Assembly: GCF_002777745.1 (NCBI RefSeq)
Contig: NZ_MEIO01000059.1
Coordinates: 1-40,539 of the forward strand
Source of the DNA: Snodgrassella alvi
GTDB taxonomy: Bacteria > Pseudomonadota > Gammaproteobacteria > Burkholderiales > Neisseriaceae
DNA: 40,539 nucleotides
Direction: 5' to 3'
Each line of letters opens with the position of its first letter. Within the stretch, counting starts at the first letter, position 1. Below the pieces are notes generated by a model. The model worked only from the letters and a program-made list of their open reading frames with translations. It was not told the origin of the DNA and did no database searches. Below, piece after piece: positions 1 through 40,539 of this stretch. Made by a program: the position numbers and the translations under genes.

Positions 1-666
1 TTAATCGCATCAGAAAGCTCGGCTATAAATGGAATCATAAACGTGTGTATCGGGTGTATTGTGAATTAAAGCTTAATCTCAGGGTAAAGCGTAAACAACG
101 CATTCCTCCACGAAGCCCAGAAAGGCTATCAGCACCCAATAAACAAGGTGAATGCTGGTCAATGGATTTTATGAGTGACAGCAGTCGCAATCAACAGCGT
201 TTTAGAACCTTCAATGTGATAGATGACTTTAATCGTGAGGCGTTAGGCATTGATATTGCGGTTAGTTTACCTGCTGGCAGGATTACCCGTTACCTAGATA
301 AACTGGCCGAATATCATGGCTATCCACTCAAAATACGAGTGGATAATGGACCGGAATTTACCGGAAAAACATTCATCGACTGGGCAAAGTCACATGGTAT
401 AACCATAGATTATATTCAACCAGGTAGCCCATATCAAAACGGATATATTGAACGATTTAATCGCACCTATCGCACAGAGGTACTAGATTTATATCTATTT
501 AATAATCTGGAACAAGCAAGAAAGGTAACCGAAGAATGGCTAACCATTTATAACACGGAAAGGCCTCATGAAGCATTAAATAATATGACGCCGATTGAAT
601 ATAAAACCCTAAAACAAGCAGCATAATTTTCTACTTGAATCTTGTACTAAGTTTGGGGTATTTACA
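1..666 (+). mobile_element. IS3-family insertion sequence, right part only
   Basis: Right portion of an IS3-family element that enters from the left window edge. It carries the end of the transposase gene. It finishes with an imperfect terminal repeat (about 627-666) that matches the right end of the second copy at 4409-5573, including the shared block around TTTTCTACTT and a terminal TTACA/TTAC. The following base (667) begins a sequence that also occurs at 2018, so the element sits inside the Rhs array and has cut one cassette. Confidence 0.85.
3..626 (+). CDS. IS3-family transposase OrfB, C-terminal part (5' end outside window)
   Basis: DDE integrase/transposase that cuts and joins the insertion sequence ends. 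The frame is open from base 3, so the GTG at 45 is not a real start. The first residues (RKLGYKWNHKRVYR) are the end of the HTH_21-type region. The rve core follows with the catalytic acidic residues visible in WSMDFMSD, RVDNGPEF and NGYIERFN, and the usual C-terminal NTERPHEALNNMTP motif. No stop or frameshift is seen in this part, so it is better preserved than the second copy. The OrfA half lies outside the window. Confidence 0.9.
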   Translation, partial: NRIRKLGYKWNHKRVYRVYCELKLNLRVKRKQRIPPRSPERLSAPNKQGECWSMDFMSDSSRNQQRFRTFNVIDDFNREALGIDIAVSLPAGRITRYLDKLAEYHGYPLKIRVDNGPEFTGKTFIDWAKSHGITIDYIQPGSPYQNGYIERFNRTYRTEVLDLYLFNNLEQARKVTEEWLTIYNTERPHEALNNMTPIEYKTLKQAA

Positions 667-833
667 TCTTTTTCTTTACATTCCCTTCTTTTTTTGTTTT
701 ATTGTCACTAAGCGCTCAGATTGGCCTGCCATAAAGGGCTGGTACCCCAGACGCTGTCCGGCTTCCTGCCATACGCTACGCGTATTCTGCCATTCTGATC
801 CAGTTCGGCTAGCAGACCTGCGCTGCTGTAGAT
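667..833. repeat. Direct repeat copy 1: RHS core end plus shared junction
   Basis: Near-identical to 2018-2184. The first ~40 nt (TCTTTTTCTTTACATTCCC and following) are not part of the RHS core. The rest is the RHS core segment that encodes LLAELDQNG and the residues after it. Two core remnants therefore end at the same foreign junction, which implies duplication of one recombinant junction. Confidence 0.8.
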
Positions 834-1093
834 ATAGTAGGTGGCCTCGCCGTTTGCAGTTTTGCTGATACGCCGGCCAAATGGGCCGTATTGGTAGCAG
901 GCTATTAGTAGTATAGGTCAGGCTGGTCTGTTCTTGTCCTACTCCCCATTTCATCAGTTGATTCTGCTGATTATATTGCCATTTTCCTGCCTGTCAGGCA
1001 CTGCCGGTTCGGTTATCAATGACATCATAGCTTTAAGATTTGGCACGCTGCTCCGAGGTTTCCTGTTCTGGTTTTACCAGAGTTAAGCAATCC
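708..1093 (-). pseudogene. Rhs core remnant (cassette cut by IS)
   Basis: Minus-strand fragment of the RHS core that is intact in the gene at 17512-21660. Reading from about 1093 it matches the region QPDCLTLVKPEQ, WQYNQQNQLMKWGVG and QTSLTYT. An internal deletion then joins it to YQYGPFGRRISKT and LLAELDQNG, and it ends at a TAG just after QANLSA (stop at 708-710). Several in-frame stops and a frameshift make it non-functional. Its toxin tip is absent because the IS at 1-666 begins 40 nt further on. Confidence 0.85.
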
Positions 1094-1133
1094 GGTTGGT
1101 CAACCTGCTAAACTTTTTAACATCAGCTTTTGC

Positions 1134-1361
1134 CTATAGATAAATGATTTCTTGACAAAAATCTTTATCGATTATAAACACCTCTATTCTGAAACCTTTA
1201 GGATAATCTTTAAAACCTGAGACATTTTCCCGTTTCTTTTTTTCCTCAACTGCTCTTTCCAAAGAAGAAAAAGTACCAATTCCAAATTCTTGTACACCAC
1301 CCTGTTTGGTTTCCTTAGCATGAATTAAGCAATATACTTTTTTTCCTATCATATTCAACAC
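1134..1361 (-). CDS. Small DUF7336-like protein, putative immunity protein
   Basis: Protein of 75 residues without signal peptide or membrane segment. Its plan is a short beta segment (KKVYCLIHA), then IGTFSSLERAVEEKK, then SGFKDYPKGFRIEVFIIDKD. This is the pattern I associate with DUF7336-type proteins (YxLxH...GVYSSxEKA...PGFxDYPxGFxIDEYxxDKDxW); the family name is from memory. It is a paralogue of the next gene upstream (1385-1642), 23 nt away. Position downstream of a decayed toxin tip suggests immunity to it; this is inference. Confidence 0.65.
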   Translation of the reverse strand: MLNMIGKKVYCLIHAKETKQGGVQEFGIGTFSSLERAVEEKKKRENVSGFKDYPKGFRIEVFIIDKDFCQEIIYL

Positions 1362-1384
1362 CCTTTTAACTTTCTAATATACGT

Positions 1385-1642
1385 TTATAAAGTGACAAAT
1401 CCATCACGCCACGAATCGTCATCTAAAAAAATTTCATAAATTTCTAGTCTTTTCAAATTACTTAGATAATAACTCTTTGAAAAAATTTTTTTCCGTTCCA
1501 AAGCTTTCTCATAAGTACTATAAAACCCTAGTACTTGACCATCTTCAGCATCAAAATCTTCTGAATCAGGAGATTCTAATGCTATATCCTTATTACCATG
1601 ATAAGAATAAGTTACATAACATAACTGAAATACTATTGTCAT
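1385..1642 (-). CDS. DUF7336-like protein, putative immunity protein
   Basis: Protein of 85 residues, cytoplasmic by sequence. It contains LGFYSTYEKALERKK, followed by a beta-rich end (LKRLEIYEIFLDDDSWRDGF) that aligns with the product of 1134-1361, so the two are tandem paralogues. It begins 29 nt after the stop of the toxin tip remnant at 1672-2017, which is the usual place of a cognate immunity gene in an Rhs cassette. Of the two it is the likelier cognate partner. Enzymatic residues are not apparent. Confidence 0.68.
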   Translation of the reverse strand: MTIVFQLCYVTYSYHGNKDIALESPDSEDFDAEDGQVLGFYSTYEKALERKKIFSKSYYLSNLKRLEIYEIFLDDDSWRDGFVTL

Positions 1643-1671
1643 TATAAATATCCTTATTAAATTAAATTGAT

Positions 1672-2017
1672 TTATATCTTTAATAATTCTTTTAATGTCT
1701 GAATTATATAACTCTTTTCAGGATTAAGTCTATTTGTAACCTCTCCATGCTTTTTTAATCCGACTAAACTCTGATCCTGAAACTTTTTCATCTTTTTTAA
1801 TTTTTTATTACCATATCTTTTTCTAATCAATTGATAGGCATATTCTTCAGGATTTTCTCCTTTATATAGTGGTTTTTCTCTAGCCCAGTCAGGAGTATCC
1901 TTAGCAGATTCTTTACCTGACTGATCAGGAATTCTTTTTTTAAATTCTCTTTTGCAATTAGAATCATTAGGATCACAATCTCCATTAGGTCAATTAGAAC
2001 TAATATTTAGATCAATC
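1672..2017 (-). pseudogene. Orphan Rhs toxin tip remnant
   Basis: Minus-strand open stretch that ends with a TAA at 1672-1674. It includes NCKREFKKRIPDQSG, then PDWAREKPLYKGENPEEYA, YQLIRKRYGNKKLKK and LNPEKSYIIQTLKELLKI. The DWA..KP..GE....A..L...KYG pattern is typical of short polymorphic toxin tips at the end of Rhs or CDI proteins, but I do not assign a family. A TGA at 1990-1992 breaks the frame upstream, and there is no start codon or RHS core in frame. Immunity-type genes follow at once. Confidence 0.6.
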
Positions 2018-2184
2018 TCTTTTTCTTTACATTCCCTTCTTTTTTTGTTTTATTGTCACTAAGCGCTCAGATTGGCCTGCCATAAGGGGCTGGTACCCCA
2101 GTCGCTGTCTGGCTTCCAGCCATACGCTACGCGCATTCTGCCATTCTGATCTAGTTCGGCTAGCAGACTCTGTGCTGGCTGATG
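2018..2184. repeat. Direct repeat copy 2: RHS core end plus shared junction
   Basis: Second copy of the segment at 667-833, offset by 1351 nt with a few substitutions. Here the toxin tip still follows the junction on the minus strand; in copy 1 the insertion sequence replaces it. Confidence 0.8.
2059..2177 (-). pseudogene. Short Rhs core remnant
   Basis: About 40 codons of the RHS core (LLAELDQNGRMRVAYGWKP, then SDWGTSPLWQANLSA) end with a TAG at 2059-2061, the same end point as the remnant at 708-1093. Upstream of about 2177 the core homology stops abruptly, and the DNA up to 2382 is AT-rich with no coding signal I can support. Confidence 0.8.
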
Positions 2185-2382
2185 GTATAAAATCGGTGCC
2201 TCTGCTACCCCTGTACAATATTTATCGCGTGGTAAATAATTTTAAAACTATTACTCAAAAAATACTCAACACTATATAACGAATTTATCTCTTGTATCGA
2301 TATCAAATTTATTAAAATTTAGTAATTCAAACTCCTATTAAATAGATTAAATAGAATAAATATGCAGGTCTTTCTTAACATT

Positions 2383-2907
2383 CTAATCATCTCCTTGATA
2401 TAAAAGCCAAGCACGACAACATTTTTCATAATCCATTGCGCTGTCAGCATTATTAAAACAATATTCAAAAAACATTTTTTTACTTAGTTTTCTACTACAA
2501 CGTACGCAACTATAAACAAAATCTGGGGTACCGGCAAATAAATGATATAAACCCCATTCATGCCTATAATAGATAAAATCCACATTCTCATTTGTTATAA
2601 TTGTATAGCAATATGAACAATTTAAATCACTCAAATTTATATTGACGCCATTATTTACAAATTGCATTGATTTTTCAATTTCGTCATCATAAAATAAATA
2701 TTGATAATATTTATTAGACCCTAACCGATGAATTGCATCAGAAAGCCATTCAGCTTCGATAGAGACAAGATAACCTGCACAAGGCATTGCTATCCATTCT
2801 TTATCAGTAATAAATTTCTTGGAAATTCCTGTATCTGCATTTAAAACATATTCAAAAAAATTCTTTTTATTTTCGAATAACAGCTCTCTAGATAATGATT
2901 TATGCAT
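2383..2907 (-). CDS. Uncharacterised paralogue A, putative immunity protein
   Basis: Protein of 174 residues, no signal peptide or membrane helix. It is a paralogue of the product of 3008-3523. Shared blocks are KEWIAMP (~38), EWLSDAIHR (~54), LYHLFAGTPDFVYSCVRC (~122-138) and a C-terminal CCRAW/CEYIW. A conserved Cys-x-x-Cys and further cysteines near the end could bind metal or form a structural cluster, which is speculation. I do not recognise a named family. The gene is AT-rich like other immunity genes of the array and lies 100 nt downstream of its paralogue, probably in one transcript. Confidence 0.6.
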   Translation of the reverse strand: MHKSLSRELLFENKKNFFEYVLNADTGISKKFITDKEWIAMPCAGYLVSIEAEWLSDAIHRLGSNKYYQYLFYDDEIEKSMQFVNNGVNINLSDLNCSYCYTIITNENVDFIYYRHEWGLYHLFAGTPDFVYSCVRCSRKLSKKMFFEYCFNNADSAMDYEKCCRAWLLYQGDD

Positions 2908-3007
2908 TTAAATCCTCTTTTATTTACATACTAGTTATTCACAGTTTTAATATATATAAATCCCTGCCATATAGCAAGGATTTAAAACTAAATACTATTA
3001 AATTAAT

Positions 3008-3523
3008 TTATTGATATAAATTCCATATATATTCACATTTTTTATACTCTGGAGAACCTTTTACATATTGACAACGATATTCCGTATAAATTCTTTTACA
3101 TAAGTTCATACTACATTGAACACAGCTGTATACAAAATCGTAAGTACCAGCAAACATATGATATAAGTTATTTATATCTTTATAATACAAAAAATCAATA
3201 TTTTTATTGGTTAAAATAACACACCTATCCAAATAATCATACTCACTATTACAAATATTTTCTTGATTATTAATGATTTCTGAAAACTCTATATTATTAT
3301 CGATTCCAATAATATATTGTTCATAAGTAGTGAAACCAAATCTATGAATTGCATCTGACAACCATTCAGACTCTATCATGTCAAGATTTTCAGGTACAGG
3401 CATTGCTATCCAATTTTTTTTATCAATAAAATCTTTTGAAACCACGCAATGTTTATTTAAGATACTTTGAATAAACTCAATTTTATCTTTATAAAGATAG
3501 TTATCCTTCTTACAAATACTCAT
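3008..3523 (-). CDS. Uncharacterised paralogue B, putative immunity protein
   Basis: Protein of 171 residues. Blocks shared with the downstream paralogue (2383-2907) are NWIAMPVPENLDMIESEWL, SDAIHRFG, YHMFAGTYDFVYSCVQCS and the end CEYIWNLYQ. The ATG at 3523 follows the decayed toxin tip at 3553-3672 by 29 nt, which suggests that this copy is the cognate immunity protein and that the other is a duplicate or protects against a variant tip. No family recognised. Confidence 0.62.
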   Translation of the reverse strand: MSICKKDNYLYKDKIEFIQSILNKHCVVSKDFIDKKNWIAMPVPENLDMIESEWLSDAIHRFGFTTYEQYIIGIDNNIEFSEIINNQENICNSEYDYLDRCVILTNKNIDFLYYKDINNLYHMFAGTYDFVYSCVQCSMNLCKRIYTEYRCQYVKGSPEYKKCEYIWNLYQ

Positions 3524-3552
3524 ATATAGCCTTTTAATACCTAATTTTTTTA

Positions 3553-3672
3553 CTAAGTAGACCTTATTTCCATAGTGAGGCTACCGCTTGGACTACTCGG
3601 ACGAATTACTACTACTTTACCATTTTTAAGCTTATCATGTAGGACAACACAGTCCCTACAAACTCTTTAACT
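3553..3672 (-). pseudogene. End of a decayed Rhs toxin tip
   Basis: About 39 codons ending with a TAG at 3553-3555: RVCRDCVVLHDKLKNGK, then VVVIRPSSPSGSLTMEIRS. It has no start codon and is closed upstream by a stop. The position directly before two immunity-type genes and the plausible protein-like composition suggest the last part of a toxin tip. The catalytic part is lost. Confidence 0.45.
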
Positions 3673-3714
3673 TTTAAATTAATTTAAAATCTTTTGTTAA
3701 AATTTAATACTAAT

Positions 3715-4101
3715 TTATTCGTCAATAATTATATCTTTAAATTTTTCCGAAATATTAAATATAATATCAAGACAAATAACTTTACATTGAATTGAGAATT
3801 CTCCAAATGTCATCATATATCCTTTAATTTTATCAGTAGGATGATTTAAAAAATATATAAATTGTTCATCCGTTAAAATGTTATCCAAATTTTGGACTAT
3901 GATGATAGGTATATAACTACCTTGGAAACCATCACCTGCATCAAAATCGTCATTTTTCATTGAAATATATTTGACATTTTTGCATATAATTTCACCTATA
4001 ATCTCACCATTGTTATACACACTTGTCAATTCAAATGAGATATCATTACCATATTCTAGTATTTTAATATCTCCTAAGCCTACATCTTCTATCTTTCTCA
4101 T
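3715..4101 (-). CDS. Small acidic protein, putative immunity protein
   Basis: Protein of 128 residues, mostly predicted beta strands in its first half (IKILEYGNDISFELTSV, GEIIGEIICKNVKYISM), then FQGSYIPIIIVQNLDN and LTDEQFIYFLNHPTDK. No signal peptide, no membrane helix, no named family recognised. The start is supported by GAGGG about 8 nt upstream. It follows the decayed toxin tip at 4118-4400 by 16 nt, so immunity to that lost tip is the natural reading. Confidence 0.62.
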   Translation of the reverse strand: MRKIEDVGLGDIKILEYGNDISFELTSVYNNGEIIGEIICKNVKYISMKNDDFDAGDGFQGSYIPIIIVQNLDNILTDEQFIYFLNHPTDKIKGYMMTFGEFSIQCKVICLDIIFNISEKFKDIIIDE

Positions 4102-4117
4102 TTTTTACCCTCATAAT

Positions 4118-4400
4118 TTATTTTAAAAAATGTCCTGTTGAATGAGATTGATCCTCTAATCTCTTACCCCAGTAATTTTTGTCTTTCATTATATTTTTCA
4201 ACCCATCTTTTCTCCAGACTTTTTGAAGCCTAATCACTTCTCCACTTGGTATTATTTAAACTCTTGATTGATCAAAATTTCTAACCTATTTTTCATAACC
4301 ACCCACACTATCAGGCTTCCTTGTAAATCCTTGTTTTCCTAAATCAGCTCTTAATTTTTTGTTTCAGATAATTTTCTATCAGAATTTTTATTGTCTTACT
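4118..4400 (-). pseudogene. Decayed Rhs toxin tip, cut by the IS3 copy
   Basis: Minus-strand remnant with two in-frame stops and at least one frameshift. Readable parts are LRADLGKQGFTRKPDS, GGYEK, VRNFDQSR, PSGEVIRLQKVWRKDG, LKNIMKDKNYWGKRLED and QSHSTGHFLK (TAA at 4118-4120). The insertion sequence at 4409-5573 begins 8 nt upstream of the readable part, so RHS core and tip were separated by the insertion. I cannot name the toxin family. Confidence 0.5.
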
Positions 4401-4489
4401 TATCATCATGTAACTACCCCTTAAAATAGTACAGCATAAAAGTAGAAAATTCTCTTTATTAACCCACAGAGGATTTAAACACGAGAAAA

Positions 4490-4738
4490 ATGACTGAACA
4501 TCAAATCGTAGCTATTTTAAAAGAAGCTGAAGCCGGTATCCCCGTCAAAGAACTTTGTCGTAAATATGGTATGGGGAATCCAACTTTCTATAAATAGCGT
4601 GATAAATACGGTGGTATGGAAACCTCAGATATCAAACGCTTAACGCAACTGGAAGCTGAAAATCATAAGCTTAAGCAGATGGTTGCTGAACTCAGTTTAA
4701 AATCCCAGCTTCAGGAGGAAATCATAAAAAAGCTATAG
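4490..4738 (+). pseudogene. IS3-family OrfA with an internal stop
   Basis: Helix-turn-helix OrfA beginning MTEHQIVAILKEAEAGIP, with the motif KELCRKYGMGNPTFYK. The next codon, normally Trp, is TAG at 4595-4597. After it the frame continues with RDKYGGMETSDIKRL and the leucine zipper QLEAENHKLKQMVAEL to a TAG at 4736-4738. The stop makes OrfA, and any OrfAB fusion product, unlikely to be made. Confidence 0.85.
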
Positions 4739-4740
4739 TG

Positions 4741-5535
4741 CCAACTGGAGCACGTAAATTCTGGGCTGTGCAATTGCAAGAAAATCATTCTGTTACTATG
4801 GTCATGAGCTGTGCTATTACTGGCTTAAGCCGCTGTGCTTAAGTTACCGGATGATTCGGTGATTATATCAGTGCTATGTGCTATCACGGATAGGCATTTA
4901 CGCTGGGGGTTTCCTAAGTGTTTTAATCGCATCGGAAAGCTCGGCTATAAATGGATATCCGGATATATTGCCAGTTAAAGCTTAATCTAAGGGTACAGCG
5001 TAAACAACGTATTCCTCCACGAAGCCCAGACAAACTATCAGTACCGAATAAGCTAGGTGGATGTTGGTCAATGGATTTTATGAGTGACAGCAGTCGCCAT
5101 CAACGCAGGTTTAGAACTTTCAATATCATCGATAACTTTAATCGTGAGATGTTAGGCATTGATATTGCTGTCAGTTTACTGGCGGGCAGGGTTACCCGTT
5201 ATCTGGAGAAACTGGCCGAATATCATGGCTATCCACTCAAAATACGAGTAGATAACGGATCGGAATTTATTAGAAAAGCATTCATTGACTGGGCAAAATC
5301 ACATGGTATAACCATAGATTATATTCAAGCAGGCAGCCTATATCAAAATGGATATATTGAACGATTTAATCACACCTATCACATTGAAGTGCTAGATTTA
5401 TATCTATTTAATAATCAGGAGCAAGCAAGAAAGGTAACCGAAGAATGGCTAAACATTTATAACATGGAAAGACCTCATAAAGCATTAAATAATATGACAC
5501 CGAGTGAATATAAAACCCTGAAACAAGCAGCATAA
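4741..5535 (+). pseudogene. IS3-family OrfB, disrupted in its 5' part
   Basis: The first ~200 nt match OrfB only in pieces, with stops and frame changes. A small deletion follows GYKW, where the N-H-K-R-V-Y segment of copy 1 is missing. From 4951 the frame is open to the end and shows the rve core with WSMDFMSD, RVDNGSEF and NGYIERFN. It is clearly the same element as at 1-666 but more decayed. Confidence 0.85.
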
Positions 5536-5638
5536 TTTTCTACTTAAAGACTGTACTAGTTTGGATAATTACATAACCATTTTGAATCAGGTCAATCGAT
5601 TCGATACAGAGCAATATTAATCAACTGATTCATTTAAA

Positions 5639-5664
5639 AAATCCCAGCTTTTTAACTGGGATTT
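5639..5664 (-). terminator. Factor-independent terminator
   Basis: Hairpin AAATCCCAG / CTGGGATTT with an 8-nt loop, followed on the minus strand by a run of T. It lies 36 nt after the end of the gene at 5700-6035 and closes that cassette. A closely similar hairpin occurs at 9421-9446. Confidence 0.75.
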
Positions 5665-5699
5665 GCTATTAGTTTTATTGACTACTTAAATCTTAATAA

Positions 5700-6035
5700 T
5701 TACGGACCATTCCATCTGAGCTCTTTTCTCAACTCAGGTGGTACTAAGGCGAATAATTTCTGAATGCTTTCAACTTGTGCCACGTAAGCAACTGATAAAT
5801 CAGAATTACAATTATCATAATAATACTTAGCGTTAAAATTTAAAAAATATATATCCTTCGAATCTATACAAGAGTTTGCTCCTACAATATTCCACGGTAA
5901 AGTATGTGCCAGCTCGGCTTCAAAATAACTTGATTTATCCCTAGCTTTTACAAATGGATTACGGGATTGAGCATTTCTGATAGTGTATAGTGCTGTATGT
6001 AGTATCCGAGCATAAATCATAATTTTATCTGTCAT
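5700..6035 (-). CDS. Putative immunity protein for the ParB-like toxin tip
   Basis: Protein of 111 residues, no signal peptide and no membrane helix. It has a helical first part (MIYARILHTALYTIRNAQS), a middle part FEAELAHTLPWNIVG, and the end VESIQKLFALVPPELRKEL. It lies 56 nt after the stop of the ParB-like toxin tip and before a terminator, which is the normal position for the cognate immunity gene. No family recognised; the function is from context. Confidence 0.62.
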   Translation of the reverse strand: MTDKIMIYARILHTALYTIRNAQSRNPFVKARDKSSYFEAELAHTLPWNIVGANSCIDSKDIYFLNFNAKYYYDNCNSDLSVAYVAQVESIQKLFALVPPELRKELRWNGP

Positions 6036-6091
6036 CTTTTCTTCCTTTTTGGAAATTTCTGACCATTTGCTGGTGGATATTCCGTTTTATT

Positions 6092-6588
6092 CTAAAGTCC
6101 ATTTTTAAACAATGTTTTTACATTCGAAGTATCTCCTGTTTCTTGATAAATTTCCTTAGCTGCTGGCATCCTATGATGGCCTTCAGATACCCAGTATTTT
6201 CCATTTTTATCAACATAGCCTGCAATTATACCTTCAGGCAATTTAAACCTACAATTACCATTACGCATATCATTTTCTATATTATATGATTTTATAGAGC
6301 CCACTTGTATTCCTCCAATTTTAGGAATCTTTTCTTTTTTAGCCTTGGTTGCTTTAAATATTTTAAGAAATTGAACAGCTCTGGCAATCTTAAATACTTT
6401 ACCAACGGGAATTATGTCCCAAATCCCTATACTATGTTCTTCTCAAAATGCATATGTCATCTTATATAATTTAGAGCATTCATCAGGATCACTCCAACCA
6501 AGTTTTTTCTCATCCACTTAGTTAAATTCTCATTAGCACCGTCTCCATATCCAGCAGCTAAATTGCCTACATCTTCTACAAAATTTAC
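6092..6588 (-). pseudogene. Rhs toxin tip with ParB-like fold, frame broken upstream
   Basis: The final 70 codons (ATG-like start at 6304, stop at 6092) are open. They contain LPEGIIAGYVDKNGKYWV directly followed by SEGHHRMPAAKEIY, a signature of ParB/Srx-like nuclease domains (GHHR followed by AA). Upstream is a pre-toxin part (WDIIPVGKVFKIARAVQF; ahead of it WVNFVEDVGNLAAGYGDGA) with one TGA and one frameshift. The tip could only be expressed after repair or as the short 70-residue product. The likely activity is nucleic-acid cleavage or NTP hydrolysis as in ParB-like domains; this is inference from the motif. Confidence 0.65.
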
Positions 6589-7275
6589 CCATGCATGCAA
6601 CAATGGGCTGGTTCACCATACAGTATCCGGCATCCAGCCATACGCTACCTGCATTCTGCCATTCTGATCCAGTTCGGCTAGCAGGTCTGCGTGCTGTAGA
6701 TATAGTAGGTGATCTTGCCGTTTACGATTTTGCTGATATGCTGGTCAAACGGGTCGTATTGGTAGCTGGCCAGTTCACTGGTGTCGTTGTTGACTTTACT
6801 CAAGCGTTCGGCTGCGTTGTAGCTGTAGCTGAGTTTTTTATTGGCGCTTTCTTCTGTGGACAGTTGACCATTGGCGGTATAGGTTAAGCTGGTCTGCTGT
6901 TTACCTTCTCCCCATTTGATTAGCTGGTTAAGGTCGTTGTACTGCCACTCTCCTGCCTGCTGGGCGCTGCCTATGCGGTTGCCGATGGCATCGTAGCTGT
7001 AGGATTCGGCGCGCTGCTCTGTGGTTTCGCTATCCGGTTTGACTTGGGTGAGTCTGTCCAGTGGGTCATACTGGTAGTTGCTGCTGCCTTTTTCGGTCTG
7101 GATATGACTGATGTTGCTTACTTTGTCGTAGCTGTAGTTACGTTCGAGTAAGGTCTGGCCTTTGCTGCTTAGTTTTATCTGTACTGGGCGCTGTAAGGCA
7201 TCATAGCTGTTGGTTTGTTCTGCCTGTGGATAGGTGGTGCTGGCCAGATTGCCATCGGCATTCGTATTTGTACTG
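6589..7275 (-). pseudogene. Rhs core fragment fused directly to the ParB-like tip
   Basis: RHS core in the same order as the intact gene, from GNLAS through YPQAEQTNSYDALQRP and YDPLDRLTQVKPDSE to YNAAERLSKVNND, ending near AYGWMPDTVW. Two deletions are visible. At the 5' end, about 120 nt between two copies of GGATAGGTGATGCTG in the intact gene are missing. At the 3' end, the last ~80 codons of core are lost, so DTVW is followed at once by the pre-toxin. No start codon is present. Confidence 0.85.
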
Positions 7276-7358
7276 AATACTGTTCTCGATAGTTATGTAT
7301 TATGATGCCAAATCATTATCCTTATTTCTAAAAATTTCTATTAAAATCATTTATACAT

Positions 7359-7991
7359 TTATACTTTACCATAAAGTTCATCAATTTTTTGATTGTATTC
7401 CAGATAATAATCCTTAAACTTTTCTTTATCATATAAACGTTTATAAAGATATATTCTTCTATGAATTGTATATAAGGTATCTTTCCCACTATATCTATCC
7501 ATTTCCCAATCTTTAATGTCTATTTCCCATTGTTTGAGTGTAAATAATTGAATTTTTTCATAATCAGGCAAAAAATTCAATTTTTTTATTAATACAGTTT
7601 CTTTCAATCGTGCAATTGTCATATAACGATGAATATATTCACTACTCAATTTATTTTTATCCAGATTGGTCTTAAATTTTTCATTTCTTAAAATCCTAAA
7701 TGCATGCCGAGCCAGACAATATCGATGAGGACTTTTCCAGTCAACAGGTTTACCTAGCTGCACCAAATGTTCACCAGCTCTGATAACACATTCTTTTTTA
7801 TCTGGTTTATCAATATAAAATTCAAAAAAAGAATAAGCCTCAAGAGTATCTAATCTATAAACAACGATAGTGACTTTAATACCATTATCAACATCGTCTA
7901 CATCCATAGTATAAGCTTCAAAATATTCATTTATTCCTAAACGAATGAGTACTAAGTCAAAATATTTATGTTTTAAATATCTATTGCACAT
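7359..7991 (-). CDS. Putative immunity protein, family X member 1
   Basis: Protein of 210 residues, one of four paralogues in this window (others at 12852-13481, 13513-14121, 14706-15299). Shared features: VVYRLDTLEAYSFF near residue 45; LGKPVDWKSPHRYCLARHA near 80-98; ARLKETVLIKKLNFLP near 127; KIQLFTLKQWE; and the C-terminal YLYKRLYDKEKFKDYY. No signal peptide or membrane helix. It lies downstream of an Rhs tip and a small helical gene. I do not recognise a named family; immunity is inferred from context. Confidence 0.65.
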   Translation of the reverse strand: MCNRYLKHKYFDLVLIRLGINEYFEAYTMDVDDVDNGIKVTIVVYRLDTLEAYSFFEFYIDKPDKKECVIRAGEHLVQLGKPVDWKSPHRYCLARHAFRILRNEKFKTNLDKNKLSSEYIHRYMTIARLKETVLIKKLNFLPDYEKIQLFTLKQWEIDIKDWEMDRYSGKDTLYTIHRRIYLYKRLYDKEKFKDYYLEYNQKIDELYGKV

Positions 7992-8114
7992 GTTTCATTC
8001 CATTAGTTTACAATACATAAAAAATAAGAAAACCCTTATTAAAGACAAAATACTATATTAATAATATCACCCGATAATCTGAAGCCATTACACTTAGTTA
8101 GTTTTAAATTTTAC

Positions 8115-8336
8115 TTAATCAAGCTCTTTAGGTTTAAGACTTGGATGTTTAATGTATATATATTTTAAAGCATCCCAATATATTATACTCATTATTTGTG
8201 CAATAACTTTTCGATAAGCAATAAATTCGTTTTCAGAACATTTCTCTTGTACTTGCAATAATGATTCATCTAACTCACGCGTTATTTTTAAAAGCAAATC
8301 ACTAATATTTTGAGCAATTGTTTGGTTTTCTATCAT
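8115..8336 (-). CDS. Small helical protein, putative immunity protein
   Basis: Protein of 73 residues, almost entirely helical: IAQNISDLLLKITRELDES, then QVQEKCSENEFIAYRKVI, IAQIMSIIYWDALKYIYI and the end HPSLKPKELD. This pattern recurs in small genes next to Rhs and other polymorphic toxins, from memory. The start overlaps the 3' end of the Rhs tip (8302) by 35 nt, so translation is probably coupled. It is the likeliest direct immunity gene for that tip. Confidence 0.65.
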   Translation of the reverse strand: MIENQTIAQNISDLLLKITRELDESLLQVQEKCSENEFIAYRKVIAQIMSIIYWDALKYIYIKHPSLKPKELD

Positions 8337-9309
8337 TTAAATACTCCTTAACAATCATTGTCTTCTTGGATTTTCTTTCACAAATCCAGAATTTAAACCC
8401 ATTATCTCCACTTGGTAAAGCTTCTTCTGAACACTCTTTTCGACACATCTCTCTTACTTTACGGCATCGTTGTTCTTCAGACTCTTCACAAGGCTTATCC
8501 TCCTTGTCATCTAAACTATAACATGAAACAAGTCCCCCTAATCCACTGGCAATATCAGTCATCCCTCCAACTACTGCCAGTCCTACAGCGCCGCCTACAA
8601 TAGCTACACCTGTTGCACCTGCTACACCACCAGCCGCTGCACCTATTACTGGTCCAACTTTAGTACCTAATTCAACTCCCTGTGTATAGCCTTGTTTAGT
8701 TTTTTTTAGTACACAATCCCAATACGATAAACCATATATATCCAGATACAATAGTGGATTCCCTCCTACATAACCATAGGTATTTATTCCTCCCTCCAAC
8801 CCTATCGGATCACTCTGGATATACCGCCCTGTCTTCGCATCGTAATCACGGAAGCAGTTATATGACAGGCCGGTCTCTGCATCGTAGTACTGTCCCGGAA
8901 ACCGCAGGTTCATGGTGATCTGGTTGTTTGCGTCCAGTTCACTGTTGCCAAACGCATCGCTATTGATTTTCCAGCTCTGTTCTCCAGTGCTGTTTATCGC
9001 CAGTTGCGGGGTGCCCAGATGGTCGCTTATCAGGTAGTGATAACTGGCATTTTTCAGGGTCTGACCTTCGCTCAGGTTGGCCTGCCATAAGGGGTTGGTA
9101 CCCCAGTCGCTGTCTGGCTTCCAACCGTACGCTACGCGCATTCTGCCATTCTGATCCAGTTCGGCCAGCAGGCCTTCGCTGCTGTAGATGTAGTAGGTGG
9201 TCTCGCCGTTTACGGTTTTGCTGATACGCCGGCCAAACGGGTCGTATTGGTAGCTGGCTATTTCTCTTGTGTCGTTGCTGACTTTGCTCAGGCGTTCGAC
9301 TGCATTTTA
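8302..9309 (-). pseudogene. Orphan Rhs core end with Cys-rich toxin tip (no N-terminal part)
   Basis: Open from about 9309 to 8302. It begins inside the RHS core (AVERLSKVSNDTREIA) and continues through LLAELDQNG, YHYLISDHLGTPQLA, FPGQYYDAETGLSY and SDPIGLEGGINTYGY. The tip starts after DIYGLSYWD. It has a Gly/Ala/Val-rich stretch (VGPVIGAAAGGVAGATGV) that resembles a membrane-passing or pretoxin segment. A Cys-rich end follows (CEESEEQRC, CRKVREMCRKECSEEALPS, FKFWIC). It has no signal peptide or start region, so it is silent unless recombined onto an intact rhs gene through the shared core. Confidence 0.8.
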
Positions 9310-9420
9310 GTTTTTATTTAAAATAAATTAATCTTTGAAATTATCAATTATTTCCAAAGAATAATTAATTTAATAAAATATAAATATAATATATATTAAT
9401 TTTAATATAATTTTTAACAA

Positions 9421-9446
9421 AAATCCCAACTTAAAAGCTGGGATTT
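9421..9446 (-). terminator. Factor-independent terminator
   Basis: Hairpin AAATCCCAAC / GCTGGGATTT with one mismatch; on the minus strand a short T run follows. It ends the transcription unit of the DUF4279 gene at 9510-9929. Confidence 0.7.
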
Positions 9447-9509
9447 CGTATTGACTAAAATTTTTTAATATCTATAGCATTTTTTAAATAACAATAAGAT
9501 TATATTTAA

Positions 9510-9929
9510 TTAATATATATCTGTATCTGTATCTGTATCTATTTCTATAGTTAATTTAGCATCTAAAAGAGATATAAAATCTAAAGTATTTCTTTTTAGG
9601 TAAATATCTGATTCAATATCATTATAGATATAAGCAACTATAATAAACATATAATATAAATTATATTCTTTCTTTAATTTGAGTAATATTTCAGTTTTAT
9701 CTTTAAGTCCATTAATTATTTGACATAATTGCTGATCTAAATCATTTATTGAATTTTCATAATTACGCAGACTCCAAGTTGTTTCTATAGCTGGATGGTA
9801 TTGTGCGTCTGTCATACTTCCTTTAATTCTAGTTTTTGTGGGCAAAATTCCTAGCAATTTTGTTACCTCATCAGGATTAAATTCTTCTCCGCACATAGCG
9901 AATTCTACCATTACTGTCGTTTGTTCCAT
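9510..9929 (-). CDS. DUF4279 protein, putative immunity protein (copy A)
   Basis: Protein of 139 residues of the DUF4279 type: start VMVEFAMCGEEFNPDEVTK, then LLGILPTKTRIKG, W near residue 52, a helical middle INDLDQQLCQIINGLKDK, and an end with DFISLLDAKLTIEIDTDTD. The C-terminal TDTDTDI is a short repeat. It is the most divergent of three tandem copies. The family often sits next to polymorphic toxins. The gene starts 10 nt after the stop of its toxin tip (9939-9941). Confidence 0.8.
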   Translation of the reverse strand: MEQTTVMVEFAMCGEEFNPDEVTKLLGILPTKTRIKGSMTDAQYHPAIETTWSLRNYENSINDLDQQLCQIINGLKDKTEILLKLKKEYNLYYMFIIVAYIYNDIESDIYLKRNTLDFISLLDAKLTIEIDTDTDTDIY

Positions 9930-9938
9930 TTCAAACTC

Positions 9939-10262
9939 CTATAAATAATAACCAGTTGGAATACCTTTTCCAGTTCCACCCTTCCTAAATATCCATAACT
10001 CTTTAGTATCTTTATTAATATAAAGATCCCACTTAGACAGACCTTTTTTACCTACATAGTCTGCCTTAAGTTTACGTGCATCATACCCGTTTTTCTTTAA
10101 ATAGCTATCCTTTAATTTTTGTAAATTTCTAGGTTTATCTTTCCCATTATCTTTCCCATTATCTTGATCATTTGGATCATTTGGATTAGGTGGATCAGGC
10201 AGATTTAATGCTCCTCCTATATTTACATTATTTATTTCAACATAGCAACAATCAATTAACCC
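9939..10262 (-). pseudogene. Orphan toxin tip without core (copy A)
   Basis: Open frame with no start codon, closed upstream by a stop inside the hairpin at 10251-10290. It has a linker rich in Pro, Asn and Asp (LPDPPNPNDPNDQDNG), then LQKLKDSYLKKNGYDARKLK, GKKGLSKWDLYINKD, ELWIFRKGG and TGKGIPTGYYL. The pattern K..G.DA..LK...G.....YD.Y...(E)LWI.RKGG...I.TGY is shared with tips B and C, so this is one toxin family in three copies. This copy has an uninterrupted tip frame. Confidence 0.65.
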
Positions 10263-10290
10263 ACCTTTTTAAAAAAGTGGGTTAATTGAT
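10251..10290. repeat. Perfect 14-bp inverted repeat at cassette boundary (hairpin B)
   Basis: ATCAATTAACCCAC pairs with GTGGGTTAATTGAT across a 12-nt T/A-rich loop. It lies between the end of DUF4279 copy B and the first bases of tip A. The equivalent hairpin at 11023-11061 differs at two positions in each arm, with both pairings kept. It may be a terminator or a recombination landmark. Confidence 0.8.
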
Positions 10291-10318
10291 TTACTAAATT
10301 GTGAGATATATATTTTTA

Positions 10319-10714
10319 TCAGTAAACATTAAAATCTATATCAGCACTGATACTTGCTATGAATTTCAATACATCGGGTTTTAACCGCATTACAGGATAT
10401 TCATCATTTTCCAAACGAATAACTACATCAAAAAGCATATCTATATTTAGCTCAGACCTTATTCGATTTAGAATATCTTCTTTACCTTGTATTAAACCAA
10501 TTATTTTTTTTAATTGAATATTAATATCATCTGATTTTTCATAGCCAGTGTCTATACGCCATTTTGTCTCTACTGCCGGCCAATTTTTTCCTTCAGGAAC
10601 AATCCCCTTTATTATTGTACTATTGGGAAGAACATTTAAAAGATCAGTTATAGCACTCGGTTGAAAATGTTCACCATAAATGTCAAAAGCAACTTTCACG
10701 GATGTCGTTTCCAT
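10319..10714 (-). CDS. DUF4279 protein, putative immunity protein (copy B)
   Basis: Protein of 131 residues: VKVAFDIYGEHFQPSAITD, LLNVLPNSTIIKG, WPAVETKWRIDTGYEK, helical DDINIQLKKIIGLIQGKED, and the end FIASISADIDFNVY. It is the intact version of the frameshifted copy at 11090-11487. The start is 12 nt after the toxin tip stop, typical of toxin-immunity pairs. An 8-T tract near 10504-10511 is the site of slippage in the other copy. Confidence 0.82.
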   Translation of the reverse strand: METTSVKVAFDIYGEHFQPSAITDLLNVLPNSTIIKGIVPEGKNWPAVETKWRIDTGYEKSDDINIQLKKIIGLIQGKEDILNRIRSELNIDMLFDVVIRLENDEYPVMRLKPDVLKFIASISADIDFNVY

Positions 10715-10726
10715 ATTTAAATACCT

Positions 10727-11014
10727 TTATAAAATATAACCTGTAAGAATGCCTCTTTCTTTACTTTCTTTATTTCCTTTTTTTCTCACAATCCACATCT
10801 TCCCAGATTTTTTATCGATATATTTATCATAGCGTTTAATCTCTGCTCTGTCTCCTAAAAATTCCTGTTTTATTTCATGAGTATTATGACCTCTTTGTTT
10901 CAAGTAATTGTCATTAACTTTTTTAAGTCTTTAGGTTTATCCTCTCCATTATCTTAATTATCCGGGTTCGGCGGATTTGGTATTTCTCCTATATTTGCAT
11001 TATCTATTTTAACA
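10727..11014 (-). pseudogene. Orphan toxin tip without core (copy B), frame interrupted
   Basis: Same toxin family as tip A: NYLKQRGHNTHEIKQEFLG, RAEIKRYDKYIDKK and SGKMWIVRKKG, ending TGYIL at 10727-10729. A TAA replaces a CAG-type codon in the linker (around 10958). Near 10918-10924 the frame changes by -1 at the sequence A-AAA-AAG. No start codon or core is present. It is silent as it stands. Confidence 0.65.
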
Positions 11015-11022
11015 TAGTAGCA

Positions 11023-11061
11023 ATCAATTGCCCCACTTTTTAAAACAGTGGGGCAATTGAT
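11023..11061. repeat. Inverted repeat at cassette boundary (hairpin C)
   Basis: ATCAATTGCCCCAC pairs with GTGGGGCAATTGAT across an 11-nt loop. It occupies the same place after DUF4279 copy C as hairpin B does after copy B. Two A-T pairs of B are G-C and C-G pairs here. Confidence 0.8.
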
Positions 11062-11089
11062 TTACTAATTTGTGAGATATATATTTTTA

Positions 11090-11487
11090 TCAGTATACAT
11101 TAAAATCTATATCAGCACTGATACTTGCTATGAATTTCAATACATCGGGTTTTAACCGCATTACAGGATATTCATCATTTTCCAAATGGATAACCACATC
11201 AAAAAGCATATCAATATTTAACTCAGACCTTATTCGATTTAGAATATCTTCTTTACCTTGTATTAAACCAATTATTTTTTTAATTGAATATTAATATCGT
11301 CTGATTTTTCATAGCCAGTATCTATACACCACATTGTTTCTACTGCTGGCCGAGTTCTTCCTATTGGAATAATCCCCTTGATGCTTGTACTATTTGGAAG
11401 AATATTTAAAAGATCAGTTATAGCACTCGGTTGAAAATGTTCACCATAAATGAAAAATGCAACTTTTAAGGATGATGTCGTTTCCAT
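11090..11487 (-). pseudogene. DUF4279 gene with a one-base deletion (copy C)
   Basis: Begins METTSSLKVAFFIYGEHFQ and is very close to copy B. A tract of 8 T in copy B is 7 T here (around 11274-11281), which shifts the frame and stops the protein at 71 residues. After the shift the homology continues in another frame to the equivalent stop at 11090. Length arithmetic (398 nt versus 396 plus one codon minus one base) confirms a single deletion. A homopolymer sequencing error or phase variation is possible. Confidence 0.8.
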
Positions 11488-11499
11488 ATTAAAATACCT

Positions 11500-12511
11500 T
11501 TATAAAATATAACCTGTAGGTATGCCACTTTCTTTACTTCCTTTATTTCCTTTTTTTCTTAAAATCCACAACTTTCCAGATTTTTTATCAACATATATAT
11601 CATAGCGTTTAATCTCAGCGTTGCGTCCTAAAAATTCCTGTTTTATTTCATAAACATTATGACCTCTTTGTTTCAAATAATTGTCATCAACTTTTTTAAG
11701 TCTTTAGGTTTATCCTCTCCATTATCCTGATCATCAGGATCAGGCGGATTTGGTGCCCCTCCTATTATATTATGGCTGCTTGCGTCATTTATTTCTACGT
11801 TTTCATCTCTACAGTCATCATCTGATCTATCATTAAATATTGGAGGTGTAATTAAACTTTTAGCACCCCATCTAATGCCCCATCTGATTGCTTCTTTTGC
11901 CAGATATCTGCAAGCTGGATTGGCCACACATAGTCGTATCCCTGCTGTTGCAACTCCTGCTCCTGCAACCACCGCCGGAGCAATCTCCCCAGTCGGATCA
12001 CTGTATATACCAGTGGATTCCCACCTACATAACTATAGGTATTTATTCCTCCCTCCAACCCTATCGGATCACTCTGGATATATCGCCCAGTCTTCGCGTC
12101 GTAATCACGGAAGTAGTTATAGGACAGGCCGGTCTCTGCATCATAGTACTGTCCCGGAAACCGCAGGTTCATGGTGATCTGGTTGTTTGCGTCCAGTTCG
12201 CTGTTGCCAAATGCATCGCTATTGATTTTCCAGCTCTGTTCTCCATGGCTGTTTATGGCCAGTTGCGGGGTGCCCAGATGGTCACTTATCAGGTAGTGAT
12301 AGCTGGCATTTTTCAGACTCTGGCCTTCGCTCAGATTGACCTGCTATAAGGGGCTGGTACCCCAGTCGCTGTCCGGCTTCCAGCCATACGCTACGCGTAT
12401 TCTGCCATTCTGATCCAGTTCGGCCAGCAGGCCTTCGCTGCTGTAGATATAGTAGGTGATCTTGCCGTTTACGATTTTGCTGATACGCCGGCCAAACGGG
12501 TCGTATTGGTA
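11500..12511 (-). pseudogene. Rhs core end with toxin tip C, several frameshifts
   Basis: Starts in the core at about 12511 and runs through SAEGLLAELDQNG-like and NLRFPGQYYDAETGLSY segments to SDPIGLEGGINTYSYVGG. Defects are a TAG for Trp in TSPLWQ, a TA insertion after NPLVY (TATATA for TATA near 12003-12008), and a frame change at A-AAA-AAG (11691-11697). The tip begins IAPAVVAGAGVATAGIRL, then a Pro/Asp-rich linker, then DNYLKQRGHNVYEIKQ and the end ESGIPTGYIL at 11500. It is the only one of the three homologous tips still joined to an RHS core. Confidence 0.8.
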
Positions 12512-12697
12512 TCAGTTAGAAGAATATATCTTCCTATATGTTTTTTGTATTATATTGTAGTGGTTAAATTTATTATGCTCTATGATTTTAAAAAAATAAA
12601 TCTCTAGCAAAAGTAAATTATATATATTAATTTACCCTGCTAAAGTTTTATAAAAATTTATAGTTATAGATAAATGTACTTTAGGCATTGATATTTA

Positions 12698-12832
12698 TTA
12701 ATAACAAATACTGATACTCGGAATCCTATGTGGTAGTTTTTGAGGCTTAGAATGTCCTCCAGTTTCATTTTTTCTTAATTGCCTTTTCCAAACATGAATT
12801 AAAAATACATCTTCTATTTTATTCAAAATTCT
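12698..12832 (-). pseudogene. Possible tip remnant
   Basis: About 44 open codons without a start: NKIEDVFLIHVWKRQLRKN, then ETGGHSKPQKLPHRIPSIS, stop at 12698-12700. It follows the family X gene at 12852. The composition is protein-like but I cannot link it to a family, so it may be chance. The rest of 12512-12851 is AT-rich with nothing recognisable. Confidence 0.25.
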
Positions 12833-12851
12833 TTAAATCTAAATAAATTAA

Positions 12852-13481
12852 TTAATTTTTGAACTCTTTTTTAGATTTAAAATGCTCTAGCTCTGTATTG
12901 TATTTTTCATAATAATCTTTAAATCTTTCTCTATCATAGAGTCGTTTATAAAGATATTCTCGTCCATATATGGCATTATTTATATCTTTATGAGCAAATC
13001 CCTCTTTTTCCCAGTCACGAAGTATAAATAACTGTTTCTTTTCTTCATCTGATAGCATATTGAGCTTTTTGATCAATATATTCTCTTGAGCACGAGTATC
13101 CATATTATAATGCCATATATATATACTTTTTATTTCATTATCAATTTCCTTACTATGAGTTAAATTTTCATGGAAATTATTGTCAGCCAAAACCTGTCTG
13201 GCATAGCGTGCCAGACAAAAGCGATAGGGTCTTTTCCAGTCTTCTGGTTTCTCTAACTGAGTAATAAATTTCTCGGCCTGCTCAAACCATTGCTTACGCT
13301 CTATATCGGCGTCTAAAATTTGGAAACTGAAAGATTTATAAGACTCCCATGTATCTTTCCTTTTCACGATTACATGTAGATAAAGATTGTCTCCGGCTTT
13401 ATTAATATAACAAACAATGGCTGCGAAATAATTATTTTGCGCCAGACACAGTCCTGTAAACTTATTTTGCTTATTGTTCAT
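12852..13481 (-). CDS. Putative immunity protein, family X member 2
   Basis: Protein of 209 residues. It shows the family blocks KRKDTWESYKSF, QLEKPEDWKRPYRFCLARYA (~75-94), ENILIKKLNMLSDEEKKQL and FILRDWEKEG, and ends with the block YLYKRLYDRERFKDYY. It starts 31 nt after member 3 (13513-14121) and is closest to it in sequence, so the pair looks like a tandem duplication. No toxin tip lies directly before the pair, so these are orphan immunity genes. Confidence 0.65.
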   Translation of the reverse strand: MNNKQNKFTGLCLAQNNYFAAIVCYINKAGDNLYLHVIVKRKDTWESYKSFSFQILDADIERKQWFEQAEKFITQLEKPEDWKRPYRFCLARYARQVLADNNFHENLTHSKEIDNEIKSIYIWHYNMDTRAQENILIKKLNMLSDEEKKQLFILRDWEKEGFAHKDINNAIYGREYLYKRLYDRERFKDYYEKYNTELEHFKSKKEFKN

Positions 13482-13512
13482 GATATACCAACCAATCCTA
13501 AATAATATTTAA

Positions 13513-14121
13513 TTAAAATAATTTATCATTTCTTTCAAAATTTTCCAGTTCTTTCATATATTTCTCATAATCTTTTTTTACTATTTCTTTGTCATATAAA
13601 AAATTATAAAAAATTTCACGACAATTAACAGAATAAAATACATCCTCGCAGGCGTATGCTTTTCTTTCCCAATCACGAAGTATGAATAACTGCTTTTTTT
13701 CTTCATCTGGTAACAAATTTAGTTTTTTGATTAATGCGGTTTCTTTTAACCGCGAAATGATGGTATAGCGATAGATATATTCATCACCTATACCCTTATT
13801 ATAAACTAAATTTTCCCAAAAATTGTCATCTTCCAAAATCTGTCTGGCATAACGCGCCAGACAAAAACGATGCGGTCTTTGCCAATCTTCCGGTTTATCT
13901 AACTGGTTAATAAAGTTCTCGGCTTGTTCAGACCATTGTGCGCAATCCACATCCGAGATAATATCCCGCCATCTGATAAAATCCGCCCGTCTAACTAAAT
14001 TTTCACAAAATCCATAAGATTCCCATGTATCTCTTCTATACACTTTTCCAGAGGTAGAAACAGCAAAATAATTATTTTTCGCCAGATACCTTGTTTGCAA
14101 CTCATTTACCTTATCATTCAT
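13513..14121 (-). CDS. Putative immunity protein, family X member 3
   Basis: Protein of 202 residues with YRRDTWESYGF, QLDKPEDWQRPHRFCLARYA, SRLKETALIKKLNLLPDEEKK, FILRDWERKA and a somewhat diverged end (FYNFLYDKEIVKKDY). No secretion signal. Probably cotranscribed with member 2. It may guard against a tip carried by sister cells rather than one in this genome; this is inference. Confidence 0.65.
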   Translation of the reverse strand: MNDKVNELQTRYLAKNNYFAVSTSGKVYRRDTWESYGFCENLVRRADFIRWRDIISDVDCAQWSEQAENFINQLDKPEDWQRPHRFCLARYARQILEDDNFWENLVYNKGIGDEYIYRYTIISRLKETALIKKLNLLPDEEKKQLFILRDWERKAYACEDVFYSVNCREIFYNFLYDKEIVKKDYEKYMKELENFERNDKLF

Positions 14122-14705
14122 GGTACGTCAACCAATTTTAAATATTGTTTATTTCTACCATTTTTTTTTGAAGTCTTCAACTTTTGGTGTTTATTGTGTA
14201 TGTTTCTTCATTCATTATATGCGAATTATTCCTATATTGGATTATTTATATCTTTATAGTTTATTCTTTAACCATAACTATGAGTACATTCGCTTTGCTG
14301 TATATTTATTCGTTGGTTAGTGTCATTATTATTAATATATAATGATCTATTCACATTCATCACCTATAGAAATACAATTTACTGTTTATGAACTTATTTC
14401 TTATATATTACCTATAATTTGAATTAATTTAAAATAAAAATTAATATAATAGACAATAAGAATAGCGTATAAAATATGCTATTCTTGCAAAAGAAGCGGT
14501 AAGTTCTTTTTTAGCTTTCAGACTTGTCTAGCCGCATTATATATTCGTTAGTGCTCTGATAATATTGCTTCGCTCTGTACCTGAAACCAAATCGAAGAAG
14601 CTTAAAGATTATACAATAAACATTTTTAGTCTTTCATACTCTAAACTCCATTAATATAATTCTAATTTTTAATTAATTCAATTTAAAATATTTACTAGAT
14701 TAAAA
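14122..14705. other. Intergenic stretch without a supported gene
   Basis: AT-rich spacer between family X genes. On the minus strand near 14520-14600 a short open piece (FRYRAKQYYQSTNEYIMRL followed by DKSES and a stop) looks like the tail of a decayed protein. A faint echo of the same words (RFDTEQY, STDSF) occurs on the plus strand near 5595-5635 behind the insertion sequence. I cannot name it. One strong hairpin lies at 14458-14486. Confidence 0.4.
14458..14486 (-). terminator. Strong hairpin, probable terminator
   Basis: AAGAATAGCGTAT and ATATGCTATTCTT form a 13-bp stem (one G-U pair) with a 3-nt loop. It lies 220 nt after the end of the family X gene at 14706-15299. The T run after it on the minus strand is weak, so the terminator role is tentative. 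Confidence 0.5.
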
Positions 14706-15299
14706 TTATTCATCTTCATCAAGTTTTCCAAAGACACTTTCTACTTTTTCCCAATATTTCTTATAATAAGTCTCATATTTTTCTTTATCATATAATCTTT
14801 CATATATATGTTTACGTCCATAAATAGCATAAGTAACACCTTCTCCTATACTACCTTCGATTTCCCAATCCTTTAGGATAAATAATTGAATCTTCTCATC
14901 TATAGATAGTTGATTTAATTTCTTAATTAATACAGTTTCTTTTAATCTGGAGATAAGCATATAACGGTTTATATCCTCATTGCTTAACATATTACAAGAT
15001 AACTTCCAAGATAACTCCCCAAAAAAAGAATCATCATTTAAAACCTGACGAGCATAACGAGCTAGGCAATAACGATGTGGTCTTTTCCAATCAATTGGTA
15101 CTTTTAATTTACTAATACACTCATGTGCTTTAGATATCCAAAATTTTTCATCTGTATTAAAAATATTAAAAGAAGTATAAAATTCAAATGTATCCAATCT
15201 ATAAATAATAACAAATACACGATAATCATCTATATATGCAACATTAGCTGCAAAGTGATCATTTTTAGCCAAACATTCTGGTATTAGAATATCATTCAT
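14706..15299 (-). CDS. Putative immunity protein, family X member 4
   Basis: Protein of 197 residues with VIIYRLDTFEFYTSF, LKVPIDWKRPHRYCLARYA, SRLKETVLIKKLNQLSIDE, FILKDWEIEG and YERLYDKEKYETYYKKYW. It starts 47 nt after the end of an Rhs toxin tip (15347-16878). It is the only family X member directly behind a tip, so it is the best candidate for a cognate pair and shows which toxin the family answers. Confidence 0.68.
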   Translation of the reverse strand: MNDILIPECLAKNDHFAANVAYIDDYRVFVIIYRLDTFEFYTSFNIFNTDEKFWISKAHECISKLKVPIDWKRPHRYCLARYARQVLNDDSFFGELSWKLSCNMLSNEDINRYMLISRLKETVLIKKLNQLSIDEKIQLFILKDWEIEGSIGEGVTYAIYGRKHIYERLYDKEKYETYYKKYWEKVESVFGKLDEDE

Positions 15300-15346
15300 A
15301 TTTACACCATTAATTTAATTATAAAAATATATGTAAAAATATGAAA

Positions 15347-16878
15347 TTAATTATACTTCCTTTTTAAATGATTTGGGACCGGTTTCTCACCCCCTATATC
15401 CCTCCATGACATTTCCAATATTTCATCGGCCTCTGAATCATAATCACATTTATTATCTTGAGCTGCTTTCACTAAAGTTTTCAAAGCATTCAAAGTCGCA
15501 TTATATCTTTTCTGATGCCCCCAGTCTCCTCCGTTATATTGAAGCCTCTCTCCAGCTCTTATTCTTATGCGCATTACTAAGTAATGAATATCATGTTCTA
15601 GTTGTTTACAACGTGTTTCTCTACCGTTTGGATCATGCCAATACCCTTTTTTTCCAGAACATTGCTTAATCAAGCCTGCTTCTTTTGGATGTTTTTCTGA
15701 GCTAATATATGGTAATTCATCAACAGCTCCATTACTTCCTATATCTTGTAAATTTTTTCTACACTCAGGAACTAAAAAACATAATCCTAATCCTGCTCCT
15801 ACTAATCCAACATTTCCAGCTTCTTTTCTAGTTTCCCCAATTGCACCTACCACTCCTATAGGAAATACATCAGCCTCCCCAGTCGGATCACTGTATACCA
15901 TCGGATTCCCACCTACATAACCATAGGTATTTATTCCTCCCTCCAACCCTATCGGATCACTCTGGATATACCGCCCTGTCTTCGCATCGTAATCACGGAA
16001 GTAGTTATAGGACAGGCCGGTCTCTGCATCGTAGTACTGTCCCGGAAACCGCAGGTTCATGGTGATCTGGTTGTTTGCGTCCAGTTCACTGTTGCCAAAC
16101 GCATCGCTATTGATTTTCCAGCTCTGTTCTCCAGTGCTGTTTATCGCCAGTTGCGGGGTGCCCAGATGGTCGCTTATCAGGTAGTGATAGCTGGCATTTT
16201 TCAGGTTCTGCCCTTCGCTCAGGTTGGCCTGCCATAAGGGGTTGGTACCCCAGTCGCTGTCTGGCTTCCAGCCATACGCTATGCGCATTCTCCCATTCTG
16301 ATCCAGTTCGGCCAGCAGGCCTTCGCTGCTGTAGATATAGTAGGTGATCTTGCCGTTTACGATTTTGCTGATACGCCGGCCAAACGGGTCATATTGGTAG
16401 CTAGCCAGTTCGCTGGTGTCGTTGCTGACTTTGCTCAGGCGTTCGGCTGCGTTGTAGCTGTAGCTGAGTTTTTTATTGGCACTTTCTTCTGTGGACAGTT
16501 GACCATTGGCGGTATAGGTTAAGCTGGTCTGCTGTTTACCTTCTCCCCATTTGATTAGCTGGTTAAGGTCGTTGTACTGCCACTCGCCTGCCTGCTGGGC
16601 GCTGCCTATGCGGTTGCCGATGGCATCGTAGCTGTAGGATTCGGCGCGCTGCTCTGTGGTTTCACTATCCGGTTTGACTTGGGTTAGTCTGTCCAGTGGA
16701 TCATACTGGTAGTGGCTGCTGCCTTTTTCGGTCTGGATATGGCTGATGTTGCCGGCGGCATCGTATTAATACTGTATGCGATTGCCATTGGTCTGTTTCT
16801 GTTCTATCAGCTGGTTAGCCCGGTTGTAGCTGTATTCAACATTATTGCCCAATGTTTTGGTTTCTTTGATCAGGTTGC
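15347..16878 (-). pseudogene. Orphan Rhs core end with toxin tip (no N-terminal part)
   Basis: Core homology starts at about 16878 (NLIKETKTLGNNVEYSYN). An in-frame TAA (16766-16768) occurs in the QYQYDAAG block. An internal deletion joins DAAGNIS to HIQTEKGSS. From 16765 the frame is open to 15347. The tip follows the core signature SDPIGLEGGINTYGY and VYSDPTGEADVF: a short hydrophobic part (GNVGLVGAGLGLCFLVPEC), then YWHDPNGRETRCKQLEHDI, HYLVMRIRIRAGERLQYNG and NATLNALKTLVKAAQ. The conserved His, Arg and Cys in the last part suggest an enzyme, but I do not assign a family. Confidence 0.82.
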
Positions 16879-16912
16879 TTCCTTAGTTGTAAATAAAAAG
16901 AATTTAACAAAA

Positions 16913-16948
16913 AAAATCTTTAATAATCAATCGATCATTAAAGATTTT
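16913..16948 (-). terminator. Factor-independent terminator of the rhs operon
   Basis: On the minus strand AAAATCTTTAATGATC pairs imperfectly with ATTATTAAAGATTTT and is followed by TTTT. It lies 118 nt after the end of the lipoprotein gene at 17066-17512. Confidence 0.75.
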
Positions 16949-17065
16949 AATAGAATATTTATACAAATGATTCTAAATTTAATTTATTATCATATGAAAT
17001 TTATTACATATTTTGTAATTTTATCAATTGTATAAATGCTTAATTTAATTAACTTTTATGCTATT

Positions 17066-17512
17066 TTATTTTTTACATAAATTAGGATCTATATTATGTT
17101 CATATATAAGTATATATCTGTTTTTTTCAGATAATTCACCTATAACATACCAATTTTGGCGTGGCTCTTTCCAAATGTTATATTCTGAATACATACACCA
17201 TCCTCTCTCTATTTTTTTATCAATTTTCTTTAATTGTGTCATTTGAGCGCTATTTAGATATAATTGTTCTTTGTTTTCTATTTTATTATTCAAGGTAAAA
17301 TAAACTTTGAGTTCATTTGTTTCAACATTAGTTTTAACATAAATATTTCTAGATTCCTTTGGAAAATTTTCTGGTAGCCAACTGTTCACACCAGCATCAG
17401 GTAAAATATCTGTATATTTTTCATAATATGTTACATTTGTTGAATCCAAAAGACCACATCCATAAAGAATAAATCCATATAAAAATAACAGTTTTGTATA
17501 AGATTTTACCAT
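17066..17512 (-). CDS. Lipoprotein, putative immunity protein of the main Rhs toxin
   Basis: Protein of 148 residues with a lipoprotein signal: short basic start MVKSYTK, hydrophobic LLFLYGFILYG and a Cys at residue 19 (LYGCG). The mature part is soluble and beta-rich, with NIYVKTNVETNELKVYFTL and QNWYVIGELSEKNRY. The start codon shares its A with the rhs stop (TAATG), so the two are translationally coupled. An envelope-anchored immunity protein implies that the toxin tip acts in the periplasm or at the membrane of a target cell. Family not recognised; the role is inferred from position. Confidence 0.72.
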   Translation of the reverse strand: MVKSYTKLLFLYGFILYGCGLLDSTNVTYYEKYTDILPDAGVNSWLPENFPKESRNIYVKTNVETNELKVYFTLNNKIENKEQLYLNSAQMTQLKKIDKKIERGWCMYSEYNIWKEPRQNWYVIGELSEKNRYILIYEHNIDPNLCKK

Positions 17513-20500
17513 TATAAATATCCCTCATCTTCTAGTACCTTCATTGTTTTCTTATGATTTGGATTAAGGAATTTTCTACATCTATCTTGACAACTGATAT
17601 CAACAGGACAACTTAATCCATAATCATTTACTTTTAGATCTTCTTCATTATCTTTTATCATTTCCTGATGAGAAAACATTTTACCTTTTCCATAAAGTCC
17701 AACACGTCCCAGAATATAATCACGGTTTTCTTTCCTTCTACCAAACCATCTAGCCATCCTATTACTTGCGTTCTTATCTTTTGAGACTCGACAGAATGCT
17801 ATACAATGAAAAAATTGATCTGATGAACCCAATTGAAGTCTTTCCATATCATTTAAAACTGAATTAAGTACGTTGAACGTATGTCCAGCCCTAGCTCCTA
17901 ACTTACCTAATAGATCATATTCATCTATCTTGTAATGACTTTTTACTACTTCATAATAATAATCTTTTAATCCAAATGGATCAATAAACTTCAGCGTATT
18001 ATCATTTGCATATTTATATGTATTTATTCCACCCACCAACCCTATCGGATCACTCTGGATATATCGCCCAGTCTTCGCATCGTAATCTCGGAAGTAGTTA
18101 TATGACAGACCGGTCTCTGCATCGTAGTACTGTCCCGGAAACCGCAGGTTTATGGTGATCTGGTTGTTTGCATCCAGTTCACTGTTGCCAAACGCATCGC
18201 TATTGATTTTCCAGCTCTGTTCTCCAGTGCTGTTTATGGCCAGTTGCGGAGTGCCCAGATGATCATTTATCAGATAGTGATAACTAGCATTTCTCAGGCT
18301 CTGGCCTTCGCTCAGGTTGGCCTGCCATAAGGGGCTGGTACCCCAGTCGCTGTTTGGCTTCCAGCCATACGCTACCCGCATTCTGCCATTCTGATCCAGT
18401 TCGGCCAGCAGGCCTGCGCTGCTGTAGATATAGTAGGTGGTCTCACCGTTTACAGTTTTGCTGATACGCCGGCCAAACGGGTCGTATTGGTAGCTGGCCA
18501 GTTCGCTGGTGTCGTTGCTGACTCTGCTCAGGCGTTCGGCTGCGTTGTAGCTGTAGCTGAGTTTTTTATTGGCACTTTCTTCTGTGGACAGTTGACCATT
18601 GGCGGTATAGGTTAAGCTGGTCTGTTGTTTGCCTTCTCCCCATTTGATTAGCTGGTTAAGGTCGTTGTACTGCCACTCTCCTGCCTGCTGGGCGCTGCCT
18701 ATGCGGTTGCCGATGGCATCGTAGCTGTAGGATTCGGCGCGCTGCTCTGTGGTTTCGCTATCCGGTTTTACTTGGGTTAGTCTGTCCAGTGGATCATACT
18801 GGTAGCTGCTGCTGCCTTTTTCGGTCTGGATGCGGCTGATGTTGCTTACTTTGTCGTAGCTGTAGTTCCGTTCGAGTAAGGTCTGACCTTTGCTGCTTAG
18901 TTTTATCTGTACCGGGCGCTGTAAGGCATCATAGCTGTTGGTTTGTTCTGCCTGTGGATAGGTGATGCTGCGGGCTTGGTTCCACTGGTAGTTACGCCAG
19001 TTGATTTCTTCTCCGTTGGGTAGTACGGTTTTTTGTAATTGGTCGTTGGCATAGCTATAGGTTACGGTGCTGTTATCTGGATAGGTGATGCTGGCCAGAT
19101 TGCCATCGGCATCGTAGCTGTATTTCAGGATTTGTTTGAGGTTGCCATAGCTGATGGTTTCCTGTACTACTCTGCCTAATGCATCGCGCTGATAGGTGAA
19201 GTGGCTGTTGGTGTGGCCACTCTGCTTTACGTCTATCAGCTGGTTGTTGGCATTATATTGGTAGCTGACTGTCTGTTCGGCTGTGTCTTCTCCGGCGGCG
19301 ATGTAGTTTTGCTGGCTGATGTTGCCGGCGGCATCGTATTGATACTGTATGCGATTGCCATTGGTCTGTTTCTGTTCTATCAGCTGGTTGACTTTGTTGT
19401 AGCTGTATTCAACATTATTGCCCAGTGTTTTGGTTTCTTTGATCAGGTTGTTGTTCTGATCATAGGTGAAGTGATACTGGTTGCCATTTGCGTCGGTAAG
19501 GCCGGTGAGGTTGTTGAACTGGTCGTACTGGTACTGGTTTTTTCCAGATAGTGCATCTATGTTTGCATTAAGCTGACCTAAGGCGTTGTATTCGCTCTGG
19601 CTGGTACGGTTGGCGGCATCAGTCTGGCTGATGAGCTGGCCCAGTTGGTCATAGCTGCTATGGCTGCTCAGTTCTGTATTGTTGTCTAGCTGCTGGGTTA
19701 CGCTGATGGTGTTACCCATGTTGTCGTAAGTATAGCTTTCGCTATAGGTCGGGTAGTTGATTTTGGTCAAAAGACCGGCAACGCGCGAACCTGATGTACC
19801 ATATTCGTATACGCGTTGATTACCACTGTAATCTATCTGCCGAATTAATCTACCCATACCATCATAGCTTTGTTCATTCACTAATCCAGAAGCTGTAGTT
19901 GTTCTAATTATACTATTTTTAATATTTAATTGCTTAATTTTAATATGATTAAGTGCATTAATCTCTTTAATTTCCCAAATATTATTATTAAATGAATAAT
20001 TGTATCGGGTTTGATTCCCTTGTGGATCAATTATTTTAGTAATTTTCCCCATCGAATCTACTGTAAAACTAGTTGTATGATTTAATGGATCTGAAATTGC
20101 TGACAGATATCCGGCCGGGTTATAGTTCAGTTGCCATTTCTGTTGTAATGGGTTCTGTATTTCGGTTGGCTGTCCTTGTATGTTATAGCTGTAGTGGTAC
20201 TGCTGCCCTTTGCCGTCGGTATAGCTGGCTATGTTGCCGTAACGGTCGAAGCTCTGCTGCAGGCTGATGCTTTGTTTGCCGCTGGCTATGGTGGCTTTGA
20301 TCTGCTGCCCCAGACTGTCGTACTCGAAGTTGACTACGCGCTGTTCGGGTTTGCCGGCGGCATAGGTGATTCTGGTGGGCTGGTTGGCCGCGTTGTATTC
20401 AAAGGTGATGCTGTCGCCTTTGGCATTGGTCTGTCTGACCGGTTTGTTGGCCTGGTTGTACTGATATTCTTCGATGGCACCATTTGGATAGGTGATTTTA

Positions 20501-21660
20501 ACCGGATAGTCGGCTTGGTTATACTGGGTGGTGGTAACCAGTCCGCGTTCGTCGGTGTATTTGACGATGTTGTTGGCACTATCACGCTGATAGCTGGCGG
20601 TGAGGCTGCCATTGATGCTTTCGCTCAGTACGCGCCCGTTGCTGTCAAATACGGTGACGGTTTTTTGGCCTGCCGGATCGTTTACGGTGATGGTGTATTG
20701 TTTGTTAACACGGTTGTATTCGGTGTTGTAAACGGTTACTGCTCCGGTTTTGCTGGTGATTTTGCCTACCCGCGCCAGTTTGTTTTCATGATCGGCTGCT
20801 CCGGTGCTGACTACGGCACTTTGCGAGACAACGCCTCCGGCTTTGCCGCTGCCCATGGCTATTCTGCGGGTGGGTACGGACAGGACGTAATCAATTTTGG
20901 TGACGCCGCCATCGGGATCGGTACGGCTGGTGAGCTGGCCGTTGTTGTCGTAACCATACTTCCACACGTTACCCATAACATCGGTAACCTGAGTCAGACG
21001 GTCACCAGACCAGTTATAGCTCACGCTGCGTCCGCTGCGGTCGGTAGCTTTGATCAGGTGTTCCTGGTTATCGTAATCCAGGCTGTATACCAGTTCGCCG
21101 TTGTGGTCTTTGATGGCAGTACGGCGGCCATCTTTGTCCAGTTCAAAGCTGACTTGGATGTTGCTGGCATTGCCATAGGCTAATGGCCGCCCTTTGCTGT
21201 CGTAGTTTATCCAGTTACCTTGCGGATCGGTCCAGCGCCAGCCGCTGTCGGTTTTTTTGATTGTGACTTGTTTGTAGCTATATAGGTCGGCGTCGCCGCT
21301 ACGCTGGTACAGGGTACCGGCACGGTCGATGGTTTTGACGCTGCTATCGAGTGGATCAAGTACGAAGCGTAGATCTGCCCACGCCGGATTAAGGTACCAG
21401 CGTCCGTTTTCCCAGGTACGGTTGAGTTTAACTTCGCCACCTAATACCTTCACTCGCATGTCTATGGTGTTTTCGGTGTACTCGGTATTCGGTAATCTGA
21501 CACTTGCATTACTTACGCCTGATATTTTTTGGCTATTATCTGTTATGCGGGCATAAGCCATTTGTGGCAGTGCCATGATCAGCATAAGGATATAGCTGAT
21601 TACCCGGAACAGCCGGTCTTTTAAGCTGTTCCCGGGTCGTATGGTGTTTTTTGTTTTCAT
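17512..21660 (-). CDS. Sec-exported Rhs polymorphic toxin
   Basis: Protein of 1382 residues and the only complete rhs gene here. Residues 1-38 are a long signal peptide (basic start, hydrophobic VISYILMLIMALP, cut after AYA). There is no PAAR domain. YD/RHS repeats run from about 190 to 1100. The RHS-associated core follows with LLAELDQNG, YHYLINDHLGTPQLA, NLRFPGQYYDAETGLSYN and SDPIGLVGGINTY. The toxin tip is about residues 1232-1382 and has FFHCIAFCR (~1282), FSHQEMIKDNEED (~1328) and CPVDISCQDRC (~1350); its activity is unknown to me. Start supported by AAGGGT about 8 nt upstream. It lies 38 nt after the scaffold gene. Its core is nearly identical to the orphan fragments downstream, which allows tip exchange by recombination. 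Confidence 0.95.
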   Translation of the reverse strand: MKTKNTIRPGNSLKDRLFRVISYILMLIMALPQMAYARITDNSQKISGVSNASVRLPNTEYTENTIDMRVKVLGGEVKLNRTWENGRWYLNPAWADLRFVLDPLDSSVKTIDRAGTLYQRSGDADLYSYKQVTIKKTDSGWRWTDPQGNWINYDSKGRPLAYGNASNIQVSFELDKDGRRTAIKDHNGELVYSLDYDNQEHLIKATDRSGRSVSYNWSGDRLTQVTDVMGNVWKYGYDNNGQLTSRTDPDGGVTKIDYVLSVPTRRIAMGSGKAGGVVSQSAVVSTGAADHENKLARVGKITSKTGAVTVYNTEYNRVNKQYTITVNDPAGQKTVTVFDSNGRVLSESINGSLTASYQRDSANNIVKYTDERGLVTTTQYNQADYPVKITYPNGAIEEYQYNQANKPVRQTNAKGDSITFEYNAANQPTRITYAAGKPEQRVVNFEYDSLGQQIKATIASGKQSISLQQSFDRYGNIASYTDGKGQQYHYSYNIQGQPTEIQNPLQQKWQLNYNPAGYLSAISDPLNHTTSFTVDSMGKITKIIDPQGNQTRYNYSFNNNIWEIKEINALNHIKIKQLNIKNSIIRTTTASGLVNEQSYDGMGRLIRQIDYSGNQRVYEYGTSGSRVAGLLTKINYPTYSESYTYDNMGNTISVTQQLDNNTELSSHSSYDQLGQLISQTDAANRTSQSEYNALGQLNANIDALSGKNQYQYDQFNNLTGLTDANGNQYHFTYDQNNNLIKETKTLGNNVEYSYNKVNQLIEQKQTNGNRIQYQYDAAGNISQQNYIAAGEDTAEQTVSYQYNANNQLIDVKQSGHTNSHFTYQRDALGRVVQETISYGNLKQILKYSYDADGNLASITYPDNSTVTYSYANDQLQKTVLPNGEEINWRNYQWNQARSITYPQAEQTNSYDALQRPVQIKLSSKGQTLLERNYSYDKVSNISRIQTEKGSSSYQYDPLDRLTQVKPDSETTEQRAESYSYDAIGNRIGSAQQAGEWQYNDLNQLIKWGEGKQQTSLTYTANGQLSTEESANKKLSYSYNAAERLSRVSNDTSELASYQYDPFGRRISKTVNGETTYYIYSSAGLLAELDQNGRMRVAYGWKPNSDWGTSPLWQANLSEGQSLRNASYHYLINDHLGTPQLAINSTGEQSWKINSDAFGNSELDANNQITINLRFPGQYYDAETGLSYNYFRDYDAKTGRYIQSDPIGLVGGINTYKYANDNTLKFIDPFGLKDYYYEVVKSHYKIDEYDLLGKLGARAGHTFNVLNSVLNDMERLQLGSSDQFFHCIAFCRVSKDKNASNRMARWFGRRKENRDYILGRVGLYGKGKMFSHQEMIKDNEEDLKVNDYGLSCPVDISCQDRCRKFLNPNHKKTMKVLEDEGYL

Positions 21661-21698
21661 GTTATGACCCTTGTATTTGGTTAGTTTTTAGTTGTTAG

Positions 21699-24600
21699 TT
21701 ATTTGGCTCCGCTGCCTGTACCACCTGTGCTACAGGATGCATCTGGTGTACAGCCCGGGGTGATGGGCATGGCTGCTGGCGAACCAGCTCCGGCTCCGCT
21801 TCCGAAACTGCCGCCGCCACCGCCTAGCGAACCACCGCCAGCCCAGCCCCAGCTGGCGCCTTTGGTAGAACATTTTTTGCCGGAGTACTGATAGAAGCGC
21901 CCGCTGCTGCTGCCTTTGGAAATGTCTCCACTGGGGCATTCACTTTGGTGTGTCTCTTGGTAGCTGGCTTCGTAAGAAGTGCAGTCTTCCTCATCCTCTG
22001 CAGGTGCTGCGCGTAACAGACTTGCAAATGTACTGGTTCCGGTTTGTGCCGATGCCGGCTGTTTTGGATCAAGAGCGGTAACCTTATATGAAATAACTAC
22101 TTTTTCTTTTGGTTTTAGTACACTGGGTACTTCGCCAAAGAATTCATACTTAAATCTGGAATCTGTTTTAGGTAGGTTTAACGACACATTATCGGCTTGT
22201 ACCAGTCCATAATTACTTACTGTAATCTGGCCGGTTTTTTCTTCCCCAACCTGCATACCGCCAAGGTTAATGGATAGTGGTTCCAGCAGAATTACTGGTG
22301 CTGGTACCTGCGTATTAAAGGAAGCATTTACATTAATGTCATAGACATCTTTTATGGTGGTTTCAGTTACACCAAACTCTACATTTATGGTTTGATACTC
22401 TAGAAAAATATGCTGATTGGTAGTAGTATCAGGCTGAATGACAATACGGCCGCTGGCATCCATATGATTGGGTGCGCTAACCCGGTAGCGGTAAATACCT
22501 GCTGGCAGTTTACTTAATGAAGCAATACCATCTTTATCGGTGTTGAGGGTATATTGTTCAGTGAGTACTTCATCATTCTGCAACTTGATAGTTGCCCCTT
22601 TAACACCTTTAATCGGCTGACCTTGTGCATCCAGTGTAGCGGTATAAATATCAGCCACATCAAACTGGGCAATGCCTTGTCCACTCTGGGTAACAGAAAT
22701 GCTTACCGGAATGGTGCCGGAAAGTTTGCCACCTGTAGACACTCTGATGATAAAGTTGTAGATACCATCTGCAATGCTGTTGTCTGGTTGTGCCACGATT
22801 TGTACTGGTACTTTTTCATCTACCGCAATGGCATCAATATTTTTGTCACTGGCAATAAATACCCAGCTCGGTGCAGGATTACCCTGTTTATCTACCAGCT
22901 CTATCTGAACATTTTCAGCTTTCGCCAAACCTTTATTGCCTACGCTGACATTGGCTGTGGTGCTTGTATTCTGCTGTAAGCCGGTCTGGATATAGCCTGG
23001 AGATGCATACAGATCAGGCATGGGCTGACCAAGCTGATAATTAATCTGTAATTTACCCCGTACCAGATCACCGGAATCTTCGGCAAAGGCCACCAGATAC
23101 AAGCTGCCTTTTTCTGCTGCATTATTATCTGCTGTAAATTTAATTGTTGTGGTGCGGCTTTGGCCGGGTGCAATATCTACTGCTTCAGTCTGGATATTGA
23201 TGCCTTGTGGTAATACGCCATCTGGCTGATTTTCAGGTGCAAGCACCCAGCGCAATTTTTTGGCACCGGTACTGGCAGTGGCATTAATTTGTATCGGTGT
23301 TGTGATGGTGCGCGGAGCCTTGAGCTGATAGCCCTGAAGATTAAAGGCAATCCGGTTAATGGCAAAACTGCCCTGATGGCTAACGGTTTTTTCGTCAGGA
23401 TGAATAATGCCTACCTGATAAGTTCCCGAATCAGACTCTTGAGGAGTAAAGGTATAGGAAAAATGGCCGGTTTCATCTGTGGCAACGGCAATTTTTCGTT
23501 CAAAGCCTTTTACATTCAATACCAGCTTCAGCGGAACACTGGCTGCGGCCGTATTATCAGCACGATATAGTGCCTGACCAGTAATGGTAACTGGCTGCGG
23601 ACCATAGCTAACAGCCGGACTGATTGCCGTAATTTTACCGGTATAAGGTGTAGGTGGCGGTGCCGGCGGTTCTATTTTGACCTTGACTGTACGTGTACTG
23701 GTGATTGTCTTGCCACTGGTATTGGTGACTTTTGCCGTTAGTTTATGGCTACCGTTATCCTGTATGGTAAGTGGCCAGTGTGCCTGATAGGGGCGTTCTG
23801 TCAGTGTGGCAAAACGTTTGTCATCAACCAGCAGCTCAACTTTTTCGATGCCCAGTTCGTCTGCTGCATCTACCTGAATATCTACCGGAGCAGCAAGAGT
23901 CTGATTATCGGCGGGTGTGGTAATTATGCCTGTGGGTATTGGCAAGGCAAAATCAAATGTTACCGGTGCACTGGGTTCACTGCGACCATAATTATTTTGC
24001 CCGATAGCATGCAAGCGGTAACTACCTTCTTTGCTTAACTGGATATCCTGATTAAAATAGCCTTGAGTATTCACGACTACAGGCTGGCCAACCGGTTGGT
24101 TATTCAGATACAACTGCACTTTACTACCCGATTCAGCTGTACCCTGAACCTTTAATTGGGCGGTTTTAACCTTTGTCTGGGTAACCGGGCTGATCAGTAC
24201 TGGCGGTGTAAGTACAATAGCCGCAGCCTGAGTGTAGCCAGAGCTGTTACCTGCTTTATCAACTGCATTCAGGCGAGCATATAACGCACCTGTAGATGGC
24301 ATATTGTCAATCTGCACACTATTGGCTTGAACATTAATATCCTTATCCACCAATGGCTGTTTAAAATCAGGATTATTTGCTATCTGTAGGTGTACTGAAG
24401 CAATACCACTCAGGTTATCGCTGCTGGTGTAACCGATTCGGACTGCGTTTTCATTGACGCGATTAAATTTACTCAGTTCAATAACTGGCTTGGTAGTATC
24501 AATCGTTGTGGCACCGGATCGTGCAGACCATGGCTCCCATGTACCGCCATTATTAATACTTCCCCTTACTCGGGCACGATAAGATTTGCCATTCTGTAAA

Positions 24601-25496
24601 CCATCATTGAAAGTAAACTGATTGATATTATTCAGTACTTCTTTATGAACAGAATTACCGGAAGCATCCTGAATTTCGATTTCCCAAGTATTAAGTGTAT
24701 TAATGTTCTGCCATGACCAGGCTGGCGGCTGATTACTATATCGGGCAGCAGGTTTTGGCGCAGGTGGCGTTAAACCCGAAATATCAATAAATTCATATTC
24801 GGCATTTTCATCTTTACTGTAATCCGTTAAATCACCATTAGGCGTAAATAGAATTGCCTGTTCTGGTTTAATCGTATCTGCCTTATTGCAACCTATCTGC
24901 ACATTGCTTGGCCGCATCCCCTGTATCCCAATGGTGGCTTCTTTGCCTTTGCTGCGATTATCATTTAATGAGCGATATTGATATTTAATCTGGTTTGAGC
25001 CTTCATACAGAATAGCCTGAAATGTGCCCATAGGCAGATTGGAGCCATAAAAGTACTGATTTGTCCATTGAACAATTAGTTTTCTCTCGGGTGCCTCTCC
25101 CTGAGTTTCGTATTTAATGGTGCCTGTAGTTTTCCCGGCAACATTCGTTCTTAAATCATCCCAGAATACATACAATGTATTATTCAGTGCTGGCAGACAA
25201 TAATTACTATAACTGGATGTTGGATTTTCAAATTGCAATAATCCATTAGTACTGACATAAAATTGATTATAATTTTTGCCATAATAATTAAAATCAAAGC
25301 CTATCGGTAATGCGCCACTGACTATATCGTCACCATTCAAACGCGTGTCGGTACCTGCATAGCTGGATGCATAGGCAATGGTGCATAACGCACAGAAAAT
25401 CATTACATATGGTTTTTTCTGCTTATTTTTATGCTTTTGCTGTTTTTTTGGGTTTAAACCGGGAAACCGGTTTTTCCAGTATTGATAAATATTCAT
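21699..25496 (-). CDS. Large exported scaffold with NIDO-like, Ig-like and CARDB-like domains
   Basis: Protein of 1265 residues from the ATG at 25496, chosen over the upstream ATG at 25553 because GAGGGG lies just before it. Long signal peptide with a ~30-residue basic start (KKQQKHKNKQKK), then VMIFCALCTIAYASSYA. A NIDO-like module follows (IGFDFNYYGKNYNQFYVS, ALNNTLYVFWDDLR). Then come Fn3/Ig-like modules, Ig-like repeats with TITTPADNQ-type starts, and a CARDB-like module (PDLYASPGYIQTGL). A carboxypeptidase regulatory-like module (KDGIASLSKLPAGIYRYRV), another beta module, and a Cys- and Gly-rich tail complete it. It is probably an extracellular partner that displays or exports the Rhs protein; this is inference from operon order. 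Confidence 0.82.
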   Translation of the reverse strand: MNIYQYWKNRFPGLNPKKQQKHKNKQKKPYVMIFCALCTIAYASSYAGTDTRLNGDDIVSGALPIGFDFNYYGKNYNQFYVSTNGLLQFENPTSSYSNYCLPALNNTLYVFWDDLRTNVAGKTTGTIKYETQGEAPERKLIVQWTNQYFYGSNLPMGTFQAILYEGSNQIKYQYRSLNDNRSKGKEATIGIQGMRPSNVQIGCNKADTIKPEQAILFTPNGDLTDYSKDENAEYEFIDISGLTPPAPKPAARYSNQPPAWSWQNINTLNTWEIEIQDASGNSVHKEVLNNINQFTFNDGLQNGKSYRARVRGSINNGGTWEPWSARSGATTIDTTKPVIELSKFNRVNENAVRIGYTSSDNLSGIASVHLQIANNPDFKQPLVDKDINVQANSVQIDNMPSTGALYARLNAVDKAGNSSGYTQAAAIVLTPPVLISPVTQTKVKTAQLKVQGTAESGSKVQLYLNNQPVGQPVVVNTQGYFNQDIQLSKEGSYRLHAIGQNNYGRSEPSAPVTFDFALPIPTGIITTPADNQTLAAPVDIQVDAADELGIEKVELLVDDKRFATLTERPYQAHWPLTIQDNGSHKLTAKVTNTSGKTITSTRTVKVKIEPPAPPPTPYTGKITAISPAVSYGPQPVTITGQALYRADNTAAASVPLKLVLNVKGFERKIAVATDETGHFSYTFTPQESDSGTYQVGIIHPDEKTVSHQGSFAINRIAFNLQGYQLKAPRTITTPIQINATASTGAKKLRWVLAPENQPDGVLPQGINIQTEAVDIAPGQSRTTTIKFTADNNAAEKGSLYLVAFAEDSGDLVRGKLQINYQLGQPMPDLYASPGYIQTGLQQNTSTTANVSVGNKGLAKAENVQIELVDKQGNPAPSWVFIASDKNIDAIAVDEKVPVQIVAQPDNSIADGIYNFIIRVSTGGKLSGTIPVSISVTQSGQGIAQFDVADIYTATLDAQGQPIKGVKGATIKLQNDEVLTEQYTLNTDKDGIASLSKLPAGIYRYRVSAPNHMDASGRIVIQPDTTTNQHIFLEYQTINVEFGVTETTIKDVYDINVNASFNTQVPAPVILLEPLSINLGGMQVGEEKTGQITVSNYGLVQADNVSLNLPKTDSRFKYEFFGEVPSVLKPKEKVVISYKVTALDPKQPASAQTGTSTFASLLRAAPAEDEEDCTSYEASYQETHQSECPSGDISKGSSSGRFYQYSGKKCSTKGASWGWAGGGSLGGGGGSFGSGAGAGSPAAMPITPGCTPDASCSTGGTGSGAK

Positions 25497-25534
25497 TGTG
25501 TGCCCCTCATTGGTCTGAAAGCTCCTTAAATAAG

Positions 25535-26395
25535 TTATATGGTTAACCGGCAAGGTCTGGATAAGCTCTGTCCGGCATGTTTAATTAATTTTGTTTGTTG
25601 TTGTACATAGTGCTGATAAGCAGTTATTCCCCCTCGCAACCAGATAATATTGGCCGAATCGGCAAAACTGATTTGCTGTTGCAACCTTTTTACAGTCTGC
25701 TTATCCGGGCTAACCAGTACATAATGGATAAAATCATTACTACTTTTAGAATTATTATGAATAAACTGTTTGAGCACTGATGCTGTTGTTTGTGACAGTG
25801 CAAACTGTTTAACCGGCTGTTCTGGTAATGTAGCCAGCTGTTCAGCATTCAAGCCTATCGCAATAATCTGCCAGCGAATAGTTTTACCTCCAGATAAAAA
25901 CTCTTCTGCAGAAATTTCCTGCTGGCGTAAATGTACAGGCTGGTGTAATTTTTGCCATGCGTAAATCCCTCCGTTCAAAGCAAAAATATGCTTAAAGCCT
26001 TTTTTTCTTAAATGCTTAATAGTCTGATTAATTGGTAGCTGATCAAACCCGCTGCCAACCAGAATAACGGGTTTATCAAATAGGAATTGGGCACCAGACA
26101 ACTGATGAAGCGGAATAGCCAGCATATCCAGTCCGGATTCTTTGTCCTTAATGCCAGACCTTACATCCACCCAGACAGCATGCTGCAACTGTTGCTGACT
26201 CAACTGCTGTATGGTTAGCCAGTTTTTTTTATCCAACGGCTGTTTATTGCGGTTATCAGGCCAGCTTATGGCTACAGGCAATATTGTCGGATCAGGCTCA
26301 TTATTCTGGCAGGCAGTAAAATCCTGTGCGAATATCCGGGCACTAATAAAAAATAATAATCCTAAAAATACAATAACTTGCTTTAATTTCAGCAT
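25535..26395 (-). CDS. Exported tandem rhodanese-fold protein without active-site Cys
   Basis: Protein of 286 residues with a signal peptide (VIVFLGLLFFISARIFAQ). Two rhodanese-like modules are visible. The first has WVDVRSGI, then VILVGSGFDQLPINQ and GFKHIFALNGGIYAW. The second has YVLVSPDKQTVKRLQ and IIWLRGGITAYQ. In active rhodaneses a Cys follows the central beta strand (V.YC..G.RS); here the position is Gly or Ser in both modules, so sulphur transfer is unlikely and a binding role is more plausible. It is the first gene of the operon, 38 nt before the scaffold gene. Confidence 0.75.
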   Translation of the reverse strand: MLKLKQVIVFLGLLFFISARIFAQDFTACQNNEPDPTILPVAISWPDNRNKQPLDKKNWLTIQQLSQQQLQHAVWVDVRSGIKDKESGLDMLAIPLHQLSGAQFLFDKPVILVGSGFDQLPINQTIKHLRKKGFKHIFALNGGIYAWQKLHQPVHLRQQEISAEEFLSGGKTIRWQIIAIGLNAEQLATLPEQPVKQFALSQTTASVLKQFIHNNSKSSNDFIHYVLVSPDKQTVKRLQQQISFADSANIIWLRGGITAYQHYVQQQTKLIKHAGQSLSRPCRLTI

Positions 26396-27444
26396 AACTA
26401 TATCTTTTTATTATTGATTAATAATTACTAATTAACATCCGGCAAGTACACAGAGACTGTATATACATAAAGACATGAAAATATATGTATTGTATTTTGG
26501 TGTCTTATATATTCTTTATACATACCAGATATTAATTACATTGCAATCATCCTGATTAACTGCATGCCAATATCTTGCTTAAAATGGAATTGTTACCACC
26601 TTGGGCATAGTAAACAGTTTGATTATTCTTCATTTTTGCAGGCACAGGTGCAATTGTTTTGTTAAAACTATGCACAATCATTACTTTTTTACCAGCATTC
26701 AATCATTCTGGAACAGAAACCAATCTGATATTTCTAAAAATCTTAAGCCAGATAATTATTTCTCAAACATATTTTCTTAGTTTAAATGTTATTAAAAATT
26801 CGTCAGTATAAAAACTCATACAAACAATAATGCCAAACAAATATTTTTTGACATTATTGAAGTAAATAAAACAATAATTTTTCGGTTTTCCAAATACTGA
26901 TTAATTGGTGGGTTAATTTTATTTCACTGTATTCAAGATTAAAATATTAATCAAATGTTCAGAATTTTCATTCTATAACCTTAATAAACAATAGTGCCGA
27001 CGTAGCTTGTATGGGCAGATATGCGAATTCAGCTGTATTTCATAATCCACATCAAGCCATCTTGCTTACAACCGCAATGTGATGAGTGTGTATTTTGAAT
27101 AATGGAAACTAAACGATTCTGCCAGCTATCAGTACAACCAACACTTATCTAACAAAATATTTTACTAAAAAATTAAATTTAATGGAATTGAGCATAAGAA
27201 TATCTCAGAGCTTTGTATTCTGCGCTCAATTTTCTTTTATGCCTGAATCCAAATTGGACAAAACTTAAACTAAATAATTAATTAATTATTACAGCCTAGT
27301 TTCATTTATACCTAACATAGTAATAATCTAATCTAAATTGTTTGCAAATATTATCATACCTTATTCTTTATAAGCAAATTATTTGACAAACCGATTTCAA
27401 AAATTTAAATTTCTGCCGCCATTCAGATTACTTATTATATAAAA
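26396..27444. other. Intergenic region upstream of the rhs operon
   Basis: About 1 kb of AT-rich DNA that must contain the operon promoter, though I cannot choose a convincing -35/-10 pair. A decayed reading frame lies on the minus strand at about 26556-26762: EIIIWLKIFRNIRLVSVPE, a TGA, then LNAGKKVMIVHSFNKTIAP, VPAKMKNNQTVYYAQGG and NNSILSKILACS. It may be a gene relic. Nothing else is supported. Confidence 0.45.
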
Positions 27445-27470
27445 AAAATCGTACTTTACAGTACGATTTT
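27445..27470 (-). terminator. Factor-independent terminator
   Basis: AAAATCGTACT / AGTACGATTTT, 11-bp perfect stem with a 4-nt loop and a long T run on the minus strand. It closes the transcript of the 810-residue protein gene and separates it from the rhs operon. Confidence 0.9.
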
Positions 27471-27521
27471 TATTTGAGGCTTAATTAATAAAATAATTAA
27501 TAGCGTGTCCAGATAATAGGT

Positions 27522-29954
27522 TTATTGGCCATTTTTTCCCTCTCGTGCTACAGATATAGGAAGTGTAACCGAATTATTACTTTTATCTGGATCTGCCAAC
27601 TGGCTCTGTACCCGAGCAATGAATTCACCCTTACCATTTTCTGTATTTACCTTTACAGTCAGCAATACAATAGCTGCATCGCCCGATGATAATTTATCAA
27701 CCCGTTTTTCTGCTTTATTATAATTGCCCATTAGTACTTTCTGACTGGTTATTTTCAAATCAGAACTTAAGACAGATTGCAGATAAATATTGCGTGCCTC
27801 CATTGGTCCATTATTACTGATGGTTAATAATAGTTGTACACAATCATCAGGCAGTGTAGGTACTCGTCTCAGTTTCTCAACCTCCAGCACAATATCAGCT
27901 ACACCAGGCTGAACAGCAAGGCTAACCTGATTATTGCTTAAATCAGCATCTTCAGTCTCACTATTTACGCGTGCAGTGAACTGACCTACTTTTTCAGCAC
28001 CCGTTATTTTTACTGTCAGCAACAACGCCGTGCTTTCACCAGCGGCAAGTTGATCAATCCGTTCATCCTGAGTATTGTAATTTCCTGCTACAATTTTCTG
28101 ACCGGTAATTTCAAGATTATCAGGTAAATCAGCCTGCATATAAATATTGCGTGCGATTCCTGATCCTTGATTTGAAATAGTCAGCAATAACTGCACTGTA
28201 TCCTGTGGTAATACAGTATCCGGTTGTACGAGCTCAATATTTAATGAAACATCTGCTTTCCCTAGTAAAGAAGGCTGGTTAGCTTTTTGCTTCGCAAACA
28301 GATTATTTTCTGCATGCATATTTTCTGTTAGCACAATATGCTCAATTTTGCCCGCAACAGCATTACCTCCGGCACTACCCGCAACAGCAGGTCCATCAAT
28401 CATACCCTCAATATCGGTAACCCAGATATTATAGTCGCCCACAGGTAATTTATCGAAAATAAACTTACCTGAATCATCAGTATAGTTAACCTGCTCAATT
28501 CTGTTGCCAGCGTTATCCCGTCCGGATAAGACAACTTTGATGTGGCTCAGTCCGGGTTCACCACTATCCAGCAGACCATTTGCATCCAGATCATTGTATA
28601 CCTTACCAGCAATTATGCCCTTAGCCTGAACAACACCATGTTTAAATAATTTATATTGTCCGGTTGAATCATGATCAAATACATTCACATAATAAGACCA
28701 AGACAAATCTTTATTACGTGATTTAGATAACCAGACATTATCATTTAATAAGCGTTTTCCATCCGAACGCACAACATCATGTGGCTGCTTGCTACCTTTA
28801 AAAGGATCAGCTACTTTGGTATAGACAAACCCACTGGTGGCCGGAAAAGTTAGCTGATAGCCATCACTGGCTGCTTTTAAAGCAGCCTGATTACTTTGCT
28901 CAGTTACTTCTGAATCCGCACCATTTGATTGGTACAGGCGTACCACATCACCATCAAGTGCCAGAAAATCGGTAACATTATCACTATCAGGCAAATCAAC
29001 TTTCACATCATGGATTAAAGTGTGTGTATTCGTAGCTTTTAGCAGGCTGGTAACTGCACCACCCAAAGTATCTGCATGAGTGAATGTCGCATTGAAATCA
29101 GTAAACGTACCCGACAGACTGGCACTCATATTCCAGCGGCCGACAGTAGTAGCACCCGCATCTATATCGCCAAAATTCAACAACAAACTCTTGCTGGTGG
29201 ATTGATTACCGATATAACTACCTAAAATATTGAAATCTACCAGTAAATTCTTTTTATTTTCCACAATTTTAGGCTGAGCTGAATCAATCATGGTTTTATA
29301 GGAAACACCTTTACCTTCATTTTTTACGCGTACACCGAAAGAAAACGGGATAGGTGGTTCTTCCTCCGCGGTAAAAGGATCATCTCCGTAAACTTCACCC
29401 GGCAAAAAATAATCCAGTGTCAGCAATGGCTGTGGTTTCACCACCACATAATCAGGCACAACATCAACTGTAGTTTTCTGTCCGTTGAGTTCATACGTCA
29501 GTCTTGCGCCAATATTGTAAAGCGTATCCTTATCCTTGGCAGCTCCGTAGGCTGGTATAATCAGCCAGTGAATATCCGCGTTGGATTTTGCTGCTATCTG
29601 CCCTGTTCCGCTGATATCATTAACCCCAGAAAGGGAATTAATGCGATAAAAGAATTTGGCCTTATTATCATCAGTTTTCTGAGTTACCTCAACCGGCTGA
29701 TTATCCCTGTCAGTAAAAATCAGCTCAACTTGGATATTTTTTAAACTGGTATCCAGACCATTTTTAATTAACATCCGTGCGTCAAAAGCCTGTCGCTCAA
29801 AAGACAGTTTCTGCTCAATCACAATTTTAACTTCTGCACACTCTACATCCTGCGCAAATACTAATCCTGCTGGCATTATGCTACAGAAAAAAAACGCCAG
29901 AAGAGTCAGTATATGGCAAAATCCTTTGCAATACTTCAATAGCATACCCTTCAT
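27522..29954 (-). CDS. Exported CARDB/DUF11 and SdrB-type surface protein
   Basis: Protein of 810 residues with a signal peptide cut after LVFAQ-type sequence near residue 35. Residues ~40-440 are a beta-rich part without a family I recognise (LTLDYFLPGEVYGDDPF; GFVYTKVADPF). Residues ~448-520 form an SdrD B-like or carboxypeptidase regulatory-like module (GKVYNDLDANGLLDSGEPG, then FDKLPVGDYNIWVTD). Two tandem CARDB/DUF11 repeats close the protein (DTVQLLLTISNQGSGIARN and DCVQLLLTISNNGPMEARN). Start supported by AAAGG about 8 nt upstream. Similar architecture and strand suggest it belongs functionally with the Rhs operon, but it has its own terminator. Confidence 0.8.
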   Translation of the reverse strand: MKGMLLKYCKGFCHILTLLAFFFCSIMPAGLVFAQDVECAEVKIVIEQKLSFERQAFDARMLIKNGLDTSLKNIQVELIFTDRDNQPVEVTQKTDDNKAKFFYRINSLSGVNDISGTGQIAAKSNADIHWLIIPAYGAAKDKDTLYNIGARLTYELNGQKTTVDVVPDYVVVKPQPLLTLDYFLPGEVYGDDPFTAEEEPPIPFSFGVRVKNEGKGVSYKTMIDSAQPKIVENKKNLLVDFNILGSYIGNQSTSKSLLLNFGDIDAGATTVGRWNMSASLSGTFTDFNATFTHADTLGGAVTSLLKATNTHTLIHDVKVDLPDSDNVTDFLALDGDVVRLYQSNGADSEVTEQSNQAALKAASDGYQLTFPATSGFVYTKVADPFKGSKQPHDVVRSDGKRLLNDNVWLSKSRNKDLSWSYYVNVFDHDSTGQYKLFKHGVVQAKGIIAGKVYNDLDANGLLDSGEPGLSHIKVVLSGRDNAGNRIEQVNYTDDSGKFIFDKLPVGDYNIWVTDIEGMIDGPAVAGSAGGNAVAGKIEHIVLTENMHAENNLFAKQKANQPSLLGKADVSLNIELVQPDTVLPQDTVQLLLTISNQGSGIARNIYMQADLPDNLEITGQKIVAGNYNTQDERIDQLAAGESTALLLTVKITGAEKVGQFTARVNSETEDADLSNNQVSLAVQPGVADIVLEVEKLRRVPTLPDDCVQLLLTISNNGPMEARNIYLQSVLSSDLKITSQKVLMGNYNKAEKRVDKLSSGDAAIVLLTVKVNTENGKGEFIARVQSQLADPDKSNNSVTLPISVAREGKNGQ

Positions 29955-31594
29955 TATTTAACCTTTATGTATCATTATTCATCTTATTGAATTTACAAAT
30001 AATGCAGCCAATACCTTAGTACATTCGTACATTTATTTGTTTACTCTCCCTTTAATGGATTATTCGAAACTAATTTCAATTTATATTTAAATTTCTTTTA
30101 TTCTCCATCTGCCATACCTATATATTGTATTGTTTAAATAAATTTATTTATTATTTGTACTTTATTTTTCAGATAAATAATGTCATATAAATTCATAATG
30201 AATATTAGCATAGTAAATTTTGAGATCAGCCATACCATCATTCAAACAGCGGCAGATTTATTTCCAATATGAAAAAGGATATTACTGTTATTACAAACAG
30301 TCTAATTATAGCAGCCAGTTCGTTCAAAATCGTTTACAGACCATAATAGCCAGCGCAATTACAATGCTACTGGCAAAAAAAACTTACCTGAAAATTTGTA
30401 TACAAGATAACAACCAAAGCTTGATTAAGGCGCGTTAGCTGTTTAAATTAAGTGCATTAATGCAGTCTATAAAAATAATGCTGCCTGCTTGTTTATAGTG
30501 CTATCAGCATAATTATTAGCCACCCACTAGAGTAAAATGCTGTTTATTTATCCAGAGTTTGAGTCAGACTATATAGCAAGCTTTATATTGATATAGAAAG
30601 TAATAAATTACTCGCTTGAACTTCAATAATATTCAAGTAGCTGATAAAATTCTTTGCCGATCATTGGTCGTCTAGCTATTGTAAACAACAGCCAAACCTA
30701 CAAATCAAACAGCATATTTATTCAAAATATGAAATATCACAAGTTAAACTATCAACGTTGATTTGAGCAGTCAATCTTTATCATATTTCTGCACGAAAAT
30801 ATATTTATCAATTAATTATATTAGGCTCCATTTCTCATTATTTCCTTTTTCATACAGTAAAAAATAATTGTTTAAACGTATATTTTCAAAAAATATATAC
30901 GCAATTTAATATTAAATTATCAAATTTTAAAATATTTTTTTAACTATACTCTCTTTTAAGCATAATTTGCAAGTGTTAGTCAGGATAAACTGCTTCAAGC
31001 TAGTGTTCTGATTTCGTAATATTTACTTTGCATTTATCAGCTAAGTTACTGCTTATTCTATTAAATAATTTTTTATAATATTACTCCATCAGAATAACAA
31101 CACATATTTAAACAACAAAATTAAGAGGTAGTTGTTTATTCAATTTTACTCGTGGCAAATAACCTAGGGATAAATATCACCGTTATAATTGTACCAATCA
31201 GCTTAAGCAACAAAGAATTGTTGCAATTCTTTGGTTCTCACGAATTCTTTTTCTTTAACAAATTCTGTTTCTATAGTTTTATGATTTTAAAAATCACTTT
31301 CGCCACTGCGATATCCTACAGACAGCCTTTTAACTTAGAGTGCGTTGAATATTGAATGTGTTAAAACCCTTATTTGGCAACTGATTATTAAACTTCTTCC
31401 CTCGAGTAACTAGCAATTTTCCAGTTTGATAAATTAAATAACGCACATAAATCATGCCAGCATTAATTAACATGTATATAGATTGAGCCTGCGATTATAA
31501 TCTGCCGTTTAATACCTACACCAAACTGACGCTGTAATTAATTAGCTATTGCTTGCCATCTGATATATTCGGGACGGTTATGAGGACGGTAAGC
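29955..31594. other. Long AT-rich stretch without a supported gene
   Basis: About 1.6 kb. Open frames at 30220-30438 and 31152-31355 on the plus strand have no family features, no clear ribosome binding site and low-complexity composition, so I do not call them. The end (about 31490-31594) holds decayed integrase sequence (NRYL-like and LAIA-like words) in shifting frames. The promoter for the gene at 27522-29954 should be near 29960-30100. Confidence 0.5.
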
Positions 31595-32194
31595 ATGGAT
31601 AATCACCTTGCCAAAGTTCAAGATGCTGGAGAAGCCTAAGCGCAGGGAACGCTGGCTGACAGCTGATGAGAAAAACAGGCTGTTTAAAGAATTGCCAGAA
31701 CACCTGATATCTATTGCGGCTTTTGCGCTGGCTACTGGTTTGAGAAAAGCTAATGTAGCCGGTCTGCAATGGTTGCAGGTGGATATAGGGAGGCGTACTG
31801 CATGGATTTATGTGGATCAAACAAAATCATCAAGAGCGATAGGAGTGCCTTTAAATGAAGATGCAATGAGTATAATTCTAAGCCAGCGCGGGAAACATAA
31901 AACCAACGTGTTTACTTACAAGGACAACTCAACCAAAAACCCCGCAGGCACAGCATGGAAAAAGCATTAAAGCGTGCTCGAATTGCTAATTTTCGATTCC
32001 ATGATTGCCGACATACATGGGCAACTAACCATATGATTCAGGAGATACCAACGCGGCCGCTTCAAGAATTAGGAGGCTGGTCAAGTGAAAAGATGGTGCA
32101 AATGTGTGCCCATTTAAACACTGAGCACTTGCGTCAGTATGCTGGAAACTCTTCTCAATTTGACACCAATTTGACACCAGCGCAAATTCAATAA
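31595..32194 (+). pseudogene. Decayed tyrosine recombinase (phage-type integrase)
   Basis: C-terminal catalytic part in two or three frames: NHLAKV, then KMLEKPKRRERWLTADEK, ATGLRKANVAGLQW (first catalytic Arg), VFTYKDNSTKNPAGTAW, a one-base loss in an A tract near 31955-31965, then RIANFRFHDCRHTWATNHM (H-x-x-R) and LGGWSSEKMVQMCAHLNTE. The residue before AHL is normally the nucleophilic Tyr (YAHL) and is Cys here. The N-terminal part is lost. The gene points toward the tRNA fragment at 32245, as integrases beside their attachment site often do. Confidence 0.85.
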
Positions 32195-32218
32195 AAAAAG
32201 CCACAGGGCGATGTGACT
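32193..32218 (-). terminator. Probable factor-independent terminator
   Basis: On the minus strand AGTCAC pairs with GTGGCT (one G-U) and is followed by seven T. It could end transcription coming from the tRNA side. Confidence 0.55.
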
Positions 32219-32244
32219 TAAATCATTGAATCTATAATGTATAT

Positions 32245-32295
32245 TGGTGGAGGTAAGCGGGATCGAACCGCTGACCTCTTGCATGCCATGCAAGC
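32245..32295 (-). tRNA. 3' fragment of tRNA-Ala(GGC), attachment-site scar
   Basis: 51 nt reading, on the minus strand, anticodon arm CTTGC-ATGGCAT-GCAAG (anticodon GGC), variable AGGTC, T arm AGCGG-TTCGATC-CCGCT, acceptor strand TACCTCC and ACCA. The D arm and 5' acceptor strand are missing; the DNA upstream (above 32295) is unrelated and AT-rich. A 3' tRNA fragment of this kind is the usual duplicated att core left by an integrated phage or island. It cannot make a tRNA. Confidence 0.85.
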
Positions 32296-32441
32296 ATCCA
32301 AACATTTAGTTATTTATTATCAGTAATTTATATATTGCCGCTTGCCACACAATCAGCAATATTAATCAATACTAATCATTAACAGGTCGCACAAAACCCG
32401 CACAGCGGATTTATGCCCTTTGGGGTGACAGATAACACATT

Positions 32442-32477
32442 TCAACCGTTGCAGAGATTACAACGGTTGATTTTTTT
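32442..32477 (+). terminator. Factor-independent terminator
   Basis: TCAACCGTTG / CAACGGTTGA, perfect 10-bp stem with a 9-nt loop followed by seven T on the plus strand. It lies just after the end of the spanin genes, which run on the other strand. Confidence 0.85.
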
Positions 32478-32488
32478 GCTTACACGCT

Positions 32489-32749
32489 TTACTGAATAGC
32501 GTTTACCAGCGCACTATGCCGCCTTGCACAGTCGTTATACTTCCCTACTACCCCAACTGACCACGGCAGAATATCTGCGCCAGTAGCACCGTTTAAAGGG
32601 CTTAATGCAGGGCATGGCTCTGTAAGGTTGGCTGGAATGCTAGCGACTGCTGATGGCTTCGTTGATGATGCGCACCCCTGAAGCATCCAGACACACGTTA
32701 GTATAGACAGGAACTTTAACAATCTTTGTAACTTGTGTTTGTCGTTCAT
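32489..32749 (-). CDS. Rz1-like outer-membrane spanin lipoprotein
   Basis: Protein of 86 residues with a lipoprotein signal (LKFLSILTCVWMLQGC, Cys at about 26) and a Pro-rich mature part (SIPANLTEPCPALSPLNG). It starts inside the Rz gene in another frame and runs past its end by about 150 nt, the classic overlapping Rz/Rz1 layout. Together with Rz it joins inner and outer membranes during phage lysis. Confidence 0.85.
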   Translation of the reverse strand: MNDKHKLQRLLKFLSILTCVWMLQGCASSTKPSAVASIPANLTEPCPALSPLNGATGADILPWSVGVVGKYNDCARRHSALVNAIQ

Positions 32750-32975
32750 CTTGCTTTACCTCATTTTCTGCTTTCTGTTTCTCATAGTCTTGGCTGGCTT
32801 TATTGATAGCCGCCTGCTGCTTGGCCAAAGCCTCCTGATACTGCCGTTGGACTTCTTCCGTGCCCTTGCTATAGCCTTTCTGGTACTGCTTGCTGCTATA
32901 GCTAAGTACAGCAAATAGCACCATCAAGGCAAGCAAAGCCCAAGCGCCTAAGGCTAGATAATTAATGTTTTTCAT
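32640..32975 (-). CDS. Rz-like inner-membrane spanin
   Basis: Protein of 111 residues: N-terminal membrane anchor (INYLALGAWALLALMVLFAV), then a long coiled coil (EVQRQYQEALAKQQAAINKA) and a periplasmic end with VPVYTNVCLDASGVRIINE. Length and plan fit an i-spanin. The start is directly after the endolysin stop, and Rz1 is nested in its 3' end. It belongs to the lysis module of the prophage. Confidence 0.87.
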   Translation of the reverse strand: MKNINYLALGAWALLALMVLFAVLSYSSKQYQKGYSKGTEEVQRQYQEALAKQQAAINKASQDYEKQKAENEVKQDERQTQVTKIVKVPVYTNVCLDASGVRIINEAISSR

Positions 32976-32977
32976 GG

Positions 32978-33409
32978 CTACACCTCAAAATGCGGGTAAT
33001 CTTTAGTCTTTACCCAATCTCCACCCCAGTTTATTTTTACACCAAGCTCATTGGCAGCATGTTTCATAGCCTCGGCAATTACCCGGAATTTCTTTAAATC
33101 ATTCCAATCTACCGGATACGGCACTAAATCTATGGCTTTGCCTGTGGTGTGTTTGCTGGCGAATGGGTTATTTAGCCATGTAACTTTGCTTAAACTTGGC
33201 TGGGCGTATTTAGCCGGCACCCCCTTTATGGAACATTGTTGCGCTGTTCGTCCCTTGCCATAATTAATGCAGCACTGCTCACGGCTGCGCAAGCCCTCAG
33301 TTACCATAAAATCCTGCTTAGTAATTTCAATGGCTCGCTTAACCACCTTAACCAGATTAGCATCTACTCCTTGCAGGTTGTTTAAAGAACGCTGGCTTAG
33401 TTTGTACAT
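32978..33409 (-). CDS. Phage endolysin, M15-type peptidase
   Basis: Protein of 143 residues without signal peptide. The zinc-peptidase motifs are SKHTTGKAIDLVPY (His and Asp ligands, ~98-111) and the C-terminal DYPHFEV (third His ligand). VTEGLRSREQCCINYGKG is the family's N-terminal motif (TEGLRS). It would cut D-Ala-containing peptide cross-links in peptidoglycan (L-Ala-D-Glu or D-Ala-D-Ala type) at lysis. It is followed immediately by the spanins and preceded by a terminator and small membrane protein genes. Confidence 0.88.
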   Translation of the reverse strand: MYKLSQRSLNNLQGVDANLVKVVKRAIEITKQDFMVTEGLRSREQCCINYGKGRTAQQCSIKGVPAKYAQPSLSKVTWLNNPFASKHTTGKAIDLVPYPVDWNDLKKFRVIAEAMKHAANELGVKINWGGDWVKTKDYPHFEV

Positions 33410-33435
33410 ATTAAAAACCTTTCATGCATAAAAAA

Positions 33436-33452
33436 GCAGCCGTAATGGCTGC
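33436..33452 (-). terminator. Factor-independent terminator
   Basis: GCAGCC / GGCTGC with a 5-nt loop followed by six T on the minus strand, between the 41-residue protein gene and the endolysin. Confidence 0.8.
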
Positions 33453-33472
33453 ATCGTCGTTGTTTTAAAAAA

Positions 33473-33598
33473 TCACCACCATTTAATCGCGCTGATTATT
33501 TCAGGCAGTTTCCATGCGAAAATAAGCACCAGTAGAATCATTGCTACTGTCCACATTGTTTTACGCAACTCTTTTGGTGTAAAATTAATAGCCTCCAT
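33473..33598 (-). CDS. Small phage membrane protein (41 residues)
   Basis: Open frame beginning MEAINFTPKELRKTMWTV, one membrane helix (AMILLVLIFAWKLPEIISA) and the end IKWW. The ATG has AGGA 9 nt upstream. Location between predicted membrane proteins and the endolysin fits a small holin or antiholin-like role, but no family is recognised. Confidence 0.6.
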   Translation of the reverse strand: MEAINFTPKELRKTMWTVAMILLVLIFAWKLPEIISAIKWW

Positions 33599-33711
33599 AA
33601 AAATTCCTAGAAACTTAAATGTAAATCGTTTGTCATTAGGCATGTTGTTCAAACCTTGTTGTTAGTCACATGCCTACAGGGAGTGAGAGCCTCCTAGGAC
33701 GATTCTTATAT

Positions 33712-33740
33712 AAAAAACCAGCCGACGGGCCATCAGCCGG
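33712..33740 (-). terminator. Factor-independent terminator
   Basis: On the minus strand CCGGCTGA pairs with TCGGCTGG (two G-U pairs) and six T follow. It lies before the 41-residue protein gene. Confidence 0.65.
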
Positions 33741-33788
33741 CATGGTATAAATTCATATAATTCAATCCATTACAATCAAAAAAACCGC

Positions 33789-33813
33789 AAAAACAGGGTG
33801 CAGCCGGCACCCT
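33789..33813 (-). terminator. Factor-independent terminator
   Basis: AGGGTGC / GCACCCT with a 5-nt loop and a following T run on the minus strand, 10 nt after the stop of the gene at 33823-34158. Confidence 0.75.
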
Positions 33814-33822
33814 ATGGGCCAC

Positions 33823-34158
33823 CTATTTCTGCCGGTCATCCGTATCTCCAATCATCTTCTCTGCCCTGTTACAAACGGCATTAATCAGCTTTTGCGCCAT
33901 CTTCGGTGCGGTGGCCTTGAATGCGTCTAGTAAAGACGTGGAAGCCATGCCGGCAAATACACCAGCACCTGCAAATAGCCACGGGTGTTCTTGTGTGAAG
34001 AAATATTCCGTTAATGCTGCCGCAAAAACCATGCCTATAACGATGAACGTAATTGTTAGTACTATCCCATAGCGTTTGTAATCAGATACCACCAGCGCGC
34101 CCAGAAAGCCACCAGCGAGGGCAAAGCAATTGGCTAGTGTGAAAGCTTCGTTCATCAT
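33823..34158 (-). CDS. Phage membrane protein, holin-like
   Basis: Protein of 111 residues with three hydrophobic segments (FALAGGFLGALVV; IVLTITFIVIGMVFAAAL; WLFAGAGVFAGMASTSLL) and a charged C-terminal end (CNRAEKMIGDTDDRQK). This topology, with the neighbouring endolysin, suits a holin. It overlaps the stop of the gene at 34155-34631 by 4 nt, so the two are coupled. Family not named with certainty. Confidence 0.65.
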   Translation of the reverse strand: MMNEAFTLANCFALAGGFLGALVVSDYKRYGIVLTITFIVIGMVFAAALTEYFFTQEHPWLFAGAGVFAGMASTSLLDAFKATAPKMAQKLINAVCNRAEKMIGDTDDRQK

Positions 34159-34631
34159 TCACCGCCTTTTTTATCTTCTACCCGTTTGGTGTGTTTGATT
34201 AGATTCCTGCCGGCAAGGGCGCAGATAATGGCAATGATTGGGTATGTTGTCATGCCTGTGGATAAAGGCGGGTATGCAGCAATAAAAGTACCGGATACAA
34301 CAACCCAGATTAGAGCCGACCAGAGCAGGAAACACCCAGATATGATATTGCTACGGCTGGAATGAAAAAAGGCAGCAAATAGCTGCCCAATCGCGACAAA
34401 TATCAAAATCGCCACGAATATTTTAGGGTGAAGATGTAAGAATTTTTCATATAAATCCTCTTTAATCATTTCTTCGCCGTGTAGTGCAAATACTGTGGCA
34501 AACCCCAGCATAGCAAGGCCACTTAGTACCTCAATTATTCTGGTACCAGTGCCAAATAACCAAATCTGTAATTTGTCTGGTAAAAAGCGCAAGTCAATTA
34601 CCCAGTGCAACCATTTAAATGCTTTAAGCAT
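34155..34631 (-). CDS. Phage four-helix membrane protein
   Basis: Protein of 158 residues with about four membrane segments (VLSGLAMLGFATVFAL; IFVAILIFVAIGQLFAAFF; GCFLLWSALIWVVVSGTFI; TYPIIAIICALAGRNL) and a basic end. It is translationally coupled to the holin-like gene and starts after the terminator that closes the tape measure gene. The function could be holin partner or superinfection related; neither is shown by sequence. Confidence 0.6.
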   Translation of the reverse strand: MLKAFKWLHWVIDLRFLPDKLQIWLFGTGTRIIEVLSGLAMLGFATVFALHGEEMIKEDLYEKFLHLHPKIFVAILIFVAIGQLFAAFFHSSRSNIISGCFLLWSALIWVVVSGTFIAAYPPLSTGMTTYPIIAIICALAGRNLIKHTKRVEDKKGGE

Positions 34632-34647
34632 GATGTATTTACTCCAT

Positions 34648-34673
34648 AAAAAATACCCCGTAAACGGGGCGTA
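34648..34673 (-). terminator. Factor-independent terminator after tape measure gene
   Basis: TACGCCCCG / CGGGGTA with a 4-nt loop (GTTTA region) and a T run on the minus strand, directly after the stop of the tape measure gene. Confidence 0.85.
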
Positions 34674-34675
34674 TG

Positions 34676-37600
34676 TTAGGCTAAGTTTTTTGCCATATCA
34701 GCAACAATACCTTCAAAAAATTTCATAAATGCTTTCTTAAAAACAGGACTTGTCAAAATATCGCCGGATATATTTTTACCATTGTAAGAAAAGTCGATTT
34801 TTAGTGTTTCAGTCGCCCCAGCGTGGTCGCTGGCTGCTGCCGGCTGTGTGTTAGCGTCATTTGCCAATTTATTTCCGACAAGTAGGGTTTGAGCCTCAAT
34901 TTTGGACGCATGCACAAGATCCAGCTTTTGTTCCTTCGCGCCCGTTAATCCATCACCCTTTAACCCAGCCGCCACTGCACTAGCTGGGTTGGCTTGGTTA
35001 GCCGGTAGGTTCAACTTATCAACATTTAAATCTTCGACCTTTCTCTTTCCCGAGATAAAAAATACACCACTGTCCTCCTTTTTTTCTTCCTCTCGTTTCT
35101 TCTTCCAGTAATCCTCTTCTTTAAGTCGCGCCTCCTTGCTAAACATGCTTATTTTGCCAACACTTTTGGCTGTATCTGTTAAAGAAGTAGCCGCAGTATC
35201 TAGCTTTTCAGCAGCTTTTTTGGTTTTGTCCTGTAACGTTTTCCAGCGTTCGAGTTGGTCGAGATAAACCTTTGCTTGATTTAGTTGTTCAGCTGAGGCT
35301 CCCTGTTTCTGCAAATCATAAAGCTGCTTCTGCGTCTCAGTCATGCCTAGTTTGGCAACCTGATCTTTTAAGCTAGCCAAAGTCTGTGTTACTTGTAGCT
35401 GCGCCTGTAATTGCTCAACCAATTTATTAGTAACCTGCGCCTCGCGGATTTTTTCTGCTGACGCATTCTTTGATGCAAGCTGAAAGGCAATCAGCCCATC
35501 TTTACCGCCAGCCAATTCCGCTGCTAGCTCGGCGGCTTTGGTTTTCATGTCTTTCAGGTATTTGTTATTTTCTTCACGGTTTTTCTTTTCGTCTTCCAGT
35601 GCTTTCTGGTGGGCGTATAGTTTTTGCGTATCTTCAACTTTTGCTTTTGCTGCCGCCACCTGCGCTGCTGTAGCTCCTTTCCGCGCCATAGTTTCCAGCG
35701 CTATTTGCTGCTTGGATATTTCAATCTCTTCAGATGTTTTACCAAAATTCTTGACTGCTTCTGCGATCTTGTCGTGTGCTTGGGTTATTGATTCGGAAAG
35801 TTCGCCAACCTCAACTTTGGCGGTTGCAGCCCTAACCTTTTTTACCAACTCTTCAGCGGCTTTTATTGCCGCTTCATTTTGTGTTTTGGTTTTTAATTGA
35901 GCCAGCAACTCTTCTGCATTCTTTGTTGCTAGCTGTTGCTTGGACTTCCCTAACTCCTCGGCCGCCTTTTCAGTTTTGTCAGATAGCTTTTGCAATTTTT
36001 CTTTTGCATCAATCGCCTCTTTACTCAAATCGGCAGTTTTAGGGTCTTTTTGTCTGGCTTCATGCTCCTTTTTCAGTTGCTCCTGCTTTTTAGCATCCTT
36101 TTCTTCCTGCTCTGTTTGGAATGTAATCAAACCTTTAAGGCGAAATTCGCCTTTAGAATTGTGCGTTAAATCATATAAACGTGTCCCTAATGTTTCTACA
36201 TCATTTTTTAGGAATCCAACTTTTCTTAAAATGGTGTCAAACACATCACTAATTGTGTTATGTGGGTCTTGTCCATTAAATAGTGCATGTATAGATTTGC
36301 CTACTTGATAGACTGAATACGCTGCTGCTGCAGTAACGGCTATGAGTGCCCCAACTCCACCTACCGCCGTCGCGATTCCGCCCACTGCCGTTGCACGGAA
36401 TGCAGTGACCGCCATACCCAATTTTTTAAAGCTATCCTTAAGAGATAGGATATTCTGAACGGCTGCACTGCCCTTTACTGTCGTCAGAGAGGCGGCATAT
36501 ACGGCGTTAGCTTGCGCTGCTTTCGTAGCCGCAGCTGCTTGTAGCGCGAGAGATGCAGTAAATGCAACTACTTCCGCAGTTGTTGCCAGCAAAAAGGAGG
36601 CAAGCTTTACTCCAAGAAAGCCCAGCACAGCAGCGGCAACCAGATCAATGTTATTAGCCACCGCCTGCAAAGTAGCAGTTAATACTTTAGCCGCTCCGGA
36701 TGCTTCATTAGCTCCACCGATAAACATAGTAAGCTGTGTTTTGATGTTCTGTAGTGCCTGATCTATCGTGCGGCTTGTTTTGGAAAAATCTGTTTCAATC
36801 TGCTTGGATTGCTTCATAATTGCATCAATAAGCTGTTGAGACGTGATTTTCCCGCTAGCGCCTAAAGTTTTTAACGCACCAACTGTTACGCCCATGCCTT
36901 TAGCAATAGCCATTGATAAGCCGGGCGCCTGTTCCATTACTGAATTAAGCTCCTCGCCACGTAATACACCAGACGCCAGAGCCTGTCCTAGCTGGATAAG
37001 CGCAGCCTCCTGTGACTTTGCGCTACCGCCGCCAATTACCATAGCCTTGCTTATCAGTTCGGTAACTGTAAGCAGTTTTTGGCCAGATAATCCCGCCTGA
37101 TCTGATGCTTGCGCCAGTCGCTGGTAAATTGCCGCGGTAGCGTCCAGATTTTGTCCTGTGCTGCTTGATATCCGTGCCAAACCTGCGCGTACTTCTTGTA
37201 ACTGCTTTTCCGAATCTGTTACCAGCTTGATGCGGTTAGTTAAAGTTGTATAAGTATCCAGCATGCCTTTAACTTCGTTAATACTAAAGGCACCAATTGC
37301 ATATTTAGCAATACTGGCAAATGCGCTTTTTAACGCAGGAGCAGTAGCGCTCACTCCATCTAATTCAGTTTTTAACTTTTCTACCTCGCCGCGTACTTTC
37401 TTGACCTCTTCGGCGCTTCCCGGAACAAACCCCTCGCTTGCCATTGCTTTTGATGATGCTATTATCTGGGTAACTTCTTTATGCAGCGCCTCTAGTTGTT
37501 GCGTCCATTTAGTGGAAACGCTAAGATTATGCCGCGCAGCAGTAGTCATTTTTTCAATGCCGGCGCTGGCCTTTCCCTGCGATTGCGTCCAGTTTTTAGT

Positions 37601-38176
37601 TCTGGTGACTAAAGTTTTAAATTGCTTGTTGTATTCAGTAAATGCCTTAGTAACTTTATCCACTTTGACTGCTATCAGTTCAAGCGTCTCTAATACCTTT
37701 TTTTGTTCGCTGATAAAGCTGGCGGAATCGGCCATTTTAATGTTAACGGCTAGTTCTGTTTTGATTCTCAGATCATCTTTCAGTCTTTTAATTTCACCGC
37801 GGAATTGCTCAACCGATCCCAATGAGGCTGTACCGACATCAACGCCAGTAAATGCTTCTAATGCGGATTTTGCCTGTAAAACCTCTTTGCGAAGATGTTT
37901 ATACTGTGCTGATGCATTACTTACGTTGGCGCTGTTTTTTTGTAGAGAAACGGACGCTACATCCACGGCAGAAACAAGGCCGTTCTGCGCTTGAGACAGT
38001 TTTTTTGCATCTACCGAAATACTGTTTATTTTTTTTGCATAGCCGCTGGCAGCCTGTTTCACCCTATCAAATTTTACAGTCAACTGCTCAGATAAACTTA
38101 TTACGCGCTGTTGTTCACTAATGAACTGCGTATCATCCATACGAACTTTGGCGACCAATTCAGCAATACCAGACAT
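34676..38176 (-). CDS. Tail tape measure protein
   Basis: Protein of 1166 residues starting at MSGIAELVAKVRMDDTQF (ATG at 38176 with GGAG 9 nt upstream). The upstream ATG at 38203 lies inside a terminator and is rejected. Residues ~290-460 are the tape measure N-terminal domain with INEVKGMLDTYTTLTNRI and LGQALASGVLRGEELNSV. Hydrophobic segments follow near 510-630, then long coiled coils with many KA/EL repeats. The first ~280 residues contain two similar blocks, MDDTQFISEQQRV and SASFISEQKKV, each followed by coiled coil. It sets tail length in a siphophage-type or myophage-type tail. Confidence 0.93.
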   Translation of the reverse strand: MSGIAELVAKVRMDDTQFISEQQRVISLSEQLTVKFDRVKQAASGYAKKINSISVDAKKLSQAQNGLVSAVDVASVSLQKNSANVSNASAQYKHLRKEVLQAKSALEAFTGVDVGTASLGSVEQFRGEIKRLKDDLRIKTELAVNIKMADSASFISEQKKVLETLELIAVKVDKVTKAFTEYNKQFKTLVTRTKNWTQSQGKASAGIEKMTTAARHNLSVSTKWTQQLEALHKEVTQIIASSKAMASEGFVPGSAEEVKKVRGEVEKLKTELDGVSATAPALKSAFASIAKYAIGAFSINEVKGMLDTYTTLTNRIKLVTDSEKQLQEVRAGLARISSSTGQNLDATAAIYQRLAQASDQAGLSGQKLLTVTELISKAMVIGGGSAKSQEAALIQLGQALASGVLRGEELNSVMEQAPGLSMAIAKGMGVTVGALKTLGASGKITSQQLIDAIMKQSKQIETDFSKTSRTIDQALQNIKTQLTMFIGGANEASGAAKVLTATLQAVANNIDLVAAAVLGFLGVKLASFLLATTAEVVAFTASLALQAAAATKAAQANAVYAASLTTVKGSAAVQNILSLKDSFKKLGMAVTAFRATAVGGIATAVGGVGALIAVTAAAAYSVYQVGKSIHALFNGQDPHNTISDVFDTILRKVGFLKNDVETLGTRLYDLTHNSKGEFRLKGLITFQTEQEEKDAKKQEQLKKEHEARQKDPKTADLSKEAIDAKEKLQKLSDKTEKAAEELGKSKQQLATKNAEELLAQLKTKTQNEAAIKAAEELVKKVRAATAKVEVGELSESITQAHDKIAEAVKNFGKTSEEIEISKQQIALETMARKGATAAQVAAAKAKVEDTQKLYAHQKALEDEKKNREENNKYLKDMKTKAAELAAELAGGKDGLIAFQLASKNASAEKIREAQVTNKLVEQLQAQLQVTQTLASLKDQVAKLGMTETQKQLYDLQKQGASAEQLNQAKVYLDQLERWKTLQDKTKKAAEKLDTAATSLTDTAKSVGKISMFSKEARLKEEDYWKKKREEEKKEDSGVFFISGKRKVEDLNVDKLNLPANQANPASAVAAGLKGDGLTGAKEQKLDLVHASKIEAQTLLVGNKLANDANTQPAAASDHAGATETLKIDFSYNGKNISGDILTSPVFKKAFMKFFEGIVADMAKNLA

Positions 38177-38193
38177 GGTAGGCTCCAATAAAA

Positions 38194-38214
38194 AAGCCAG
38201 CACGAGGCTGGCTT
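38194..38214 (-). terminator. Factor-independent terminator
   Basis: AAGCCAGC / GCTGGCTT with a 5-nt loop followed by six T on the minus strand. It lies between the J-domain-like gene and the tape measure start. Confidence 0.85.
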
Positions 38215-38312
38215 GAATTTGTTACAGAATTATATGTTATTTATAATTTTCATTAGTCATACAAAATTTCTTTTCCCGATGGTGGTAATCTTTATACAAC
38301 CAAGCGTGTTTA

Positions 38313-39134
38313 TTAATAAATCGAAACCTTCTTTCTTGCGTTGTCTACTTTATCTACTAATTCTTGATATAGAGACTCCGCTTCAGTGTATGCTTCAGAA
38401 CCTGAGTATTTATATTTATCCAAACTATCCATAGCTTCCTTGCCCTCTTTCCGTATCGATTCAAGCTTTTCCCACTGCTTAACATCACCCATCACTTCAT
38501 CATAGTTTAATTTTTCGCAACGTATTTTCCATAAAGCACTTACATACACCTCTTCAGTTTCATCAAGCGGTTTACTTGACGGAACCAGCGTGGTATTTTT
38601 TTCCTCAACTTCATAAACAAAACGCTGCTTACCACCATATCCACCAGTAGCCACCTTTGCATTGACTTCTCCACAATAACTGGTAAGCTTGCCGTTAACA
38701 ACTTTTCTAATATTATAAAATTTAGCTGAATCAGGGTCTTTTAATATGTCCCGTACGGCGTCTTTAACCTCCCATAAAGGCTTGTAATGCTTAAAGTAAA
38801 CAACAGCCCCTGCAACAACCCCTACTGCGACCACGCTTGCTAGAATCACATACAGATTTTTCTTGCTCCGTGTTGTTTTCTTAGGTGGTGGTAGCTTTGC
38901 CTCCTCTGTCTCTTTAGATTTGGTTAACTCTTCCAAGACTTCTGGACATTCTGCAAATAGCTGTGCATTGTATTTCTTACGCTCCTCAGGGTTTAGCAGT
39001 GTAGCTTTGCAAAGCTTTAGATCATCCAGCTCCACCAATTGAAGCTGCGCCATTTGGCGCATGGCTTTTACTATTTCTGTATCAGAAGCTGTAGGCGCAA
39101 CTCCCAAAAGTGCATACAAATTCTTGAACGACAT
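38313..39134 (-). CDS. Membrane protein with degenerate J-domain-like start
   Basis: Protein of 273 residues. Residues 4-70 resemble a J domain (NLYALLGVAPTASDTEIVK ... LLNPEERKKYNAQL), but the HPD tripeptide between helices II and III is absent. A basic linker (KKTTRSKKN) leads to one membrane helix (LYVILASVVAVGVVAGAVVYF). Outside it a domain has LKDPDSAKFYNIRK, SYCGEVNAKVATGGYGG and RFVYEVE, a pattern found in many small phage and plasmid proteins. A helical end follows. Its place between phage structural genes with a terminator on each side suggests a moron-type accessory gene. Confidence 0.7.
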   Translation of the reverse strand: MSFKNLYALLGVAPTASDTEIVKAMRQMAQLQLVELDDLKLCKATLLNPEERKKYNAQLFAECPEVLEELTKSKETEEAKLPPPKKTTRSKKNLYVILASVVAVGVVAGAVVYFKHYKPLWEVKDAVRDILKDPDSAKFYNIRKVVNGKLTSYCGEVNAKVATGGYGGKQRFVYEVEEKNTTLVPSSKPLDETEEVYVSALWKIRCEKLNYDEVMGDVKQWEKLESIRKEGKEAMDSLDKYKYSGSEAYTEAESLYQELVDKVDNARKKVSIY

Positions 39135-39273
39135 TAACGCTTTTCCTTTGCATAAAAGGCGAGAATAACATAATTAACATAAGTTAAGTTTAACCACGTT
39201 ATTATGATTTAAACATATGTTGTCTACTGAATTTTCTGCTTATTGATAAAATCAATAACTTAGCCTTATACAG

Positions 39274-39855
39274 CTAGTCAGCATAAATATCTGTTGTTGT
39301 GGTAATCGTGCTATTAGTCGCAAGTCCGCGACAAGCATCTGTAAAATCATTGCGTAAGCTATAGGACTTGTTAACCACCCTCATATAAATAGGTATAGCT
39401 CTGCCGCCTTGTAACTGGTCGCCCAGCTCTATACCCTCTCCACCCACGGCACTGTCTAGCCCAGCTTGCGTTAGTGATATCTTTATATCAGTGTGCCTGA
39501 ATGCTTCGCCTAAGACTTTAAACCACGCGCTGCCGGAAACACCTGAAATATAATCTACCCACCATCTTGGTTCTTCGCTACCAGTTCTGCCCGGAGTAAT
39601 GCACTGGTAGATATAACCGTTAGGATTGCTTGGCTCAATTATATTGCCATAATCATAATATTTGTTAGGCTGCCACTTTTTTATCAGGTTAACCGGCTTA
39701 AGTATGATTTGTGCATCTGTTTCTGGGCTCAGTACTTCGTCACTTTGGCTGCTACCAAAATATAAAACCACATCCAGATTACCCACACCATTAAATATAA
39801 GGCGGGTGTTGGCCGGATTTCGCATTTTTTTATCTGTATATAACATGAATGCCAT
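39274..39855 (-). CDS. Phage structural protein, function unknown
   Basis: Protein of 193 residues from MAFMLYTDKKMRNPAN (ATG at 39855 with AGAGG upstream). The ATG at 39876 overlaps the previous stop but has no better signal. It contains WQPNKYYDYGNIIEPSNPNG and YIYQCITPGRTGSEEPRWW, a carbohydrate-binding-like or minor tail motif often seen in tail proteins. The end is VNKSYSLRNDFTDACRGLA. It is coupled to the upstream gene. Probably a tail or tail-assembly protein; not firmly identified. Confidence 0.6.
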   Translation of the reverse strand: MAFMLYTDKKMRNPANTRLIFNGVGNLDVVLYFGSSQSDEVLSPETDAQIILKPVNLIKKWQPNKYYDYGNIIEPSNPNGYIYQCITPGRTGSEEPRWWVDYISGVSGSAWFKVLGEAFRHTDIKISLTQAGLDSAVGGEGIELGDQLQGGRAIPIYMRVVNKSYSLRNDFTDACRGLATNSTITTTTDIYAD

Positions 39856-39872
39856 TTTTAACCTCTGCTGTT

Positions 39873-40539
39873 TCATGGTTTGGTTGGTTTTTGGGTGCCA
39901 TTGCCGCCAATATCATTACCGTTATTATCGCCACCACCATTGCCTCCCCCAGTTATACCTCCTGTTCCGTTACCGCCATTACTGTCTCCTGCTTTTTTCG
40001 TTTCGGTATAAATTTTGGTGATTACTCCGCCGCTTGGCTTGTCTATGTAAATTACCCCCTGATCGTCGTTATCGTTATACTTATCCAATAAGGCATAAAA
40101 TTCAGGATATGTTAAAGCGTTACTGTAGACTTCAGCCTGTGCTACGCCACCATTGAAAGGGCTTATACTGTCTTCATTACCGTTTTCATCTTCATAATCA
40201 ACCCATGTATCGGTGTTAAAATCAAACAGCCAGAAATAATTAAGCTCGTTCAATGGCAAAATATTTAGTTCGTGGTAGCTAAATCTATGATAGACACCAG
40301 CCAGTCCCAAGCCGTTGCTGCTGCTAAAATTTAGCCCTATGCTGCTCCAGCGGTCGTTATCGTTCAGGTAGATGCCGGTTTGGGTTTTTGTTACGGCATT
40401 TTCTTCTGTGTTGCGCTTACGATAGTATGTGACAATCTGTAAATCCTGTACGGCCACAATCAGCAATTCATCGTTACCATTGTCTCCTTTCTCACCGTAC
40501 AGCACGCATAAAATCAATGGGAAGCCGGCAAATTGCCCC
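39873..40539 (-). CDS. Phage tail-associated protein, 5' end outside window
   Basis: Frame open to the right edge (GQFAGFPLILCVLYGEKGDN before the first in-window start). It has a jelly-roll-like pattern typical of concanavalin/LamG-type domains (TQTGIYLNDNDRWSSIGLN, GVYHRFSYHELNILPL, FNGGVAQAEVYSNALTYPE) and a Gly/Asn-rich C-terminal tail. The role is probably host-surface binding or display on the tail or capsid. Coupled to the next gene by overlap of the stop and the ATG at 39876. Confidence 0.55.
   Translation of the reverse strand, partial: GQFAGFPLILCVLYGEKGDNGNDELLIVAVQDLQIVTYYRKRNTEENAVTKTQTGIYLNDNDRWSSIGLNFSSSNGLGLAGVYHRFSYHELNILPLNELNYFWLFDFNTDTWVDYEDENGNEDSISPFNGGVAQAEVYSNALTYPEFYALLDKYNDNDDQGVIYIDKPSGGVITKIYTETKKAGDSNGGNGTGGITGGGNGGGDNNGNDIGGNGTQKPTKP

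Follow-up and report, generated by a model that had tools for sequence, protein, structure and literature searches.

A locus of Snodgrassella, a bacterium of the bee gut, bears on how a Rhs toxin with a signal peptide leaves a Gram-negative cell and by what route it then reaches its target. The stretch of DNA analysed here (40,539 nucleotides, hereafter the window) carries five ORFs of this locus, P5, P4, P3, Rhs and a lipoprotein (P0001-P0005; Rhs is P0002 and P5 is P0005), all on the minus strand. Judging from sequence comparison, we put at roughly two in three the probability that this is a polymorphic Rhs locus whose delivery end is seemingly built for Sec export, not for the type VI secretion system (T6SS). 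The partners P3, P4 and P5 are co-inherited with Rhs. The features on which the argument draws are as follows:

28647..29954, minus strand: P5N, residues 1-436 of P5 (P0005), predicted signal peptide and conserved domain
27522..28646, minus strand: variable C-terminal part of P5, SdrD_B and DUF11 repeats (Pfam)
25535..26395, minus strand: P4, predicted exported rhodanese-fold protein, loop without Cys (Pfam and inspection)
21699..25496, minus strand: P3, predicted exported NIDO/Ig protein, 1265 aa from ATG (Pfam and orthologues)
22002..23645, minus strand: conserved C-terminal part of P3, residues 637-1184 (1284-aa numbering)
17512..21660, minus strand: Rhs polymorphic toxin, whole ORF, 1382 aa (Pfam RHS repeats)
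21550..21660, minus strand: predicted signal peptide of Rhs, residues 1-37 (heuristic)
20686..21528, minus strand: RhsN module, residues about 45-325 of Rhs, kept while the remaining core swaps between strains
17515..17970, minus strand: C-terminal toxin module of Rhs past the DPFG motif, polymorphic among relatives
17066..17512, minus strand: putative cognate immunity protein, lipoprotein-like (relative behind an E. coli toxin module)
645..16900, minus strand: array of displaced Rhs tips with immunity-like genes (sequence search)
645-1110, 2059-2187, 6562-7250, 8704-9321, 12005-12517 and 15860-16900, minus strand: the displaced tip pieces

The initial annotation had described a four-gene unit; its ORFs (rhodanese-like, NIDO/Ig, Rhs and lipoprotein) are all present in their places on the minus strand, but the unit is larger, since the upstream P5 at 27522-29954 belongs to it too. 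The Rhs protein has the features of a polymorphic toxin, namely YD/RHS repeats, a DPxG junction and a variable C-terminal tip, and it was said to carry a signal peptide instead of PAAR, which agrees with the heuristic prediction made here: its N-terminus shows a charged n-region, then a hydrophobic core that ends towards an AYA site, and the Pfam scan of the window copy gave no PAAR match at E<=0.05. Orthologues with a plausible start have N-termini that are hydrophobic by eye. Sec-type signals are predicted at the N-termini of Rhs, P3, P4 and P5 alike, all of these calls being heuristic and to be read as predictions.

Between two Snodgrassella strains the RhsN module (here residues about 50-325) retains 64-96% identity per 25 residues. 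Beyond it the Rhs core, taken per 100 residues, drops to 37-64%, and the strains have wholly different tips. The toxin module of the window, with a GC content of 0.314 vs 0.485 in the Rhs core, has an E. coli homologue that is 53% identical, the best match of the tip among PDB sequences having an E value of 0.23. The ORF of the lipoprotein and the stop codon of Rhs overlap (TAATG), and the ORF contains a lipobox-like LYGC motif recognised heuristically. In E. coli the homologue of the toxin module is immediately followed by a 30% identical relative of the lipoprotein, which is probably the immunity protein of Rhs. The small immunity gene had also been counted as a fixed part of the gene order, which it is not, being variable and outside the conserved scaffold, as in any polymorphic toxin. 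PADLOC returned no match for P0001-P0005, and the Pfam scan found neither a TpsA-type secretion or filamentous hemagglutinin domain in these proteins, as looked for in CDI/two-partner secretion (T5SS), nor the SpvB/TcdB domains of Tc toxin B/C in P0002.

For P3, called a 1265-residue NIDO/Ig/CARDB protein, NIDO and one Ig domain score above the Pfam cut-offs and CARDB falls below; the length fits the ATG start at 25496, which orthologues favour over a TTG at 25553 (1284 aa). P4 is rhodanese-like, as claimed; its Eleftheria copy exceeds the Pfam cut-off and the window copy lies just below it (20.6 vs 22.2 bits), and a second rhodanese-like half is visible by eye. P5N matches no family above the Pfam or NCBIfam cut-offs and nothing in PHROGs, with DUF1410 as a sub-threshold match only, and it is 47-49% identical between the window copy and those of Eleftheria and Methylomonas; the C-terminal part of P5 varies from host to host. 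P5 and P4 are separated by 1126 bp in the window, two loci of Gilliamella having spacers of 158 and 241 bp, and no P5 or P3 remnants were found in the window's spacer at E<=1.

Whether the neighbours vary freely was decided by a gene-order search with a pre-set test: P4, P3 and Rhs are contiguous in all 12 Snodgrassella/Orbaceae genomes with P3 (8 of 14 Snodgrassella and 4 of 44 members of the Gilliamella family), and the neighbours are thus not free to vary. P5 lies upstream in 11 of these 12 carriers; the Snodgrassella locus L023 has P5-like fragments only, within the 3.3 kb up to the contig end. Eleftheria, Methylomonas and nine further genomes have the P5 domain as well, in many cases with Rhs, P3, P4 or a transglutaminase gene next to it. 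Across the 369 genomes of the class search, full-length P5N occurs in 8 and a strong RhsN match in 7, the two together in 5 genomes against 0.15 expected, a figure that ignores kinship. The strong class leaves out the weak RhsN matches in G554, G575, G622 (cut by the contig start) and G843, with E from 4e-15 to 9e-6, and includes G746, whose contig of only 3.3 kb gives little neighbour information. The match is weak in G363 also, G755 has RhsN and a secretion operon with P5N absent, and Eleftheria and Methylomonas were left out of the RhsN profile scoring. The P5N and RhsN trees alike group the Snodgrassella/Orbaceae copies with G298. Within Snodgrassella, dN/dS is 0.07-0.25 for P5N, P4 and P3, indicating purifying selection; with this and the recurrence of the gene order elsewhere, the locus is more than a chance arrangement.

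The statement that no T6SS gene is present may hold for the window, as the sheath protein TssC has no match on its contig, but it fails for the genome, which has a T6SS, with TssC on another contig (C64). All 12 Snodgrassella/Orbaceae carriers have TssC and published work ties Rhs toxins of Snodgrassella to T6SS-1 (PMC5727410), so that dependence on this system, with an ordinary Rhs effector loaded through an unseen adaptor, may hold in these bacteria. Against this stand the missing PAAR of the window Rhs, the hydrophobic N-termini of its orthologues and the linkage of related Rhs genes to type II-like operons in three lineages; the Snodgrassella operon, moreover, occurs with either of two TssC types only 38.5% identical (some types being assigned from profile scores). 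TssC was searched for in 13 genomes or records, of which 6 had it. Three plasmid records, as incomplete genomes, were set aside (TssC is on that of Eleftheria and on neither of the other two), as was G648, which lacks TssC and has a P5 fragment only; TssC is consequently missing from 4 of 9 full-length P5 carriers, including G298 and G752, and the T6SS is not required in those genomes. As far as sequence can tell, neither this result nor the gene order refutes the initial reading, which is partly supported: the relatives of the system in these four genomes favour a route other than T6SS, and the TssC of the 12 carriers counts against it. Given the lack of PAAR in the window Rhs and of the sheath gene in some hosts, we rejected membership in the T6SS Rhs effectors, and regard the adaptor-loaded effector as very unlikely. 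Sequence gives good support for the locus as a conserved Rhs system without a tie to T6SS, its delivery being predicted.

A type II-like secretion operon adjoins related Rhs genes in three lineages (Eleftheria, G363 and G755), and the secretin of this Rhs-linked machine scores under every NCBIfam secretin cut-off. Canonical GspD is present in all nine further P5 hosts, GspD probably being common in the searched class. When the secretins of eight other P5 hosts and three Orbaceae were compared with the three that are Rhs-linked, no score exceeded 113 bits; G363 has one extra secretin copy, 42% identical to that of Eleftheria (L154). No T2SS secretin was found in the window's genome, where PilQ is the sole secretin match, and two more Snodgrassella genomes have one secretin each. 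A universal T2SS route breaks down on this genome and was rejected, with the adjacent machine found in three lineages only and the compared secretins not exceeding the score given above; PilQ, the secretin of type IV pili, would be the sole candidate secretin here. PilQ as the sole secretin, together with the absence of the transglutaminase from the 8 Snodgrassella/Orbaceae loci compared (of 12), would also suit the view that these copies no longer function and are relics of a system working only in T2SS-bearing bacteria. We consider this highly improbable, since the ORFs are intact, P3, P4 and P5N show the low dN/dS given above, and the order is preserved across two distant families, the copies of which form one cluster.

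A further explanation is that P3, P4 and P5 primarily form a surface adhesin or matrix fibre with Rhs as an optional passenger, delivery of the tip to other cells then being uncertain. P3 has NIDO and Ig, both typical adhesin domains, and among PDB sequences its NIDO part matches the chain of RemA; over the 40 kb read in G638 and the 45 kb read in Nostoc, P5 has no Rhs nearby, and these two count as counterexamples, whereas G627 and G738, likewise lacking a nearby Rhs, were treated as uninformative as their contigs end close by. The transglutaminase beside P5N in other hosts, with Cys/His/Asp intact in 9 of 9, would fit a fibre too. Rhs genes nevertheless lie near P5N in six of the nine further genomes and in Eleftheria and Methylomonas, the turnover of toxin tips and immunity genes is that of a weapon, and in Methylomonas a relative of the P3 C-terminal part precedes Rhs within a single ORF. 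These observations make the adhesin explanation unlikely. In Nostoc, P3-like and P5-like segments share one polypeptide.

For the Sec-exported Rhs locus that we prefer, the gene fusion and the recombination breakpoint suggest RhsN-P3 as a candidate docking module. Rhs would fold into a cocoon filled with toxin, either in the periplasm or extracellularly, and RhsN would dock it onto the C-terminal part of P3; P3 and P5 could together form a stalk or anchor that is extended and Ig-rich. P4, a rhodanese fold without the catalytic Cys, may act as an assembly or docking factor, the apparently active transglutaminase of many other hosts may serve assembly in another role, and the lipoprotein would shield the producer on the periplasmic side. 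The outer membrane might be crossed through a type II-type machine where there is one (adjacent in Eleftheria, G363 and G755, GspD elsewhere). That all this amounts to a new delivery apparatus, furnished in some lineages with its own type IV-filament-class secretion machine and reduced in Snodgrassella/Orbaceae to a five-gene operon using neither T2SS nor T6SS, is a tentative proposal to which we give less than even odds.

The broad idea of the system, held to be undescribed, is already in print (PMC3482391, PMC10433427, PMC7259588, as far as the parts drawn on here go); what stands of that claim is the partner set, our literature search having found no description of P3/P4/P5 with Rhs. Polymorphic RHS toxins with signal peptides form the 'T2SS/Sec-dependent' class of Zhang et al. 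2012 (PMC3482391), which likewise combines a signal peptide, RHS repeats and changing tips with immunity genes, some members having Ig or transglutaminase-like domains. The transglutaminase there is an inactive part of the RHS protein, unlike the separate gene with intact Cys/His/Asp found here, and the portions of that paper used here mention no P5N, P4 or P3 fusion for the class. Bcn-A of Xanthomonas perforans, an RHS bacteriocin found in the supernatant, resembles the window Rhs in length (1398 vs 1382 aa), and its activity is abolished in the T2SS secretin mutant xpsD; unlike the window Rhs, the bcnA product is described as having no signal sequence, and its accessory ORFs encode 124, 100 and 290 aa, with no P3/P4/P5-like gene mentioned in the sections drawn on (PMC7259588). 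Rhs4 and Rhs5 of Myxococcus xanthus share signal sequences, T6SS-independent antagonism and a proposed surface location, but are of about 4000 aa and encoded on prophages, the excerpts used describing no partners (PMC10433427). The Methylomicrobium S-layer paper was discarded as a precedent, rhodanese, transglutaminase and Rhs being separate genes in its mutation table, in the part consulted.

The partner-equipped Rhs system is probably a little-studied way of toxin delivery, for which a compact conserved partner set and a candidate docking module can now be named, as well as a bacterial group where each gene could be deleted. The T6SS PAAR-Rhs effectors of Snodgrassella, as far as the cited parts describe them, share the Rhs core, tip displacement arrays and toxin-immunity pairs with the window locus and differ in having PAAR, not a signal peptide, and linkage to vgrG/T6SS-1 (PMC5727410, PMC8125069); if all Rhs genes of Snodgrassella or Gilliamella are taken for T6SS effectors, the signal-peptide class may be misassigned.

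All four ORFs of the proposed four-gene operon (P4, P3, Rhs and a lipoprotein-like ORF) lie on the minus strand where the initial annotation had placed them, on contig C59 (the window) of a 2.6 Mb genome affiliated with Snodgrassella, but the unit is larger, a fifth gene, P5, being located upstream.

Genes of the window operon.
27522–29954, minus, P5, fifth gene, 1126 bp upstream of P4 (158 and 241 bp in two Gilliamella loci)
25535–26395, minus, ORF, P4, rhodanese-like
21699–25553 (or to 25496 with an ATG start), minus, ORF, P3
17512–21660, minus, ORF, Rhs
17066–17512, minus, lipoprotein-like ORF, its ATG overlapping the Rhs stop

Of the description of Rhs as carrying a signal peptide and no PAAR, the second point was borne out, Pfam finding RHS repeats and no PAAR match in the window protein. 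The signal is predicted by our own heuristic, according to which the N-termini of Rhs, P3, P4 and P5 all combine a charged n-region with a hydrophobic stretch and an A-x-A-like site; those of relatives look alike by eye. GC content is 0.485 in the Rhs core, 0.314 in the tip (the C-terminal toxin module) and 0.253 in the lipoprotein gene, the contrast between core and tip being usual for Rhs genes.

P3 is present in 8 of 14 Snodgrassella genomes and, within the Gilliamella family (Orbaceae), in 4 of 44 genomes, with no full-length copy and one weak match (G081) in the other 69 genomes of Snodgrassella's family. Five named Snodgrassella records were found to carry P3, four at 92–93% identity and one at 80%. 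P4-P3-Rhs is contiguous in all 12 carriers (in G011 Rhs runs off the contig), so the neighbours do not vary freely, and P5 lies upstream in 11, the exception being L023, where the 3.3 kb up to the contig end contain P5-like fragments only. Within Snodgrassella, dN/dS for P4, P3 and the P5 N-terminus (P5N, residues 1–436) is 0.07–0.25, four of six values being near 0.1, while Rhs tips and downstream content vary among carriers. In one Snodgrassella, P5 and P4 flank a YkuD L,D-transpeptidase-like gene (L022:6733–7602) with short P5-like fragments around it; no such gene was seen between P5 and P4 in the window.

At that same locus, L022, P3 is 94% identical to the window copy, and Rhs shows 64–96% identity per 25 residues over residues about 50–325, vs 37–64% per 100 residues beyond residue 400 and an unrelated tip. 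This marks RhsN (residues about 45–325) as the part retained with the partners, and by these comparisons it stays with the partner genes while cocoon and tip are exchanged. Together with a Methylomonas ORF of 4668 codons in which P3-like and Rhs parts are fused, the exchange points to RhsN as a candidate docking end, which would dock Rhs onto P3. The second half of P4 resembles rhodanese by eye, and the Cys at the rhodanese loop is absent in 13 of 13 aligned copies, which argues for a likely structural role. The transglutaminase found near P5N in other hosts is likely active, since its Cys, His and Asp are invariant in 9 of 9.

Behind rhsD in an E. coli record stands a pair (L124:5866–6847) made up of a 53% identical relative of the window tip and, after it, a protein 30% identical to the lipoprotein and with an N-terminal hydrophobic stretch. 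This pairing supports tip and lipoprotein as a putative toxin-immunity pair, and a periplasm-facing position of the putative immunity protein. The tip is thus found with different delivery ends.

The P5N profile recovered 3 of 399 genomes in the order-level sample (own, G298, G363) and 9 of 369 in the class-level sample (own, seven further full-length, one fragment, G648). Among the nine full-length carriers elsewhere with whole genomes, P3 lies near P5N in five, P4 in six, transglutaminase in seven and Rhs in six (G298, G363, G590, G595, G752, G817), RhsN being clear in five of these six and weak in G363. No Rhs was found over 40 kb in G638, a real negative, nor in G627 and G738, where contig ends are close by. 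In reverse, RhsN matched strongly in 7 of 369 class-sample genomes, five of them P5N carriers where 0.15 would be expected (hypergeometric 2e-8, or 7e-7 without the own genome, both uncorrected for relatedness); the other two are G746 (a 3.3 kb contig) and G755. Plasmid-borne relatives were found of P3 residues 637–1184 (Eleftheria, two Methylomonas plasmids, weakly Nostoc), of the Rhs N-terminus (Methylomonas) and of P5N (Eleftheria, Methylomonas, Nostoc), the Nostoc P3-like and P5N-like segments being fused in one ORF of 4599 codons. In the P5N tree and the RhsN tree (the latter without Eleftheria, G363 and Methylomonas) Snodgrassella and Orbaceae copies group together with G298 next, whose gene order is likewise P5-P4-P3-Rhs, its Rhs frame broken near an ambiguous base. 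As Snodgrassella is betaproteobacterial and Gilliamella gammaproteobacterial (PMC8125069), a transfer is likely.

The initial annotation had noted no T6SS gene and suggested a T6SS-independent route. The first point does not extend to the genome, which holds a T6SS (TssC on contig C64), its TssC being 74% identical to a Gilliamella TssC and 38.5% to the other Snodgrassella type. The operon co-occurs in Snodgrassella with either type alone or both, types of unaligned genomes being taken from profile scores. Snodgrassella Rhs genes have been linked to T6SS-1 in the literature (PMC5727410), T6SS-1 being matched to our two TssC types by inference. The second point stood in part: TssC occurs in 12 of 12 Snodgrassella and Orbaceae carriers, where a T6SS need is possible, but in 6 of 13 genomes or records searched outside them. 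It is absent in four of the nine full-length carriers: G298, whose genome is 100% complete, G752, at 99% and with an intact Rhs, and G627 and G738, at 94% and 82%. Hence T6SS is not a requirement of the system as such.

Gene neighbourhood suggests a different exit in some hosts. In Eleftheria, one minus-strand run comprises an IPT/TIG protein, a hypothetical, P3, Rhs, an ankyrin protein (in the immunity position), P5, GspG, GspF, GspE, three small proteins, a secretin with TPR and cohesin domains, three pseudopilin-like genes, P4 and transglutaminase. The cluster of G363 is laid out largely alike, but with two P3-Rhs pairs and no recognised GspG, and in G755, where no P5N was found, two RhsN-bearing Rhs genes directly adjoin T2SSF, T2SSE, PilN, PilO, TPR secretin and T2SSG genes. 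The three cluster secretins fall below every NCBIfam secretin cut-off (Eleftheria-G363 identity 60%, Eleftheria-G755 34%) and have no close match among secretins of the other eight P5N hosts or three Orbaceae. Canonical GspD was found in all nine hosts, one secretin being scanned per genome. These clusters and GspD make a type II-type exit likely in hosts other than Snodgrassella and Orbaceae, and possible in those two. PilQ is the sole secretin of the own genome; one unclassified secretin each was found in two more Snodgrassella genomes, and the four Orbaceae carriers have two short ones each, the one scanned falling below the GspD cut-off. A further G363 secretin (L154, C1:1569001–1576000), 42% identical to the Rhs-linked one of Eleftheria, lies elsewhere in that genome, and its two paired Rhs (L067/L068) are alike by eye up to a HINT-like stretch, then carry different tips.

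Signal-peptide RHS toxins are already a listed class (PMC3482391), a T2SS-dependent Rhs bacteriocin is described as without signal sequence (PMC7259588), Myxococcus xanthus Rhs4/5 act independently of T6SS (PMC10433427), and a bee-gut survey reports Rhs genes in Gilliamella apis lacking T6SS and an Rhs core cluster common to Snodgrassella, Gilliamella and Frischella, possibly the present one (PMC8125069). While the kind of toxin and T6SS-independent Rhs are thus already known, the partner set P3/P4/P5 is probably new, no description being found in the literature searched, whose coverage mostly excludes subscription papers.

Beside the operon, a long minus-strand array (645–16900) combines displaced Rhs tips with recurring immunity-like families, and in it the immunity-like ORFs 7359–7991, 12852–13481, 13513–14121 and 14706–15299 are mutually alike by eye. 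Two similar transposase/integrase-like plus-strand ORFs (3–626 and 4951–5535, by eye) lie within it, and contig C54 of the same genome carries further pieces. On the other side, prophage genes (32640–39876, minus: spanin, endolysin, tape measure, a weak head decoration match) resemble by eye those of the T6SS-bearing contig C64 (L093).
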